From Paludisphaera soli (GTDB taxonomy: Bacteria > Planctomycetota > Planctomycetia > Isosphaerales > Isosphaeraceae): 64,000 nt of DNA. Where the stretch lies: positions 124,001 to 188,000 of the forward strand of contig NZ_JAALJI010000005.1 of assembly GCF_011064595.1 (NCBI RefSeq), given 5' to 3'. This document shows, in pieces, positions 1 through 64,000 of the stretch; position 1 is the first letter of the stretch, and every line of letters begins with the position of its first letter. Made by a program: the position numbers and the translations under genes. The notes beneath the pieces were generated by a model. That model had not been told where the DNA came from, did no database searches, and worked only from the letters and a program-made list of their open reading frames with translations.

Positions 1-325
1 CGCCAGTTACGACTACTTCCTGCTCCACGCCGGGGCGACCTGGGTCCAGTTCTTCTGGTCCATCTTCTTCTACAACGCCTGGTTCGTGGTGGTGGGCGAC
101 GACCCGGTGGTCTGGTTCTACTACAACTGGGGGTTCTCGGCGTTCCCCGTCGTCGTCGTCACCTGGTTCGCCTCCAAATACCTCGCCCCGCGCGACGCGG
201 CGCCGGAGCCCACCGAGCCCGAGCCCTGGGAGGCGCCCCCGGAGTGGGGATACGCCCACGAGACCGCGCCCGAGCCCGCCCCCCCTCGCACCCGCCGACG
301 CTTCAAGGAAGGAGCCTCGACATGA
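1..325 (+). CDS. C-terminal end of a polytopic membrane protein (5' end outside window)
   Basis: The reading frame is open from base 2 and ends with TGA at 323-325, so only about 107 residues are visible. They contain two very hydrophobic aromatic stretches (around residues 14-34 and 40-62), then a charged Pro/Glu/Arg-rich cytoplasmic-type tail. The stretch starting SYDYFLLH resembles the last membrane segment of acyltransferase-3 proteins, but too little is present to be sure; it could be another exopolysaccharide membrane protein. Its stop codon overlaps the ATG of the next gene (ATGA), so it is translationally coupled to the acyltransferase and belongs to the same polysaccharide operon. 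Confidence 0.6.
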   Translation, partial: ASYDYFLLHAGATWVQFFWSIFFYNAWFVVVGDDPVVWFYYNWGFSAFPVVVVTWFASKYLAPRDAAPEPTEPEPWEAPPEWGYAHETAPEPAPPRTRRRFKEGAST

Positions 326-1524
326 CCGCCCGCCCCGAAGCGCGGACGCCGCTGACGTCCGTGGAGAAGATCGACGTCTGCCGGGGGCTGTTCGCCTTCC
401 TGGTGGTGATCGCGCACGCCGTCGACATCGCCTGGGCGATCCACCCGTCCGCCCCCGCGGCCATGCCGAGGGCGCTGCACGACGCCTGGCTGAACATCGT
501 CGCGGCCGGGGTCTACTGGGTCATCGGCTTCTTCGTCATCAGCGGATATTGCATCCAGCTCTCGGTGGAGCGCCAGGTGGAGCGCGGGCGGTTCCCGCTG
601 CGGAGCTACCTGATCGCCCGGCTGTCGCGGATCCTGCCGCTGTACTACGTCGCGCTGGCGTCGGCCGTGGTGTTCGAGCGGCTGATGGTGCCGGCGCGGC
701 CGAGCACCTGGCCCAACGGGCTCGACTCCGCGACGCTCGTCGCGCAGCTGTTCGTGGTGCAGAACTTCCAGCAGACCTTCGGCTCGTTCGCGCCGTCGTG
801 GAGCATCACCAACGAGATGTTCTACTACGTCTTCTTCGGGGCGATCGTCTGCCTGGGCCTGCGGCTCCGGGTGCGCCCGGCGAGCCTGGGGATGGCCGCG
901 TGCCTGGGCCTGGCCGTGCTGCTGGAGGGGGCGTACTTCGGCTGGTTCCGCACCGACCCGGTGGTCCGGAGCCTGGGCCTGCTGTTCGGGCTGGGGACGA
1001 TCTGGTTCCAGGGCGCCCTCGTCGCCGTCCACCGCGAGTCGCTGCGGAACAGCCCGACGGCCCGGCGGCTCTCGGCCTGCTGGCCGCTCGTGCTGCTGCT
1101 GGCCGTGGCCCTCTGGTACAACCACGCGGTCCACCTGCAGTTCCTGTACATCGTCCTGGGCGCGGCGTTCACGATGATGCTCGCGCGGTTCGTGGCCGTC
1201 GACCCGCCGGACGCCCGGCCCCCCGACCGCGGGCGGGTCGGCGCCGCCATCCGGGCCCTGGGGCTGTCGAGCTACCCGACGTACCTCTTCCACGGGCCGT
1301 TCATCATGTGGCTGGGCTCGGTCATGACCCGCGCGGGATGGCTGGCCGACGACTGGCGGGTCACCTGGCTCGTCCTGAGCGCCGCCGGCATCGGCTCGGG
1401 GCTGATCCTGGGGTTCGTCGCCGAGCGCCCGCTGATGACCTGGCGCGCCGGGATGCTCAAGAAGCTGAAGGCGACGGAGCGCGCCGACGCCGCCCCCTCG
1501 CCGATCCTCGGGATGCCGCGCTGA
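322..1524 (+). CDS. Acyltransferase 3 family membrane protein
   Basis: 400 residues with about ten hydrophobic segments. The N-terminus has the family hallmark: a charged EKIDVCRGL stretch followed by a first membrane helix ending in FLVVIAHAVD, whose His32 matches the conserved catalytic His of acyltransferase-3 (OafA/WecH-like) proteins. These transfer acetyl or succinyl groups to sugars of cell-surface polysaccharides in the inner membrane. I chose ATG 322 because AAGGAAGGAG lies at 304-313 and the start overlaps the upstream stop; a longer in-frame GTG at 244 would run inside the preceding gene. Glycosyltransferases follow at once, so the likely substrate is the polysaccharide made by this locus. 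Confidence 0.9.
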   Translation: MTARPEARTPLTSVEKIDVCRGLFAFLVVIAHAVDIAWAIHPSAPAAMPRALHDAWLNIVAAGVYWVIGFFVISGYCIQLSVERQVERGRFPLRSYLIARLSRILPLYYVALASAVVFERLMVPARPSTWPNGLDSATLVAQLFVVQNFQQTFGSFAPSWSITNEMFYYVFFGAIVCLGLRLRVRPASLGMAACLGLAVLLEGAYFGWFRTDPVVRSLGLLFGLGTIWFQGALVAVHRESLRNSPTARRLSACWPLVLLLAVALWYNHAVHLQFLYIVLGAAFTMMLARFVAVDPPDARPPDRGRVGAAIRALGLSSYPTYLFHGPFIMWLGSVMTRAGWLADDWRVTWLVLSAAGIGSGLILGFVAERPLMTWRAGMLKKLKATERADAAPSPILGMPR

Positions 1525-1557
1525 CAGGCCGACGCCGCCACGGAAGGAGCCGCGACC

Positions 1558-2745
1558 ATGCTTTACGCCGTCTGCTTCACGAACTTCGGCCCCTATCACC
1601 TGGCCCGCCTCCGCGCCCTGGCGACGCGGCTGGCCGAGCGGGGCGACCGCCTGATCGCCTACGAGACGGCCGGCGGCGAACGCCTCTACCCCTGGGCGCG
1701 CAGCGAGGGGGGCGAGCCGTTCGACCGCGTAGTCCTGTTCCCCGACCGGGCGCTCGAGGAGATCCCCGCGGGCGCCTGCGCCGAGGCGATGGCCGAGGCC
1801 CTGGACCGCGACCGGCCCGACGCCGTCGCCGCCGTGGGCTACGTCCGGCCCGAATCGCTGGCGCTGGCGAAGTGGGGGCGTCGCCGCCGCGTCCCGACGA
1901 TCCTGATGTCGGAGAGCCAGGCCGTCGACCGCCCCCGCGTCTGGTACAAGGAGATGATCAAGTCGCGTCGGATGCGGCTGTTCGACGCCGCGCTCTGCGG
2001 CGGGCCGTCGCACCGCGAATACCTGATCGACCTGGGGATGCCCGCCGATCGGATCGCGCTGGGGTACAACGCCGTCGACCACGACTTCTTCGCCGAGGCC
2101 GCCGAGGCCCGGCGGGCCGATCCGAGGTCGCGCGAGGGGATGCCCGAGGCCCCGTTCTTCCTCTCGGTCTGCCGGTTCGCCCCGGAGAAGAACCTGATCC
2201 GGCTGATCGAGGCGTTCGGGCGCTACCGAGGGCAGGGGGGGAACTGGGACCTGGTCCTCTGCGGCGACGGCCCGCAGGCGATCGAGGTGGCCCGGGCGAT
2301 CGAGGACTCCGGCTGCGACGGCGCGATCCACCGGCCGGGATTCCTCCAGGCCGACGGCCTGTCGCGGTGGTACGCCCACGCCGGGGCCTTCGTGCTGCCG
2401 AGCGCCTCCGAGCCCTGGGGACTGGTCGCCAACGAGGCCGCCGCCGCCGCCTTGCCGCTGCTGCTCTCCTCGCGGGCCGGCTGCGCCCGGACGCTCGTCC
2501 CCGAGCCCGAGGGGACGACCGGCGCGCGGTTCGACCCGGCCGACGTCCGCGACATCGCCGCCAAGCTGAACTGGGCCGCCGCCCTGTCCGACGACGACCG
2601 CCGCGCCATCGGCCGGCGCGCCCGCGAGGTCGCCGCCGAATGGGGACCCGACCGCTTCGCCTCGGGGGCGATCGAGGCCTGGGAGAAGGCCCGAACGCCC
2701 CGTCGCTCACGACCGCTGGTCGGCCCGATCCGGATGACGGGCTGA
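1558..2745 (+). CDS. Glycosyltransferase family 4 (GT-B fold)
   Basis: 395 residues. An N-terminal Rossmann-like half begins MLYAVCFTNFGPYHLARL; the C-terminal half carries the GT4 signature: FLSVCRFAPEKNLIRLIEAF (donor-binding domain start), LCGDGP, and the E-x7-E motif SEPWGLVANEA near the nucleotide-sugar site. It probably transfers a sugar from a nucleotide-activated donor to the growing polysaccharide at the cytoplasmic membrane face. ATG 1558 has GGAAGGAG at 1541-1548. It starts 33 bases after the acyltransferase and is followed 55 bases later by another GT4. Donor and acceptor cannot be read from sequence. Confidence 0.9.
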   Translation: MLYAVCFTNFGPYHLARLRALATRLAERGDRLIAYETAGGERLYPWARSEGGEPFDRVVLFPDRALEEIPAGACAEAMAEALDRDRPDAVAAVGYVRPESLALAKWGRRRRVPTILMSESQAVDRPRVWYKEMIKSRRMRLFDAALCGGPSHREYLIDLGMPADRIALGYNAVDHDFFAEAAEARRADPRSREGMPEAPFFLSVCRFAPEKNLIRLIEAFGRYRGQGGNWDLVLCGDGPQAIEVARAIEDSGCDGAIHRPGFLQADGLSRWYAHAGAFVLPSASEPWGLVANEAAAAALPLLLSSRAGCARTLVPEPEGTTGARFDPADVRDIAAKLNWAAALSDDDRRAIGRRAREVAAEWGPDRFASGAIEAWEKARTPRRSRPLVGPIRMTG

Positions 2746-2800
2746 CCTGCAGGCGCCTCGAAGGAACTCGCGAATCGACCGACACACGGAGGTGACACCG

Positions 2801-3979
2801 ATGACGACCCTGACCGCCGGGACGAAGCGAAATAAGACGAACACCGCCGCGCGCTGGCTGCACCTCTGCAACGGGCTGGACCCGGTCCGCGACGGCGGCA
2901 TGGTGCCGAGCATCCTGGGGATGACCGGCGCGCTCAAGCGGGCCGGGGGCGACGTGCGGATCGTCACGCCGACCCCCTCGCGGCTCGACGACCTGGCCGC
3001 GCCCGAAGGCCTGGCGATCGACGGCCCCGACGCCGACCTGGAGGCCGCCGTCCGCGCCGCCGAGGTCGTCCACATGCACGGCCTCTGGCAGGGGCACTCG
3101 CGCCGGGGAGCCGCCGTCGCCCGCGCGGCGAAGGTCCCCTACGTCATGGCCGCGCACGGCATGGCCGAGCCCTGGGCGCTGCGGCACAAGCGATGGAAGA
3201 AGCGGCTGTACCTGGCCCTGGTGGAGTCGCGCAACCTGCGGCGGGCGTCGTGCCTGCACGCCTTGTCCCGGCCCGAGATCGGCCACCTCCGCAGCCTCGC
3301 CCCCTGGGCCCCGGTCTGCTTCGTCCCCAACGGCGTCGACCTGGAGGCGTTCGACGACCTGCCGCCCCGCGAGGCGCTGGAGGCCGAGCACCCGGAGCTG
3401 AAGGACAAGTTCGTGCTCCTGTTCTACGGCCGGGTCCACGCCAAGAAGGGGCTGGACCTGCTGGCCGAGGCGATGGGGACGCTGGCCCGCGATTTCCCCG
3501 ATCTCCACCTGCTGATCGCCGGCAAGGACGACGGGGCCCTCGCGCCCTTCTCCCACCGCGTCAGCGAGCTGGGACTGAACGGCCGCGCGACCTACGTGGG
3601 CCACGTCTCCGGGGCGAAGGCGAAGCGGGTCTGGGCGGCGGCCGACGCCTTCACGCTCCCCAGCTACAGCGAAGGCTTCAGCATGGCGATCCTGGAAGCC
3701 CTGGCCTGCTCGCTGCCGGCCGTCTTCACCACCGCCTGCCACTTCCCCGAGGCCGCCCAGGCCGACGCCGCCGTGGTCGTCGAGCCCGAGGCGCAGGCCC
3801 TCACCCGGGCCCTCCGCGAGCTGCTGGAACGCTCGCCCGAGGAGCGCCGGACGCTGGGCGCGAACGGCCGGCGGCTCGTCGAATCCGACTACACCTGGGA
3901 GCAGCAGGCCGCCCGGCTCGCCGACGTCTACCGCTGGCTCGCCGGCGGCGGCGCGGCCCCCGAATGCGTGATCGCCTGA
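2801..3979 (+). CDS. Glycosyltransferase family 4 (GT-B fold)
   Basis: 392 residues from ATG 2801. The alternative in-frame GTG at 2792 lies inside the GGAGGTG ribosome-binding site (2788-2794), which favours ATG 2801. The N-terminal half has LDPVRDGGMVPSILGM (a GG acceptor-side loop as in WbpH/PimB-like enzymes) and VVHMHGLW. The C-terminal half has FVPNGVD, LLFYGRVHAKKGLDLL, and the E-x7-E motif SEGFSMAILEALA. It is not a close copy of the upstream GT4, so the two probably add different sugars in one pathway. Confidence 0.9.
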   Translation: MTTLTAGTKRNKTNTAARWLHLCNGLDPVRDGGMVPSILGMTGALKRAGGDVRIVTPTPSRLDDLAAPEGLAIDGPDADLEAAVRAAEVVHMHGLWQGHSRRGAAVARAAKVPYVMAAHGMAEPWALRHKRWKKRLYLALVESRNLRRASCLHALSRPEIGHLRSLAPWAPVCFVPNGVDLEAFDDLPPREALEAEHPELKDKFVLLFYGRVHAKKGLDLLAEAMGTLARDFPDLHLLIAGKDDGALAPFSHRVSELGLNGRATYVGHVSGAKAKRVWAAADAFTLPSYSEGFSMAILEALACSLPAVFTTACHFPEAAQADAAVVVEPEAQALTRALRELLERSPEERRTLGANGRRLVESDYTWEQQAARLADVYRWLAGGGAAPECVIA

Positions 3980-4016
3980 CCGGCCCACGGCCCATCCCCA
4001 CCCGGAGTCGCCCCCC

Positions 4017-4949
4017 ATGCCCATGCTCGACGAGACCCAGACGCAGGCCGCGGCCGACGGCCGATCCGCCCCGGACGCCCCGCTCGTGGCGAAGGCGCCG
4101 ATCAGCGTGATCGTTCCGGTGAAGAACGAGGCCGACAACCTCCGCCGCTGCCTGCCGGCGCTCGACTGGGCCGACGAGGTCTTCGTCGTCGACAGCCAGA
4201 GCGGCGACGACACCTGCGACGTGGCCGTCGAGCACGGCGCGAGCGTCGTCCAGTTCGCGTTCAACGGCGTCTTCCCCAAGAAGAAGAACTGGGCGCTCGA
4301 GAACCTGCCGTTCCGCAACGAGTGGGTCCTGATCGTCGACGCCGACGAGGTGGTCGTCCCCGAGCTGGCCGAGGAGATCAAGGCCCGGATCGCCGCCGAC
4401 GAGGCCGAGGGGTACTACCTCAACAGCAAGTATTACTTCCTGGGCCGTCGCATCAAGCATTGCGGATATTCCGAGTGCTGGAACCTCCGCCTGTTCAAGC
4501 ACAAGCTCGGCCGCTACGAGCGGATGCCCGACCACACCGGCGGCCGATCGGGCGACAACGAGGCCCACGAGCACGTCGAGCTGCAAGGCCGCGTCGGCCG
4601 CCTGACGCACGAGCTGGACCACCACGCCTATCCGACGATCGCCGCCTGGGTCGAGAAGCACAACCGCTACGCCGTCTGGGAGGCCGCCCAGTACGACCGC
4701 TTCCTGAAGGAGCCGATCCCGAAGTCGATCGGCCGCGGCAAGCGGTTCAAGCGAATGCTCAAGAAAATCTATCTTCGCCTGCCGATGCGTCCCGCCGTCC
4801 GCTTCCTCTACGCCTACGTCCTCCGCCTCGGCTTCCTCGACGGCAAGCCCGGCCTGGTCTTCTGCACGCTCCTGTCGTTCTACGACTTCCTGTCGTGGGC
4901 CAACGTCTACGAGCGGAAGGTGACTTCGGCCCGCGAATTGCAGGAGTGA
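4017..4949 (+). CDS. Glycosyltransferase family 2, WaaE/KdtX-like
   Basis: 310 residues. The GT-A fold is shown by ISVIVPVKNEADNLRRCL at the N-terminus, EVFVVDSQSGDDT, and the metal-binding DxD in VLIVDADEVV (Asp108, Asp110). The order and the FPKKKNWALEN stretch resemble the lipopolysaccharide-core glucosyltransferase WaaE/KdtX group. The C-terminal third is basic and has a hydrophobic stretch (around residues 260-300), probably membrane-associated. It is the last obvious polysaccharide gene of the locus. The acceptor is unknown. Confidence 0.88.
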   Translation: MPMLDETQTQAAADGRSAPDAPLVAKAPISVIVPVKNEADNLRRCLPALDWADEVFVVDSQSGDDTCDVAVEHGASVVQFAFNGVFPKKKNWALENLPFRNEWVLIVDADEVVVPELAEEIKARIAADEAEGYYLNSKYYFLGRRIKHCGYSECWNLRLFKHKLGRYERMPDHTGGRSGDNEAHEHVELQGRVGRLTHELDHHAYPTIAAWVEKHNRYAVWEAAQYDRFLKEPIPKSIGRGKRFKRMLKKIYLRLPMRPAVRFLYAYVLRLGFLDGKPGLVFCTLLSFYDFLSWANVYERKVTSARELQE

Positions 4950-4975
4950 GAGGCTCCCCCCACAAGGAGCTTCTC

Positions 4976-5098
4976 ATGGCGAACGCGAAGAAGAAGGGCG
5001 GCGGCGAGACCAAGAAGAAGGCCTGCTGGGAGGGCTACGAGCGGGTCCCCGGCAAGAAGGCGGGGACGAAGGGGAGCTGCAAGAAAAAGGGGACCTGA
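4976..5098 (+). CDS. Small Lys/Gly-rich protein with two-Cys GSC motif (40 aa)
   Basis: A 40-residue reading frame with a strong ribosome-binding site (AAGGAG at 4964-4969) and ATG 4976. It carries about 13 lysines and a compact conserved-looking core, CWEGYERVPGKKAGTKGSCK. I recall similar WxGYxxVPGKKxGxxGSC peptides in DUF-type families from bacteria and large viruses, but cannot verify this here. The next gene, a radical SAM spore-photoproduct-lyase-like enzyme, starts 2 bases after its stop, so the two are almost certainly co-transcribed and translationally coupled. The charge suggests nucleic-acid binding; the two Cys could bind metal or form a disulfide. Function unknown. Confidence 0.7.
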   Translation: MANAKKKGGGETKKKACWEGYERVPGKKAGTKGSCKKKGT

Positions 5099-5100
5099 CC

Positions 5101-6210
5101 GTGCAGGGCCTGCTCAACCTCGGCCGACCGGGCCCCCGCGAGCCGGTCCGGATCCCCGGCCTGCTCGACGTCTCGACGATCTACGCCGAGAAGGCGGCGG
5201 CCGAATCCGAGGTCGGGCGGGACGTGCTGGCCCGGTTCCCCGACGCCCGCGTCGAGATCGTCCCGAGCCACGGGGACATCCCCGGCCTGTTCGGGAACGC
5301 GGGCAACGTCCAGGACTGGAATCGGATCAAAAGCTCGGTGCTCGTCCTCGGCGTGAAGAAGGGGCTGACGTTCATCGAGAACGGGCGATCCGCCGATTAC
5401 ATCGCCCCCAGCACGGCGAACGGCTGCGCCATGTCGTGCGCCTACTGCTACGTCCCCCGGAACAAGGGCTACGCGAACCCCATCACGGTGTTCGTCAACA
5501 TCAACGCCATCTGCGGGGCGATCGCGCGACACGTTAAGAAGCTGGGCCCGAAGCCGCAGCCCAACCAGGTCGAGGCGGGGGCGTGGGTCTACGACGTCGG
5601 CTGCAACAGCGATTGCTCCGTCGACGCCCTGATCAGCGAGAACGTCGCGACGCTCGTCGACCTGTTCAAGCGGCTGCCCGACGGCAAGGCGAGCTTCGCC
5701 ACCAAGTTCGTGAACCGGGAACTCCTGGACCTCGACCCCCGGGGGAAGACGCGCATCCGGTTCAGCCTGATGCCGGCGTCGAAGGCCAAGCTGCTGGACG
5801 TGCGGACCACCCCGATCGCCGACCGGATCGCGGCGATCGACGCCTTCGTGGAGGCCGGGTACGAGGTCCAGCTCAACTTCTCGCCCGTCGTCATCGACGA
5901 CGGCTGGCTGGCGGACTACGCCGAGCTGTTCGATCAGGTGGACGCCGGCGTCGGCGAGAAGGCGAAACGTCAGCTGGCGTGCGAGGTGATCTTCCTCACC
6001 CACAACGAGTCGCTCCACGAGATCAACCTCGGCTGGCACCCGAAGGCCGAGGTCGCCCTCTGGACTCCGCACAATCAGGAGCGAAAAATCTCCGAGCGAG
6101 GCGGCGTCAACCTGCGATACCGGCGCGGCTTCAAGGGGGCGGCCGTCGCCGAGTTCCGCGACCTGCTGACGGAGAAGCTCCCCTACTGCCGGATCCGGTA
6201 CGCATTCTAG
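5101..6210 (+). CDS. Radical SAM protein of the spore photoproduct lyase family
   Basis: 369 residues from GTG 5101. The 4Fe-4S cluster motif is CAMSCAYC (Cys109, Cys113, Cys116; C-x3-C-x2-C). ANGCAMSCAYCYVPR and the surrounding order (YIAPSTANGC before, NINAICGAI after) are those of spore photoproduct lyase (SplB) relatives, which use S-adenosylmethionine to reverse the thymine-thymine spore photoproduct in DNA. Planctomycetes do not form Bacillus-type endospores, so the substrate may be another nucleic-acid lesion or modification. The SplB C-terminal catalytic Cys is not obvious: the last residues are LPYCRIRYAF, with one Cys near the end. The gene is sandwiched between a tiny basic protein and a 2H phosphodiesterase. 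Confidence 0.85.
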   Translation: MQGLLNLGRPGPREPVRIPGLLDVSTIYAEKAAAESEVGRDVLARFPDARVEIVPSHGDIPGLFGNAGNVQDWNRIKSSVLVLGVKKGLTFIENGRSADYIAPSTANGCAMSCAYCYVPRNKGYANPITVFVNINAICGAIARHVKKLGPKPQPNQVEAGAWVYDVGCNSDCSVDALISENVATLVDLFKRLPDGKASFATKFVNRELLDLDPRGKTRIRFSLMPASKAKLLDVRTTPIADRIAAIDAFVEAGYEVQLNFSPVVIDDGWLADYAELFDQVDAGVGEKAKRQLACEVIFLTHNESLHEINLGWHPKAEVALWTPHNQERKISERGGVNLRYRRGFKGAAVAEFRDLLTEKLPYCRIRYAF

Positions 6211-6224
6211 TGGGTGGGGTCGCC

Positions 6225-6731
6225 GTGTTGGAGCCGCCGACGTTCATCGCGACCGTGAAGCTGGACGACGAGTCTTCCCGTCGCCTGGACCGGCTCCGGA
6301 AGCGGTACTTCCCGCCCGAGCGCAACTTCCTCGACGCCCACGTGACGCTCTTCCACAAGCTCTTCGCGGAAGGGCTGACCATCCTGGAAGCAGAGGCGGC
6401 CGAGGCCGATCCCCGGCCCTTCGAGGTCGCCCTGTCCGGCCCCTTTTCCCTGGGCCGCGGCGTGGCGATCCGGGTCGAGTCCGGCGAACTGGTCGCGCTG
6501 AGGCGCCGGCTCGCGGCCCGCCTCGTCGCCGACCTGTCGGCGCAGGACCGGCAGCCGTACAATCCGCACGTGACGATCCAGAACAAGGTCACGGCGGAGG
6601 AGGCGCGCGAGACGCTGGCGGCCGTCCGTCGCGAGTGGATCCCGTCCGTCGCCCGGGTCGAGGGGATCGACGTCTGGGAATACCTGGGCGGGCCGTGGGA
6701 GCATCACGCGCGGCTGCCCTTCCGGGCGTGA
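6225..6731 (+). CDS. 2H phosphodiesterase / 2'-5' RNA ligase superfamily protein
   Basis: 168 residues from GTG 6225. Two H-x-T motifs, HVT at 39-41 and HVT at 115-117, are spaced as in LigT/ThpR and related 2H phosphoesterases, which open 2',3'-cyclic phosphates or act on 2'-5' linked nucleotides. An in-frame GTG at 6210 overlaps the upstream TAG and would add five residues; I prefer 6225 because GGGTGGGG (6212-6219) can serve as its ribosome-binding site. Tight linkage to the radical SAM enzyme suggests a joint role in nucleic-acid repair or end processing. The substrate cannot be read. Confidence 0.82.
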   Translation: MLEPPTFIATVKLDDESSRRLDRLRKRYFPPERNFLDAHVTLFHKLFAEGLTILEAEAAEADPRPFEVALSGPFSLGRGVAIRVESGELVALRRRLAARLVADLSAQDRQPYNPHVTIQNKVTAEEARETLAAVRREWIPSVARVEGIDVWEYLGGPWEHHARLPFRA

Positions 6732-6783
6732 TCGGTCCTGGGCGCGCCTTCGCCCCACGCCGCCCGATCGCGGAGATGCGACC

Positions 6784-6930
6784 GTGAGCCCGAACAAGAC
6801 GAACCTCCCCACGAAAGTCTGCCCCACCTGCGGCCGGCCCTTCACCTGGCACCGTCGGTGGCGGCTGACCTGGGACCAGATCGTCTACTGCAGCGAACGA
6901 TGCCGTCGGTCGAAGCGGAAGCACTCCTGA
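6784..6930 (+). CDS. DUF2256 family small zinc-finger protein (48 aa)
   Basis: 48 residues from GTG 6784. The pattern CPTCGRPFTWHRRW (Cys13, Cys16), then WDQIVYCSERCR (Cys36, Cys40), is the DUF2256 signature: a Cys4 knuckle with conserved Trp residues. DUF2256 genes are, to my recollection, often next to photolyase/cryptochrome-type genes; here the neighbour is a spore-photoproduct-lyase-like gene, another DNA photolesion repair family. The start is 52 bases after the 2H phosphodiesterase stop, same strand, so probably the last gene of this cassette. Molecular function unknown. Confidence 0.85.
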   Translation: MSPNKTNLPTKVCPTCGRPFTWHRRWRLTWDQIVYCSERCRRSKRKHS

Positions 6931-6994
6931 GGGGCCTCGCACCTTCCGAGAGAGGGGGACCGCGCCGGAGCCGCGGCGACCGGGACGGTGAATC

Positions 6995-8365
6995 TCATCG
7001 CGCCGCCGCGTCCGCCTCGGCGAAATCGGCGGCGACCTCCTCGCCTTCTTCCAGCCCCGAGACGACCTCGATCAGCTCAGGCGTCGATCGTCCGGCCCGG
7101 ATCGTCCGCCGCGACAGCCCTCGCGGCGTGGCCACGTAGCAGACCGATTCCTCCGCGATCCTCGACATCGCGGCGACGGGGATCGCGAGGACGTCCCGGA
7201 CCTCCCCGGCGTCGATCTCGACGCGGGCGGACATCAACGGCAGCAGGCCCGGGGGCGTCTCGTCCATGCGGACGCGGGCGATGTACTGGCGCATCCGCTC
7301 GTCGTACGACTTCCAGTCGGCGACGGGCAGGGGGAGGACCGAGGCCACCCGGCCCGGGAACGTCCGGCCGGGGATCGCGTCGATGCTCACCCGCGCCGGC
7401 ATCCCCGCCCGCACGACGGCCCCGACCGTCTCGTGGACGGCGACCTCGACCTCGATCTGCGAGAGGTCGGGGATCTTGAGCAGGTCCTGGCTCTCATAAA
7501 CGAGCGCGCCGGGGTGGATGGGAAACCATCGCGACCGCCAGTCGTGCACCGCCACGCCGTCCTGGGGCGCGCGGAGGACGCAGTTCGCGACCTGGCGACG
7601 GGCGTGCTCCAGGCGTTGCTTCTGCATGGCCAGCCGCTCCTCTTCGAGCCGGTAGGCGTGCTCCGCGTCGGCGATCTTGCTTCGGAGGGAATGGATCTCC
7701 TTGGGCGCCTTGAATTCCCGGAACAGCCGGTACTCCCCCTCGGCCTTCTCGCGTTCATGCTTGGCCTTGTCGAACTCCTGACGCTCGCTCAGGAGCTGCC
7801 CGCGCGAGGCGTAGCCCTTGGCGACCATCTGCTCGGTCCAGGCCAGCCGATCGGCGAGCAGGGAGCAGTCCGACCTCCCCATCGCGATCCTGCGTTCGAA
7901 GTCGCTGATCTGCGTCCGGGTCTCCCCGCCCTCGTACTGGGTCAGCGCGATCCTCGCGACCTCCAGCGCCGCCAGGGCCTGGTCGCGGGTCGCCTGCGCC
8001 TGGCTCGCGGCGATCTCCGCCTGCCGGGCCCGCTCCTCGTGCGCCGAGGAATCCAGGCGGCAGACCACGTCCCCCTTCTTCACGCGGGCGCCGTTCTCGA
8101 CGAGGCTCACGATCGCGACGCCCCCCACGTCGGCAAGGTCCTCCACCTCGCATTTCAGCGACGCCTCCCTCGTCGACATCAGGTCGCCCCCCGCCACGAT
8201 CCGGGATTCCAGGGGGACCCGACGCACGGCCGTCGTCGCGACCGAGATCGAGCGCGCCGGCCGCCCCGCCCCCGCGAAGGCCCACCAGGCTCCCGCGCCC
8301 AGCGTGGCCGCCCCGGCCCAGAGCCGCAGCGTCGCCCCGAGACTCGCCGTCGACGTCAGGCCCAT
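6995..8365 (-). CDS. HlyD/RND-type periplasmic adaptor (membrane fusion protein), orphan
   Basis: 456 residues. N-terminal membrane anchor (about residues 8-32), then a lipoyl/barrel-sandwich half (LVENGARVKKGDVVCRLDSS), a long Ala/Gln/Glu/Arg-rich alpha-helical hairpin (about 115-265), the second lipoyl half (CVLRAPQDGVAVHDW), a beta-barrel domain (RVSIDAIPGRTFPGRVASVLP) and a membrane-proximal domain ending in SGLEEGEEVAADF. Such adaptors link an inner-membrane ABC or RND pump to an outer-membrane channel. Neither partner is next to it: the minus-strand side runs into the DUF2256 gene (convergent, 64 bases), and no gene is obvious upstream for about 600 bases. Confidence 0.88.
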   Translation of the reverse strand: MGLTSTASLGATLRLWAGAATLGAGAWWAFAGAGRPARSISVATTAVRRVPLESRIVAGGDLMSTREASLKCEVEDLADVGGVAIVSLVENGARVKKGDVVCRLDSSAHEERARQAEIAASQAQATRDQALAALEVARIALTQYEGGETRTQISDFERRIAMGRSDCSLLADRLAWTEQMVAKGYASRGQLLSERQEFDKAKHEREKAEGEYRLFREFKAPKEIHSLRSKIADAEHAYRLEEERLAMQKQRLEHARRQVANCVLRAPQDGVAVHDWRSRWFPIHPGALVYESQDLLKIPDLSQIEVEVAVHETVGAVVRAGMPARVSIDAIPGRTFPGRVASVLPLPVADWKSYDERMRQYIARVRMDETPPGLLPLMSARVEIDAGEVRDVLAIPVAAMSRIAEESVCYVATPRGLSRRTIRAGRSTPELIEVVSGLEEGEEVAADFAEADAAAR

Positions 8366-8960
8366 CCGCGCCTCCGGCGATCCAAAAGGAGTGCCGCATC
8401 GGTGCCGGCCCGCCCGGCAATCCTCCGCGACGGCCGCGCCGAGCCGTCGCCTGACAATTGTAGTCGGGCCGACAAGACATTTGTAAGACGAGACTGCGGA
8501 TTTTCACCACTGCGGCGGAGGGGGCCGCCGCGTCGCCGATCGGCGTCCCCTGGACATCGGGGGCGGGTCGCCTCGACTGCGGACCTGGCTCGTTCCGGCG
8601 GGGGACTGGAGGGCTTCCCGCTGCCGTGGCACGGCAATCGAGCTGAGCATGACGATCTGGATGTCACCCTAAAGGCCGGGCGGGCAGGTGGCAAGTCGTC
8701 GGCGAAGTGCATAGCGGGTTCCAGGCGGTCCCGACATGAACTCCTCCGGGGCGCGGAGGGAGCCCTATCTAAACATAACCCGCACTACTAAATTTTTCCA
8801 CAACATCAGACGACCTCTTTCTTGCTTCACGACATCCCATCAGTTCTAATGCGTGGTCGCATGATCCGGAAGAGACCGTCCGTTGGAGTCTGGGAGGCGA
8901 GCGTCTCCGACATCCTCGGCGTGGAAGGTTGTCACCAACTGATCAGGAGTCGAAAGGCCC
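8366..8960. other. Intergenic region between divergent genes, with AT-rich core
   Basis: About 595 bases with no gene I can support. The stretch 8761-8850 is markedly AT-rich for this genome and probably holds the promoter of the PEP-CTERM protease gene. It includes one sequence matching the relaxed DnaA-box consensus (TTTTCCACA, 8794-8802), but as a single copy this is not evidence of an origin. The rest is GC-rich and featureless to my eye. Confidence 0.5.
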
Positions 8961-9935
8961 ATGATGCGCTTTCGGAACTCGGCCCGCTCAGGGTTTGTAC
9001 TGCCCCTGGCAATCGTCCTGCTCCAAGCGATGTTCTCAGGTCGAGCCTCGGCGAGCCTTTACTTCTCCACCGACGACCGCGACGCCGCCCGGGCCATGGG
9101 CCTCCAGGGGACCGGCTCGAGGATCTTCGGCTTCACCGTCAACGGCGAGCCGTTCGGTGTTGGGAGCCGCCTGTCCTCGGCGACGTACTATTCGACGGTG
9201 GGAGGGTATGCCTACTTCCTCATCACTGGTCATCAGGTCGAGAATTACTGGCAGCATGAGAGTCTGACGTACACCCTGTCCGCCGGTCCCAACGCCTATT
9301 CCGACCCGGGCGAGACCCGCTCGTTCACCAGGGACGCCATCACGGTCTTCGACGGCTACCTGAACAGAGCCTCGCCGGTCGACCTCGCGGTCGTCCGAGT
9401 GGCCGCCTTTGCGGGTCTGTCCGGCACGGTCCAGATCGGGACGGCGGCCGTCGACGACGTGCTGGATGTCTACGGATTTGGCAGGACCGCCCTAACGGAC
9501 CCTTTCGCGTCCAACCCCATCGACCTTGGCCAGGACGGCTATGCCTATGCTTACTCGGCACCCGTGAGAGGCGATTATGATGGGTATGTCCCCAGCAATC
9601 CCAACGCTGGCCCGGAGCACTATTTCGCCACAAGGTTCGACACGGACTACCGCCATCAACCACGCCATGGAAACGGTCGTTCGGGAGACTCGGGCGGTGC
9701 GGCCTACTCGGGTGATACCCTGGTAGGGCTCTCGACCTTCTCTTCAACTGCCCAGTCGATCGCGCCTTTCGGTCGAACCGGCTACCTGAAGCTCACCCAC
9801 CCTGAGGTCCGGAGCTTCCTCGCCCGCGTGGTGCCGACGGCGGCCGTGCCCGAGCCGTCGTCGTTGGTGCTCGCCGCGATCGCCGGCCTCGCCGGAATTC
9901 ACCGGATCCGACGCCGCGGCGTCGGCCAGGCCTGA
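8961..9935 (+). CDS. Secreted trypsin-like (S1-type) protein with PEP-CTERM anchor
   Basis: 324 residues. N-terminal signal peptide (about residues 11-31). The three parts of an S1 chymotrypsin-like triad appear in order: FLITGHQV (His91, in place of the usual TAAHC), PVDLAVVRV (Asp141) and RSGDSGGAAYSG (Ser244 in GDSGG). The C-terminus is a PEP-CTERM sorting signal: VPEPSS at 296-301, a hydrophobic helix, then RIRRR. Such proteins are normally processed by an exosortase; none is in this window. ATG 8961 and ATG 8964 are adjacent. Codon usage looks a little less GC3-biased than the neighbours. Probably a cell-surface protease; activity is inferred only. Confidence 0.78.
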   Translation: MMRFRNSARSGFVLPLAIVLLQAMFSGRASASLYFSTDDRDAARAMGLQGTGSRIFGFTVNGEPFGVGSRLSSATYYSTVGGYAYFLITGHQVENYWQHESLTYTLSAGPNAYSDPGETRSFTRDAITVFDGYLNRASPVDLAVVRVAAFAGLSGTVQIGTAAVDDVLDVYGFGRTALTDPFASNPIDLGQDGYAYAYSAPVRGDYDGYVPSNPNAGPEHYFATRFDTDYRHQPRHGNGRSGDSGGAAYSGDTLVGLSTFSSTAQSIAPFGRTGYLKLTHPEVRSFLARVVPTAAVPEPSSLVLAAIAGLAGIHRIRRRGVGQA

Positions 9936-10416
9936 TCGACCGCGGGCCGGACGCGTCGAGAACGCCATGGGTCGCGCGGCGTCTCGACCCGTCAGTCGGC
10001 CTCCGCGTGGTGCGGAGGGGCTCGTTCGAGGGAAAGCGGCGGGGCCGCACGCCACCGGCCGGATTCGCGGTCTGAGCCCATAGGATCGCCGTCGCGAGCC
10101 GGCCTCCTTCCGGCCGCGGGGCGTCTGGGACGAGGAACCGAACGGGGCCTCCTGCGCATATCTTCGACAGGGCGGTCCGCCTTGTCGCGGCAGCTCGAAA
10201 GGTGCTAAGATCGGGAAATTTTCCGGGCCGCGCCGCCTCGGCAGGAACTCCGAGGGCGAGCGCGGCCCGATGCGCGTCTCGCGCGGGCCGGGCGGCGACG
10301 GGAGCGGGCCGGCGAAGGGTCGCGCGCGACGCGATCCGACCCCACCGAATGAGACGCGACGAGACGCCCGCCGACGGCCTCCCCAACCCTCATCCCAGAC
10401 GCGAGAACAGCCTGCC
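9936..10416. other. Intergenic region upstream of carB
   Basis: About 480 GC-rich bases. No convincing small gene, hairpin with T-tract, or pyrimidine-responsive attenuator was recognised. The segment 10185-10225 is locally less GC-rich and is the most likely promoter area. A longer in-frame start for carB at 10270 would add 49 low-complexity Arg/Pro residues and is not believed. Confidence 0.45.
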
Positions 10417-13653
<3,237 letters not shown>

Positions 13654-13668
13654 GCGAGATTCTCAACG

Positions 13669-13720
13669 CCCTTCCCCCCCGGCGGGGGAAGGTGGCCCGA
13701 AGGGCCGGATGAGGGGGAAG
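13669..13720 (+). repeat. Palindromic repeat copy A
   Basis: First hairpin CCTTCCCCC / GGGGGAAGG (13670-13678 with 13684-13692), second hairpin GGCCC / GGGCC (13694-13698 with 13702-13706), then GGATGAGGGGGAAG. This is the reference copy for the repeat family in this window. It begins 16 bases after the carB stop and may double as its transcription terminator. Confidence 0.85.
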
Positions 13721-13764
13721 ACGAGCAGGAAAACTGTCTGGAGTTCCCGGCCTGCGTCTTCACT

Positions 13765-14130
13765 GTGAGGGAGGCCATGGAAGCCGAACAACCGAACCCG
13801 GCCGCCCCCTTGCAACGCGCGAGGCGCCTGCGTCGCGAGATGACGATGCCGGAGCGGGCCCTGTGGCGGGCGTTGCGCGAGGCCGGGCTGAAGTTCCGTC
13901 GGCAGGTCCCCTTCGGCCCCTACATCGTGGATTTCTACGACGCGGCCCGGCGTCTCGCGATCGAGCTCGACGGCGATAGCCATATCGGCCGAGCAGAGGA
14001 CGACCGGGTCCGCCAAGCCTGGCTGGAATCCCAGAACCTGCGAGTGCTCCGGATCTCGAATGACGACGTGATCGAAGATGTCGGGGCGGTCGTCGAGGCG
14101 ATCCTGGCTTATCGTGGTGGGCCGAGTTGA
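13765..14130 (+). CDS. DUF559 (Vsr-like endonuclease fold) protein
   Basis: 121 residues. LRREMTMPERALWRALREAG, then PFGPYIVDFYDAARRLAIEL-D-GDSH and QNLRVLRISNDDV, give the DUF559 pattern: a compact PD-(D/E)xK-type nuclease core with Asp (VDFY) and Glu-x-Asp (IELDG), related to very-short-patch-repair endonucleases. GTG 13765 and ATG 13777 are both possible; the GAGGGAGG at 13767-13774 is too close to ATG 13777, so GTG is given, with low certainty. The gene lies between inverted palindromic repeats. The same fold appears at the C-terminus of the protein encoded at 46422-47426. Confidence 0.85.
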   Translation: MREAMEAEQPNPAAPLQRARRLRREMTMPERALWRALREAGLKFRRQVPFGPYIVDFYDAARRLAIELDGDSHIGRAEDDRVRQAWLESQNLRVLRISNDDVIEDVGAVVEAILAYRGGPS

Positions 14131-14170
14131 GCGAGGATCGGTCGATCGAAACCGATGGTTTCCGTGCTGG

Positions 14171-14223
14171 TCCTCCCCCTCATCCGGCCCTTCGGGCCAC
14201 CTTCCCCCGCCAGGGGGGAAGGA
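14171..14223 (-). repeat. Palindromic repeat copy B (inverted relative to copy A)
   Basis: Reading the plus strand: CCTCCCCCTCATCCGGCCC, TTCGGGCC, then ACCTTCCCCCGCC and GGGGGGAAGGA. It is the reverse complement of copy A with two or three changes. It sits 41 bases after the DUF559 stop and 42 bases before the glycerophosphodiesterase start. Confidence 0.85.
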
Positions 14224-14265
14224 CATTGAGATCAACACTACGCCCTCGACGCAGAGGTCCGACCG

Positions 14266-16089
14266 ATGAACCCGGAAGCGCAACACGACACGACGGCCAT
14301 GATCCTCGGCCGCGTGAAGCGGCGGTGGGGGTCATTGGTGACCTTCTCGGCGGCGTTCTCGCTGCTGGAGGCGGCGATCCTGGCGCCGACGGCGGCGACG
14401 GTGCTGCGGCTGGCCTTGCAGTCGTGGGGGCGGTGCTCGGTCGGCAACTTCGAGATCGTCGCGTTCTTCCTCTCGCCGGTCGGGCTGGCCGGGCTGGCGA
14501 CGCTGGCGGCGCTCCAGCTCACGACGCTGAGCCTGCGGCTGGCGGGGGTGATGGGGGTGCTCGCCGGGGACGGCCCCGGCGTCTGGCACGCGTTCGACTC
14601 GATCAAGCGGCTGCCGGCCTTGCTCAAGGTGGACCTGCTCCAGGCGGTGCTGCTGCTGGCGCTGGCCGCGCCGTTCGGGGCGGCCGGGGCGTTCGCTTAT
14701 GCGAGGCTCTGGGGCCCGCACGACCTCAACCGGCTGGTCGTGGACCGCCCGGCCGAGTTCTGGGAGGGGGTCGCGGCGGTCGGCGCGATCGCGGCCCTGT
14801 ACGCGGCGTCGGCGGGCTGGTTCTACATCCGCTGGATCTTCGCCGTCCCGGCCGTGATGTTCGAGGACGCCCGCGCGCCCTGGACGGCGCTGCGCTCCAG
14901 CGCGCGGCGGACGTCGGGGAGGCGGGGCCGGCTGGCCCTGCTCGTCATCGGATCGGTCGCGGCCTTCGCCGCGGCGTCGGCCTGGCTGACGTGGCTCCTG
15001 CACGCGATCAGCGGCCTGGTGCTCGACCAGGTGGGGCCCAAGCCCCGGCTGGCCGTCGCGGCGACGGCCGCCTTGCTGGCGATCGACGGCGTGCTGCTGG
15101 CGGCCTTCTCGGCGGGGGCGGCGGCGATCTTCGCGGGGCTCGTCATGGCGAGCTACAAGCGGGCCGGGGGCGTCGTCCGCGAGACGGTCGTGGACGAGCC
15201 CCGGGCGCGGTGGTGGACGACGGCGGCGGTGGCGATCTCGGCCGGCTCGCTCGCCGTCTCGGCCCTGGCGGCGAAGGAGCTGATCGGCGACGCCCGCGTC
15301 TCCGAGCACATCGAGATCGTCGCCCACCGCGCTGGCGCGTTCGACGGCCCGGAGAACACCCTCGCCGCGCTGCGGATCGCCGCCGAGGACGGGGCCGAGT
15401 GGGCCGAGATCGACGTCCAGTCCACGGCCGACGGCAAGCTCGTCATCGTCCACGACGACGACCTGTTGAGGATCGCCGGCTCGCCGCTGCGAGTCGTCGA
15501 CTCGACCCTGGAGCAGCTCAAGACGGTGGACCTCGGCACGCCGTTCGACCCCCGCTTCGCCGGCGAAAAGGTCGCAACCCTGGAGGAGTTCCTGGAGGCC
15601 GCCGCCGTCACCTCGCCGCCGATCGGCCTGACCATCGAGCTGAAGGCCAAGAACGACGCCGGGGCCGTCGCGCTCGTCGCCCCGGTGATCGAGGCCGTCC
15701 GCAAGGCCGACGCGCTCGGCCGGGTGCGGATCTGCGGCCAGTCCTACCCGGCGCTCCAGGCCTCGCGGGAGCTGGCGCCGGGGGTGAAGGTCGGCTTCAT
15801 CTCGGGCGCCGTGCTCGGCGACGCGACGCGGCTGGACGTGGACTTCCTGATGATGGAGGCCCGGCTCGCCACACGAGCCCTGGTCGACCGCGCCCGGCCG
15901 CGGAAGATGCCGGTGCACGCCTGGACCGTCAACGTCGTCGACCTCGTCGCGCCCCTGGTCGACGACGGCGTGTCCGGGATCATCACCGACGACGTCGCGG
16001 GCGTCCGCGACCGCCTGGCCGAGATCAACGCCCTCGACCCGCTCGAGCGCCTTCTGCTCCGAGCCCGCCACGGGCTGTCGCAGCGGTGA
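14266..16089 (+). CDS. Membrane-anchored glycerophosphodiester phosphodiesterase
   Basis: 607 residues. The first ~340 are a polytopic membrane domain (about six to eight hydrophobic segments, GpdP-like with a glycerophosphoryl-diester-phosphodiesterase membrane region). The catalytic GDPD domain follows: VAHRAGAFDGPENT (His354-Arg355), AEWAEIDVQ (Glu, Asp metal ligands) and VIVHDDDLLR (His-Asp). LTIELKAKN and VHAWTVN near the end are further GDPD landmarks. It should hydrolyse glycerophosphodiesters from phospholipid or polymer turnover to glycerol-3-phosphate and alcohol. ATG 14266 lies 42 bases downstream of repeat copy B, and the next gene starts 40 bases after the stop. Confidence 0.92.
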   Translation: MNPEAQHDTTAMILGRVKRRWGSLVTFSAAFSLLEAAILAPTAATVLRLALQSWGRCSVGNFEIVAFFLSPVGLAGLATLAALQLTTLSLRLAGVMGVLAGDGPGVWHAFDSIKRLPALLKVDLLQAVLLLALAAPFGAAGAFAYARLWGPHDLNRLVVDRPAEFWEGVAAVGAIAALYAASAGWFYIRWIFAVPAVMFEDARAPWTALRSSARRTSGRRGRLALLVIGSVAAFAAASAWLTWLLHAISGLVLDQVGPKPRLAVAATAALLAIDGVLLAAFSAGAAAIFAGLVMASYKRAGGVVRETVVDEPRARWWTTAAVAISAGSLAVSALAAKELIGDARVSEHIEIVAHRAGAFDGPENTLAALRIAAEDGAEWAEIDVQSTADGKLVIVHDDDLLRIAGSPLRVVDSTLEQLKTVDLGTPFDPRFAGEKVATLEEFLEAAAVTSPPIGLTIELKAKNDAGAVALVAPVIEAVRKADALGRVRICGQSYPALQASRELAPGVKVGFISGAVLGDATRLDVDFLMMEARLATRALVDRARPRKMPVHAWTVNVVDLVAPLVDDGVSGIITDDVAGVRDRLAEINALDPLERLLLRARHGLSQR

Positions 16090-16129
16090 CGCGACGGCCG
16101 AGCCCGCCTGACGCCCTGGGGACGCCCCG

Positions 16130-17248
16130 GTGAAACGCATCCTGGCCGCCTATCTCGGACGAATCGACGCGTCGTCGCGCGAGCCGGACGCGGCCGATCG
16201 GGTCCTGGCGCGGCACCTCGCCTGGCGGCTGCGCGCGCTCACCCTCGTGCTCGCGCTGACGGGCCTGACCGCCGCCCTCGACGTCGCCGCCCGGCCGGCG
16301 GGGGGCCCGCGACCGACGCCGTCGGTCGAGCTGCGGCTGGGCCCGGAATCCGCCCCGGCGGCCCAATCGGCCTTCGGCGACGCGGCCGACCTGGCCTGGC
16401 GGCTGTCGTTCTACGCGATGCCGGCGTCGGCCCTGCTCGCCGCCGGGTGCTGGGCCCGCCCGCGAGCCTCGCGGTCGATCCTGGCGGCGGGCTGGGCGGC
16501 GTCGTTCCTGGTGCCGGTGGCGATCGCCCTGCTGCCGTGGAGTTGGTGGGACGCGGCGGCCCCGGAGGCCCGACCGGCCGGGCCGTTCGAGCGGATCCAG
16601 GAGCGGGCGGCCTGGGGCTTCTACTACTTCGTGGTCCTCAGCCCGGCCGTGCTGTCGCTGGTCCCGGGCGTCATGAGGGCCTGCCTGCGCGTGAAGCGGC
16701 TGCTGCCGGCGGCGGTGCTGCCGGGCTGGCTCCTGATGGCGGCGGCCCCCTTCAACGGCCTGCTCGCCCTGGCGGGCTTCGTCTCCCTGGCCCAGGTGGC
16801 GCCGAGCCCGCTGCTCCTGGCCGGGATGCTCCTGTGGCTCGCGGCGCCCCTGACCTACCTGGCCCGCGCCCGGGCCTTCATCCGACCCGTCGTCACCGAC
16901 GCCCAGCTTCGCGAGGCGCGGCGGGTCCGGGCGATCGCCCGGTCGCTGGCGCTCGGGTCGGCGACCTGCCTGCTGGCCTATGCGGCGACCTGGGAGGCGT
17001 TCGGCTTCCGGCTGGTCGGCCTCGACGCGGGCACGTCGCTGCTCCGCCCCTGGGAGGTCTTCCGCTGCCTCCTGGACTTCTGGGCCCGCGCCCAGTTCGT
17101 CACCGTCCTCGGCGCCGACCTGCTGCTCCGCACGACCCTGTCGGCCTGGCGGCACCAGCGCGACTTCGCGTCCGGCCCGGCGGCGGCGGAGTTCGATCGC
17201 CTGATGGCGCGGCTGGAGGCGGCGACGACGCCCACCGGGCCGACCTGA
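16130..17248 (+). CDS. Polytopic membrane protein of unknown function
   Basis: 372 residues from GTG 16130. About seven or eight hydrophobic segments (first at about 37-57, then around 85-105, 112-130 and onward), Arg-rich loops, and no catalytic motif I recognise. It follows the membrane-bound glycerophosphodiesterase by 40 bases on the same strand, so the two are probably one transcription unit; a shared role in envelope lipid handling is only a guess. It converges on dnaA with a 22-base gap. Confidence 0.75.
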   Translation: MKRILAAYLGRIDASSREPDAADRVLARHLAWRLRALTLVLALTGLTAALDVAARPAGGPRPTPSVELRLGPESAPAAQSAFGDAADLAWRLSFYAMPASALLAAGCWARPRASRSILAAGWAASFLVPVAIALLPWSWWDAAAPEARPAGPFERIQERAAWGFYYFVVLSPAVLSLVPGVMRACLRVKRLLPAAVLPGWLLMAAAPFNGLLALAGFVSLAQVAPSPLLLAGMLLWLAAPLTYLARARAFIRPVVTDAQLREARRVRAIARSLALGSATCLLAYAATWEAFGFRLVGLDAGTSLLRPWEVFRCLLDFWARAQFVTVLGADLLLRTTLSAWRHQRDFASGPAAAEFDRLMARLEAATTPTGPT

Positions 17249-17270
17249 CGGATCGGCCGACCGCCCGCGC

Positions 17271-18809
17271 TCAGGCGCCGAGCCTGGATTCCAGGTCGGC
17301 GAGGATGTCCACCACGTTGTCGAAGCCGGGGAGCAGGGGGTTGCGGGCGTCGTCCTTGAGCCAGGCGACGACCTTCTTCTCGGCCGACATCACGGTCGAG
17401 TGGTTCCGCCCACCGAAGTAGCGGCCGATCTCGCTGTAGCTGGCCCCGGCGTGCTTGCGGGCCAGGTACATCGCCACCATCCGGGGGTACGCCAGCGTGC
17501 GGACCCGGCTGCCGGACTTCAGGTCGTCGGCGTCCACCTGGAAGAACACGCAGACCGAACGCTCCACGTCCTTCAGGGCCACCGACTGCGACGTGCAGCG
17601 GATCGTCTCGCGGAGCGCCGTCTTGGCGATCGCCATGCCCACCGGCCGGTTCGACAGCGAGGCGTGGGCCAGCACGCTCTGGAGCGCCCCCTCCAGCTCC
17701 CGGACGCTCGTCTTGACGTGCTCGGCGATGAAGTCGACCACGGCCGACGGCACCTCGACCCCCTTGGCCTGGGCCTTGGCCCGGACGATCGCCTTGCGGG
17801 TCTCCAGGTCGGGGGCGTCGAGCTTGACCACCATCCCGCCCAGGAACCGGGTCGCCAGCTCGTCGGTCAGCTTGGGGATCCGCCGCGGGTGCTGGTCCGA
17901 GGACAGGACGATGGGCACCCCGCGCTCGATCAGGGTGTTGAACGTGTGCAGGAACTCCTCCTGCGTCGCCCGCTTCGAGGCCAGGAAGTGGACGTCGTCC
18001 ACCACCAGGACGTTCACGCCCCGGTACCGGCCGCGGAAGCTCGACAGCGAGGAGGTCCGCATCGCCTCCAGGAACCCGTTGGTGAACGCCTCGGCCGTGA
18101 CGTGCACCACGTTCAGGCCGGGGTGGGCCTGCCGCATGCCGTGGGCGATCCCTTCCATCATGTGGGTCTTGCCCAGGCCGACGCCGCCGTGGATGAACAG
18201 CGGGTTGAACGACCGGCCGGCCGAGCGGACCATCTCGCGGGCCGCCGCATAGCCGAGCTGAGTCGCCGGCCCGACCACGAAGTCGTCGAGCTTCCGCAGC
18301 AGCCGGGTCGAGCCCGGGGGGGCGGAGAAGCGGTGGGGCTGGTCGCTCGCCGGCCGGTCCGCGGGGGCGGGTGCCGAGGCCGGGCGGGGGGTGCCGGGGA
18401 TCGGCACCGTCACCTTCGTCCGGCGGTCGTCGTTCGTCGCCGGCCGCTCGGGGATCGCCTCGACCTCGTGACGGGGGTCGGCCTCGTCCTGCACCGAGTA
18501 CGAGACGGGGAGCGACCGGCCGACCACCTGCCGCACCGCGTCGGCCACGCTCGCCGCGAAGCCGCTCTTGATGCGGTCGCGGAAGTAGGCGTTGGGGGCC
18601 AGGACCTCGATCGAGTCCCCCTCGCCCTCGCCGACCACGCCGAGCCGGACCCCTTCGCCGAACCAGAGGCCGAACCGGGTCTCGCCGACGCGCTCCGCGA
18701 CCGCCTCACGCAGGGCGCCCTCCAACGCGTGGGAAACCGCCGACCGATCCGCCCGGGGCGCCGTCGCCTGCTTCTCGCGTGCCTTCGTCTTGTTGGTGGC
18801 CCCGACCAT
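17271..18809 (-). CDS. dnaA: Chromosomal replication initiator protein DnaA
   Basis: 512 residues in the usual four domains. Domain I (about 20-110), a variable Pro-rich domain II (about 115-165), the AAA+ domain III with Walker A GGVGLGKTH (208-216) and Walker B VLVVDDVHF (267-275), and domain IV with the DnaA signature GRYFGGRNHSTVMSAEKKV near 460-480. LDDFVVGPATQLGYAAA is the standard entry to domain III. It binds DnaA boxes and opens oriC. The gene stands alone: dnaN, recF and gyrB are not nearby. No cluster of TTATCCACA boxes was seen upstream, so the window probably does not hold oriC. Confidence 0.95.
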   Translation of the reverse strand: MVGATNKTKAREKQATAPRADRSAVSHALEGALREAVAERVGETRFGLWFGEGVRLGVVGEGEGDSIEVLAPNAYFRDRIKSGFAASVADAVRQVVGRSLPVSYSVQDEADPRHEVEAIPERPATNDDRRTKVTVPIPGTPRPASAPAPADRPASDQPHRFSAPPGSTRLLRKLDDFVVGPATQLGYAAAREMVRSAGRSFNPLFIHGGVGLGKTHMMEGIAHGMRQAHPGLNVVHVTAEAFTNGFLEAMRTSSLSSFRGRYRGVNVLVVDDVHFLASKRATQEEFLHTFNTLIERGVPIVLSSDQHPRRIPKLTDELATRFLGGMVVKLDAPDLETRKAIVRAKAQAKGVEVPSAVVDFIAEHVKTSVRELEGALQSVLAHASLSNRPVGMAIAKTALRETIRCTSQSVALKDVERSVCVFFQVDADDLKSGSRVRTLAYPRMVAMYLARKHAGASYSEIGRYFGGRNHSTVMSAEKKVVAWLKDDARNPLLPGFDNVVDILADLESRLGA

Positions 18810-19472
18810 GATCGCACCCCGCCGCTAGACGTCCCTATCAACCAACGGGCCAGAAGGGCCCGGCGATTTTCCCTCTCCCTCACGGACCGCCCAGGCTCGC
18901 CGGACCCCGTGACAGGATCAGCTTCCCTCGCCGGCCACGAAGATATGCGCCCTGGGCGGGAAGGTGTCAAAGACGGGGACGGGGTAAACCGGGAAAGGGG
19001 CGCAGCGATGCGCCAGGTGTGCGGGATGCGCCAGGCCAGGCCCTGCGGGCGGGGCGAAGTGGACCGACACGCCCGAGTCAAGCCGGGCGAAGCCTGGCGC
19101 GAACGCGGGATGCGCCCGCGCCGAACGCGAGATCGGCGGCGATTCGCTCAAGTTCGATGAAAGGGCTCCCAAGCAGTGGGCGAATGGCCGAGGATGGACG
19201 TCGTGTCCTTGCGGCCTCGATCCGCTTCATCGGAGCGTCATCGCCCTCGATGCCGGATGGTCGCGGGGAGATTCGGGCTCCGCGATCCTGCCAGCAAAGG
19301 TCGATGGTCGCGACGGGCTTCGCGGGTCTTCTCTTCCCCTTCGGTGGCAGAAGTTGACCTTAACAGGTTCTGACAAACCCTGGTAATTGCATGCCACTGC
19401 AAGGGTCGACTGAGATTCGAGCCGCAACCTGCGACTCTAAGGTGGCAGGAGTCAAGCGAAGTCGTCTTCGAC
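18810..19472. other. Long intergenic region upstream of dnaA, no gene recognised
   Basis: About 660 bases. Contains the dnaA promoter presumably near 18810-18900 (less GC-rich at 18830-18880). I see no DnaA-box cluster, no convincing coding sequence and no tRNA. A short direct repeat GATGCGCCAGG occurs at 19007-19017 and 19025-19035. The part 19330-19470 is less GC-rich than the genome and may be a decayed remnant of something, but I cannot identify it. Confidence 0.4.
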
Positions 19473-19787
19473 CTACTTCTGCATCGAGGTCCACTTCGGG
19501 AGGCTACAGTGGACGCACCGAAGTGCCCATGGATTGCCGTACGACCAACTGACGTGAAACGACCGACCGCAACGTGGGCACGGCCAGAGCATTCGCCGGA
19601 GGTGAGCGACTGTGATGAGGACCATCATCGGCGCCATGGCCAAGTAGAAAGCCAAGCCATCGCCCAGACCGTAGCGGACGAGGAAGGAGCGGATCAACGA
19701 CCCGGGGATTATCCACGTCATCGCCAGTACGGCCGCCAATCGAAACACACGACAACGACGCCTGTACTTCCTCCAATCGGAATCCAT
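19473..19787 (-). CDS. Small membrane protein with C-terminal zinc ribbon (104 aa)
   Basis: 104 residues. A basic N-terminus (MDSDWRKYRRRCR), two hydrophobic segments (about 15-35 and 43-64), then a cytoplasmic-type four-Cys ribbon: WPCPRCGRSF (Cys70, Cys73) and LRCVHCSLPK (Cys91, Cys94). ATG 19787 starts the part with a sensible protein composition; the longer open frame to 20132 runs through a palindromic repeat. Function unknown. Codon usage is less GC-rich than neighbours, which may mean relaxed selection or foreign origin. Confidence 0.68.
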   Translation of the reverse strand: MDSDWRKYRRRCRVFRLAAVLAMTWIIPGSLIRSFLVRYGLGDGLAFYLAMAPMMVLITVAHLRRMLWPCPRCGRSFHVSWSYGNPWALRCVHCSLPKWTSMQK

Positions 19788-19882
19788 GTGTGCTTTCTGA
19801 TCACTGCGGGGTGACAAGGCGGACGACGCGAGGACGCGGCGGCAAGCCGGCCCTTTCGTTGCTCCATACGCTGGTCTCGCCC

Positions 19883-19934
19883 GCCTCCCCCCCATCCGGC
19901 CCGGTGGGCCACCTTCCCCACCGGGGGGAAGGAG
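19883..19934 (-). repeat. Palindromic repeat copy C
   Basis: Same family and same orientation as copy B: CCTCCCCCCCATCCGG, a CC-GGTG-GG variant of the second hairpin, then CACCTTCCCCACCGG and GGGGAAGGAG. It lies between the small membrane zinc-ribbon gene and the FmdB-type gene, ending 15 bases before the FmdB stop, and may serve as a terminator for it. Confidence 0.75.
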
Positions 19935-19948
19935 AGAAACACGAGCCG

Positions 19949-20212
19949 TCAGCCGCTCGCGCAGCCGCCGGGGCCGCAGCCGGGCTTGCCGCAGCCGCCG
20001 CCGCCGAAGCCGCCGGGGGCGAGGCCGAGGCCGGGGGCGGCGCCGACGGGGGAGTAGCCGAGGGTGCCGGTCGGCGAGGCGGCCGGGACGCTGAACTGCT
20101 TGGCGACCTCGACGTTCCCGCACTTCGGGCACCGGGCGACGTCGGAGCCGCCCCGGATCAGGGCCTCGAAGCTGTGATCGCAGGGCTCGCAGCGATACTC
20201 GTAAATCGGCAT
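19949..20212 (-). CDS. FmdB family zinc-ribbon protein
   Basis: 87 residues. MPIYEYRCEPCDHSFEALI with Cys8/Cys11, and VARCPKCGNVEVAKQF with Cys28/Cys31, is the FmdB/CxxC_CXXC_SSSS regulatory-protein pattern, a small rubredoxin-like zinc knuckle. The C-terminal half is Gly/Pro-rich and ends in a Cys-rich tail (GGGCGKPGCGPGGCASG) found in many relatives. Start ATG 20212. It is divergent from the NAD(P)HX epimerase gene, about 110 bases apart. The molecular role of these proteins is unclear; first described next to formamidase/amidase genes. Confidence 0.88.
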   Translation of the reverse strand: MPIYEYRCEPCDHSFEALIRGGSDVARCPKCGNVEVAKQFSVPAASPTGTLGYSPVGAAPGLGLAPGGFGGGGCGKPGCGPGGCASG

Positions 20213-20323
20213 GAGGCCTCCTCGGCGCGGGGGGACGGCCCCCTTACTCATCGGGGGCGATTCATGTATTTTCGAAGCCGGCGGGAGTCTTGTCAACGCC
20301 GACGCGGGAACGGAGCGCCGCCC

Positions 20324-21052
20324 ATGACCGCCCCCAAGTGCCGCCCCCTGTCGCGCGAGGAGGTCCGGAGCCTGGACGTCCTGGCGGCCGACGAGTTCGC
20401 CCTCTCGACCCTCGTGCTCATGGAGAACGCCGGCCGCGGCGCGGCCGATCGCCTGGCGGCCCTGGCGGGGGACGCCGGGGGAGGGGAGCCGCGGGTCCTG
20501 ATCGTCTGCGGGCCGGGGAACAACGGCGGCGACGGCGGCGTCGTCGCGCGCCACCTCGACGCCCGAGGCTGGCCGGTCTCGCTCGTCTGGTTCGCCCCCC
20601 TGGACGCGATCCGCGGCGACGCCCGCGCGCAGTGGGAGATCCTGGAGCGGTCCGAGGTCCCCCAGCGCGACTGGTTCGACGCGGCGCCCGAGGGCTCCGT
20701 CCCCGATCCGGCGGCCCTCGACGCCCTCTTCGCCGGCGCCGATTGGGTCGTCGACGCCCTGCTCGGCACCGGCCTGACCCGGCCGCTGGAAGGGGCCTTC
20801 CGCGCGGTGGTCGAGGCCATGAACCGCTCGGGAAAGCCGATCCTGGCGCTCGACATCCCCTCGGGGCTGGACGCCGATTCGGGCGAGCCCCTGGGCGCGG
20901 CCGTCCGCGCGCGGGCGACCGCCACCTTCGCCGCCCGCAAGCTCGGCTTCGACGCCCCCGGCGCGTCGGCGTACACCGGCGAGGTCGCCGTCGTCGACAT
21001 CGGCCTGCCGGGCAAGCTCCTCCGGCGGTTCCACGCCGACCCGCCGTTGTAA
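20324..21052 (+). CDS. nnrE: NAD(P)H-hydrate epimerase (YjeF N-terminal domain, single-domain form)
   Basis: 242 residues. LSREEVRSLD, LVLMENAGRGAADRL, and the nucleotide-binding VCGPGNNGGDGGVVARHL are hallmarks of the YjeF_N domain (ApoA-I binding protein/NnrE). WVVDALLGTGLTRPL and ALDIPSGLDADSGE complete the active site. It epimerises the R and S forms of damaged NAD(P)HX so that the partner dehydratase can repair them. The dehydratase (NnrD) domain often fused in bacteria is absent here, so it must be encoded elsewhere. Start ATG 20324; a longer frame upstream runs across the FmdB gene and is rejected. Confidence 0.92.
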   Translation: MTAPKCRPLSREEVRSLDVLAADEFALSTLVLMENAGRGAADRLAALAGDAGGGEPRVLIVCGPGNNGGDGGVVARHLDARGWPVSLVWFAPLDAIRGDARAQWEILERSEVPQRDWFDAAPEGSVPDPAALDALFAGADWVVDALLGTGLTRPLEGAFRAVVEAMNRSGKPILALDIPSGLDADSGEPLGAAVRARATATFAARKLGFDAPGASAYTGEVAVVDIGLPGKLLRRFHADPPL

Positions 21053-21122
21053 GCGAAAGGCGCGGCGGACGTATCAACTGGGCCAGGGATCGTCCGATCT
21101 CCCCCTATCCTCCGAGGCGCCC

Positions 21123-23039
21123 ATGCCGGCCCCGCTCAAGCACGTCACCCCGAACACCCCGATGGGAGCCAACCTGATCGCCGACGGCGCGACGTTCCGC
21201 GTGTGGGCGCCCCACGCGCTGCGGGTCTACGTCCTCGGCGACTTCAACGGCCGCGTCAAGGACGACTCCAGCCTGCTGACGAAGGACGCGCACGGCCACT
21301 GGCGCGGGTTCATCGAGGGCGCGAAGGACCGCGACCGCTACATCTTCCACGTCGACGGCACGGGCAGCTCGGGCCCCAAGCGCGACCCCTACGCCCGCGA
21401 GCTGCAGTCGCCGTTCCCCAGCGACTGCATCATCCGCGAGACCGACTTCCCCTGGCACGAGACCGGCTTCGTCACCCCCCGGTTCCCCGACTTCGTGATC
21501 TACCAGCTCCACGTCGGCACCTTCTACACGCCGAACCTGCCGAGGAAGGCCGGGACGTTCCTGGACGCCGCGCGGAAGCTCCCGCACCTGGCGTCGCTCG
21601 GCGTCACGGCGCTGCAGCTCCTGCCGATCCAGGAGTTCCAGTCCAGCTTCAGCCTCGGCTACAACGGGACCGACTACTTCTCGCCCGAGATGGACTTCGC
21701 CGTCGAGGACGCCGACCTCGGCCCCTACATCGACGAGGTGAACGAGCTGCTCGCCGCCAGGGGCCTGACGCCGTACCGGGTCGAGGACCTCCACGGCGAG
21801 ATGAACCAGCTCAAGGCCCTGATCGACCTGGCCCACGTCCACGGCCTGGCCGTGCTCCTGGACGTCGTCTACAACCACGCGGGGGGGAGCTTCGGCGACC
21901 AGAGCCTCCGCTTCTTCGACCGTCAGCCCGAGTCCGGGGGCGTGGCGGCGAACTCGCTCTACTTCAACGGCCGCGAGCACGCCGGCGGCGACGTCTTCGA
22001 CTTCGGCAAGCCCGAGGTCCGCGACTTCCTGATCCGCAACGCCACGTTCTTCCTGAGGGAGTACCGGGTCGACGGCCTCCGCTACGATCAGGTCAGCGTC
22101 ATCGACCACGACGGCTGGCCCCACGGCTGGAGCTTCTGCCAGGACCTGACCGCCACCGTGAACCATTTCCACCCCGGCGCCATCGACCACGCCGAGTACT
22201 GGCCCGTCAACCCCCACGTCGTGAAGCCCCGTCCCGAAGGGGCCGGCTTCGACACGACGCTGACCGACGGCCTGCGCATCGCCGTCCGCGACGTGATCCG
22301 CGAGGCGGCCGAGCCCGACGAGCGGCCCCTCGCCATGAGACGCCTGGCCGCGAGCCTCTGGCCCGAGGGCTTCGCCGAATCCTGGCGGATCGTGCAGGGG
22401 CCCGAGAACCACGACATCGTCTACCGGGGGCGCGAACAGCGCGTCGCCCGCCTGGGCGACTTCCACAATCCCCGCTCCTGGTACGGCCGCAGCCGCGCGC
22501 GGGTGGCGACGGGGATCTCGCTCACCGCGCCGGGGATCCCCATGCTGTTCATGGGCCAGGAGTTCCTGGAGGACAAGCAATGGGCCGACGACGTGGAGCA
22601 CCACGCCGACCTGCTCCTGTACTGGGCCGGAGTCGAGGCCGGCGACAAGCAGATGCTCGACCACATCCGGTTCACGCGCGAGCTGATCGGCCTGCGATGG
22701 CGCGAGCCCGCCCTACGCGGCGAGGGCTTCCGCCCGGTGCACGCCCATGACCAGAATCGCGTGCTGGCGTTCCACCGCTGGGTGCCGGGCGAGGGCCGCG
22801 ACGTGATGGTGGTCGTCCACCTGGCGACCTTCAACCGCTACGGCTACCGCATCGGCTTCCCCTCCGTCGGCGGCTGGCGCGAGGCCTTCAACAGCGACGT
22901 CTACGAGAACTGGGTCAACCCGAACGTCGTCGGCAACGGCGGCGGCGTCTCGGCCGACCCGATCCCCATGCACGGCTTCGACGCCTCCGCCGCCCTCGTC
23001 CTCCCCGCCAACAGCGTCCTGGTCTTCGCCCGGGGCTGA
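21123..23039 (+). CDS. GH13 alpha-glucan branching-type enzyme / alpha-amylase family protein
   Basis: 638 residues. N-terminal CBM48/E-set domain (about 15-100: FRVWAPHALRVYVLGDFNG), a GH13 barrel, and a C-terminal beta domain. Catalytic regions are complete: region I DVVYNHAGG (247-255), region II DGLRYDQVSVI with nucleophile Asp322, region III IDHAEYWP with acid/base Glu358, region IV GPENHD (His430-Asp431). The order and the WHETGF, YELH-like IYQLHVGTF motif resemble GlgB/GlgZ (branching enzyme or maltooligosyltrehalose trehalohydrolase relatives). Branching versus hydrolysis cannot be decided from sequence. Cytoplasmic; no signal peptide. Ends in a gap filled with palindromic repeats. 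Confidence 0.9.
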   Translation: MPAPLKHVTPNTPMGANLIADGATFRVWAPHALRVYVLGDFNGRVKDDSSLLTKDAHGHWRGFIEGAKDRDRYIFHVDGTGSSGPKRDPYARELQSPFPSDCIIRETDFPWHETGFVTPRFPDFVIYQLHVGTFYTPNLPRKAGTFLDAARKLPHLASLGVTALQLLPIQEFQSSFSLGYNGTDYFSPEMDFAVEDADLGPYIDEVNELLAARGLTPYRVEDLHGEMNQLKALIDLAHVHGLAVLLDVVYNHAGGSFGDQSLRFFDRQPESGGVAANSLYFNGREHAGGDVFDFGKPEVRDFLIRNATFFLREYRVDGLRYDQVSVIDHDGWPHGWSFCQDLTATVNHFHPGAIDHAEYWPVNPHVVKPRPEGAGFDTTLTDGLRIAVRDVIREAAEPDERPLAMRRLAASLWPEGFAESWRIVQGPENHDIVYRGREQRVARLGDFHNPRSWYGRSRARVATGISLTAPGIPMLFMGQEFLEDKQWADDVEHHADLLLYWAGVEAGDKQMLDHIRFTRELIGLRWREPALRGEGFRPVHAHDQNRVLAFHRWVPGEGRDVMVVVHLATFNRYGYRIGFPSVGGWREAFNSDVYENWVNPNVVGNGGGVSADPIPMHGFDASAALVLPANSVLVFARG

Positions 23040-23078
23040 CGACGCCCGCGAAAGGGCAGGGGGGATTCGCCTGTCTCG

Positions 23079-23126
23079 CCTCCCCCCTGGTGGGGAAAGG
23101 ACCGCGAAGCGGTCGATGAGGGGGAC
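23079..23126 (+). repeat. Palindromic repeat copy D
   Basis: Orientation of copy A: CCTCCCCCCTGG / TGGGGAAAGG first hairpin, ACCGC-GAA-GCGGT second hairpin, then CGATGAGGGGGACC. The second hairpin has different bases from copy A but keeps its pairing, which indicates compensatory change and selection for structure. Starts 40 bases after the GH13 stop. Confidence 0.75.
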
Positions 23127-23168
23127 CATCCAGGCGGACGAATCCAAGGCGCAACGGCTGGAAACGGC

Positions 23169-23221
23169 CTTCCCCCCTGGCGGGGGAAGGCAGACCCCGC
23201 AGGGGTCGGATGAGGGGGGGA
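23169..23221 (+). repeat. Palindromic repeat copy E
   Basis: Orientation of copy A: CCTTCCCCCCTGG / CGGGGGAAGG, then GACCCC-GCA-GGGGTC as second hairpin, then GGATGAGGGGGG. It follows copy D in tandem after 42 bases. The paired second-hairpin arms again differ from copies A and D while staying complementary. Confidence 0.8.
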
Positions 23222-23309
23222 CGCTCGCGGTGAGCTTCGCATTTCGAGGCCCAGCCCGCACAGCACCGGCCTCGGGAAGCCGCGTCGAGCCACCGAGAGT
23301 CGTCTCGCT

Positions 23310-23365
23310 CGCCCCCCCCTTCATCCGGCCCTGCGGGCCACCTTCCCCCGCCAAGGGGGGAAGGA
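23310..23365 (-). repeat. Palindromic repeat copy F
   Basis: Orientation of copy B: CCCCCCCTTCATCCGG, CCCTGCGGG second hairpin, CCACCTTCCCCCGCC, AAGGGGGGAAGGAC. With copy E it forms an inverted pair around 88 bases (23222-23309) that contain no gene I can support, a possible gene-less (MITE-like) counterpart of the DUF559-bearing pair at 13669-14223. Ends 40 bases before the esterase start. Confidence 0.8.
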
Positions 23366-23405
23366 CGTTGCCCCCCTCATCGATCCTCTTTCCGGGACCC
23401 TTACC

Positions 23406-24521
23406 ATGACGAGCGTCCGCTTCCTCGCCCTCGCGTTCATCATCCTCATCGGCGTCGCCGCCCGCGCCGACGACGCCCCGCCCGCGAGCCTCGCCGGGGC
23501 CTTCGAACCGCCGACGGAGTTCGCGGGCGACCTGGGGACGCATCGGTCTCCTTTGATCCTCGCGGACGGCCGCGTCGCCGAGACTCCGGCCGCGTGGCGG
23601 GAGCGCCGCGAAGAGATCCTCCGCCAGTGGCGCGAGCGGATCGGCGAGGAGCCTCCTCGGATCGAGCGGCCGAAGGTCGAGGTGCTGGGCGAGGAACGCG
23701 CGGGGACGTTCGTCCGGCGTCGGCTCCGCGTGGAGGTCGCCGCCGATCGGCCCCAGGAGCCGGCCTACCTCCTCATCCCCGACGGCCCCGGCCCGCACCC
23801 GGCGGTCCTGACGGTCTTCTACGAGCCCGAGACGGCCGTCGGCCTGGGGAGCAAGCCGCATCGCGACTTCGCCCGCCGCCTCGCCGAGCGCGGCTTCGTC
23901 TGCCTCTCGATCGGCTTCGACCCCCGCGTCCTGGACCCGTCGAGGTGGGAGCCGCCGATCCAGCCGCTGGCGTACCTGGCGCACGTCGCCTCGAACGCCC
24001 TGACGGCGATGCGGGCGATGCCCGAGGTCGACCCCGAGCGGGTCGGCGTGATGGGGCACTCGTACGGCGGCAAGTGGGCGCTGTTCGCCGCTTGCCTCGA
24101 CGAGCGGTTCGCCTGCGGCGTCTGGTCCGACCCCGGGATCGTCTTCGACGAGGCCCGCCGCGACGTGAACTATCAGGAGCCCTGGTACCTGGGCTGGGAG
24201 CCCGGCCGGAGGCGCAAGCCGGGCCTCGTCACCCCGGAGAACCCCCGCACCGGCGCGTACGCCGCGCTCGTCGCCGACGGCCGCGACCTCCACGAGCTGC
24301 TCGCGCTGATGCCCCCGCGGCCGTTCCTGGTCTCCGGCGGGGCCGAGGACGGCCCCGGCCGCTGGCGTCCGCTGAACCACGTCCTCGCCGTCGACGCCCT
24401 GCTCGGCGTCCGCCGCGGCGTCGCCATGACCAACCGCCCCGCCCACGAGCCGACCGACGAGTCGAACGGCCAGATCGACGACTTCCTGACATGGGCGCTG
24501 AAACCCGCCCCCCGGCCTTGA
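23406..24521 (+). CDS. Exported alpha/beta-hydrolase (acetyl-xylan-esterase / dienelactone-hydrolase-like)
   Basis: 371 residues. Signal peptide MTSVRFLALAFIILIGVAAR then ADDA (cleavage around 21). The alpha/beta-hydrolase core shows the nucleophile elbow GVMGHSYGGKWA (Ser219), preceded by the typical strand FVCLSIGFDPR; the catalytic Asp is probably in SGGAEDGPGRW and the His in NRPAHEPTD near the C-terminus. The family is common in planctomycetes and lies near sialidase or acetyl-xylan-esterase type hydrolases. It probably removes acyl groups from polysaccharides in the periplasm. Substrate not determinable. Confidence 0.82.
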   Translation: MTSVRFLALAFIILIGVAARADDAPPASLAGAFEPPTEFAGDLGTHRSPLILADGRVAETPAAWRERREEILRQWRERIGEEPPRIERPKVEVLGEERAGTFVRRRLRVEVAADRPQEPAYLLIPDGPGPHPAVLTVFYEPETAVGLGSKPHRDFARRLAERGFVCLSIGFDPRVLDPSRWEPPIQPLAYLAHVASNALTAMRAMPEVDPERVGVMGHSYGGKWALFAACLDERFACGVWSDPGIVFDEARRDVNYQEPWYLGWEPGRRRKPGLVTPENPRTGAYAALVADGRDLHELLALMPPRPFLVSGGAEDGPGRWRPLNHVLAVDALLGVRRGVAMTNRPAHEPTDESNGQIDDFLTWALKPAPRP

Positions 24522-24555
24522 TCGCCGCGGCGGGGGGGGTCCGGCTCGGCCCGCC

Positions 24556-25674
24556 TCAGCCGGCCTCCGGCACCAGCTCGCCGAACACCGCCGGCGGCGC
24601 CTCGAGGCCGGTCGACGCGGCGCGGGACGAGCGCTTGAGCCGCATGAAGGGCCGCTCGACGAGCCGCCAGCTCGCGACGGCGAAGGCGAGCGTGATCCCC
24701 CAGGCCAGCAGGTACAGCGTCGCGACGTTCAGCGTCGGCCCCAGGGCCCGCACGAGCAGCTGCTGGATCGGGAAGGCGTACAGATAGAGCCCGTACGAGA
24801 AGTCGCCATGCCGGGCGAAGTCCGGGAGCCGGCCGACGGGCGTGTACGCCGCGTAGAGCAGCAGGTACGCGCCGAGCGTCGGGGTCAGCAGCGGCAGGAG
24901 CTTCCAGGAGGGGGCGGCGACGCCGAAGATCAGGAGGGCGGCGACGGCGGCCAGGGCCCAGCGGCGGGACAGCTCGATCCGGTCGCGATACAGGTAGGCG
25001 ACGGCCCCGCCGAGGAAGGCGCTCATCACGCGAGGCCAGAAGTCCGGATAGGAGTAAAGCCAGCTCAATCGGCTGCCCGGCACTTTCCAGCCGAGGAAGA
25101 TCTGGCCGGCGTGGACCCCCAGGCAGACCAGCCAGGCCGCGACCACGAGCCGGCGACGCCCCAGGATCCCGAGCAGCCCGAACGCCGCGACGGTCAGGTA
25201 GCACAGGAACTCGTAGCGGATCGACCAGAGCGACCCGTTGACGGTCACCCCGCCGGGCGGCAGGGCCATTTCCAGGTTCAGGCCCGAGGCGATCAGCCGG
25301 ACCGGCGAGAACTCCCGCCAGTACCGCGCGGGGTCGTCGGCCAGCCGCGGCGCCGCCAGGAAGCCGCAGAACAGGATCGCGGCCAGAAAGCCCGGGTAGA
25401 TCCGCAGCCCGCGGCGGAGCAGATAGTCGCCCGCCCCCCGCGAGGAGGACCAGCTCCGGGTGATGAGGAAGCCGCTCAGGATGAAGAACGCCTCGACGGC
25501 CAGCTCGCCCCCCGTCTTCTGGCCACCGGTCGCGACCCAGAACGGCTCCTGGCGATTGCTCGTCCGGAGCAGGAGCGGGTACGAATGGGAGAAGATCACG
25601 AGGGAGGCCAGCGAGAAGCGCAGGAAGTCGATGTTGTTCGCCCGGCCCAGCGACGCGGTTTCCAGACGGCCCAT
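24556..25674 (-). CDS. Acyltransferase 3 family membrane protein
   Basis: 372 residues from ATG 25674. MGRLETASLGRANNIDFLRF then SLASLVIFSHSYPLL, with His30 matching the family's catalytic His. About ten membrane segments follow, ending with a positively charged tail. It transfers acyl groups to a surface glycan or lipid. A longer frame to 25833 adds 53 Arg/Pro-rich residues without protein-like features and is not believed. It is convergent with the esterase (34 bases) and not in an operon; it is not closely similar to the acyltransferase at 322-1524. Confidence 0.88.
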   Translation of the reverse strand: MGRLETASLGRANNIDFLRFSLASLVIFSHSYPLLLRTSNRQEPFWVATGGQKTGGELAVEAFFILSGFLITRSWSSSRGAGDYLLRRGLRIYPGFLAAILFCGFLAAPRLADDPARYWREFSPVRLIASGLNLEMALPPGGVTVNGSLWSIRYEFLCYLTVAAFGLLGILGRRRLVVAAWLVCLGVHAGQIFLGWKVPGSRLSWLYSYPDFWPRVMSAFLGGAVAYLYRDRIELSRRWALAAVAALLIFGVAAPSWKLLPLLTPTLGAYLLLYAAYTPVGRLPDFARHGDFSYGLYLYAFPIQQLLVRALGPTLNVATLYLLAWGITLAFAVASWRLVERPFMRLKRSSRAASTGLEAPPAVFGELVPEAG

Positions 25675-26124
25675 CAGGTGCAGACTCCGAACCCACAGAT
25701 CTCGGCGCGCGGGACGCCGTGGCTCCGGGCGAGATCGGCCGACATCGGCGACGGCGGGGCGACACCACGCCCTCGCGCACGGAACACGGGCGATTATCAA
25801 CGCCCGCCCCGGGGATCGCGGCGACGTTTCCAAACATCAACGTTCAACGTCGAACATGATTTTCAAACGCCTCAGGCCCGGCCATCAAAGGGGGATACAA
25901 AGCCTTCTTTGCGCAACCCGCCGGCTAAAATTATCTTAATCAATCCTTAACTAAAGTCGGCATCGAGGTTTGAAGAGCGACCGGAGCCGGCAACGCCTCG
26001 GGGCTCCGGGACCTGTCCGTGAAAACTTCGGTCCACGGGCCGATCGATTCCTTGCATTTGCGCAACGCTTCGATAGGCTGATTCCAGGACAATTCCAAAC
26101 CGATTCTCGCCAGGAGAAGCGCCC
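25675..26124. other. Divergent intergenic region, AT-rich core
   Basis: About 450 bases between the acyltransferase (minus) and the astacin-like protease (plus). The stretch 25830-25960 is conspicuously AT-rich (for example around 25925-25955, TTATCTTAATCAATCC) and most likely holds promoters for both genes. Near 25840-25862 there is a short reiterated AACGTT/AACGTC pattern. No gene or RNA recognised. Confidence 0.5.
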
Positions 26125-27966
26125 GTGCGACAGCGACAACGTCCGCTCGTGTTGGCCTCGTGCGCGGCCTCGACGGCCGCCGCCCTCGTGGTGCTGGGCC
26201 TGATCGTCGCGCCGGGCGACGGGACCGCCCAGGAGGTCCCGCCCCCCCCCGAGTCCCAGCCGGGGGCCGCGCTGGCGCCGATGCTGGGCGGCCGGCTGCC
26301 GACGCCGGACCTCCCCGTGACGATCACCTGGGATTCGCGGTTCAAGCCCGTCGAGACCAAGGCGGCGGTGGTCGGCCCCTACGTCGTCATCGAGGGGGAC
26401 ATGATCGTCGGCACGACCGACGACGTCAGCAACGCCCTGCTCAACGAGGCGATCTCCGCCGCGCAGGAGTTCGAGAAGAGCCCGGACAAGGACGCCGGGC
26501 TGCCGCCGGAGCTTCGCGAGTCGGTCGCCCGGATCTCGCGGCAGCTCGCCCAGCAGCCCAAGCAGCAGACCCGCCTGGCCGCGCCGACCGAGGGCCGGGC
26601 CGAGGCCCAGCGGCTCCTCCAGGCCGTCCGGCGGTTCAAGGCCGCCCAGCGCGTGCTCCGCTCCGACGCGTCGGCCCCCGCCGCCGGGGTGATGACCAAG
26701 GGGGCGGATGAGGCCCTGGACCAGTTCGTCGCCGCGGCCCGCGCGATGGAGCCCGGCGACGAGCCCGCCCCCCCCGAGGAAGACCCCGCGCGGCCCGTCG
26801 CCCAGGCCCTGGCGCTGCTCGACACCCGGTTCTACTGGCCCGACGGCGTCGTCCCGTACTTCATCGACCGCAGCTACGAGCCGTTCCGCGCCCGGTTCGA
26901 GGCCGCCACGCGGCTCTGGATGGACCAGACCGACGCCGTCAAGTTCCGGCCGTTCCAGCCGGGGGACCGCAACTACCTGTACGTCAAGCTCGTCGGCGGC
27001 GACGCCGGCTCGTCGAACGTGGGGATGGTCCCCGGCGGACAGTGGCTCAACCTGCTGCACCCGGACCGCTTCCCGGAGCCGCACATCTCGCACGAGTTGG
27101 GGCACGCCCTGGGGCTGTTCCACGAGCAGTCGCGGCCCGATCGGGGATCGCACCTGGCGCTCATCGAGCGGAACATCCAGCCGGGATGGATCTCCCAGTT
27201 CACCACGCCGGTCCAGGAGTTCACCACGCTGGGGACCGGGTTCGACTACTTCTCGATCATGCTGTACGACTCGCGGGCCGGGAGCGTGAACCCCAACGCC
27301 GTCGACGGCTCCTTCCGGCCGACCTTCCCGGTCTACTCCATCCCGAAGGCCTGGCAGGACTTCTACCGGACCAAGTTCAACTTCAACCTGACGACCGACG
27401 TGATCGGGCTGGGGAACGTCAAGAAGCCGAGCCGGTACGACGTCGCCGCCGTGAACCGGATGTACGGCCCGGCGGCCAAGGCGGCGGCCGCCGCCGCGCC
27501 GGCCTCGCTCGCGCCGGCGGCCCCGATCGCGCCGGGCGGCGACCCGCCGCCGCCGGAGCCCCCCTTCCCGTCGACGCCGGCCTCGGTCGGCTTCGCCCCG
27601 ATGCTCGACGCCCCGGCCGCCGCGCTCGCCTCGGCCCCGAGCTACGCCGCCCCGAGCCTCGCTGCGCCCCCGGCCGTCACGGTCGTCCCCGGCGGCGTCG
27701 CGACGAGCGGGTCGATCACCGTCACCGTGACGATCCCGTATCCCCAGGGCGCGGCGCCGGCCGGCGGAGCCCCCGCCCCCGACTCTGGCGCGGTCGACGC
27801 CACGGAGGGCCTCGGAGGCGGCGAAGCCGCGCCCCCCGTCGGCGGCGATGAGTTCAGCGGCCCCGCGCCCCCGCCCGGATCCGAGCCGCCCGCCCGAGCC
27901 TCGTCCCCGGCCTCCGCGCCGACCTCGGACCCCCGGCCCGCCGCGCCGGCGGCCCCGAAGTCCTGA
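26125..27966 (+). CDS. Secreted astacin-like (M12A metzincin) zinc metalloprotease with long Pro/Ala-rich tail
   Basis: 613 residues from GTG 26125 with CAGGAGAAG just upstream. Signal peptide (about 1-36). The catalytic domain lies around 240-470: YWPDGVVPYFID (typical astacin start), the zinc motif HELGHALGLFHEQSRPDR (323-340; HExxHxxGxxH plus the family-specific Glu and R-x-DR) and the Met-turn FSIMLYDS (Met379). Before it is a ~200-residue region with coiled-coil-like heptads, possibly a propeptide. After about 450 the protein is low-complexity Pro/Ala-rich, ending in PAAPKS. Astacins are rare in most bacterial phyla but known in planctomycetes. Probably cell-surface or extracellular. Confidence 0.88.
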   Translation: MRQRQRPLVLASCAASTAAALVVLGLIVAPGDGTAQEVPPPPESQPGAALAPMLGGRLPTPDLPVTITWDSRFKPVETKAAVVGPYVVIEGDMIVGTTDDVSNALLNEAISAAQEFEKSPDKDAGLPPELRESVARISRQLAQQPKQQTRLAAPTEGRAEAQRLLQAVRRFKAAQRVLRSDASAPAAGVMTKGADEALDQFVAAARAMEPGDEPAPPEEDPARPVAQALALLDTRFYWPDGVVPYFIDRSYEPFRARFEAATRLWMDQTDAVKFRPFQPGDRNYLYVKLVGGDAGSSNVGMVPGGQWLNLLHPDRFPEPHISHELGHALGLFHEQSRPDRGSHLALIERNIQPGWISQFTTPVQEFTTLGTGFDYFSIMLYDSRAGSVNPNAVDGSFRPTFPVYSIPKAWQDFYRTKFNFNLTTDVIGLGNVKKPSRYDVAAVNRMYGPAAKAAAAAAPASLAPAAPIAPGGDPPPPEPPFPSTPASVGFAPMLDAPAAALASAPSYAAPSLAAPPAVTVVPGGVATSGSITVTVTIPYPQGAAPAGGAPAPDSGAVDATEGLGGGEAAPPVGGDEFSGPAPPPGSEPPARASSPASAPTSDPRPAAPAAPKS

Positions 27967-27992
27967 ACCGCGACCCGGGCCCGAAACGCGAC

Positions 27993-28027
27993 GAGGCGTC
28001 GGGGGGCTCATCCTCCCCCGACGCCTC
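27993..28027. terminator. Bidirectional hairpin terminator between convergent genes
   Basis: Perfect 13-base stem GAGGCGTCGGGGG (27993-28005) with CCCCCGACGCCTC (28015-28027) and a 9-base loop. It lies 26 bases after the astacin-like gene and 23 bases after the end of the opposing gene. No long T-tract, so it may need Rho or act simply as a strong RNA hairpin. Confidence 0.7.
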
Positions 28028-28050
28028 GCTTGCCTGGACGATCGCCCGGT

Positions 28051-29103
28051 TCAGCCCGGGTGAACGCGCTTCTTCGCCGCCTGCTCGGGGGCCTTCTCCG
28101 TCGTCGGTTCGGCTTCGGGTGCCTTCTTCGTCGTCGGTTCGGCTTCGGGTGCCTGCTCGGGAAGTTCGGGCATCGCCGGGGCGGCCTCGGTGGGCGGCGG
28201 GGAAGGGCCGCTGAAGTCTTCCTGCTCCCCCCCGGCCGTCTCATCCTGCTTGACGCCCTTGACGACCTGCCCCCCCTTGTTGATGATCTCCACTCGCCCC
28301 CCGGGCGGGATCTCGATGGTCACGACGGTCCCTCCCGCGACCGCCGGGGGCCTGGTCCCGACCGCCGGCCGGTCTTGCGGCTGATCGCCGAAACCGCCGC
28401 CGCCGTTGCCCCCGCCGCCGCCCACGCTCCGGATGACCTGGCCGACGATCCGCTGGAGGATCTCGCGCTCGGCCGTCGTCGGCGCGACGCCGCTGGCGTT
28501 GACGAACGCCTTCACGGCCATCTCGAACAGGGCCTGCTTGTCCAGCCCCTGGCCGAACTGCTTGAGCACCTGGAAGATGTGCGAGCCGAAGAGCTGGCCG
28601 TTGAACAGCGGGGCCCCCGCCGCCACGGGCAGGATCGGGGCCATCTCGCTGTAGCCGTCCAGGAACGACGGCCGGGCCGGCTCCGGCGCGGCCGCCGCGC
28701 CGTAATAGCCGTAGTTGGCGGCGGGAGCGGCAGCGGTGGCCGGCGCCGCCGCCGGGGCCGCCATATACCCATAGTAAGGCGAATAGTACGTCGGCCGGGT
28801 CGTCGGCGCGAGCATCACCCCCGAGGCGGATTGCAGCAGCCCGGGGGCCGCTCCGCCCGGAGGCGGCGGCGGGCCGCCGAGACCGTCCGCCGACCCGGGC
28901 ACGCCGATCGGGCCGGGAGTGGGCGCGGGCGTGGGGACCGGCGCGGGCATCACGTTGTAGCCGTATCCGTACCCATAACCATATCCGCCGCATGCGGTGC
29001 AATGGACGTGGCCGTGACGGCAGTTGGCCTCCGCGTCCCCCGCCAGCGTGAGCACCAGCCCCAGCGCGGCCGGGACCGGGAGGAGGGCCGACTTGCTTCT
29101 CAT
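28051..29103 (-). CDS. Secreted Gly/Ala/Pro-rich protein of unknown function
   Basis: 350 residues from ATG 29103 (GGAG 9 bases upstream). Signal peptide MRSKSALLPVPAALGLVL then TLAGDAEA. Mature N-terminus has a His/Cys cluster (CRHGHVHCTACGG) then Gly-Tyr repeats; a Pro/Ala-rich linker; a more ordered central part (about 155-240, SHIFQVLKQFGQGLDKQALFEM) and a beta-like segment TVVTIEIPPGGRVEIINKGG. The tail contains two tandem copies of an 11-residue APEAEPTTKKA unit. No family recognised. It is one of four adjacent low-complexity exported proteins, and its gene is convergent with the astacin-like protease. Confidence 0.72.
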   Translation of the reverse strand: MRSKSALLPVPAALGLVLTLAGDAEANCRHGHVHCTACGGYGYGYGYGYNVMPAPVPTPAPTPGPIGVPGSADGLGGPPPPPGGAAPGLLQSASGVMLAPTTRPTYYSPYYGYMAAPAAAPATAAAPAANYGYYGAAAAPEPARPSFLDGYSEMAPILPVAAGAPLFNGQLFGSHIFQVLKQFGQGLDKQALFEMAVKAFVNASGVAPTTAEREILQRIVGQVIRSVGGGGGNGGGGFGDQPQDRPAVGTRPPAVAGGTVVTIEIPPGGRVEIINKGGQVVKGVKQDETAGGEQEDFSGPSPPPTEAAPAMPELPEQAPEAEPTTKKAPEAEPTTEKAPEQAAKKRVHPG

Positions 29104-29222
29104 TGGTGCATCTCCGAAGAAGTTCTCAATCCAGGCGACGCCCGACCCGCAGTTCCGGCCGATGCCGAACAAATTAACCAGGCTCTCTATATTAACGCAT
29201 CAAAAGGACGGACGCCGACCGC

Positions 29223-29276
29223 GAAATCAAAAAAAGAAGGCGTGAGGAGGAGGCTTCCGCCCCTCCCCACGCCTTG
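29223..29276 (-). terminator. Rho-independent terminator of the 148-aa secreted protein gene
   Basis: On the minus strand, downstream of the stop at 29319: stem AAGGCGTG-x-GGAGG (29237-29250) with CCTCC-x-CACGCCTT (29262-29275), then a T-rich run (complement of AAATCAAAAAAAG, 29224-29236). This is a textbook hairpin-plus-T-tract in a genome with few such sites, and it separates this gene from the next minus-strand gene. Confidence 0.75.
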
Positions 29277-29318
29277 TTCGGATCCGTCCTCGGCCGGGAC
29301 CGGGGCCGTGGGCCTCGA

Positions 29319-29765
29319 TCAGCGCTGGGGCGCCGCCTGCGCGGAGGGCGCGGCCGGGGCGTAATTCGGCGTCGGCGGAGCCGGGGCGTAGTTGGGGGCG
29401 ACGGGGACGCTGGGGGCCGCCGCCGGCGGGGCGCTATAGTAGGCCGGGGCCGCCGGGGCGTACATCGGCGCGGCGTAGGCCGGGGCGGCCGGGGCCGCGT
29501 AGTACGCGGGGGCGTAGTAGGCCGGCGCCTGGTACGCCGGCGCCTGATACACCGGCGCGGGGGCCAGCATCATCGGGGCCAGGGCCGGGGCGGCCACCGG
29601 GGGGGGGGTCGGCGCGGGGGCCGCCGGGGGGCGGCCGTGGGTGACGGTCTTGATCGTCGTCTTGCTGTAGTACGTGTGGAAGATTCCGCCCGCGAAACAA
29701 GGGGTCGGAACGACGGCCGACGCGACCAGGGGCAGGGCGAGCGCGAGACAGATCCGGCTCAACAT
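29319..29765 (-). CDS. Secreted Ala/Pro/Tyr-rich repeat protein (148 aa)
   Basis: 148 residues from ATG 29765 with GGAGGTG six bases upstream. Signal peptide MLSRICLALALPLVASAVVP then TPCFAG. The mature protein starts GIFHTYYSKTTIKTVTHG and is then built almost only of Ala, Pro and Tyr with irregular repeats of the type YQAPAYYAPAYYAAP and NYAPA. Such proteins may be surface or cell-wall components; no function is known. A longer open frame upstream overlaps the divergent gene and is rejected. Confidence 0.7.
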   Translation of the reverse strand: MLSRICLALALPLVASAVVPTPCFAGGIFHTYYSKTTIKTVTHGRPPAAPAPTPPPVAAPALAPMMLAPAPVYQAPAYQAPAYYAPAYYAAPAAPAYAAPMYAPAAPAYYSAPPAAAPSVPVAPNYAPAPPTPNYAPAAPSAQAAPQR

Positions 29766-30069
29766 GGCGCACCTCCACGAGCAAGGCCGCGAAGAGCGAC
29801 GGTCCCTCTCCCCTCCCTGGGGAGGCCCTTGTCGCGGCGGGAATACCGTCCAAACTCTAGCCGACGCCCGGCTCTCGGCGCGAAACTCGGCCGAGAACGG
29901 AGTTCCCGGAGATCCGGTTTTCCGCGTCGCACCGAAACCCCGGTTTTCCGCGATCCTCCGGTTCGCCGAAAGTTTGCGGCCGATTTGGACGATTTCCTCC
30001 CTGGAGATGGATGCGACGTCCGCGATCGGCGTGGGACGCTCCCGCAGGAGCTTTGCCGGGGAAATCGAC
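29766..30069. other. Divergent intergenic region with direct repeats
   Basis: About 304 bases between the 148-aa gene and the PKD-type gene. It contains the 13-base sequence CCGGTTTTCCGCG twice, at 29914-29926 and 29940-29952 (period 26), with a third partial copy CCGGTTCGCCG at 29958-29968. The middle region also reads as a near-palindrome (GAAACCCCGGTTTTC, 29934-29948). Spacing of 26 bases puts the copies roughly on different helix faces, so dimer-of-dimer binding is possible; a regulator-binding role is a guess. Confidence 0.45.
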
Positions 30070-31023
30070 ATGTTGCGAGGCCGTTCGCCGGGCCGGTCGG
30101 CCCCCGGGTTGTCGCTGACGCTCGCCGCCTGGCTCTTGGGAGCGGCGGCCTCGGGCCGGGCCCAGGACGCCGCGCCCAGCCCGCCCGCCTTCGCCCCCGC
30201 CGTGCGGCCGAGCCCCGGCGACCTGTCGGCCCCGGCCCCGGCCCGACTGGCTGTCGCGCCGGAGGTCTCGACGCCGACGATCCCGCGCCCCCGGCGCGTC
30301 GCCGAGGCTCCGGTCGCAGCGACGGCTCCGGCCGGGGCGTTCCGGGCCGACGCCGGCGACGACCAGATCGGCCTCGTCGGCCGGCGGATCACCCTGAACG
30401 GGGGCCGCAGCGCCCCCCGGGACGAGCTGGCCTATCGCTGGATCCCCCTGGGGGGCCCGAAGATGGAGGAGCCCGCCCAGGAGGAGCACTACTACTCGTT
30501 CGTGCCGACGGCCGCCGGGACCTACCGCTTCGGCCTGGTCGTCGCCGCCCTGGACGGGGGCGAGGTGCGGATCTCCGAGCCGGACGAGGTCGTCGTCATG
30601 GTCGGCGAGATGCCCTCGACCGTCGGGGTGGGGGGGCCGGGGATCGCCACGGCCGCCATCGACCAGATGCTCCAGGGGCCGGGCGCCGCCGCCGGACGGT
30701 CGACGCTGGAGCAGTCCGCGGGCGTCTTCGACGCGATCGCCGCGCGGGCCTCGCTGTACACGAACTTCGAGGAGCTGGCCGCCGAGATGACGCGGAGGCT
30801 GGACGGGGTCGTCCCCGCCGACCCGAGCTGGCGGCAGTACTGGTCCCAGGGGATCTTCGCCCCGCTGACCCAGCACCTCACCTCCGAGATGCTCGCCGCC
30901 GGGCTCGACCTGCGGGCCCCCCAGGGCCGCACGCAGCCCCTGGCCCAGGCCCAGCAGGAGCGGCTGGAGCGGCTCTTCTCCGCCTACGCACGGGAGTTCC
31001 GGTCCAAGGCGCTGGCGCGTTGA
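30070..31023 (+). CDS. Secreted PKD/Ig-like domain protein of unknown function
   Basis: 317 residues from ATG 30070. Signal peptide (about 1-34, LSLTLAAWLLGAAASGRAQ), a Pro/Ala-rich linker, then one PKD-like beta-sandwich domain (about 97-175: ADAGDDQIGLVGRRITLNGG, LAYRWIPLGGP, AAGTYRFGLVV). The remainder is alpha-helical (FDAIAARASLYTNFEELAAEM, WRQYWSQGIFAPLTQHL). ATG 30007 is an alternative start with a worse signal peptide. It is followed 59 bases later by another secreted low-complexity protein on the same strand, probably co-transcribed. Confidence 0.72.
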   Translation: MLRGRSPGRSAPGLSLTLAAWLLGAAASGRAQDAAPSPPAFAPAVRPSPGDLSAPAPARLAVAPEVSTPTIPRPRRVAEAPVAATAPAGAFRADAGDDQIGLVGRRITLNGGRSAPRDELAYRWIPLGGPKMEEPAQEEHYYSFVPTAAGTYRFGLVVAALDGGEVRISEPDEVVVMVGEMPSTVGVGGPGIATAAIDQMLQGPGAAAGRSTLEQSAGVFDAIAARASLYTNFEELAAEMTRRLDGVVPADPSWRQYWSQGIFAPLTQHLTSEMLAAGLDLRAPQGRTQPLAQAQQERLERLFSAYAREFRSKALAR

Positions 31024-31082
31024 TCGGGCCGGGCCGGATCGAGTCGGATCGAGGATCGGGACGCATAAGGGAGTCATTGGTC

Positions 31083-32042
31083 ATGGACGGACGGAAGCGA
31101 AGGATCCTCGGGGGCGCCTGCGTGGGACTGGCGACGCAGCTGGCGGCGCCCGGCTCGTGCCCGGGGCAGGCCGCCCCGCCGCCGTCGTCGGCCCCGGTCC
31201 GGGCCTCGGCCTCGTCCCCCTCGCCGCGACGGGTCGACCCGGACGTGGAGCGGTCGCACTTCCACGAGGGTCGGCCGTCGCCCCAGCAGCAGGCGCCCGC
31301 GCCGCCGATCCCCTCCAAGCCGCAGCCGTCTTACGGGCCCCCGGAGGCCCCGCCCTCCTACCCGAACTACGCCCCGCCGGCGCCGCCCCCGCCGCAGCAG
31401 CCGCCCCAGGGCTACGCGCCGCCGTACCCGGGCTACGCGCCGCCGCAGTACGCCCCGCAGCAGTACATGATGGTCCCCGTGGCGCCCCCGACGGCCGCGG
31501 CGCCCCCCGCGAACTTCTTCCTGCCGGGCGCGGCGCCCGCGGCCCCGGCCTACGGGCCGCCCGCGGCCCCGGCCCCGATGCAGCCCGCCTACGCGATGCC
31601 GATGGCCCCGGCGTACGCCATGCCGATGGCCCCGGCCCCGCCGCCCCAGCCGGCGGCCTTCGGGGCGGGCGCGGCGCTGGGCGGGTCGTCGGTGTCGGTG
31701 CCCACGTCCAGCTCCAAGACCACGGTGGAGATCCGGGGCCCGGGGATGCTCTCGGCGGCCCTCGCCCGCGTCGGCGAGCGGATGGTGCAGCTCGGCCGGA
31801 CGCGGGTCCGCACGGTGCAGGAGACGGTGCTCCAGACGCCGCAGTCGCAGCCGATGGGGGGGACAGCCACCATCGCGACGGCCGGCCTCACCCCCATCCA
31901 GCCCCAGGCCGCGCCGCCCCAGCCTCCTCAGCAGAGCGCGCCCCCGCAGAACGCCCCGCCGGACTCGCCCGCGCCGTCGCCCCAGGGGACGCACGGGCAC
32001 TCGAAGTCCTCGGCGATCCACCGCCTCTTCGGCCACGAGTGA
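31083..32042 (+). CDS. Secreted Pro/Ala/Tyr-rich protein with short conserved core
   Basis: 319 residues. N-terminal signal-like segment (RRILGGACVGLATQLAAPG), then a Pro/Gln/Tyr-rich region with repeats such as YAPPYPGYAPPQYAPQQY and tandem AYAMPMAP units. A non-repetitive core around 210-265 (SVSVPTSSSKTTVEIRG, LSAALARVGERMVQLGRTRV) is the only part likely to fold. C-terminus ends HSKSSAIHRLFGHE. No family recognised; similar in style to the proteins at 28051 and 29319, suggesting a shared envelope role. Confidence 0.68.
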   Translation: MDGRKRRILGGACVGLATQLAAPGSCPGQAAPPPSSAPVRASASSPSPRRVDPDVERSHFHEGRPSPQQQAPAPPIPSKPQPSYGPPEAPPSYPNYAPPAPPPPQQPPQGYAPPYPGYAPPQYAPQQYMMVPVAPPTAAAPPANFFLPGAAPAAPAYGPPAAPAPMQPAYAMPMAPAYAMPMAPAPPPQPAAFGAGAALGGSSVSVPTSSSKTTVEIRGPGMLSAALARVGERMVQLGRTRVRTVQETVLQTPQSQPMGGTATIATAGLTPIQPQAAPPQPPQQSAPPQNAPPDSPAPSPQGTHGHSKSSAIHRLFGHE

Positions 32043-32072
32043 CCGCGAGGCGGCGGCGCCCTCGTCGCGTCG

Positions 32073-32330
32073 TCAGGCCGGGCTGCCGACCGCGGCGGCC
32101 TCGACCGGCCGCGAGGCCGGGGCGAGCCCGAGCGGCACGCCGGTCTGCTGCCGCCGCTTCCCCTTCGGCGCGGGCTTCATCTCGCCCGGCCCGGGGGGGG
32201 CGACGTAGGCGGCGTCGGCCGGGGCGTCTTCCAGGCCCCCGCCGCCGCAGCCCGTCACGACCAGGGCGAGGGCCGCAGCCATCGCCAGGGCCGTCATCCG
32301 CCTGGTCGCATCCGTCGTCGTCATCGTCAT
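32073..32330 (-). CDS. Small lipoprotein (85 aa)
   Basis: 85 residues. Lipoprotein signal: MTALAMAAALALVVTGC, with lipobox Cys28 followed by a Gly run. The mature part is short, Pro/Ala/Lys-rich (VAPPGPGEMKPAPKGKRRQQ), without a recognisable domain. In planctomycetes a small lipoprotein of this type commonly follows a DUF1559 gene; here it lies 104 bases downstream of one on the same strand. Function unknown. Confidence 0.72.
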   Translation of the reverse strand: MTMTTTDATRRMTALAMAAALALVVTGCGGGGLEDAPADAAYVAPPGPGEMKPAPKGKRRQQTGVPLGLAPASRPVEAAAVGSPA

Positions 32331-32434
32331 CGCGATCGACTCCTCTTCCTGTCTCGCCGTGTGCCAAGGTCGGGATGTGCCGCGACCGGCGCGGGGCTCC
32401 GGCCCGCCTCGCGCCCGCGCCGGCCTCGCGGCGA

Positions 32435-33520
32435 TCAATAGGCGTCGGAGCTGATCACCTCGCCGCCGTTGCGCGTGCCGAGGGCCCACCACGTCTGGGG
32501 CGCGATCGAGTCCTTGATGAACTTCACCGAGCCGTCGGCGAGGGCCACGTTGACGCCGCCGGAGTGGTTGCTGGTGGCCGTGACGATGCCGTTGACGCCG
32601 CCGTTGTCCGGGCCGTCGCCGTTGCCCGTCGAGTCGACGCAGGTCATGCCGTTGGGCGTGTTGAAGTGGGTGTAGGCGTTGTTGCCCACGTTCCAGGGGT
32701 AGCCGAAGGTCCAGTACTGCCCGGTGTTGGCCGAGCTGATGGAGTTCGTCGTCGCCGGCGCGGACTTGCAGGCGTTGAGGAAGGCCAGGGCCTCGTTGGT
32801 CGCCGTGGCAGACGGCAGGTTGAAGCCGGCGTGGGCGACCTTGAAGTACCCGCGCTTGCCGTTGTTCCCCCCCGGGGTGACGACGGGGTTGCCGGACAGG
32901 CCGAGCAGCTTCTCGCTGATCAAGGCCGTGTTCGAGGTGCCGTCGCTGATCGACTGGAATCCGAAGTACGCCAGGTTCTGGCCCGGCCATCCCCAGGACA
33001 GGGGGTTGGTGGTGTAGTTCGGGACGATCGTCCCGGTCCAGGCCTCGATCACGCCGGGGCCGCCCATGTTGCCGTGATAGCTCAGCGGCGCCCAGGGCGA
33101 GCCGGGCCGCTGCGCCTGGTTCTCCGACGGGCAGAGCAGGCTCCCCACCGCCGTGTAGCCGACCGTGGAGTTCTGGGGCTGGTCGGACTGGATGTTGAAA
33201 TTGAACGCGTTGGAGAGCGTCTGCTGCTCCAGGTTGGGGGCGATGGCGATCGGCCAGCCCGCGCACCAGCCCCAGCCGGGGTCGCCCGGCGTGAGGGTGT
33301 AGGCGGGGCCGAGGAACGTCACCATGGCCGGCAGCGCGTTGTTGGCGTCGTGATAGTTGTGGATCGCCAGCGCGAGCTGCTTCAGGTTGTTGACGCACTG
33401 GGATCGGCGGGCGGCCTCGCGCGCCGCCTGCACGGCCGGCAGCAGCAGGGCGATGAGGACCGCGATGATCGCGATGACGACGAGCAGCTCGATGAGCGTG
33501 AAAGCTTGCCTTCGCTTCAT
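32435..33520 (-). CDS. DUF1559 domain protein with type IV prepilin-like N-terminus
   Basis: 361 residues from ATG 33520. The N-terminus [18 protein letters not shown] is a class-III prepilin signal (cleavage before Phe in A-FTLIE) followed by a hydrophobic helix and [20 protein letters not shown]. The body is the planctomycete-specific DUF1559 domain, ending with the typical [18 protein letters not shown]. These pseudopilin-like proteins are present in tens to hundreds of copies per genome. They are probably exported by a type II secretion/type IV pilus-like apparatus; the function is not known. I preferred ATG 33520 to the upstream ATG at 33538. Confidence 0.93.
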
Positions 33521-33827
33521 TCCGTGGATCTCCGGCATGAGAGGTCGTCAACCTTGGGAGAGGTTGGCGGAGAGAGATGATCGGACCTTGATGGAAAGCA
33601 TAGGCCCGATGCGGCCCCCCTCTCCATGTGATCTTGGGGCGATCTCCTAAGAAATTGGGTCTTTTGGGGCGCGCCCTCGATCGGGACGACGCTACGGTCT
33701 AGCATGGGTGGCTCGCCGGGCCTTCCCCCACCGAGGGGATGAGGCCGGGCGTCGTCGTGCGCGAGCCCTCGTCCCGGCTTCCCCTTGCCGCCGGGTCGGG
33801 GTCGAAATCTCCGGGGAGGAGCCCTCC
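33521..33827. other. Divergent intergenic region
   Basis: About 307 bases between the DUF1559 gene and the AraC-family regulator; promoters for both must lie here. The piece 33650-33667 (AAGAAATTGGGTCTTTT) is AT-rich for this genome. A faint match to the palindromic repeat family (CCTTCCCCCACCGAGGGG then ATGAGG) occurs near 33721-33743 but is too weak to annotate. Confidence 0.4.
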
Positions 33828-35063
33828 ATGACGGGTCCCGAGCGACGGCCGGGGCCGCCCCACGTGGCGGTCCTGGTCGAGACGTCGATGGCCTACGGCC
33901 GCGAGATGCTCCACGGGGTGGCGGAGTACCTCCGCGAGAACGAGCCCTGGACGATCTTCTTCGAGCACCGCTCGCTGCAGGACCCGGCGCCGCCGTGGCT
34001 GGCCTCGTGGCGGGGCGACGGGATCATCACGCGGCTCTCTCCGCAGCTCTCCGAGGCCGTGCTCAAGACGGGCGTCCCCACGGTGGACGTGGACGACCAG
34101 GCCCCTAGGTCCCACCTTCCGAACGTCCAGAGCGACCACGAGGCCATCGGCGCGATGGCGCTGGAGCACCTGAAGGAGCGGGGGTTCGAGCGGTTCGCGT
34201 TCGTCGGCCACCCCCGCTTCGAGTGGTCCAACCGCCGCCGCGACGGCTTCTTCGCCGCGGCCCGCGCGGCGGGCTTCGCGTGCGAGGAGTACCGGTCCGC
34301 GAGCCCCGTCACCTGGGGCCACCAGCAGGCCTCGTGGGAGTCGGAGACGGACGGCCTGGCGCGGTGGCTCTCGGGGCGGGCCCGGCCGCTGGGCGTGATG
34401 GCCTGCAACGACTTCGTCGGGGTGCAGACGCTCGACGCCTGCCGCCGCGCCGGCCTCGCCGTGCCCGACGACGCGGCGGTGGTGGGGGTGGACAACGACG
34501 TCCTGGCCTGCGAGCTGGCCCACCCGCCGCTCTCCAGCGTCATCCCCGGCTGCCGACGGATCGGCTACGAGGCCGCCGCCCTCCTGGACGCGCTGATGCG
34601 GCGCGGGGGGCCCTCGCGCGAGCGGGCCGACGTGCCCCCGATCGGCGTCGCCGTCCGTCGCTCGACCGACGTGTCGCAGGCGATCGGCGACCCCCTGGTG
34701 GCCCGGGCCCTCCGGTTCATCCGCGAGCACGCCCGGGACAACCTCCGCGTGGAAGACGTGTCGGCCCACGTCGACGCGTCCCGCAGCGTGCTCCAGCGAC
34801 GGTTCCGGCAGGCCCTGGACCGGACCGTCCACGAGACGATCGCCGAGAGCCGGGTGCAGCTCGCCAAACGGCTCCTGGTCGAGACCGACCTGCCGCTGCC
34901 GGACGTGGCGAGCCGGTCCGGCTTCTCGCACGCGGAATACCTGAGCGTCGCCTTCCGACGCGCCGTGGGCTCGACCCCCGGGGCGTACCGCCGCGAGAAC
35001 CGCAAGCCTCCCGCGCCGCCGGTCGGGTCCGCGCCCGGGCCTCGCCCGGCCGAACCAGGCTGA
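33828..35063 (+). CDS. AraC-family transcriptional regulator, XylR type
   Basis: 411 residues from ATG 33828 with GGGGAGGA upstream. The N-terminal ~280 residues are a LacI/GalR-type periplasmic-binding-protein-like sensor domain (HVAVLVETSMAYGREMLHGV, GIITRL, AFVGHPRFEWSNRRRDGF, GVMACNDFVG, VVGVDNDV), and the last ~110 an AraC HTH domain (ALRFIREHARDNLRVEDVSA, SRSVLQRRFRQ, SRSGFSHAEYLSVAFRRAVG). This is the XylR architecture, which senses a sugar and activates sugar catabolic genes. No xylose genes adjoin it; targets may be distant or be the GH genes further right. Confidence 0.9.
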   Translation: MTGPERRPGPPHVAVLVETSMAYGREMLHGVAEYLRENEPWTIFFEHRSLQDPAPPWLASWRGDGIITRLSPQLSEAVLKTGVPTVDVDDQAPRSHLPNVQSDHEAIGAMALEHLKERGFERFAFVGHPRFEWSNRRRDGFFAAARAAGFACEEYRSASPVTWGHQQASWESETDGLARWLSGRARPLGVMACNDFVGVQTLDACRRAGLAVPDDAAVVGVDNDVLACELAHPPLSSVIPGCRRIGYEAAALLDALMRRGGPSRERADVPPIGVAVRRSTDVSQAIGDPLVARALRFIREHARDNLRVEDVSAHVDASRSVLQRRFRQALDRTVHETIAESRVQLAKRLLVETDLPLPDVASRSGFSHAEYLSVAFRRAVGSTPGAYRRENRKPPAPPVGSAPGPRPAEPG

Positions 35064-35081
35064 CCGCCGCGTTGCGACGGC

Positions 35082-35807
35082 TCACGCAGGTCGGGAGCCC
35101 CCGACGTACCGGGTCAGGGCGGCCTCCTGGGCCGACGAGGGCCGCGCGCCGGACCTGGCGGAGCGGACGAGCTGCAGGGCGGTCGCGGCGTCGGCAGCCA
35201 GGCCGAGGCGCACCAGGCAGGCGGCGGCGATCGTCGCGGTGCGGCCGTGCCCCTGGGCGCAGTGGATCAGGACGCGGCGGCCTTCGGAACGCCAGCGGGC
35301 GACCCGCTCGACCGCCTCGTCGAACTGCCGGGGCGTCGGCGGCGTCGCGTCGAGGATCGAGACGCGGGCGGTGGCCAGGCCGACGCCCGGGGGGAGGCCG
35401 TCGAACTCCCAGCACAGGTTCAGGACCGCGTCGATCCCCTCGCGACGCAGCCTCGCGATCTCCCACCGGAAGGGCGGCCGGCCGACGACCAGCCCGTCCC
35501 CCAGGACGTGCCTCGCGGGCTCCCGGCCGACCGCGCCGGCGACGAGCAGGGCGAGGCTCGCGACCGCCCGGTACGGCAGCAGCAGCGGGCGCAAGGCCCC
35601 GACCCGCCCGGTGCGGTCGAGGATCCGCGCCGATCCGGAGTCGGCGGCCCGGAGGGCGTAGGCCGAGGCGAGCGTCGCGAGGCTGATCGCGAGATAGGCC
35701 TCGCCGATCGCGATCGCCCCGCGGACGGGCGATCCCGCGGCGAGGTCTCGGCCGGCGAGGACGCCGAGCCCGGCCGCCGCGAGGCCCAGCGTCAAGGGGT
35801 GGCGCAT
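35082..35807 (-). CDS. Membrane-anchored dual-specificity / tyrosine phosphatase
   Basis: 241 residues. The N-terminal ~95 are hydrophobic with about three membrane segments. The C-terminal domain has the Cys-x5-Arg phosphatase loop IHCAQGHGRTA (Cys183, Arg189) and a general-acid candidate Asp153 (SILDATPP), with the early DSP motif INLCWE-like VLNLCWEFDG. It should dephosphorylate phospho-Ser/Thr/Tyr or a phospholipid, at the cytoplasmic membrane; similar membrane-anchored DSPs act on phosphatidylglycerophosphate, so a lipid substrate is possible. Convergent with the regulator (18-base gap). Confidence 0.85.
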   Translation of the reverse strand: MRHPLTLGLAAAGLGVLAGRDLAAGSPVRGAIAIGEAYLAISLATLASAYALRAADSGSARILDRTGRVGALRPLLLPYRAVASLALLVAGAVGREPARHVLGDGLVVGRPPFRWEIARLRREGIDAVLNLCWEFDGLPPGVGLATARVSILDATPPTPRQFDEAVERVARWRSEGRRVLIHCAQGHGRTATIAAACLVRLGLAADAATALQLVRSARSGARPSSAQEAALTRYVGGSRPA

Positions 35808-35838
35808 GGGGGGCTCCGGCGAGGACGACGCGACGCCG

Positions 35839-37980
35839 TCAGTACTTCGGCACGTACTGGTTCCGCTCCTCGTACTTGGGGCTGCGTTCCCACTGGTTGA
35901 GGACGACGCTGAAGCCCCGGGCGAGGGTGTCCTTGGCGAGGTCGGCCCAGGGGGTGTTCGGGTAGGCGGCGACGACGTCGTCGAGGAGGCGGCGGGCCTC
36001 GACGTACTTCTTGGCGGTCTCGCTCTCGGGGGCGAGCGGCTTGGAGGAATGGTCGACGACGAACGAGATCGCCAGCTCGGGCGTCGGCCGCTTGCTGGGG
36101 GCCTGGGGCGACTGCGCCAGCCGCTGCATGAGGGCCCGGTACTCGTACGCCTTGATCTGGAAGACGACCGTCTGGGCGAGCATCAGGTCGTAATGGGCCC
36201 GCCATCGCCGCTCGGGCTCGCGCTCGCGGTGCTTCTTGAGCGCCTCCAGCTTCTCCTGGACGACGAGCAGGTCGTTCAGCCGCTCGGTGGCCTTGGGGCC
36301 CTCTTCGAGGGCGGCGGAGACCTGCTCTGCGGGGTCGATGGGGAAGTCGCGACGGTAGCGGACGTCGCGGCTCTCGACGACCAGCGAGTAGAGGCTCTGG
36401 CGGAGGTCGGACTCGGCCCGGCGCTGGTTGTAGACCTCGCGCGAGGCGTACTCGGGCATGTATTCCTTGAGGACCTCGATCGTGTAGGCCTTCTCGCGCT
36501 GGCGGATCCGCATGAACTCCTCGGAGGGGAGGAGGAAGTAGATCCCGCCGGACTCCTTGGCGAGCCGGGCCAGCTCCCACGGGCCGAAGCCGGAGGGCTG
36601 CTCGTCCCACCGGCCGTAGAGGCCGTCCCACTGGAAGCACTCGACGTCGGCGGTCTCGGGGCCGCGACGGATAGCCGGGTGGTAGACGTCCTTGGTGACG
36701 GGGTCGACGTAGCGGTGGTGGGCGTAGGGGTAGCCGAAGACCGACTGCCGGCCGATGACGAAGAGGGCCGTGCGGGTCTTCCGCAGGATGGCGAGCGCCT
36801 CCTCGACGAACTCGCCGTCGTCTCCCGACTCGTCGGTGACCAGCACCAGGATCAGCCGGCGGTCCTTGCCGACGAGGCCGGAGTAGCGATCGACGGCCCC
36901 GTGGATCGCGTGCATCGTGGCCTCGTCGCCCGAGGAGTCGACGGGGATGTCCTTCATGGCCCGCCGGATCTCGTCGACGTCGAACGAGGGCTTGCCGAGG
37001 AGGACCTGCGTCTCCTTGCCGAAGGCGAGGATCGCGTGGTTGAGGGCGCCGGCGGCCTTCTTCTCCGGGTCGACGGCCCCGGCCAGCTCGGTGGTGACGC
37101 GGTCGAACTTCTCGCGGATGACGCGCTGGTCGTCGCGCATGCTGGCCGACTTGTCGAACAGCCAGACGACGGTGAGCTTGTGGTCCTGGAGGTGGCGGAG
37201 GATCTCGCGGGTGATCTGGTTCATCGCGTCGCCGATCTCCGAGACGCCGAACGTGGGGTCGCCGCCGACCCGGCCGGAGACCGCCATGTCGACCCCGAGG
37301 GCGGCGGGGACGTTGCTGAACGACGACAGGTTGCGGCCCTTCAGCCCTTCGAGCGCCAGGAAGCGGCCCTCGGCGTCGCCCCGGGCGGCGGGGCCCCGGA
37401 CGGCGGGCGTGGCCGAGGCCGAGCCGGCCCCCGTCAGCACGCTGCCGATGTCCGGCCGCTCGTCGGCCGCGAGGGTCTCGGTCGCCGCGCCGGGGGCGAT
37501 CTCGATCGGGTTCTCCAGGCGGTCGGCCCGCGCGTCGGTGGGGTCGTCGAGGATCGGCGCCTCCTCGATCGCGCGGTCGGCCCCGCCCAGGGCCGTGTCG
37601 AAGTCGATCGGCCGGGACTCGACCGCGCCGTGGAAGGTCGCCGCCGCCAGGGCCGTGAAGATCAGCAGGTGGACGACCAGCGAGACGCTCCAGGCCGGCA
37701 GGACGTGCTTGAGCCGGATCCGGCGCCTCCGCCTGGGCTGGAGCCTCGGCCCTCGGGGGGTCTGCGACGGCGTCGGGGCGGGCGCCGACTCGGTCGTCGG
37801 GCCGGCCGGCGCCGACTCGGTCTTCGGCGCGGGGTCGGGGCCGGGGCTGGGGAACGGCTCCTCGACGACCAAGGTCTTCTGCATGTCCGGGGGCAGGGGC
37901 GGCGGCTCGACCGTCGCCCCCCGGGCGAGGCCCGTCGGGGATACGTCGTCCGACGACGGTGCCGAGAATCGACGTTCCAT
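35839..37980 (-). CDS. Membrane-anchored von Willebrand factor A (VWA) domain protein
   Basis: 713 residues. Cytoplasmic Pro-rich N-terminus, a basic RRRRRIRLKHVL stop-transfer and one membrane helix (about 94-115), then a spacer and a VWA domain with MIDAS motif VVWLFDKSASM (Asp276, Ser278, Ser280) and VLVTDESGDDGE. The C-terminal ~250 residues are helical and charged. VWA domains bind metal and mediate protein contacts. This type occurs in tandem copies in planctomycetes. Another VWA gene of the same layout lies upstream (38196-40130) on the same strand, 215 bases away. Confidence 0.85.
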   Translation of the reverse strand: MERRFSAPSSDDVSPTGLARGATVEPPPLPPDMQKTLVVEEPFPSPGPDPAPKTESAPAGPTTESAPAPTPSQTPRGPRLQPRRRRRIRLKHVLPAWSVSLVVHLLIFTALAAATFHGAVESRPIDFDTALGGADRAIEEAPILDDPTDARADRLENPIEIAPGAATETLAADERPDIGSVLTGAGSASATPAVRGPAARGDAEGRFLALEGLKGRNLSSFSNVPAALGVDMAVSGRVGGDPTFGVSEIGDAMNQITREILRHLQDHKLTVVWLFDKSASMRDDQRVIREKFDRVTTELAGAVDPEKKAAGALNHAILAFGKETQVLLGKPSFDVDEIRRAMKDIPVDSSGDEATMHAIHGAVDRYSGLVGKDRRLILVLVTDESGDDGEFVEEALAILRKTRTALFVIGRQSVFGYPYAHHRYVDPVTKDVYHPAIRRGPETADVECFQWDGLYGRWDEQPSGFGPWELARLAKESGGIYFLLPSEEFMRIRQREKAYTIEVLKEYMPEYASREVYNQRRAESDLRQSLYSLVVESRDVRYRRDFPIDPAEQVSAALEEGPKATERLNDLLVVQEKLEALKKHREREPERRWRAHYDLMLAQTVVFQIKAYEYRALMQRLAQSPQAPSKRPTPELAISFVVDHSSKPLAPESETAKKYVEARRLLDDVVAAYPNTPWADLAKDTLARGFSVVLNQWERSPKYEERNQYVPKY

Positions 37981-38195
37981 CTTGCGAAGCTCCCCCGGAA
38001 TCCAAGGGCCATCGACCGATCGGTCCCGCGCCGGGATCGCCGACCGGCCGCGCGCTCCCTCTCAATCGATAATTATGGAGCGCCGGCCGCCGGACCGGAA
38101 CTCCCGAATCCGGGACTCGCGGAAAAATTACGATTTCGGCGGGGATGCGAACGCTTGCGGACGCGGGGACGGGGCGAGAAGACGGGCCGGCCGGC

Positions 38196-40130
38196 TCAGA
38201 GCTTGGGGGGTTCGGGGGGCTTGGCCTCGGCCATGGCCGGCTTGCGGCGGGGGGAGGCGGGGTCGTCGCGGCGCGGGGGGGGCGGGGGGACGTAGGCCTC
38301 GACCCACTTGAAGCCCAGGGGGTCCCTCAGCTCGCGGTCGGCCAGCAGGGCCCAGGGGGTCTGGGGGTGCTCCTCGACGACGCGTTTGAGGAGGGCCTCG
38401 GCCTCCTTGGCGGCGGCGGCGGCCTTGTCGCTGTAGCGGATCTCGGCGTCGGGGACGAGCCGCCAGGCGTTGGACTTGGGGTCCTGGAACCTGGGCGGGT
38501 CCTTGACCAGCCGGGCGCAGGCCCAGTTGTACTCGTAGCAGCGGACCTTCATGGCGAGCAGCCGGCCGCGGATCAGGTCGTAGTGGGCCTGCCAGCGGCG
38601 GGATGTCTCGTGCTCGCGGCGCTTGGCGGCGGCGGTGACGGGGGCCAGGGCCTCGTCGACGGTGTACGCGGTCCGCTCGGCGACGACCTGGTTGTTCTGC
38701 AGGACGTCCTTGAACTCGGGGGCGTCCATCGACGGGAACTGGAGCGTGGGCATGCCGGGCAGATTCTGCTGGGTGATGAGCGAGGCGTTGACGACCGCCT
38801 GCCGCAGCGGCGAGCGGGCGATCTCGGCCTCGTACTGGCGGCGGGGGGTCCAGTCCGGGCGGTACTCCTTCATCCGCGAGGCGTCGAAGCCCATCTTGGT
38901 CCCGTCGAGCCGGGCGACGAAGTAGACCCCCCCGGTGGCGGCCGCGAGCCGGCTGAGGGCGTACGGGCCGAAGCCGGACTCCAGCTCGTCGTACTGGGGG
39001 CCGCCGTACCAGAAAGGGAGGCGGATCTGCTCGATCATCGCGCTCTCGGGCCCGGCGTCGACCTTCAGCCCCCGGTGCAGGTACTTGGTGCGGGGGTCGT
39101 AGTAGTCCATCGCGCGGTCGGCGCGGCCGAAGAGGGCCTGGGAGCCCAGGACGTAGACCGGGGCCTCGCGCTTGCGGGCGGCCTCGATGGTGGATTCCAG
39201 GCGGTCCTGGTCGTCGCCCACCTCGTCGGTCACGACGATCACCATGAGCCGGTAGTCGTCGCCGTCGGGCCCCTTGAACTTGCCGTACTTGTCGACGATC
39301 CCGGCGACGGTGGCGAAGGTGGCCTCGTAGCCCGAGTCGTCGGCGGGGATCGACTCGATGGCCTCGCGGATCGCGGCCACGTCCTCGGTGGGCCTGGGGG
39401 TCATGGCCTTGCGCGCCCGGCCGAAGGCCACGACCGTCGACAGGAGCCCGCCGTCGGCCGAGAGCTTGTCGCGGTCGAGCCGGCCGATGTGGCCGTAGAT
39501 CGTCTCGATGTGCTTGCCCAGCCGCTTGCGCTCGACCTCCAGGCTGCGGGAGGCGTCGAACGCCCAGGCGACCAGGGTGCGGCCCCGCTCCAGGCGGCGG
39601 ACGACCTCCATCGCCACCCGGTCCACGGCGCCCTCGACCCCCTCGACGTGCTCGGCGCCGTCCCCCTCGATCGCGAACGACTCGCCCAGGGTCGACGCCG
39701 ACGGCGCGATCGCCTCGACGGCGCGCTGGACGTCGCGACGGCCGAAGTCCATCGCCAGGGCCTCGTCGGCCGGGTTCGGCGCCGGGCCGGCGGCGGCCGG
39801 GGCCGCCACGTCGGCCGCCGCCAGGATCGGCGCGAACGACCCGGAGGCCTCCATCACCGGCTCGTCGTCCGCCTGGTCCAGGTCCTGGAGCGTGGAATCG
39901 GTCGTCAGCGGCTCCAGGTCGCGCGGGGGGGCGTCGACCAGTTCCGAGTCGAAGCGCGACGGGGAGGACTCCGGGGCGTGATGGCCGGCGAACGCCAGGC
40001 CGACCAGCACCACCGCGTGGATGGTCAGGCTGACCAGGCCGGCGGTCATCGTGGTCGCCGGGCCCGCCGAGGTCGGCGCGCCGGCCCGACGCGCCCATCC
40101 CGCCAGGATCTCCCCGAGCCGGTCGAACAT
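38196..40130 (-). CDS. Membrane-anchored VWA domain protein, paralogue of the 35839 gene
   Basis: 644 residues from ATG 40130. One membrane helix near the N-terminus (about 29-49, SLTIHAVVLVGLAFAG), then a VWA domain with MIDAS motif VAWAFDASRSLEVE (Asp192, Ser194, Ser196) and VIVVTDEVGDDQD. The layout matches the neighbouring paralogue: the same VTDE-x-GDD motif, the same spacing, and C-terminal phrases such as YDLIRGRL against YDLMLAQT. A longer frame to 40277 adds 49 residues that lack features. Likely outcome of an old tandem duplication; both may form one envelope complex. Confidence 0.83.
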   Translation of the reverse strand: MFDRLGEILAGWARRAGAPTSAGPATTMTAGLVSLTIHAVVLVGLAFAGHHAPESSPSRFDSELVDAPPRDLEPLTTDSTLQDLDQADDEPVMEASGSFAPILAAADVAAPAAAGPAPNPADEALAMDFGRRDVQRAVEAIAPSASTLGESFAIEGDGAEHVEGVEGAVDRVAMEVVRRLERGRTLVAWAFDASRSLEVERKRLGKHIETIYGHIGRLDRDKLSADGGLLSTVVAFGRARKAMTPRPTEDVAAIREAIESIPADDSGYEATFATVAGIVDKYGKFKGPDGDDYRLMVIVVTDEVGDDQDRLESTIEAARKREAPVYVLGSQALFGRADRAMDYYDPRTKYLHRGLKVDAGPESAMIEQIRLPFWYGGPQYDELESGFGPYALSRLAAATGGVYFVARLDGTKMGFDASRMKEYRPDWTPRRQYEAEIARSPLRQAVVNASLITQQNLPGMPTLQFPSMDAPEFKDVLQNNQVVAERTAYTVDEALAPVTAAAKRREHETSRRWQAHYDLIRGRLLAMKVRCYEYNWACARLVKDPPRFQDPKSNAWRLVPDAEIRYSDKAAAAAKEAEALLKRVVEEHPQTPWALLADRELRDPLGFKWVEAYVPPPPPRRDDPASPRRKPAMAEAKPPEPPKL

Positions 40131-40677
40131 GCCCGCAAGCTCCGACTGCCGCGCCGGAGCGAACCGGGCGGGGGACCGATCGATCGACAGGATCCGACGA
40201 GGTTCGACGCCGCGAAGGGGCGCGACGAGCCGGCTCGTCGCCGATCTCGTCCGGGGCGCACTCGCCCACGACGACATTATTCGGCGCGACGGCCGTTTCG
40301 TGACGGACGAACTCGGATTTCGCCCGATCCGGCGTCCTCTCCCCGACCAATCCTAAGCCCCGGCCCGGCCCGAGGCAATGCGACGGCCCCGGGCGTTTCG
40401 CGGTCCCCACGCGCGGGGAGCCGGCGCGACGGCCGATGCCGGAGCGGCGCCCCCGCCGGAAATTCGAGGAGGCCGCCTTGGATGGCCGGGCCCCCGGGGG
40501 TCGACGTGCGGCCGACGCTCTCGGGCCTGCCGGACGCCGACCTCCACGGCTTCGACCAGTTCTGGTTCCTCCAGGCGATCTTCGCTGGCCCGCCGAAAGG
40601 CCGGCGCGCGACGACCGCCCCGGGGGCGTCGGGGCGGCCGTCGAGGGTCGCGTTCGTCGGGTCGCCCGAGGGCGGCC
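40131..40677. other. Intergenic region between divergent transcription units
   Basis: About 550 bases upstream of the minus-strand VWA gene. The part near 40270-40310 is less GC-rich, consistent with a promoter. Its right half (40482-40680) overlaps a weakly supported small plus-strand frame listed separately. No repeats or RNA genes recognised. Confidence 0.4.
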
Positions 40678-40757
40678 TCAGGCCTGGGCGGGGGCGGTCG
40701 GGTCGAGGGGGGCCGGCGGGGGCGGGGTGTAGTCGCCGCCGCGGGGGATGGCGTTGA
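40482..40757 (+). CDS. Possible small protein of unknown function (weak)
   Basis: 91 residues from ATG 40482, with GAGGAGG at 40465-40471. The first 40 residues have a natural-looking composition (VRPTLSGLPDADLHGFDQF), after which the frame becomes Arg/Gly/Ala-rich and runs 80 bases into the 3' end of the opposing LEPR-XLL gene, which is unusual. It may be a gene remnant or a real small protein with a wrong 3' end. Reported only because the start of the frame looks coding. Confidence 0.25.
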   Translation: MAGPPGVDVRPTLSGLPDADLHGFDQFWFLQAIFAGPPKGRRATTAPGASGRPSRVAFVGSPEGGLRPGRGRSGRGGPAGAGCSRRRGGWR

Positions 40758-42369
40758 ACTGCTCGGCGCCGATGGTGGTGATCATGGCGTCGGTCAGGTT
40801 GATCTGGGCCGCGACCGGGCCGGAGATCCAGCGGCGATGGCCGTCGGCGTAGTTGGCCAGCTCGCCGGTCTGGTTGTTCTTGAGGAACATCCCCTCGATG
40901 AAGTAGTCGGCGCCCCGCGACACGGCGTTGTACTGGCCGCCGGAGACCGAGATCAGGTCGGCGGCGGTCAGGCCGAGCTTCGCGGCGACGGGCGACGAGA
41001 CGACGCTCCGCTTGCCGGCGTCGTAGCGGGCGATCTCGCCGTTCTCCTGGTTCTGCAGGTAGACGCCGTTCGGGAAGTAGTCCTTGCCCTGGGGCACGGC
41101 GTTGAACTGGGTCGGGCTGATCACGACGATCTGGCTCGCCTGCAGGTTCAGCCGGGCGGCGACCGGCACCGAGATCCAGTGCCGCTCGCCGGCCTGGTAG
41201 ATGTCGATCTCGCCGGTCTGCTGGTTCTGGATCAGCAGTCCTTCGGGGAAGTAGTCGTTCCCCTTGTTCACGCCGGAATACTGGGCGGCGGAGATCGTGG
41301 CGACGTCCGCCACGGCGATGCCCAGGAAGGTCGCGACCGGCGTCGAGACGACGTGGAAGGTCCCGCCGGAGTAGCGGGCGATCTCGCCCGACTGCTCGTT
41401 GCGGACGAACAGGCCCTCGGGGAAGTAGTCCGCCCCCTTCGGCACCGCCTTGAAGTCCTCGGCCGTCACGGACTTGGTCTGCTCGGCGGTCAGCCCCATC
41501 TTGGCCGCGACCGGCGGCGAGATCAGGCCCCGCTTGCCCTGGCTGTAATACCCCAGCTCGCCCGTCTGCTCGTTCCGCAAGATCGTCCCGTCCGGGAACG
41601 TCGGCGCGGGGTTCGCCGGGGTCGTCGGCGTGGGGGCGGGGGTGGTCGGAGTGGTGGGAGCCGGGGTCGTCGGCGCGGGCGTCGTCGGCGTGGGGGTCGT
41701 CGGAGCCGGCGTGGGGGTGGTCGGAGCGGGGGTCGTGGGCTTGGGGGCCGGGGTGGTCGGCTTGGGAGCCGGGGCCTGGCCGGGCTTGGTGACGTCGGTC
41801 CAGCCGCCGAAGCCGCCGCCGGGCCGGCTCGGGCCGGGCTTCGCCGGGGTGGTCGGCGCGGGGGTCGTCGGCGCCGGCGTGGTCGGCGCGGGCGTCGTCG
41901 GCGTGGGGGTCGTGGGTGCCGGCGTGGGGGCCGTCTGGGCGTTCGGGGTCGGTGTCGGGGCGACCTGGGGGTTGGGGATGGTCGGGTAGGTCACGACCGG
42001 GTTGGCGTTCGCGTTGACGACGGGGTTGGCGGTCGGCCCGCCGACGTTGATCGTGGGCGAGACGTTGATCGTGGGCGAGACGTTGATCCGGAAGCCGGGC
42101 TGCCTCATCCGCATGGCGTTCATGCCGGCGAAGCGGTTGGGCATCTGGGCGCGGGCGGCGGCCGTCGCCCGGGGCTGGACCTGGGCCCGCAGCCGCGCCG
42201 CGTTCCCCTGCGGCTGCTGGCGGATCAGGGCCGCGGCCTGGCGGGGGCGGAACTGGCCGGCGGCCGACAGCAGCAGGCGCCCTTCCAGCCCTTCGAGGGT
42301 GGTCCGGAATTCAACCTTGCGACGCTTGGCGTTACGGGCCTGGCCGCCCGCAAGTTCCTCGTGCGACAT
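40678..42369 (-). CDS. LEPR-XLL-type surface protein with five 58-residue repeats
   Basis: 563 residues. The N-terminus has a basic stretch then LEGLEGRLLLSA (25-36), a match to the planctomycete LEPR-XLL export signal. Next come an Ala/Gln/Arg region, an Asn/Pro region (INVSPTINVSPTINVGG), and a Pro-Thr-rich linker (about 145-257, APTTPAPTTP-type). Residues 258-547 are five exact-length 58-residue tandem repeats, each of the pattern F-P-x-G-(ILV)-(FY)-(ILV)-x-N-x-Q-x-GE(IL)-x-Y, then PVA, then (Q/D)F/Y-N-x-V-x-x-G-x-DY. No enzymatic motif. Probably a secreted or surface adhesion or ligand-binding protein. Confidence 0.82.
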   Translation of the reverse strand: MSHEELAGGQARNAKRRKVEFRTTLEGLEGRLLLSAAGQFRPRQAAALIRQQPQGNAARLRAQVQPRATAAARAQMPNRFAGMNAMRMRQPGFRINVSPTINVSPTINVGGPTANPVVNANANPVVTYPTIPNPQVAPTPTPNAQTAPTPAPTTPTPTTPAPTTPAPTTPAPTTPAKPGPSRPGGGFGGWTDVTKPGQAPAPKPTTPAPKPTTPAPTTPTPAPTTPTPTTPAPTTPAPTTPTTPAPTPTTPANPAPTFPDGTILRNEQTGELGYYSQGKRGLISPPVAAKMGLTAEQTKSVTAEDFKAVPKGADYFPEGLFVRNEQSGEIARYSGGTFHVVSTPVATFLGIAVADVATISAAQYSGVNKGNDYFPEGLLIQNQQTGEIDIYQAGERHWISVPVAARLNLQASQIVVISPTQFNAVPQGKDYFPNGVYLQNQENGEIARYDAGKRSVVSSPVAAKLGLTAADLISVSGGQYNAVSRGADYFIEGMFLKNNQTGELANYADGHRRWISGPVAAQINLTDAMITTIGAEQFNAIPRGGDYTPPPPAPLDPTAPAQA

Positions 42370-42568
42370 GACTTTCCTCGCCCTTCCGGCTGCGGACGTG
42401 CTCGGGTCGAATCCCCAGGGACCGCATCCGCGGCCCTACAGCCGATTCCATCGGCCTATTCGCACCCAACCCTGTCCAACCGGAATCGGCGGTCCGCCCC
42501 GAGGACTTGAGGAATTCCCGAAATCCCAACGCCCCTCCAACCCGGACGACCGGCCGCCGCCGGGGGCC

Positions 42569-45500
42569 TCAGCGGCCGCGCGAGGCCCGGGCCTTGGCGA
42601 CGATCACCGCCTCGTCCAGCGGGTTGGCGGGGTGTCGGGAGAGGGAGTAGGGGGCCTGGATCCGCAGCGGGGCGGGCAGGCCGACGTCGGCGTTGTGGAC
42701 GTAGAACCGGCCCGCGCCGAGCTTGGCCACGTCGTCGCCCTGGCCCCCCTTCTGGCGGATCAGGTCGCGGACGGCCTCGATGGCGACCGGCGAGTTCATC
42801 TTGCCGTAGACGTGGGTCGAGCAGTTGCCGACCAGCTTGGGGTCGACGTCCTTGGGATTCTGGGTGGCGAAGACCAGCCCGAGGTGGTACTTCCGCGCCT
42901 GGGCTCCCAGCCGCAGCAAGCTCTCGCGGCAGGTCGACGCCTTGCCCGACGGGACGAAGTCCTTGGCCTCGTCGATCACGAGGAGCCCCCGCAAGGGCCG
43001 GCCGCCGGGGTCGGGGTTCTTCTTGATCCAGGCGAACAGGGTCATCGCCAGCTGGTTGAGGAAGCGCCGCTGAGACTCCAGCCCCGCCAGCCCCGCCAGG
43101 CTGACGACCGACACCCGCGCGGGGGCGTCCGGGGCCGTCGGGCCGAACAGCAAGGCGGGGTCGAAGGGGGTCCCGCCGGTCCGCAGGAGCGGATCGGTCG
43201 CCATCTCGGCGAGCAGGGCGTCCGCCATCTGCACGGCCAGCTTGCGCTCGGTGCTGATCCCCGTGCCGGCCTCGGGCGGGAGGTCTTGCAGGACCTCGAT
43301 CAGCTCGCCGATCCGGCCGCCCCCCCCGCGCCGGGCCAGGTAGCGGAGGACCTCGGCGAGCACGCCGAGCTTGAACGCGGAAGCCTGGCTCCGGCCCTTC
43401 GCCACGAGGGGGCCGAGCGACTCGACGACGCACTGGACGGCGTCGTCCAGCTCCTCGCGGTCGTCCGCCAGGGCGGCGAGGTCGGGCAGGGGCTCGAACC
43501 AGAGCGGGTTGCCGTCGGCCCGGTTGGGGGTCCAGACGACCACCCGGCCCGCGACGTGGTAGGCGTCCGCCTTGCGGCCGTCCAGGTCCGTCCAGCCGTC
43601 CGGCGGCGGGTCCCAGCGCTCGTCGAGCGCCGCCAGGTCGTTGGCGCAGTCGACGACGATCGACGGCACCCCCGCCAGCGCCGCCTCCTCCACCAGCCGC
43701 TTGAGGAAGACCGTCTTCCCCGACCCCGCGCCGGCGATCACCAACGTATGCTTCTCCAGCGACTTGACCGGCAGCCCGAACGCCTCGCCGAGCGACCCGC
43801 CGGCCCAACGACGCCCCAGTGGGATCGAGCCGGCGGGGGCCGCGGCGGCCGGCTCCTGCACGACGTGACCGTTGGTCGGCGCGGTCGCCGTCGGCTCGGC
43901 GGGCGCGGCCGCCTCGGCGTGGTCGCCGCCGAAATGCGGGCCCACGATCCCCCGCAGCAGCGCCAGCCTCGACGCCGGCCGGGCGGAGCGGAGCCAGGGG
44001 AGGAAGCCGGCCTCGTTGCGGCGTTTCAGTTCGTGCAGGGCGTGCAGGGTCCGCAGGTCGTCCTCGTCCGGCGCGACGAAGACGCCGCCGAGGCTCTCGA
44101 ACCGGGCCGTCAGCTCGATCGTCTTCGGTCCGCCGGGGACGGGGATCGACCGCACGACGGCCAGGCGACGGAACGGCAGCCGGCGGTCGATGCCCGAGAT
44201 CTCCAGCGCCGAGGTCAACTGATTCTGATACGCTTTTGCGTTGGCGTGCTGGATCGCCCGGACGCAGTAGTGCTCCTCGCGCTCGTTCTCCCTGTGGAAG
44301 ATCCGCCGCAGCCGGGCGTGCAGCGGGGCCGTCTTCGCCCCGCCGGTGAACTGGACCTCCACCGTCGCGTGGACGTCGAGCGACTCGGGACCCTCGTGCA
44401 CCAGGCAGGCCAGCCCCGACCGGATCAACGGCGCCAGCCGCTCGTCGTCGTGCTTCTCCTCCAGGATCCAGGCGGGGTCGGCAGCGCGGCGGAGGGTTTC
44501 GAACTCGCGATCCAGCGGGTCGTCATCGACCTCTCCGGTCGTGCTTGGACCTTGAACCGTCGATCTGGCCGGGGCCCCGAAATCTCCGACCTCCCGGACC
44601 TCGCCTTCGGACAGGCACTTCTGAATATGTTCGTGGCACCGCTTGAGGACCTCGCGCGGGCTGTCGGCGGCGAGGGGCTCGAAGGCCTCGGGCTTGAACG
44701 GGAAGGTGGGGTAGGGGGGGGTGAAGCCGGCCTCGCGGAAGGCCGCGTCGAGGCGTCCGCGCGCGACGGCCCGCGCGGCGTCGGCGGTCTTCAGGGGGGA
44801 GAGCCGGAACTCCCCCTCGAAGCGGTCGAGCGAGGCGCGAAGGACCGTCCCGCGCAGGAAGTCCCAGGTGGTCTCGATGCACGAGACGATCGTCAGGGTG
44901 GAGCGGGTCACGTCGCGGAGCGCGCCCAGGCCGCCGCCGATCTCGCTGATGATGGCCTCGGCCGTGGCCTGCTCCTCGGTCAGGGCGCTCCCCTGCCGGC
45001 GGTAGTGGAGCTGGGTGACGATCGGGTCGAGCTGGTCGAAGGCGAGCACGGCGGGCCCGCTCAGGCTCAGGAACCACGAGAGCGCCTCGATGATGATCCG
45101 CGGCGGCTCGGCCTCGGCGGTGAAGCCCAGCTCGCGCTTGTCCTCCGGCTCCAGCGCCTGGCCCTGGAGCCACGTCTGGCCCAGGTTCGAGATCGTGAAG
45201 TCATCCGAGTTCATGCAGATGAGCGCGCGGATGACGTTCTGATACTTCATCGTCTGCTCGGGCCAGACCCGGTTCATGGCGCCCAGGACCTTGTTCACGT
45301 CGCCGCGGAGGTCGGTGCTCTTGCGGTCGGCCAGGGTCCGGAGGATCTGCGCCACGGGCTTGTTCGGGCCGAGCTTCTCGATGATGTTGCCGAGCACCCA
45401 GCGGTGCTGCGGGACGCCCCCCTCGATCTGCTTCTGGAGCGAGTGGACGTAGCCCTGCAGGACGCTCGCCCAGAAGTTCCGGACGTCGGTCAGGTCGACC

Positions 45501-45766
45501 ATGATGAACGGGTGCTTGCGCCTGGCCGCCTCGCGCCGGAAGGCGCCGAGCAGGTGCGTCTTGCCCGACCCGCCGGCCCCGACGACGGCCCAGCCCAGCG
45601 GCGAGCCCTGGCCCCGGGCCCGCTCCATCTCGTCGAGCTTGCGCGCGAAGTCGGCCCGGAGGTTGGCGTGCAGCTCGGGCACGTCGGCCGCGGGGCGGCC
45701 CCAGACGTCGTTCAGCCGCACCGCCCAGTCGAAGTCGGCCGATCGCAGGACTTCCAGCGCGTTCAT
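42569..45766 (-). CDS. Dual-NTPase protein: N-terminal AAA-type ATPase plus C-terminal HerA/FtsK-like DNA pump
   Basis: 1065 residues from ATG 45766, which overlaps the upstream gene's TGA by four bases (ATGA). First NTPase: Walker A GAGGSGKTH (63-71), Walker B AVLAFDQLD (239-247). Middle region (about 400-600) has no recognised motif. Second NTPase: Walker A GAGSGKT (679-685), Walker B GLLVIDEAKDF (927-937), sensor-like FATQNPKDVDPKLVGNCSTHV. The latter resembles HerA, VirD4 and TraG-type hexameric DNA-pumping ATPases. It lies downstream of a probable winged-helix protein and a DUF559-type nuclease. Together they suggest DNA end-processing or anti-phage defence. Function inferred. Confidence 0.85.
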   Translation of the reverse strand: MNALEVLRSADFDWAVRLNDVWGRPAADVPELHANLRADFARKLDEMERARGQGSPLGWAVVGAGGSGKTHLLGAFRREAARRKHPFIMVDLTDVRNFWASVLQGYVHSLQKQIEGGVPQHRWVLGNIIEKLGPNKPVAQILRTLADRKSTDLRGDVNKVLGAMNRVWPEQTMKYQNVIRALICMNSDDFTISNLGQTWLQGQALEPEDKRELGFTAEAEPPRIIIEALSWFLSLSGPAVLAFDQLDPIVTQLHYRRQGSALTEEQATAEAIISEIGGGLGALRDVTRSTLTIVSCIETTWDFLRGTVLRASLDRFEGEFRLSPLKTADAARAVARGRLDAAFREAGFTPPYPTFPFKPEAFEPLAADSPREVLKRCHEHIQKCLSEGEVREVGDFGAPARSTVQGPSTTGEVDDDPLDREFETLRRAADPAWILEEKHDDERLAPLIRSGLACLVHEGPESLDVHATVEVQFTGGAKTAPLHARLRRIFHRENEREEHYCVRAIQHANAKAYQNQLTSALEISGIDRRLPFRRLAVVRSIPVPGGPKTIELTARFESLGGVFVAPDEDDLRTLHALHELKRRNEAGFLPWLRSARPASRLALLRGIVGPHFGGDHAEAAAPAEPTATAPTNGHVVQEPAAAAPAGSIPLGRRWAGGSLGEAFGLPVKSLEKHTLVIAGAGSGKTVFLKRLVEEAALAGVPSIVVDCANDLAALDERWDPPPDGWTDLDGRKADAYHVAGRVVVWTPNRADGNPLWFEPLPDLAALADDREELDDAVQCVVESLGPLVAKGRSQASAFKLGVLAEVLRYLARRGGGGRIGELIEVLQDLPPEAGTGISTERKLAVQMADALLAEMATDPLLRTGGTPFDPALLFGPTAPDAPARVSVVSLAGLAGLESQRRFLNQLAMTLFAWIKKNPDPGGRPLRGLLVIDEAKDFVPSGKASTCRESLLRLGAQARKYHLGLVFATQNPKDVDPKLVGNCSTHVYGKMNSPVAIEAVRDLIRQKGGQGDDVAKLGAGRFYVHNADVGLPAPLRIQAPYSLSRHPANPLDEAVIVAKARASRGR

Positions 45767-46422
45767 GAGCCCCGGCCCCCGAGATACAGGATGTGCCGCT
45801 CCTCGCCCGACGGCGTGAGGAAGACGGCCTCGCGGTCCTCCTCGCGGATCTCGCGCGGGTCGTCGAGCCGGTAGAGGGTCGCCTCGCCCTTCGTCTGCAG
45901 GTCCAGCAGGGCCCGGTCCAGGTCGTCGCGGGGGACGGCCGGCAGCCGTCGCCGCAGCTCGGCCAGGTGGACCCGCACGTTGGGCCGGCCGCCGGTGATG
46001 GCGTAGTAGGTCGAACTCGCCAGCACGGCCGCGTCGCCGTCCTCGGCCCCGGCTCCGAAGGCCGGCGCGGGGGCCTCGGCCAGCAGCTCGCCGAGCGACA
46101 GGTCGCGGCGCTCCAGGAACCCCTTGAGCCGGAGCAGGACCAGGCGGAGGACCTCGGTCCCGGCCGTGGACTTCGTGTTCAGGTCGGCGTCCAGGTGGGC
46201 GCCCAGCCACGCCCAGCCGCCGTCGGTGAGGGCGACGTGCAGCGCCGCGGCGCGGCCGTCCGGGGGCTTGCGTTTGGCCGTCTCGATCAACCTCGCGGCC
46301 TCCAGACGCCTGCGGGCGGGGGCCTCCAGGGCCGGCTTGATCTCCTTGTTCCAGCCCTCGCCCCCGGTGGCGGCCAGGCGCCAGAGGAACAGGGCCTCGA
46401 TCGGCTTCAGCTCGGGATTCAT
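45763..46422 (-). CDS. Probable winged-helix adaptor of the nuclease/ATPase operon (219 aa)
   Basis: 219 residues. The ATG (46420-46422) overlaps the preceding nuclease stop in a TGATG junction, and the stop overlaps the ATPase start in ATGA: strict translational coupling on both sides. The N-terminal half has the spacing of a winged helix: IEALFLWRLAATGGEGWNKE, ALEAPARRRLEAARLIETAK, LHVALTDGGWAWL. A second helix-turn-helix-like unit occurs around 150-200 (VRVHLAELRRRLPAV, LDRALLDLQTKGEATLYRLD). It could recognise DNA or bridge nuclease and pump. No named family recognised. Confidence 0.75.
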   Translation of the reverse strand: MNPELKPIEALFLWRLAATGGEGWNKEIKPALEAPARRRLEAARLIETAKRKPPDGRAAALHVALTDGGWAWLGAHLDADLNTKSTAGTEVLRLVLLRLKGFLERRDLSLGELLAEAPAPAFGAGAEDGDAAVLASSTYYAITGGRPNVRVHLAELRRRLPAVPRDDLDRALLDLQTKGEATLYRLDDPREIREEDREAVFLTPSGEERHILYLGGRGS

Positions 46423-47426
46423 CAACGTACCCTTTTCTCGGCATGCGTCGCCCGTCGTCGGGTCGCGACCACGTCGCGGATCTTCTCGACGGCCAGGGCC
46501 GGGTCCTGGGCCGCCTCGTCCTCGGGCAGGCGGAGCACCAGGTACCCGCTGACCGTCAGCTCGTAGTCGCGCCTGCGGTCGTTGGAGAAGGCCCGCGGGT
46601 CGCTGTGGAAGTGATAGCCGTCGACCTCGACGACCACCTTCCCCTCCTCCCAGACCAGGTCCACCAGCGGCGTCGTCCCGCGCGCGGTCGCCACGCGGAC
46701 GTTGAACCGGAAGAGGCCGGCCAGTTCGGCGTCGCGCCCCAGCCGCTCGGCCAGCCGCATCTCGCCCCCGCTCGACGGGTTCGGCCGGCCGATCAGGGGC
46801 GAGGCCCGCAGGATCGCCCGAGGCCCCGCGCACGAATCGACAGACTCGCATGCGTCGCCGCGAAGGTGGGTCGCCTCGAAGGCCACGGCGTCCAGCTCGG
46901 CCGAGCCGGCGAGGGCCTCGGGGACGACCACCAGCACCCGCGCCGGGGCCTCGCGGGCGAGCCACTCGGCGGCCTTCGCCAGGGCCAGGAGCGCGCCGGG
47001 GGGCGGGGCCTCGTCGTCGGTCGCCAGGGCGAAGAGCAGGGGGCCGGGGTCGACCGCCAGGGCCAGCTGCCGCGCCGAGGCCGTCGCGGTGAACCCCACG
47101 GGCAGGGGCCGGCGGCCGAGCCCGCAGAGGCTCGCCGCCGCCTTCCGCCAGGGGGCCGAGACCCCCCGGTCGGCCGGGTGCTCGCACCACCCCGGCCAGG
47201 TCGCCAGCGCCAGGTCGGCCAGCCTCTCCAGCACGTCGTCGATCAGCGAGCCCAGCCGGGGCAGCCGGCCGTATCGGATGGCCACCAGCCGGGAGTCGCC
47301 CACCGCGTCCCCCTCCAGCGCCCCCAGCACGGCCCCGACCCCGCCCCTCGCGACGAACGCCGCCCGCGCCCGGCCGATCGCCGGCAGGGGGGGCAGCCCG
47401 AGTTCCACTCCGGATCGCGACGCCAT
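46422..47426 (-). CDS. Protein with C-terminal DUF559/Vsr-like nuclease domain
   Basis: 334 residues from ATG 47426. The N-terminal ~220 residues have no recognised fold. The C-terminal ~110 form a PD-(D/E)xK-type nuclease core: TTPLVDLVWEEGKVVVEVDG (Asp256, Glu267, Asp269), YHFHSD, RRRDYELTVSGYLVLRLP. The same order of motifs occurs in the DUF559 protein at 13765-14130 (IVDFYDAARRLAIELDGDSH, QNLRVLRIS). It is the first gene of a three-gene coupled operon with a probable winged-helix protein and a HerA-like ATPase. Nuclease activity is predicted, not shown. Confidence 0.82.
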   Translation of the reverse strand: MASRSGVELGLPPLPAIGRARAAFVARGGVGAVLGALEGDAVGDSRLVAIRYGRLPRLGSLIDDVLERLADLALATWPGWCEHPADRGVSAPWRKAAASLCGLGRRPLPVGFTATASARQLALAVDPGPLLFALATDDEAPPPGALLALAKAAEWLAREAPARVLVVVPEALAGSAELDAVAFEATHLRGDACESVDSCAGPRAILRASPLIGRPNPSSGGEMRLAERLGRDAELAGLFRFNVRVATARGTTPLVDLVWEEGKVVVEVDGYHFHSDPRAFSNDRRRDYELTVSGYLVLRLPEDEAAQDPALAVEKIRDVVATRRRATHAEKRVR

Positions 47427-47974
47427 CGCTCGCTCGAATCGACCTCGACCGGGAAAACCTCCGACGCCTGGATCCTAGCTCACCTTCGACCCCCCCCGCC
47501 ATCTCCGGGCCATCAGGCATCCTGCCGACCCTCGCCGAGATTGGCTTCGTTCACCGCCCCCGGAATCGAAGCCGATTCGCCGCAAACCCTTTTTTGACAT
47601 CGTCTTAAACCCGACCAACGGTTCCGAGAATTGGCTTCGTTCGGCGCGCTTCGTCAGGTTGCGCCCCGATCCGGAGCCCCGGACGGCTCGCGGCGGGATC
47701 GGCTTCGTTCGCACCGCTCGAAAAACGAACCCATCGGCCGCAAGCCGTTTCCAGTTAACCACTTGAACTCGCGGAAACGGCCCCCGAATTGGCTTCGTTC
47801 GGCGCGCTTTCCTCGTCGTTTGCGCCGACGATCCCGCCGGTCGATCCTCAACACGTCGAATTGCCAAGGAGCCGGGCCGACGCCGAATGGAACGCATCGC
47901 CCCATCCTGGACAGTGCACATGATTGCGGAATGGGGAGAAGATCGGGGACCGTCGCCCTCCGCGTCCGGCCCGA
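47427..47974. repeat. A-B-A-B direct repeat array upstream of the nuclease operon
   Basis: About 550 bases with no convincing gene. The 13-base core ATTGGCTTCGTTC occurs at 47540-47552, 47630-47642 and 47788-47800, and once with one change (ATCGGCTTCGTTC, 47698-47710). Spacings are 90, 68, 90 bases. Copies 1 and 3 share further sequence (CCG-CAA-CC, GCCGCAA), and copies 2 and 4 share another downstream stretch (GGCGCGCTT, then GTTGCGCC or GTTTGCGCC), so the array is two copies of a ~158-base A+B unit. It lies between the operon start (47426) and the M50 protease. Role unknown. Confidence 0.7.
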
Positions 47975-48574
47975 TCACCGGAGGGCCGCGACCCCCAGCT
48001 CCACCGCCGCGACGGCCGTCAGGAGCGCGGACGCCCAGCCGACGGCGCGCGGATCCACACGCCCCCGCGCCTGGCCCAGCCCGAACCTCGGGCCGAGGCC
48101 GTGCCAGATCCGGAGGCCGGCCGCGACGGCGACGAGGCCGAACGCGACCAGCGGCCAGCTCGGAAAGCCGAGGCGGAGCAGGTCGCCCGCGTCCCCCTCG
48201 CCGCCGAACGCGCCGACGCCCAGGTAGGCGCCGTTGGCGACCAGGCAGAAGCCGGCGAAGAAACGGGGCAGATAAGCCAGGACGAGGCGAAGGCCCCGGG
48301 CGACGGCCCACCCCGCGACGGGGATCGCCGAGCCCAGCAGGGGTCCCGCCCAGGCGACCAGGGCAGGGCGTCGGACGCCCGAGACGTCCGTGCGCGAGAG
48401 GGCCAGCGGATGCAGGAGCACGCGGTCGACCGACCCGCCGTCGGCCCAGGCCGCCAGGACGTGCCCGAACTCGTGGACGACCTGCATCCCCAGCCAGGAG
48501 GCGCCGAGCGTCGACCCGATCAGCGCGAGCTGGGCCCCACGGACCTGCACGTCGATGCCATCATCGTGCTTCAT
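47975..48574 (-). CDS. M50-type (site-2-protease-like) membrane metalloprotease
   Basis: 199 residues, about five membrane segments. The zinc motif is MQVVHEFGHVLAAW (His34, Glu35, His38) in the first or second segment, as in M50 peptidases that cut inside membranes. The distal NxxPxxxxDG-type zinc ligand motif is not obvious: the nearest is AGPLLGSAIPVAGW and GEGDAGDLLRLG, so activity may be reduced. Similar short M50 proteins are common in planctomycetes. Same strand as the upstream K/A-rich gene, 209 bases away across a repeat. Confidence 0.75.
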   Translation of the reverse strand: MKHDDGIDVQVRGAQLALIGSTLGASWLGMQVVHEFGHVLAAWADGGSVDRVLLHPLALSRTDVSGVRRPALVAWAGPLLGSAIPVAGWAVARGLRLVLAYLPRFFAGFCLVANGAYLGVGAFGGEGDAGDLLRLGFPSWPLVAFGLVAVAAGLRIWHGLGPRFGLGQARGRVDPRAVGWASALLTAVAAVELGVAALR

Positions 48575-48618
48575 GGCGACCGATCGTATCGCGATCGGAT
48601 CCGGGATTCGCCCGCTTT

Positions 48619-48675
48619 CCTTCCCCGCCCGGAGGCCGAAGTCGGCCCCCTAGTCGGATGAGAGGGAAGATGAGC
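48619..48675 (+). repeat. Palindromic repeat copy G (degenerate)
   Basis: Shares the layout of copy A (CCTTCCCCGCCCGG, a GGCC-GAAGTC-GGCC-type second hairpin, then CGGATGAGAGGGAAGATGAGC) but has lost the right arm of the first hairpin. In the gap between the M50 protease and the K/A-rich gene. Confidence 0.55.
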
Positions 48676-48720
48676 CCGAGGGCTGGCGGGGAAACGTGCG
48701 GGCCGACCTTCGCCGAACGC

Positions 48721-48757
48721 CCTTCCCCCTCGCGGGGGGGGGAGACGGGCGGATCCC
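48721..48757 (+). repeat. Palindromic repeat copy H (partial)
   Basis: CCTTCCCCCTCG / CGGGGGGGGGAG and the following GGCGGAT are a partial copy of the same repeat, 45 bases from copy G. The outer flank AACGC matches that before copy A (CAACGCCCTTCC). Weak on its own; supported by the neighbouring copy. Confidence 0.4.
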
Positions 48758-48783
48758 CCGAGCTCCCCCCCCCCGCGAACGGC

Positions 48784-49770
48784 TCAGCTCCAGTCGCCTT
48801 CGAAGAGGGGGCGCAGGGTGCGGTCGGAGCGGTCGAGGTGGAGCTCGGAGAAGACCTCGGCGTCGTGCTCGTCGCGGGGCTCGGGGTCGAGTTCGAGGTC
48901 GACGCCCAGGTCCTCGGCGGACTCGCGGCCGCCGATCAGGACGAGTTCGGCCCCCTCGTGGTCGAGGAACGACGGCGGGTCGACGGGGGACCAGCGACGG
49001 CCGCCGAAGCGGTCCTGGAGTTCCTCGGGGAACTCGACGCGGCGATCCTCCTCCAGGCCGAGGCCCTCGGGCGAGCCGGCCTCGGGGTTCTTGACGGCGA
49101 CCGCGAAGCGGCCTTCGCGGTCGATGTGGAAGGCGCGCTGGACCTCGCCGGGCTCCTCGGGGGCGGCCAGGGCGTAGGCCAGGATGGTGCTCCGGCCGTG
49201 TCGGACCAGGGCGTAGGCGCCCTCGCCGGCCGGGCGGGCCTCGGGCAAGGTCCGCTCGCCCATCGTCTCGGTCTCATAGGTCGACCCCGCGAGGGCTTCG
49301 CGGAGCGCGTCGGGGGCGTCGAAGGTCCGGTCGACGAACGCCCAGTGGCTGCGGCCCTCCTCGACGGCCTCGGGGAGCGTCTTGCGGCCGACCGTGATCA
49401 GCCGGAGCCCGTCGCCCCCCTCGGGACGCAGCACCATGTGGAACCGGCGGACGTCCACCAGACCCCTCGGCGTCGACTCGTCCACGTCGGGGCGGTAGAA
49501 GAAGAACAGGTCGCCCCGCTCCAGGATGGGGCCCCGCGACTCGTCCACCTCGCGCCCCCGGAGTCCCGGCTCGCCCACCTGCTCCTTCATCGGCTTCGGG
49601 TCGGCCGCCGCCTCGACGTTCGCCTTCGCCTTCGACGCCCTGGGCTTCGCCGGCGCCTTCTTCGGCTTCGCTTCGGCCTTCGCCTTCGCCTTCGCGGCCG
49701 GCACCTTGGCCTTGGACTTCGCCTTCGACTCGGCGCCCGACTTCTCCTGCGCTTCGCTCTTCGCGGCCAT
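48784..49770 (-). CDS. Protein with histone-H1-like Lys/Ala tail and conserved domain of unknown function
   Basis: 328 residues. The N-terminal ~60 are almost only Lys, Ala, Glu and Pro (AKSKAKVPAAKAKAKAEAK and similar), like the C-terminal tails of histone H1 and bacterial Lys-rich nucleoid proteins. From about 75 on a folded domain follows (GPILERGDLFFFYRPDV, VRRFHMVLRPEGGDGLRLI, TVGRKTLPEA, HWAFVDRTF, FHIDREGRFAVAVKNPE), which I recall as a conserved bacterial family of unknown function. The tail could bind DNA or polyanions. Upstream on the minus strand is an unrelated protein, 149 bases away. Confidence 0.75.
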   Translation of the reverse strand: MAAKSEAQEKSGAESKAKSKAKVPAAKAKAKAEAKPKKAPAKPRASKAKANVEAAADPKPMKEQVGEPGLRGREVDESRGPILERGDLFFFYRPDVDESTPRGLVDVRRFHMVLRPEGGDGLRLITVGRKTLPEAVEEGRSHWAFVDRTFDAPDALREALAGSTYETETMGERTLPEARPAGEGAYALVRHGRSTILAYALAAPEEPGEVQRAFHIDREGRFAVAVKNPEAGSPEGLGLEEDRRVEFPEELQDRFGGRRWSPVDPPSFLDHEGAELVLIGGRESAEDLGVDLELDPEPRDEHDAEVFSELHLDRSDRTLRPLFEGDWS

Positions 49771-49919
49771 GTCCGCCTCGCTTCTCGTCCCTGGCGATCC
49801 GTCCCGGGAAGGCCGCCCCTTGCGGCCCGTCCCCCGGATACTGGACTTTTGTACAATGCAAGCGGCGTGCCCGATCGGGGCGGAACTCGTCGCTCACGTC
49901 CGTGGGGGTGAGGCTCGCT

Positions 49920-51527
49920 TCAATTCGAGCGGAGGAGGGCCCACCCGACGGCCGCCCCGAGGGCCAGGGGCAGGCCGACGGCCAGGCCCAGGAGGGTCGC
50001 CTGGAGCCAGTCCGGCAGCAGGCGATACCAGGCCAGCGGGCCGGGCGCGACGCCGCGGTCGAGGTAGTAGGCGTCGCGTTCTTTCTTCCGCTGCGCCCCG
50101 GCCTCTGCGCGCTCGTGGGCGTCCTCCTGGCGGCGAAGCTCCTCCAGGTCCGCCAGCCGCCGCAGGTCCTCGCCCGTCAGGGCCGCCTCGATGGTGATCG
50201 ATCGCTCGTCGCCGACGCGGTCGACCTGGACCCCGTACTTGTTCAGGAGCGGCCCGTATCGGGACAGGACCGCGTCGAGCCTGGCCTCGTCGATCGGCCT
50301 CGAGGCGTAGCGGAGCATGTAGACCAAAGGCGCCGCGCCGAAGGTGATCGTCGCGGGGAGCGTGAGCAGGAGGCGTACCGCCTCGATCGCCGGGCGGGCC
50401 GTGCGGGGGTCGCTCGGGCCGGTTGCGGACGCCAGGGCGAAGAGGCCCAGGGCCGCGAGTTGGACCACCCCCCAGGCTCGCGGCGAGTTCCCCCTCCTCG
50501 CCGCGAAGTCGTCCCAGGAGATCAGCGGGACGGCGTCCAGGTCGTGGAGGAAGTCGGCCCAGAGGTCGGGCGTGACCCCCCGCCCGGCGAGGACGGGGTG
50601 GAGCGCCTGGAAGCGGCGGTCGACGCGGCCGATCCCCAGCTTCGCGCGCACCCGATCGGGCGTGCTGATCTCGTAGAGGGGGGAGCCGCCGGACGAGCCG
50701 CCGTCGCCGCCCCCGCTCTCCCCCATGTGCGCCCAGATCCGGGCGGGGGGCTCGGCCCCGTTCCGCCGCCGATACAGGGCGAGGGTGCGCCGGAAGGCGG
50801 GCTCGTGGAAGCCGTGGGGCTTCTCGTAGCTCGGGGCGTGGTGGAGGGGGCGGCCGGCGACGCGGTCGCAGAAGCGGGCGTAGGTGCGGCTGTCCAGGAT
50901 GTGCTGGTGCCAGAACTCGTCGACGAGCTTGCAAGGCGCGACCGGGCCGGCCCCGTCGATCAGCAGCGTCAGGAACCGCCGATACTCCCGGACGGCCAGC
51001 TCCGGGTCCGTCTCCAGCAGGTCGAGGGCCTCCACGATCCAGGCCGCGTGCGACGGGGCCTCACGCAGGGCGTCGCGGACCCGCGTGACGAGGCCCGACA
51101 GGTCCTCCCGATCCAGTCCCGATCGCGCCTGCGCGACGACGGCCGCGTCGGGGCCCTCGGCCGCGACGAAGGCGGGCCCCGGCCCGTCCCAGGCGTCGGG
51201 ATCGATCGGCCGGAGGCGGGCGAGCGTCCGCTCATAGCCGCCGGCGGGGGGGCCGAGGTCTCGATGGAGGTAGCCCCCCGCCCATCGGCGGCAGTCCTCG
51301 GCGTAGGCCGACGTGTCCAGCATGTGCCGACGCCAGACGAGGTCCACCCGCCGGGAGGGGACGAACACCTCCCCGCGATCCTCCGCCGCGAGCCGGAAGA
51401 ACCGCTCGTATTCGGCGACGGCCCGCAGGGCGGCCTCGCGATCGGCGAACCCGTCCTCCGCCACCAGCCGGCGGGCCACGCGTTCCAGGCCGAGGAATCC
51501 GCCCGGGGCGGCGACGATCGCGCTCAT
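49920..51527 (-). CDS. GRDP-like (DUF1399-type) protein with duplicated W-x-x-H motif and C-terminal membrane segments
   Basis: 535 residues from ATG 51527 with GGAGGTGAG in front, a very strong start. Two copies of the plant glycine-rich-domain-protein motif occur: RVDLVWRRHMLDTSAYAEDC (60-79) and LVDEFWHQHILDSRTYARFC (201-220). Around 170-260 other matches to that family follow (EYRRFL, PSYEKPHGFHEPAFRRTLALY). The C-terminal half has membrane segments near 350-400 and a final one near the C-terminus (LLGLAVGLPLALGAAVGWAL). Most known members are eukaryotic; bacterial ones are scattered. Function unknown. Confidence 0.75.
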   Translation of the reverse strand: MSAIVAAPGGFLGLERVARRLVAEDGFADREAALRAVAEYERFFRLAAEDRGEVFVPSRRVDLVWRRHMLDTSAYAEDCRRWAGGYLHRDLGPPAGGYERTLARLRPIDPDAWDGPGPAFVAAEGPDAAVVAQARSGLDREDLSGLVTRVRDALREAPSHAAWIVEALDLLETDPELAVREYRRFLTLLIDGAGPVAPCKLVDEFWHQHILDSRTYARFCDRVAGRPLHHAPSYEKPHGFHEPAFRRTLALYRRRNGAEPPARIWAHMGESGGGDGGSSGGSPLYEISTPDRVRAKLGIGRVDRRFQALHPVLAGRGVTPDLWADFLHDLDAVPLISWDDFAARRGNSPRAWGVVQLAALGLFALASATGPSDPRTARPAIEAVRLLLTLPATITFGAAPLVYMLRYASRPIDEARLDAVLSRYGPLLNKYGVQVDRVGDERSITIEAALTGEDLRRLADLEELRRQEDAHERAEAGAQRKKERDAYYLDRGVAPGPLAWYRLLPDWLQATLLGLAVGLPLALGAAVGWALLRSN

Positions 51528-51738
51528 CTCACCTCCGATCGCGGGTCGCCCGCGAGGCGATGCCGGGGGGCTGAAGCGACCTTCAGGATATCGCCCCCGC
51601 CGTCGCAAGGGGTCGAAATCCCCGGCGGGCGGCGCGGTCGAGGACGGGTCCAATAATCGGCGACGAGGGGCGAACAACCCGGGTGCGGCGCCCGACCGTC
51701 CGGGACGCCGACCCGTCGCCCTCCCCGGGACTCGAATC

Positions 51739-52023
51739 GTGAAATCGAACAACGGCCTGATCCTGATCCTCGTCGGCGCGACCCTCATCCTGGCGCCGGT
51801 CCTGATCCACTCGATCACCAGGTCGCACGACAAGGAGCGGATCGAGCGGTTCTATGACCACATGCCGAACAGCGCGGTGCTCCCGGAGAGCCTGCGGCCG
51901 TCCGACTTCGACGCCCAGGACTGGGCCTGCCTCGCCGTCGGCGCGATGCTGACGTCCGTCGGCGTCGCCCGCACCCGGCCGACCCCCGCGACCAAGGCCG
52001 CTCCCTGGCCCGCCGACGTCTGA
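51739..52023 (+). CDS. Small membrane protein (94 aa)
   Basis: 94 residues from GTG 51739. Two hydrophobic segments (about 6-26 and 62-80, LILILVGATLILAPVLIH and WACLAVGAMLTSVGVA) with a charged stretch between them. No Shine-Dalgarno is clear. Convergent with the anti-sigma gene (24-base gap). No family recognised; coding status is plausible but not certain. Confidence 0.5.
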   Translation: MKSNNGLILILVGATLILAPVLIHSITRSHDKERIERFYDHMPNSAVLPESLRPSDFDAQDWACLAVGAMLTSVGVARTRPTPATKAAPWPADV

Positions 52024-52047
52024 GCCCTGGCGGGGCGGGGCCGGGTT

Positions 52048-53397
52048 TCAGGGCCGGTCCGGTGCCTCGACGGCCGTCCTCAGGTCGCCGTAGATGACCT
52101 GATCGCGGCCGTCGTCGCGCCTCCAGCGCATCAGGACCTTGTCCGCGTCCTTGGGTCCGACGGTCTTGCCGTGGTAGGAAGCGTCGGCGTTGTCGACGAG
52201 GAGGGAGTTGATCCAGCCGAAGCCCGAGCGTGCGTCCCAGAACTTGCGATAGGTCTCGGCCGCGTCGGGCCCCGGCGGGCGCTGCGGCTTCGGCTCCAGG
52301 CCGGCCAGCCGGGCCAGCTCGTCGTCGGTCACGTCGCCGTAGAGCATGTCGACTCGCGGGTAGTGGCCCCCGCTGAACTCGGCGAACGTGCGGAGGGAGG
52401 CGGCGATGATCCCGGCGATCTCCTCCGGAGACTTCTCGGGGGGGGTGGCGTCGGTGTAGCCCTGGGGCGGGGTCGTCTCGAAGAGCTTGGGGTCGATGGG
52501 GACGTCCCAGCGGAAGTCATCGAGTTCCTTGACCATGGGACCTGAGGCGTCGCGGATCGTCAGCTTGACCAGGACGGGGCGATGGGTGGCGACGTCGGCC
52601 CAGACTTCCATCGCCGAGTCGGGTTGCATGTCGGGCTCGATCTTCCTGGGGTCCAGGGAGAAGCCCCGGGCGCGGACGCCGGCGATCGTCTTCTCGCCGA
52701 GGTCGCGGTCGGCGACGCCCGAGTACGATCCGAGGGCGTCGACCCGGATGAAGGGGGAGACGCGGCCGAGTTGGGGCTTCGTCCGGGCGAACAGCTTCTG
52801 GCGAGGGTAGACGTCGATCCCCGGGGCGCCCGCAGGCTGGATCTCCGTCATGTCCGGCGTCGTGCGGCCCTCGGCGTCGATCACCGACGTCTCGCAACGC
52901 GTCGAGCCGGGGGCGAGCCAGAGGCAGCGGCTCGTCATGACGGCCCGGGGCTCGCCCGCGCCCTGCGGCGTCCTCATCGTCAACGAATACTGGTACGACC
53001 TCGCGGCGCGGACGGCCTCGGCGACCTGGGACATGGCGAAGGCCGGGCGGGGGCCGGTCGCGAGCCAGAGGGCCGTCGCGACGATCGCGAGGGAGGCGGC
53101 CGCGCCGCCGGCGAAGAGTCGTCGTCTCATGATCGGATCCTTCCAGAAGGGGACGAGAGGGGGGGGCGTCGGCCGCGACGGGGCGGTCGACCGGGAGAGG
53201 GCGGCGAGGAGCCGGGCGCGGCCGTCGGCGGGGGCCTCCGCGCCGTCGTAGGCGTCGGCGAGCCGGGCCGAGAGGGCCCGCAGGGCGTCGCGCCGGTCGC
53301 GGCAGGCCGGGCAGGCGGCCAGGTGCTCGGCGAGGGGGGCAGGCGCGGGGAGGCCCAGGGCGTCGCGGGCGAGTTCCTCGGGGGTCGGGTGGTTCAT
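52048..53397 (-). CDS. Anti-sigma factor with zinc-binding N-terminus and exported LolA-like sensor domain
   Basis: 449 residues from ATG 53397. N-terminal zinc-finger anti-sigma domain (HLAACPACRDR: His25, Cys29, Cys32), a membrane helix (about 102-122), then a large periplasmic domain (about 125-360) with YQYSLTMRTPQG, CLWLAPGSTRCE and KTIAGVRARGFSL, resembling LolA/DUF2092 lipoprotein-carrier-like domains. Its start overlaps the sigma factor stop in ATGA, so the two are co-produced. It should sequester the ECF sigma factor at the membrane and release it on an envelope signal. Confidence 0.85.
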   Translation of the reverse strand: MNHPTPEELARDALGLPAPAPLAEHLAACPACRDRRDALRALSARLADAYDGAEAPADGRARLLAALSRSTAPSRPTPPPLVPFWKDPIMRRRLFAGGAAASLAIVATALWLATGPRPAFAMSQVAEAVRAARSYQYSLTMRTPQGAGEPRAVMTSRCLWLAPGSTRCETSVIDAEGRTTPDMTEIQPAGAPGIDVYPRQKLFARTKPQLGRVSPFIRVDALGSYSGVADRDLGEKTIAGVRARGFSLDPRKIEPDMQPDSAMEVWADVATHRPVLVKLTIRDASGPMVKELDDFRWDVPIDPKLFETTPPQGYTDATPPEKSPEEIAGIIAASLRTFAEFSGGHYPRVDMLYGDVTDDELARLAGLEPKPQRPPGPDAAETYRKFWDARSGFGWINSLLVDNADASYHGKTVGPKDADKVLMRWRRDDGRDQVIYGDLRTAVEAPDRP

Positions 53398-53960
53398 GGT
53401 CCGGTCTCCTCGGGGCCGTCGAGCCCCATCGCCGAGGCCAGCCGCGCCAGGGCGCGGGCCAGCAGGGCGTACGTCCCCGACCGCGAGAGCCGCAGCAGCT
53501 CGGCCGTGCGGGCGGCGTCCTGGTCCTGGAGGTAGAAGGCGTCGATCGCCAACCGCTCGCGTTCGGGAAGCTCGGCGACCCGACGCATCAGGAGCGCGAG
53601 TTCCTCGGCGTCCTGGGCCGACGCGCGGTCGAACCCGGCGCGGACGTCGAGCGCCTCGGCCTCGACGAAGCGGTGCCGGTCGCGTCGCGAGGATCGGCGA
53701 TGGTCCAGCGCCACCCGCCGGGCCACGCCCACCAGCCAGGCCCCGAACCGATCGGGCGCCTGGAGGCCCCCGAGCCCCTTGTAGGCTCGCAGGAAGCACT
53801 CCTGCGTCAGGTCGTGCGCGGAGCGGCCGGGCGCCTCGCGGCGGACGATCGCGAGGACGAGGCGGGCGTAGCGGTCGTACAGGTCGCCGAACGCCTCGCG
53901 GTCCCCCGCCAGCGTCCGGGCCACCAGCTCCGCGTCGGTCGTGGCTTCGTTCCCGATCAT
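53394..53960 (-). CDS. ECF-subfamily RNA polymerase sigma-70 factor
   Basis: 188 residues from ATG 53960 (a GTG one codon earlier is also possible). Region 2: LAGDREAFGDLYDRYARLVL, DLTQECFLRAYKGLGGLQ, FGAWLVGVARRVALDHRR. Region 4: LPERERLAIDAFYLQDQDA, AELLRLSRSGTYALLARAL. No region 3, as in ECF sigma factors. The next gene overlaps it (ATGA) and encodes a zinc-binding membrane anti-sigma factor, the usual pairing. Targets unknown; the divergent GH78 gene, 167 bases away, is a candidate. Confidence 0.92.
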   Translation of the reverse strand: MIGNEATTDAELVARTLAGDREAFGDLYDRYARLVLAIVRREAPGRSAHDLTQECFLRAYKGLGGLQAPDRFGAWLVGVARRVALDHRRSSRRDRHRFVEAEALDVRAGFDRASAQDAEELALLMRRVAELPERERLAIDAFYLQDQDAARTAELLRLSRSGTYALLARALARLASAMGLDGPEETGP

Positions 53961-54127
53961 CACCGTATCTAGTCGCCGCCGAGGGCGATCCGTCCAGCCT
54001 CGGCTTTGAGATTCCGCGAGGACGGGACGGAGCCTGGGATCGGGCGTCGGGCGGGGGTATCATCGGGCGAAGTGCGGGGCGCGGCCGGCGCCGGGGTTTC
54101 GACGACACGGACGGAATGGTGCGAACG

Positions 54128-57064
54128 ATGATGCGATCGCGAATCGTGGCGGTGGCGTGCTGGGCGGCGGTCCTGGGCGTCGGAGGGGCGCGGGGCGAGG
54201 AGGCGACGGCCCCGGCGGCGCCAGGGGGGGAGCTTTCGGCGCGCTGGATCTGGCTGGATCAGGAGGAGGAGCAGCCGTACAACCAGACGATCCTCGCCCG
54301 CAAGGCGTTCACGCTCGATCGGCCGTCGCGGGGGCGGGTCCGGATCACGGCGGACAGCTACTACCGGCTCTCGATCAACGGCCGGTGGGTGGGCGACGGC
54401 CCCGGCCGGGCCTGGGCAGAGCATTACCAGTACGACGACGTGGACGTCACCCCGTACCTCCGCGAGGGGGAGAACGAGGTGCAGGTCGTCGCCCGGTACT
54501 ACGGCGTGGGGGACTTCCACCGGGTCCCCAAGCGTCCCGGGCTGCTGGTGCAGGTCGACGTGCTGGGGACCGATGAGCGGACGACGACCGTGGTCACCGA
54601 CGATTCGTGGGAGGTCGCGCCGGCCGAGGCCTGGTCGCGCAACACGCCCAAGGTCAGCATCCAGATGGAGCCCGCCGAGGTCTACGACGCGACGCTCGAA
54701 GCCGCGCCGCAGTACGCCCCCGCGAAGGTCGTCGCCGAGGCGACGCGCGGCCCCTGGAAGGACCTCCGCCCGCGCGACGTGGCGCTGATGACGCTCCAGC
54801 CGTTCCCGCTCAAGACCTACCTGGGTGCGAAGGTGGTGCGGGCCGACGGCTGGAACTTCGCCTTCCCCGCCTCCCGCCTGGTCCACCCCGGCCTCATCGA
54901 GGCCAACCGCAACACGAGCGCCGGTTGCGGGCTCGCCACCCTGATCGTCAACGACGAGCCGTGCGAGGTCCGGGTCGCGAACGAGAACGTCGACTTCGCG
55001 ATCGACGGCGCGCGGGCCGAGGACGGCGCGTTCAAGCTGGAGCCCGGCCGGCACCTGCTGCTGGGGTTCGTCCGCAACATGTTCGGCCACGATAAGGAAA
55101 AGGCCGTCCGGTTCGTGGAGCCGAAGGGCTTCCGGCTGGTCAACCCGATCGACGACGAGCAGACCAACCCGTTCTGCTTCCTCGCCTTCCCCGAGTTCGC
55201 CGTGGCGGGCGACGACCTGGCCTGGCCCGACCTGGGGCTCCGCCCGGAGTTCGCCAAGGCCGAGCAGGGCTACAACGCCGCCAAGGCCGAGCTGCTGGCG
55301 GCGGTGAAATCGGCCGACGACCTGAAGGCGAAGACGGCGGATCGGATCAAGCAGTTGCCCTCGCGCGAGATGTTCGTGCGCGACGCCTTCTGGCGGTTCG
55401 TGGACCGCAAGGTGGTCGGCCCGGCCGACGCGCTGGTGTCGCAGCCGTACGCCCTGACGCACGAGTCGCCGTCCATGACGACGGTCCGCCCCAGCCCCGA
55501 CGGCGACGTGGAGCTGCTGTACGACCTGGGCGAGCAGAACGTCGGCTACTACGACTTCGAACTGGTCGCCGACGCGGGGGTGACGATCGACGTCTTCGGC
55601 GTGGAGTACATCGCCCCCGACGGCCGCATCCAGTTCCCGCTGGGCAACCGCAACGGGATGCGCTACGTCACCAAGAAGGGGGTGAACCGGTTCACGTCGA
55701 TCAAGCGACGGTCGGGCCGCTACCTGTTCGTGACGCTGCGGAACCAGCAGACGCCGGTCGCGATCCGCAACCTGCGGCTGATCGAGTCCACCTACCCGGT
55801 GGAGCAGGCGGGGAGCTTCGCCTGCAGCGACCCGAGGCTGGACCGGATCTGGGAGATCTCCACGCGGACGCTCAAGCTCTGCATGGAGGACACGTACACC
55901 GACTGCCCGCTGTACGAGCAGACCCACTGGGTCGGCGACGCGCGGAACGAGTCGCTGCTGGCGTACCAGGTCTTCGGCGCGACCGACCTGGCCCGGCGCT
56001 GCATCCGGATCACGGCGGAGTCGCTGGAGCACTACCCGATCGCCGGCTGCCAGACGCCTTCGAGCTGGGACGTGCTGATCCCGGCCTGGAGCTTCCTCTG
56101 GGGGATCTCGATCTGGGACTACTACTGGTACGCCGGCGACCTGGAGACGCTGAGGGAGTTCCACGCGTCGGCGATCAAGAACCTGCAAGGCGCCGAGAAG
56201 CACCTCAACCCCCAGGGGCTGTTCACCGGGGCCTACTGGAACTTCTTCGACTGGTCGGGCCTGGACCAGAACCGCAAGACGGTGCTGCACAACAGCCTGT
56301 TCTTCATCGGCGCGATCGACGCGGCCTTGAAGTCGGCCGAGGCGCTCGGCGACCGGTCGCGCGACGCCTGGCTGAAGTCCACCCGCGCCCGGCTGGTGAA
56401 GGGGGTGAACCTGCTCTGGGACCGCGAGAAGCAGGCGTACCCGGACTCCGTCCACGACGACGGCAAGGCCAGCGAGTCGACCAGCCAGCACACCAGCTTC
56501 CTGGCGATCCTGTACGACGCGGTCGACCCCCGGAACAGGGCCGCCGCGGCGAAGAACGTGCTGACGCCCCCCGAGGGGATGGTCCGCGTCGGCTCGCCGT
56601 TCGCCGCGCTCTACCACTACGGCGCGATGGAGGCCCTCGGCCGCGAGGACGCCATCATCGCCGAGATCTACAAAAACTACCTGCCGATGCTCGACGCCGG
56701 GGCGACGACGGTCTGGGAGAGCTTCGCCACCGGGACGACCGGCGGCGGCGGGTTCCCGACGCGGAGCCACTGCCACGCCTGGTCGTCGGCGCCGAACCTC
56801 TACCTGCCCCGGATCGTCCTGGGCGTGAAGCCCACCGCGCCGGCGGCGGCGACGGTGGAGATCAACCCCCGGCCCTCGGGCCTCTCCTGGGCGAAGGGGA
56901 CGGTCGTCACCGCCAAGGGGCCGATCGCCGTCTCGTGGAAGCTCGACGCGCAGGGGGCCCTGGCCGTCGAGGCGACCGCCCCCGAGGGGGTGACGCTCGC
57001 CGTCGGCCGCAACCCGGAGACCGCCGGCAAGCCTTTGACGTTCAACGGCCAGGCCGCGCCCTGA
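54128..57064 (+). CDS. Secreted glycoside hydrolase family 78-like (alpha-L-rhamnosidase-like) protein
   Basis: 978 residues. Signal peptide (about 1-24). An N-terminal beta-sandwich like those of rhamnosidases (ARWIWLDQEEEQPYNQTILA, YYRLSINGRWVGDGPG) is followed by the helical (alpha/alpha)6 domain with DCPLYEQTHWVGDARNESLL (592-611); the family motif is D-C-P-x-(R/Y)-E-Q. Further landmarks: WDVLIPAWSFLWG, WNFFDWSG and WESFATG. It should release terminal rhamnose from plant or algal glycans, but GH78 and related families are diverse. The start may be 54116 or 54131; 54128 is a compromise. Divergent from the sigma factor. Confidence 0.87.
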   Translation: MMRSRIVAVACWAAVLGVGGARGEEATAPAAPGGELSARWIWLDQEEEQPYNQTILARKAFTLDRPSRGRVRITADSYYRLSINGRWVGDGPGRAWAEHYQYDDVDVTPYLREGENEVQVVARYYGVGDFHRVPKRPGLLVQVDVLGTDERTTTVVTDDSWEVAPAEAWSRNTPKVSIQMEPAEVYDATLEAAPQYAPAKVVAEATRGPWKDLRPRDVALMTLQPFPLKTYLGAKVVRADGWNFAFPASRLVHPGLIEANRNTSAGCGLATLIVNDEPCEVRVANENVDFAIDGARAEDGAFKLEPGRHLLLGFVRNMFGHDKEKAVRFVEPKGFRLVNPIDDEQTNPFCFLAFPEFAVAGDDLAWPDLGLRPEFAKAEQGYNAAKAELLAAVKSADDLKAKTADRIKQLPSREMFVRDAFWRFVDRKVVGPADALVSQPYALTHESPSMTTVRPSPDGDVELLYDLGEQNVGYYDFELVADAGVTIDVFGVEYIAPDGRIQFPLGNRNGMRYVTKKGVNRFTSIKRRSGRYLFVTLRNQQTPVAIRNLRLIESTYPVEQAGSFACSDPRLDRIWEISTRTLKLCMEDTYTDCPLYEQTHWVGDARNESLLAYQVFGATDLARRCIRITAESLEHYPIAGCQTPSSWDVLIPAWSFLWGISIWDYYWYAGDLETLREFHASAIKNLQGAEKHLNPQGLFTGAYWNFFDWSGLDQNRKTVLHNSLFFIGAIDAALKSAEALGDRSRDAWLKSTRARLVKGVNLLWDREKQAYPDSVHDDGKASESTSQHTSFLAILYDAVDPRNRAAAAKNVLTPPEGMVRVGSPFAALYHYGAMEALGREDAIIAEIYKNYLPMLDAGATTVWESFATGTTGGGGFPTRSHCHAWSSAPNLYLPRIVLGVKPTAPAAATVEINPRPSGLSWAKGTVVTAKGPIAVSWKLDAQGALAVEATAPEGVTLAVGRNPETAGKPLTFNGQAAP

Positions 57065-57134
57065 CGCCGGCCGCCGGCGAGCAAGACTCCTTTGTAAGCA
57101 TTCCCGCCGCGATCCGTATTCCTGGAGGAAGTTC

Positions 57135-57174
57135 GCCCCCGGCGCCGGAGACTTCGCCCGCCGGGGGCCTTTCC
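57135..57174 (+). terminator. Hairpin terminator after the GH78-like gene
   Basis: Stem GCCCCCGGC (57135-57143) with GCCGGGGGC (57160-57168), 16-base loop, followed by CTTTCC. It lies 70 bases after the stop. The T-tract is short, typical for a high-GC genome. It ends about 35 bases before the next gene, so its strength decides whether the metzincin gene is read through. Confidence 0.55.
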
Positions 57175-57208
57175 CGAGGTCGGATTGACGCCATCAGGGA
57201 GTGAACGC

Positions 57209-58360
57209 ATGAGAAGTCGCACCATGAGGATGTCGTGGCTCGGCGGGGCCCTGCTGTCGGCGGCCTGCGCGGCCGTCGCGGCCGCGCCCGCCCTGGGGTT
57301 CTTCCAGGAGGCTCCGGCCCCGGCTCAGGCGCCCGCCGCCGGGGCGGACCACGCCGTCTCGACGCTGCTGGAGGCCCTGCCGGATCGGATCGCGAAGCGG
57401 CTGGAGGAGCGCCGGGCGGAGATGAACCAGCCGGCGGGGGGCCCGATGGGCGCGGCGGGCTTCGTCGCCCGGATCGCCAAGCGATGGAACCCCGGAGAGA
57501 CCGTCAAGGTCGCCTTCCGAGGCGGGAGCGACGCCCTGCATCGCGAGATCGCCGAGACGGCCTCGGAATGGACCGAGTACGCGAACCTCAAGTTCGACTT
57601 CGGCCTGGACCCGGCGACCGGCAAGTACCGGACGTGGAGCCCGAGCGACTCGCAGTACGCGGCGGAGATCCGGATCTCCTTCAATCAGCGCGGGTATTTC
57701 TCGCTGGTCGGCAACGACAGCATCGACTCCACGATCACCGCGCCGGGCGAGGAGTCGATGAACTTCGAGCGGTTCGACGTCCACAAGCCGTCCGACTGGA
57801 AGGGGATCACGCTCCACGAGTTCGGCCACGCCATCGGCTTCGAGCACGAGCACCAGGGGACCCCCCCCTGCGACTTCCGGTTCGAGGACGACCCCGGCTA
57901 CGTCCGGACCGCGGGCCCCGGCGGGCAGTTCGTCCCCGACTCCGCCGGCCGACGGCCGGGACTCTACACGCAGCTCGGGGGCCCGCCCAACAACTGGTCG
58001 CGCCAGAAGGTGGACTTCAACCTGAAGCAGCTGCCGCCGTCGAGCTCGATCGTGGCCGGGGCGTTCGACAAGAACTCGATCATGAAGTACTACTTCGAAC
58101 CCTTCATGTTCGCCGCGGGCAAGGACAGCCCCTGCTACACCGACTTCGCGAACGTCGCGCTGTCGGACCAGGACAAGAAGGGGGCGGCCGAGGTCTACCC
58201 CCGAGGCAAGGAGGATATCGCCGACATCCTGGCGGCGAAGAAGCTCGTGCTCAGGGAGCTGGCCGAGAACCGGCAGGTCTCGAAGAAGATCCGCGACCAC
58301 TTCGGGGGCAGGCTCAAGGACCTGGACGCGCTCCGCAAGCGGGTCCTCGACGACGACTGA
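57209..58360 (+). CDS. Secreted metzincin-type zinc metalloprotease
   Basis: 383 residues from ATG 57209. Signal peptide (about 1-30, LGGALLSAACAAVAAAPALG). Zinc motif LHEFGHAIGFEHEHQG with His203, Glu204, His207 and third ligand His213 (HExxHxxGxxH), and a Met-turn candidate NSIMKYYF near 300. Preceded by a matrixin/astacin-like strand (EIRISFNQRGYFSLVGND). The insertion before the Met-turn and the C-terminal ~60-residue helical tail differ from the astacin-like protein at 26125; the two are distant relatives, not recent paralogues. Probably extracellular or surface-bound. Confidence 0.86.
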   Translation: MRSRTMRMSWLGGALLSAACAAVAAAPALGFFQEAPAPAQAPAAGADHAVSTLLEALPDRIAKRLEERRAEMNQPAGGPMGAAGFVARIAKRWNPGETVKVAFRGGSDALHREIAETASEWTEYANLKFDFGLDPATGKYRTWSPSDSQYAAEIRISFNQRGYFSLVGNDSIDSTITAPGEESMNFERFDVHKPSDWKGITLHEFGHAIGFEHEHQGTPPCDFRFEDDPGYVRTAGPGGQFVPDSAGRRPGLYTQLGGPPNNWSRQKVDFNLKQLPPSSSIVAGAFDKNSIMKYYFEPFMFAAGKDSPCYTDFANVALSDQDKKGAAEVYPRGKEDIADILAAKKLVLRELAENRQVSKKIRDHFGGRLKDLDALRKRVLDDD

Positions 58361-58445
58361 GCCGACGCGGACTCGATCGGGCGGGGGGCCGACCCCCGCC
58401 CGGCCCTCGGAACGGAACCGTCGCCCGACGCGAAAGGGGCGTCCC

Positions 58446-58904
58446 ATGAGCCGCACGGCGCTCGCATTTGCACTCGCACTCGCCGCCCTGGCCTCGGCGG
58501 CCTTCGTCCCGGCGCGTCTCGACGGCGAGGCGTCGGAGCAGGGTCGGGCGAAGGAGCCCGACAAGGTGGTGGAGATCGTCCGCGAGAAGGGCTCGCTCGC
58601 CTTCCGGGAGCGGGGCCGGAAGCAGGTGGAGCCGGTCACGATCGTCGTCGGCGAGACGATCCGGTGGGTCAACAAGGACGACCGCCCCCACGCCCTCCGC
58701 GCCGTGGCGGCCGGGCCGGGGAAGGCCCCGGCGTTCGAGGTGAAGGCCATCGCGCCGGGGGCGTCGAAGGACGTCCTGTTCGACGGCAAGATGTACCGGT
58801 CTCTCGGCGGCCTGCCGGCCGAGGACGTGACGCTCAAGTATCGGGCCGACGGCCGGGCCGCGCCGGAGGGGGAGATCGCCTTCTTCTCCGCCGCCCGCCG
58901 CTGA
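58446..58904 (+). CDS. Exported cupredoxin-fold protein lacking copper ligands
   Basis: 152 residues. Signal peptide (about 1-22). The body (about 60-150) has cupredoxin landmarks: VTIVVGETIRWVNKDDRPHALRAV (first ligand position His82) and FEVKAIAPGASKDVLFD. The usual second half Cys-x(2-4)-His-x-Met copper-binding loop is not present, so it probably does not bind copper and may be a structural or scaffold domain. It lies 85 bases after the metzincin on the same strand. Confidence 0.72.
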   Translation: MSRTALAFALALAALASAAFVPARLDGEASEQGRAKEPDKVVEIVREKGSLAFRERGRKQVEPVTIVVGETIRWVNKDDRPHALRAVAAGPGKAPAFEVKAIAPGASKDVLFDGKMYRSLGGLPAEDVTLKYRADGRAAPEGEIAFFSAARR

Positions 58905-59273
58905 CGACGCCCGGCCGCGCGAGGCCGACGGCGGACGCTGCGGCGCGATCCCGCACGACGTGACGATTCTTCGCATCATTCGTGAACAGTCATGCTTGTG
59001 AGGGATCACCACGAACTGCTACAATCCCGCCCGTGGCGCAGCCGATCCGACCCGGACGCCTTGCGTTCCGATCGCGGCCGCGCGACGCCGATCTCCTGGA
59101 TCGTTCGCGCCACCCCCCGGCGGGCCCCGGCCCGCCTTGCGAGCCGCGCCGATCGCGGACTCCCCGGCGAGGGGGCGGCGATCGGGAGCCGCGGCCGCCG
59201 CCTCAGGGACGAGTCTCGGCCGAGCCGACGCAACCCAGAGACACCCCTTTTCCGGACGACCGGGAGATTCCCC
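58905..59273. other. Intergenic region upstream of the PEP-CTERM gene
   Basis: About 370 bases. A good sigma-70-type promoter is at 58996-59025 (listed separately). The rest, 59026-59273, would be a long 5' untranslated region; no riboswitch or leader peptide recognised. A plus-strand open frame from 58992 in phase with the PEP-CTERM gene lacks a good start and is not believed. Confidence 0.5.
58996..59025 (+). promoter_or_regulatory. Putative sigma-70-type promoter of the PEP-CTERM gene
   Basis: TTGTGA (58996-59001), 18-base spacer, TACAAT (59020-59025). Both boxes are close to consensus (five of six at the -35 except for one base, five of six at the -10), in a locally AT-richer stretch. 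It stands about 250 bases before the ATG, which implies a long leader. Confidence 0.5.
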
Positions 59274-59981
59274 ATGATCGAGACGCCTCGTCCCCTCTGC
59301 CGCGCCGCGGCGATCATCCTGGCGGCGACCCTCGGGTCGGCCTTCGCCGCCGCCGACGCCCGCGCCGCGTCGATCATCCTCACCCGGCCCACCACGGGGC
59401 CCGGGATCACGCCCGTGGCCGGCGACCCCGTCTATCGGTACAGCTTCCAGGCCTACCTGAACCCCGGCTACGAGATCCGCCTGTTCGACTCGATCACGAT
59501 CGAGGGGATCGTGGGCGTCAACGGCGCCTCGCCGACCAGCCAGCCCCAGTCCCCCGACGGCGGCCTGCCGGCCGACACCGGCTGGCTGGTGAACAAGACG
59601 GTCACCGGCACCGACGTCTGGCCGGCCGGCAGCCCCGCGCCGACGGTCGACGTGGCGAACGTCCGGTTCACGTTCGCGCCCGAGGCCGCGGTGCCCCCCG
59701 GCACCTCGATCCCCAACGTCGGCCCCGGCCTCCTCGACCTGGGCGTGTTCACGATCGACACCTACGCCGACCTGCCGGACCTGGGCCCGGGCTTCGAGTT
59801 CACCTTCCGCTACGTCGTCCGCGCCCACCTGCTGGACGGCACCCCCGACACCTACATCGGCTTTGTGACCCTGGGCACCGCCGTCGCCATCCCCGAGCCC
59901 TGCTCGATGCTCCTGCTCGGCCTCGGCGTCGCCGCCCCGGCCGCCTGGACGCTCCGCCGCCGTCGCCGCGCGGCGGCCTGA
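59274..59981 (+). CDS. PEP-CTERM sorting-domain protein
   Basis: 235 residues from ATG 59274. Signal peptide (about 1-32, AAIILAATLGSAFAAADARA), a beta-rich body without known domain, and a C-terminal PEP-CTERM signal: IPEPCSMLLLGLG, hydrophobic helix, RRRRR. It is expected to be processed by an exosortase and delivered to the outer envelope or exopolysaccharide. ATG 59274 follows GGGAGA. No neighbours on the same strand until 61799. Confidence 0.82.
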   Translation: MIETPRPLCRAAAIILAATLGSAFAAADARAASIILTRPTTGPGITPVAGDPVYRYSFQAYLNPGYEIRLFDSITIEGIVGVNGASPTSQPQSPDGGLPADTGWLVNKTVTGTDVWPAGSPAPTVDVANVRFTFAPEAAVPPGTSIPNVGPGLLDLGVFTIDTYADLPDLGPGFEFTFRYVVRAHLLDGTPDTYIGFVTLGTAVAIPEPCSMLLLGLGVAAPAAWTLRRRRRAAA

Positions 59982-60033
59982 CCGCGACAAACGGTCTGTC
60001 GTCCAGCTCTCCAGAACTGCGGAGGAATACCTC

Positions 60034-60136
60034 GGGTGCCACGGGTTCGGAGAACCCGTGAACCGGCCGGGGGATCTCGGCCACGGCTCGGGACCGGCCC
60101 GACGCCGATCCACGGGTTCACGAACCCGTGGCACCC
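60034..60136. repeat. Nested-palindrome element (103 bases)
   Basis: Two palindromes facing each other: CACGGGTTC-GGA-GAACCCGTG at 60040-60060 and CACGGGTTC-AC-GAACCCGTG at 60111-60130. Each is extended outward by GGGTGC (left) or GCACCC (right), so the whole is bounded by a 15-base perfect inverted repeat GGGTGCCACGGGTTC / GAACCCGTGGCACCC. The 50-base middle is GC-rich with GGCCGG and CCGGCC stretches. Looks like a MITE or bipartite REP. In the gap between the PEP-CTERM gene and the convergent GH43 gene. Confidence 0.8.
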
Positions 60137-60199
60137 GCGCCAGACCCCTCGACGGTCCCGAGCCAGCGGCGTTCCGCGAGGGGTCCGCGAGACGACGCC

Positions 60200-61681
60200 T
60201 CAACGCGCCCGGCGGCCCTTCGGGCTCGCGGGCGTCGGCGCGTCCGGGGGCAGGGGGTCCAGGATCACGTCTAGGGCGTCGATCTCGGCCCGGCCGGCCC
60301 CGGGCGCGAGCGACACCCGGTTCGTCCCGGCCCCCAGCGCGAGCCGGGCGAAGGCCGCCGACCAGCGACCACCCCCCGAGTCGGGATAGGCGATCGTCCC
60401 CGCCGGCCGATCGTCGACCAGCACCCGCTGATCGACCCGCGCGTTCCGCTCGCCTTCGCCGGCGGGCTCGCGCCGGTAGCGGACGGCGACGACGTAGGTC
60501 CCGGCCTCCGCGACCGGCACGTCGAAGGTCGCCCGCGACTCCACGCCGGCCAGGCTCACCCCGGATCCGCCGGACGCGCCCTCGGCGGCTTCGGCCTTCG
60601 CCCCGCCTTCGAGTCGGGCTTTCTCCGCCTCCAGCCGCAGCCGGCCGGGCTCGCCGGACGGGACCGGGATCGGCCGATCGTGCGGCGTGGGGACGTCGAA
60701 GTCGGGGAAGCCGTCGGCGTCCCAGGTGAACGGCTGCGCGCGCACCGAGCGCGACCAGCCCGAGCCGGGCCGCTTGGCCGCGTGGTAGACGATCCAGTCC
60801 TGCGAGCCGTCGGGCGACTTGGTGAACGAGCAGTGCCCCGGCGCGGTCACGTCGTTGCCGCTCGCGAACACCGGCGCGGGCGCCTTCGTCCACGAGGCCG
60901 GGTCGAGCGGGTCGGCGTCGGCCTTCGCCGAGAGCATCCCCAGGCAGTAGAAGTCGCTCCAGCTCCCCGCGGCCGAGTAGATCAGGAACATCCGGCCGTC
61001 GCGCACGAGCGCCTGCGGCCCCTCGTTGATCGTCGGCGGGCCGGCGGCCTTCTCCCAGTCCAGGGTCGGCCGCGACAGCTCGACGCGGGGCCCGGAGATC
61101 GCCGCCGGGTCGCTCATCGGGGCGATGTAGGTCCGCTGGTCGACGTTCCGATCCCCCTCCCAGCCCGACCAGACGAAGTAGAGCCGCTCGGCCTCGCCCT
61201 CGCCGAGCTTCAGCACGGTGCCGTCGATGGCCCAGCGGTCGGATTGGTCGGCGAGCTTTCCCTTGAAGACGAATTCGCCTTCGAACGGGTCGGCCGCCGG
61301 GTTCTCCAGGACGACCATGCGGTGGTTGGCGTTGCGGCCGTCGTCGGCCGCGACGTAGACGTACCACTTCCCGCGCAGGTGGTGGATCTCCGGCGCCCAG
61401 ATCTCCTTGCTGTAGGGCGTGCCGGGGGCCGGCTCCCAGATGACGCGGCTCTCGGCCCCCCCCAGCCCGGAGATCGTCCGCGAGCGCCGGAGGGTCACGT
61501 CGCGGCCCGTCGTGTAGGTGATGTAGTACCAGCCGTCGTCGTGCCGGTAGACCCAGGGGTCGGCCCCGTTGGGCGCGACGATGTTGAAGAAGTCCCGGAC
61601 CTCCTGCGCGGGGGCGTCCGCGACCGTCGCGAAGGCCGCCCCCAGCGCCGCCAGCACCATCGCGCGCGTCGTCCTCTTCAT
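60200..61681 (-). CDS. Secreted glycoside hydrolase family 43 protein with C-terminal carbohydrate-binding-like domain
   Basis: 493 residues from ATG 61681 (GGAGG twelve bases upstream; ATG 61693 is too close to it). Signal peptide (about 1-26). The five-bladed propeller GH43 domain starts VAPNGADPWVYRHDDGWYYI (Asp41 region), with EIWAPEIHHLRGKWYVYVA, WAIDGTVL (second acid) and INEGPQALVRDG (probable general-acid Glu). After about 345 a beta-sandwich CBM-like domain (GTYVVAVRYRREPAGEGERN, AGTNRVSLAPGA) follows. It is probably an arabinanase or beta-xylosidase-type enzyme for plant polysaccharides. Convergent with the PEP-CTERM gene across the nested-palindrome element. Confidence 0.87.
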   Translation of the reverse strand: MKRTTRAMVLAALGAAFATVADAPAQEVRDFFNIVAPNGADPWVYRHDDGWYYITYTTGRDVTLRRSRTISGLGGAESRVIWEPAPGTPYSKEIWAPEIHHLRGKWYVYVAADDGRNANHRMVVLENPAADPFEGEFVFKGKLADQSDRWAIDGTVLKLGEGEAERLYFVWSGWEGDRNVDQRTYIAPMSDPAAISGPRVELSRPTLDWEKAAGPPTINEGPQALVRDGRMFLIYSAAGSWSDFYCLGMLSAKADADPLDPASWTKAPAPVFASGNDVTAPGHCSFTKSPDGSQDWIVYHAAKRPGSGWSRSVRAQPFTWDADGFPDFDVPTPHDRPIPVPSGEPGRLRLEAEKARLEGGAKAEAAEGASGGSGVSLAGVESRATFDVPVAEAGTYVVAVRYRREPAGEGERNARVDQRVLVDDRPAGTIAYPDSGGGRWSAAFARLALGAGTNRVSLAPGAGRAEIDALDVILDPLPPDAPTPASPKGRRAR

Positions 61682-61798
61682 CACCGGGAACATCCTCCGC
61701 GTTCGAAGCGTCGAACCACCACCCGTCCATCCTCAGCCGTACCGCCCTATTGTACGAAGGGCGCGGCCGGGGGGGATCCCGAGGGAAGGAGGCCCGCC

Positions 61799-63346
61799 GT
61801 GCTCGCGAGGCTGAGCCGCAAGGTCCTGGCATGCGTCCTAGCCGCCACGGGTCCCGCCTGGGCGTCCGACGGCGAAGGTCCCCTCGGCGGCCCCCGGCCG
61901 CTCCGGCTCCGGGGGGTCGTGGTCGACGAACGGGGCTCCCCCCTGGCCGGCGCCGAGGTCCGGCTCGACGCCGACACCCCGACCGAGCGCGTCGCCGCCA
62001 CCGGGGCCGACGGCGGCTTCATCCTGGAAGAGCCGGCGTCCCGGACGTTGCAGGGGCGGTCGCTCCTGGCCGTCGCCGAGGGGGGCCGACGCCTCGGCGT
62101 CTTCCGATACGACGCCGCCGCCTCGCGGGCCGCGTGCGAGGTTCCGACGCGGATCGTCGCCCGGCCGGCCCGGTCGATCGTTGCGATCGTGAGCGACGCC
62201 GAGGGTCGGCCGGTCGCCGGCGCCGAGGTCCAGGCCGTCGGCGAGCGTCGGGCCTACCCCCGCGCCGCGACCGACGCCGACGGCCGGGCGACCGCCTTCG
62301 CGCCGGCCGAAGCGCCCGTGGAATGGCTCGTCGCGCGCAAGCTCGGGGTCGGCTTCGATTTCCTCCCCGCCGCCGCCGCCGACGGGCCCCCCGACCCGGC
62401 CCCGGTCGCCCTCACGCTCGGCCCCCCACGCGTGATCCGGCTGCGGGCGGTCGACGAGCAGGGCCGGCCGGCGGCTGGCGTCGCGTTCACCGCCTGGTTC
62501 TTCCAGCGCGACGAGAACCGGACCGGCCTCGGGTTCAACGGCCGGATCATGTCGGCGACGACCGACGCCGAGGGACTCGCCGCGTTCGACTGGCTCCCCG
62601 CCGGGGTCGCCCACCCGATCACCCTCTTCCCGATCGATCCCCGGTTCGCCGTGCGGCGGACGGTCGTGGAGGGGGAGCCGGACGAATCGGCGACGGTCCG
62701 CCTCGCGCGACTCACGCCGATCCGGGGGCGGGTCACGCTCCCCGACGGCTCGCCCGCGAGGGACGTCCGGGTGACGGCCCAGGGGCGCGGCTTCGGCGAG
62801 GACCTGGGGGTGGGCCTGGCGCGGACGGCCGACGACGGGACCTACGCCCTCGACGCGGCCCCGGACGAGATGTACGCCGTCTCCGTCGACGACGCGGACT
62901 GGGCGGCGGCCACGCGGCGCGGGGTCCTCGTCGAGGCGGGCGCCCCGGTCGACGGGGTGGACTTCCGCCTGGCGCGCGGGACGCTCCTCCGCGGCGTCGT
63001 GCGGGAAAGGCCGGGAGGCCCCCTCGCGGCGGGGGCGGGGGTCCGGCTCTACGAGACGACCGTCGCGCCGCCCGACGAGGTCCTCATCGGCCGCGAGGGG
63101 GTCTTCCGCACGAGCTACGCCCCGGCCGACGCACGCGGCCGGTACATGTTCCGGGTCGGGCCCGGGACCTACGTCCTGGAAGGCCCCGGCGGCTCCACGG
63201 CCCCGGTCGCGGTCACGGACCAGGCGGAGGTCGTCCGCGACTTCCCCGTCGTCGGCCCGCCGCCGGAGCCCGAGGGGGGGCCCTTCAGGAAATCCGCCCT
63301 CCCGTTCTCGAAATCTCGGACGCGCCGGCCCCTCCTCGACCAGTAG
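61799..63346 (+). CDS. Exported protein with tandem carboxypeptidase-regulatory-like (Ig-type) domains
   Basis: 515 residues from GTG 61799 with GGGAAGGAGG at 61783-61792. Short signal-like start (SRKVLACVLAATGPAWA). At least four repeats of the CarboxypepD_reg type: LRGVVVDERGSPLAGAEV, VAIVSDAEGRPVAGAEVQAV, LRAVDEQGRPAAGVAFTAW and IRGRVTLPDGSPARDVRVTA. These are seven-stranded sandwich domains seen in planctomycete surface proteins, often in proteins with an ECF sigma regulator nearby. No catalytic residues. It precedes the sigma factor gene by 44 bases. Confidence 0.8.
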   Translation: MLARLSRKVLACVLAATGPAWASDGEGPLGGPRPLRLRGVVVDERGSPLAGAEVRLDADTPTERVAATGADGGFILEEPASRTLQGRSLLAVAEGGRRLGVFRYDAAASRAACEVPTRIVARPARSIVAIVSDAEGRPVAGAEVQAVGERRAYPRAATDADGRATAFAPAEAPVEWLVARKLGVGFDFLPAAAADGPPDPAPVALTLGPPRVIRLRAVDEQGRPAAGVAFTAWFFQRDENRTGLGFNGRIMSATTDAEGLAAFDWLPAGVAHPITLFPIDPRFAVRRTVVEGEPDESATVRLARLTPIRGRVTLPDGSPARDVRVTAQGRGFGEDLGVGLARTADDGTYALDAAPDEMYAVSVDDADWAAATRRGVLVEAGAPVDGVDFRLARGTLLRGVVRERPGGPLAAGAGVRLYETTVAPPDEVLIGREGVFRTSYAPADARGRYMFRVGPGTYVLEGPGGSTAPVAVTDQAEVVRDFPVVGPPPEPEGGPFRKSALPFSKSRTRRPLLDQ

Positions 63347-63390
63347 AGTGGGGAGCGGGGCGACGAACGAAGGGTCGAGGGGGCGCGGGG

Positions 63391-64000
63391 ATGGGCCGAG
63401 GGCCGACGAACGAGACGTTCCGGCGGATCCGGGCGCTTTACGCGACGGGGCCGGTGGGGGACCTGGACGACGCACGGCTGCTGGAGCGGTTCGCGGTCGG
63501 CGAGGGGCTGGATCGCGAGGACGCCTTCGCGGCGCTGGTGCGGCGGCACGGGCCGATGGTGCTCTCGGTCTGCCGGCGGATGCTCGACGGACATGGGCCC
63601 GGGCGGACCGACGCCGACGACGCGTTCCAGGCCGTCTTCCTGATCCTCGCCCGCAAGGCCGGCTCGCTGCGGCGTCCCGACGACCTGCGGCCCTGGCTCT
63701 ACGGCGTGGCCGTCCGCACCGGGAAGGAGGCCCGCCGCCGCGCCCTGCGGCTCCGCGACCGGGAAGGGGGGCCGCTCGACGACGCCCTCGCCGCGCCGGC
63801 CCCGGCGGACGCCGACCTGGCCGACCTCCGCGCGGCGCTCGACGAGGAGTTGGAGCGGCTCCCCGGCCGCTACCGCGAGCCGATTTTGCTCTGCGAGCTG
63901 GAGGGCGCCTCGCGCCGCGACGCCGCCTCGCGGCTGGGCCTGGCCGAAGGGACGCTTTCGAGCCGCCTCGCCCGGGGCCGCAACCTCCTGCGCGACCGCC
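63391..64000 (+). CDS. ECF-type sigma-70 factor, planctomycete type (cut by window edge)
   Basis: 203 codons visible, no stop before the end. Region 2: AFAALVRRHGPMVLSVCRRM, DADDAFQAVFLILARKAGSL, LRPWLYGVAVRTGKEARRR. Region 4: LPGRYREPILLCELEGASRRD, ASRLGLAEGTLSSRLARGRN. This is the family where the sigma domain is usually followed by a membrane segment and a C-terminal sensor or WD40 region (ECF01-Gob-like); that part lies outside. It has an unusual start: no clear Shine-Dalgarno except GGGG before ATG 63391. It probably controls envelope or surface-protein genes. Confidence 0.88.
   Translation, partial: MGRGPTNETFRRIRALYATGPVGDLDDARLLERFAVGEGLDREDAFAALVRRHGPMVLSVCRRMLDGHGPGRTDADDAFQAVFLILARKAGSLRRPDDLRPWLYGVAVRTGKEARRRALRLRDREGGPLDDALAAPAPADADLADLRAALDEELERLPGRYREPILLCELEGASRRDAASRLGLAEGTLSSRLARGRNLLRDR

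What the first reader, a model, noticed from the sequence alone, without database searches (positions are those of the whole stretch)
42569..47426. Unnamed three-gene operon: DUF559-type nuclease, winged-helix-like protein, dual-NTPase HerA-like pump
Seen: three minus-strand genes joined by TGATG and ATGA overlaps. Motifs: PD-(D/E)xK-like core in the first protein (Asp256, Glu267, Asp269), two HTH-like units in the second, and two full Walker A/B sets in the third, the second set HerA/VirD4-like. Known: HerA-type ATPases team with nucleases in NurA-HerA DNA end resection and in anti-phage systems such as SIR2-HerA and DUF4297-HerA; DUF559 is a Vsr-like nuclease fold. Inference: these three make one DNA-processing or defence complex. 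I do not recognise the set (DUF559 nuclease plus AAA-HerA fusion plus small adaptor) as a named system. A repeat array lies directly upstream of the operon.
Basis: partly seen in the sequence, partly recalled or inferred. Interest (0 to 1): 0.85.

Follow-up and report, generated by a model that had tools for sequence, protein, structure and literature searches.

The report
Three-gene ORC–HerA nuclease defence cassette
Three overlapping genes encode a predicted DNA pump joined to a DNA-licensing-type ATPase, a DNA-binding adaptor and a DNA-cutting enzyme; they travel together across several bacterial phyla and best fit a class of anti-invader systems that has been predicted by others but, as far as I could find, not tested at the bench.

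Summary
Three minus-strand genes (A 46422-47426, B 45763-46422, C 42569-45766) are joined by TGATG and ATGA overlaps. A is a DUF559 nuclease whose Asp256, Glu267 and Asp269 are invariant in 20 homologues. B is predicted to carry a MarR-like winged helix plus a second winged-helix-like unit. C (1065 aa) is predicted to be an ORC/CDC6-type AAA+ ATPase, a middle domain with restriction-enzyme-like topology, and a HerA/FtsK ATPase closest in fold to the DndH C-domain.

The trio is conserved in order in about 75 loci from Actinomycetota, Desulfobacterota, a Methylobacterium plasmid and the window's relatives. The three genes co-evolve and sit at insertion-type sites, such as between rpsQ and rplN in 29 Mycobacteriales loci.

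The set is absent from PADLOC. However, Rakesh, Aravind and Krishnan (NAR 2024, PMC10853773) predicted a class of 'HerA/FtsK capture systems' with ORC/CDC6, inactive REase, active REase, HerA/FtsK and a fast-evolving multi-wHTH protein. This trio meets most of that description. It is a new member of a known, predicted kind.

The upstream 'repeat array' is a genome-wide dispersed repeat. Anti-invader function is likely but unproven; near-universal presence in Rhodococcoides and sparse known defence neighbours argue for caution.

The parts
46422..47426 (-). Gene A: 334 aa DUF559-family predicted nuclease
   Evidence: Pfam PF04480 E 5.8e-8 at residues 253-319; D256, E267, D269, D283, D287, R299 invariant in 20 homologues
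46452..46814 (-). PD-(D/E)xK-like nuclease domain of A (about residues 205-325)
   Evidence: alignment A3, Pfam span
45763..46422 (-). Gene B: 219 aa two-winged-helix adaptor
   Evidence: AlphaFold2 model pLDDT 85.7; MarR-like winged helix at residues 1-84, Z 10.6; C-terminal half winged-helix-like by secondary structure
42569..45766 (-). Gene C: 1065 aa ORC/CDC6 AAA+ - middle domain - HerA/FtsK fusion
   Evidence: AlphaFold2 model pLDDT 82.2; fold matches; Pfam AAA_22, DUF87
44573..45766 (-). ORC/CDC6-type AAA+ module of C (residues 1-398): Walker A GAGGSGKTH, Walker B D244-Q245-L-D247, conserved Arg315
   Evidence: Z 16.6, rmsd 3.5, 263 residues to A. pernix ORC2 1w5t, model span 5-500; motif conservation
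43931..44518 (-). Middle domain of C (residues 417-612), alpha-beta-beta-beta-alpha-beta topology, REase-like without a recognisable catalytic triad
   Evidence: secondary structure of the model; profile comparison with the DUF559 domain gave no match, so identification is by topology only
42572..43849 (-). HerA/FtsK ATPase of C (residues 640-1065)
   Evidence: Z 27.2 to DndH C-domain 7es4, Z 26.9 to Sulfolobus HerA 4d2i; Walker A 679-685, Walker B D932-E933 invariant in 38 homologues
47540..47808 (.). Four copies of a dispersed 21-nt repeat upstream of A; not considered part of the system

Best explanation
The trio is a compact anti-invader (phage, plasmid or other mobile DNA) system of the ORC/CDC6-coupled 'HerA/FtsK capture' class. 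Proposed mechanism: C assembles as a ring on DNA. Its ORC/CDC6 module acts as an ATP-dependent loading and sensing clamp; the conserved Walker B Gln245 suggests slow hydrolysis, so that it works as a switch. The winged-helix protein B helps place the complex on particular DNA or states of DNA. The HerA/FtsK ring then pumps the invading DNA, and the pumping delivers it to nuclease A, which cuts. Shown here: the gene set, its conservation and co-evolution, intact catalytic motifs, predicted folds, and insertion-site behaviour. Inferred: that the proteins form a complex, that the target is invading DNA, and the order of steps.
For: The same three genes, in the same order and often with 1-4 nt overlaps, occur across phyla. 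Pairwise identities of A, B and C co-vary (r 0.80-0.90, 0 of 500 permutations as high). Folds: ORC2 and HerA/DndH-C for C, MarR-like winged helix for B, DUF559 core with invariant acidic residues for A. This domain set matches the published prediction of ORC/CDC6 HerA/FtsK capture systems. Immune-like genome behaviour: the cassette lies between rplN and rpsQ on the opposite strand in 29 loci, and that site is closed up (about 0.3 kb) in R. gordoniae, which carries the trio elsewhere. At that site, loci whose rpsC is 99% identical can carry trios only 52% (C), 46% (B) and 35% (A) identical. Presence is 5 of 18 in Rhodococcus and 4 of 6 in the window's genus, with a trio-less version of the site in G004. 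One clade replaced A by an unrelated P-loop and TPR protein. Experimentally studied two-gene HerA-nuclease systems are anti-phage (PMC11291478).
Against: No experiment exists for this trio in anything I could read. In one genus (Rhodococcoides) 36 of 37 species have C, which is unusual for a defence system. Of 148 neighbouring proteins scanned, few match PADLOC models, mostly promiscuous ones such as kinases and methylases, so there is no clear defence island. Six loci lack any detectable DUF559 gene, so the nuclease is not obligatory. No phage record holds C.
Confidence: 0.6

Rival explanations
1. DNA repair or end resection: the trio works like archaeal HerA-NurA, with the HerA motor feeding broken chromosome ends to nuclease A, as a housekeeping function of the lineages that carry it.
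For: HerA-NurA structures are among the top fold matches (9x1m, 7f6d); near-universal presence in Rhodococcoides, 36 of 37.
Against: Absent from most Rhodococcus (13 of 18) and from 2 of 6 species of the window's genus; deep allele replacement at one syntenic site; no HAS-barrel match in Pfam, the domain that docks the nuclease in DUF4297-HerA; nuclease gene replaced in one clade.
Confidence: 0.2
2. A selfish or mobile element module: the cassette serves transfer, segregation or integration of a mobile element rather than host defence.
For: HerA/FtsK, VirB4 and TrwB folds are shared with conjugation motors; the cassette sits at insertion-type sites; copies lie on a Methylobacterium plasmid and a Tsukamurella record typed as a plasmid.
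Against: The Tsukamurella record carries the main ribosomal-protein operon around the trio, so it is chromosomal in character; long-term retention in Rhodococcoides; phage records lack C.
Confidence: 0.12
3. A modular reading (compatible with the best explanation, not exclusive of it): B and C are the core sensor/motor and A is only one of several exchangeable effectors, so the nuclease reading explains only part of the family.
For: A monophyletic group of six loci (support 0.992) has a 587-743 aa P-loop and TPR protein in place of A; one Rhodococcus locus has a tandem B-C duplication with a single A.
Against: A is present and co-evolving in nearly all other loci.
Confidence: 0.35

Closest known systems
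ORC/CDC6-coupled 'HerA/FtsK capture systems' (Rakesh, Aravind and Krishnan, NAR 2024, PMC10853773)
   Same: ORC/CDC6 AAA+, a middle domain consistent with inactive REase, an active REase, HerA/FtsK without an FtsK-alpha domain but with a helical insert, and a separate fast-evolving protein with winged helices
   Different: The paper speaks of two active REase families, one shared with AbiJ; I could not check in its supplements whether DUF559 is one of them. Here ORC, middle domain and HerA are in one polypeptide.
DndFGH restriction module (DndH C-domain)
   Same: The HerA/FtsK part of C is closest in fold to the DndH C-domain (Z 27.2; tied with HerA 4d2i at 26.9); DndG is also a multi-winged-helix protein
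   Different: No DndF or DndG match in PADLOC for A or B; DndH has SF2, methylase and REase domains that C lacks; no Dnd modification genes were seen
DUF4297-HerA and SIR2-HerA anti-phage systems
   Same: HerA-type ATPase in an operon with an effector enzyme
   Different: Two genes, effector docks on a HAS barrel in DUF4297-HerA; C has no HAS-barrel match and carries an ORC module instead; third gene B
HerA-NurA end-resection complex
   Same: HerA motor plus a DNA nuclease
   Different: NurA is an unrelated nuclease family; no ORC module, no winged-helix partner
MADS mad8 (PADLOC PDLC04140)
   Same: HerA-core match, E 4.3e-27 over C 670-1036
   Different: The model is promiscuous (88 matches in this genome), covers only the HerA core, and no other mad component matches A or B
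BREX BrxC/BrxD and SspC
   Same: ORC/CDC6-type AAA+ in a defence operon (literature, PMC12839542, PMC10853773)
   Different: No PglZ, BrxX or Ssp modification partners recognised at this locus

Membership tests
ORC/CDC6-coupled HerA/FtsK capture system | ORC/CDC6-family AAA+ ATPase | tested here: met
   Z 16.6, rmsd 3.5, 263 residues to A. pernix ORC2 1w5t; Walker A and Arg315 conserved. Walker B is DQxD rather than DExD.
ORC/CDC6-coupled HerA/FtsK capture system | Inactive REase inserted after the AAA+ core | tested here: inconclusive
   Residues 417-584 of the model run alpha-beta-beta-beta-alpha-beta without a conserved D...(D/E)xK set; no domain-level fold search was possible and profile comparison to DUF559 gave nothing.
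ORC/CDC6-coupled HerA/FtsK capture system | C-terminal wHTH of the ORC/CDC6 protein after the iREase | tested here: inconclusive
   Only helices 568-583, 588-595 and 602-608 precede the linker; no wing is seen in the model.
ORC/CDC6-coupled HerA/FtsK capture system | HerA/FtsK ATPase | tested here: met
   Z 27.2 DndH-C, 26.9 HerA; Walker motifs invariant in 38 homologues
ORC/CDC6-coupled HerA/FtsK capture system | Active REase in the operon | tested here: met
   A: DUF559 with invariant D256, E267, D269. Whether DUF559 is one of the two published families could not be checked.
[quoted passage not shown]
   B: first wHTH Z 10.6, second by secondary structure only; B is less conserved than C in median identity among close pairs
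ORC/CDC6-coupled HerA/FtsK capture system | Activity against invading DNA | not testable with these tools
   Predicted by comparative genomics in the source paper; no experiment found
Canonical HerA of HerA-nuclease systems | N-terminal HAS barrel before the RecA fold | tested here: not met
   No HAS-barrel family among Pfam matches at E up to 1; matched HerA chains align only from about residue 102-151 on, and C 614-642 is a low-confidence linker
DndFGH | DndF and DndG partners | tested here: not met
   No PADLOC DndF or DndG match for A or B in the window or relatives
MADS | mad1-mad7 components alongside mad8 | tested here: not met
   A and B match none; scattered mad2, mad3 and mad6 matches among 148 neighbours of relatives are few

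The most novel reading that the evidence does not exclude
The trio is a distinct subtype in which the ORC/CDC6 ATPase has lost its catalytic Walker B glutamate (Gln245, conserved across the family) and works as a nucleotide-locked clamp that licenses a HerA pump fused to it, with DUF559 as a new effector family and an exchangeable effector slot; in Rhodococcoides it has become a near-core immune gene set, often at a fixed ribosomal-operon site.
Probability: 0.25. Interest if true: 0.65.

Novelty: new member of a known kind. Interest (0 to 1): 0.45.

Why it matters
The ORC/CDC6-HerA capture class is so far a computational prediction. This trio is small, self-contained and present in culturable Rhodococcus and Rhodococcoides, so the prediction can be tested directly. 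If it works, it would show how a replication-licensing ATPase fold is reused to load a DNA pump for immunity, and would add DUF559 to the known effectors of HerA-type systems. The rplN-rpsQ gap of Mycobacteriales would also be marked as a place to look for further such genes.

Tried and rejected
(1) Coincidental neighbours: rejected, because order and co-variation hold over about 70 loci. (2) MADS: the strong mad8 match was followed up; the model matches 88 places in this genome, so it is not diagnostic. (3) Repeat array as part of the operon (CRISPR-like or regulatory): rejected, 104 dispersed genomic copies of the core. (4) Profile-profile comparison of the C middle domain with the DUF559 domain, and of the two halves of B with each other: no match. 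(5) Defence-island test on 148 neighbours: no clear enrichment; no matched background set was scanned. (6) Phage records: no C homologue; viral contigs gave only four distant relatives of the HerA part, not the trio. (7) Literature for DUF559 with HerA or with defence system: nothing relevant. (8) G108, the one Rhodococcoides genome without C, starts its contig at the site, so the absence may be an assembly gap. (9) Two searches with the whole downstream neighbour protein failed on the server; a sub-range worked. (10) VIA-align lists for C are filled by the HerA part and for B by the first winged helix, so the absence of other families there says nothing.

Full report
Observation. Gene calling and translation confirm three minus-strand genes at the stated coordinates with TGATG and ATGA junctions. 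A (334 aa) matches Pfam DUF559 (E 5.8e-8) at residues 253-319; B has no significant family match; C (1065 aa) matches AAA_22/AAA_16 and DUF87/HerA models. PADLOC has only a weak homing-endonuclease match for A (E 0.0013) and none for B; C matches mad8 and several HerA models.

Conservation. A search of 99 relatives found C homologues at about 42-83% identity in about nine other genomes and a more distant family (about 23-33%) in others. A scan of 84,980 species genomes returned 74 loci, mostly Rhodococcus/Rhodococcoides, Williamsia, Micromonospora, Actinoplanes, Herbidospora, Acrocarpospora and Catellatospora, and two Desulfobacterium MAGs. The same A-B-C order is present in almost all of them. 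After gene calling, B homologues sit at -1 in 82 loci and A homologues at -2 in 75 of 94. A complete trio is also on a Methylobacterium aquaticum plasmid and in Nonomuraea. In Tsukamurella the genes are annotated only as 'DUF559 domain-containing protein', 'hypothetical protein' and 'DUF87 domain-containing protein'. Identity matrices of A, B and C over 67 sequences correlate at 0.80-0.90, with none of 500 permutations as high.

Folds. AlphaFold2 with an alignment of 38 homologues modelled C at mean pLDDT 82. Its residues 640-1061 match the DndH C-domain (7es4, Z 27.2, rmsd 3.7, 330 residues) and HerA (4d2i, Z 26.9), followed by HerA proteins of SIR2-HerA, DUF4297-HerA and HerA-NurA. Its N-terminal part matches Aeropyrum ORC2 (1w5t, Z 16.6, rmsd 3.5, 263 residues, model span 5-500). 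The region 417-584 between them has helix-strand-strand-strand-helix-strand order, the topology of a restriction-enzyme core, without a conserved catalytic set; this was not tested by its own fold search. B was modelled at pLDDT 86; its first 84 residues are a MarR-like winged helix (RosR 6qfd, Z 10.6, rmsd 2.1, 77 residues), and the last 90 residues look winged-helix-like by secondary structure only.

Motif detail. In the ORC module Walker A is intact, but the Walker B glutamate is glutamine (D244-Q245-x-[DE]): invariant in all 38 close homologues, and Q245 in all 29 of the wider set that includes the distant family. Arg315, in a DRF motif at the place of an ORC arginine finger (placement inferred), is also invariant. 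The HerA module has a normal D932-E933 Walker B. By established knowledge of AAA+ proteins, a Walker B E-to-Q change slows hydrolysis, so I infer that the ORC module is a nucleotide-dependent clamp or switch and the HerA ring the motor. C has no HAS-barrel match, the domain on which DUF4297 docks in DUF4297-HerA (PMC11291478), so A would have to dock elsewhere.

Genome behaviour. In 29 Mycobacteriales loci the trio lies beside rpsQ, and where both flanks are in view between rplN and rpsQ, on the strand opposite to the ribosomal genes, with rplN-rpsQ distances of 5.3 to 10.6 kb and variable extra genes. In R. gordoniae, which carries its trio elsewhere, rpsQ and rplN are about 0.3 kb apart. Where neighbours are nearly identical (rpsC 99%), C can be as low as 52%, B 46% and A 35% identical, which suggests replacement of the whole cassette at one site. 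C is in 36 of 37 Rhodococcoides genomes, some with two or more copies, but in 5 of 18 Rhodococcus. In the window's genus full-length C is in four of six genomes. The gene just downstream (40678-42369) is in all six, and in G004 it lies directly beside, and divergent from, the homologue of window gene 54146-57064, with neither the trio nor the other intervening window genes between them.

Modularity. In a well-supported clade of six actinobacterial loci (support 0.992) the place of A is taken by a 587-743 aa protein with a P-loop (GGSSTGKT or similar) and, in the one that matched, TPR repeats. The genome of the window also has a B-like plus ORC-only pair without HerA (L037). The effector and the motor therefore look exchangeable around a B plus ORC core.

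Known class. Rakesh, Aravind and Krishnan (NAR 2024, PMC10853773; [quoted passage not shown] some HerA/FtsK versions lack FtsK-alpha and carry a four-helix insert. C has helices 770-788, 794-812, 819-827 and 840-857 inside its HerA fold in the model. The trio meets the ORC, HerA, active-REase and multi-wHTH features; the inactive REase and the ORC C-terminal wHTH are inconclusive. The authors propose that HerA/FtsK pumps invader DNA to the restriction part while the ORC module localises it; my mechanism follows theirs and adds the Walker B observation and DUF559 as effector. Their work is computational, and I found no experimental test.

Caution. Of 148 neighbouring proteins, few match PADLOC models, and those mostly belong to broad kinase and methylase families, so the classic defence-island argument is weak. 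Near-universality in one genus would also fit a housekeeping role. I therefore put anti-invader function at about 0.6 and repair at about 0.2. Verdict: a real, conserved, well-formed cassette, and a new member of a predicted but untested class.

Noticed in passing
window 47540-47808; G000 genome-wide: A 21-nt repeat with core GAACGAAGCCAAT is dispersed through this genome: 104 copies of the 13-mer, often spaced about 90 nt apart, against 1 for the reversed control. Its nature is unknown.
   Followed up: partly
window 40678-42369 (-): A 563 aa protein with a Pro/Thr-rich repeat region and several copies of a DYFPxG-LxNxxTGE-type repeat lies directly downstream of the trio; its C-terminal 291 aa are conserved in all six genomes of the genus, with or without the trio.
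   Followed up: partly
L037 (G000:C154:14000-33000), about 6686-9558: The same genome holds a paralogous pair: a 356 aa winged-helix-like protein and a 606 aa ORC-type protein without the HerA half.
   Followed up: partly
L030, L032, L034, L035, L036, L038: A second, distant family in the window's wider relatives: DUF559 nuclease, 320-370 aa B-like protein and ORC-HerA protein in the same order, about 23% identical to the trio's C.
   Followed up: partly
rplN-rpsQ gap in Rhodococcus, Rhodococcoides, Williamsia and Tsukamurella loci (e.g. L060, L115): The S10/spc ribosomal operon is split by variable cargo at this site: the trio, VapBC, a DEAD-box helicase and others; it looks like a general insertion hotspot.
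   Followed up: partly
L045 and G135:C9: One Rhodococcus locus has a tandem B-C duplication behind a single A, with the two C copies only about 54% identical.
   Followed up: no
window 35839-37980 and 38196-40277 (-): Two adjacent large proteins; the first has a VWA-domain match and both match the same stretch of L021, so they look like diverged paralogues.
   Followed up: no
window 47975-48574 (-): A small Peptidase_M50B-like membrane protein just upstream of the trio.
   Followed up: no
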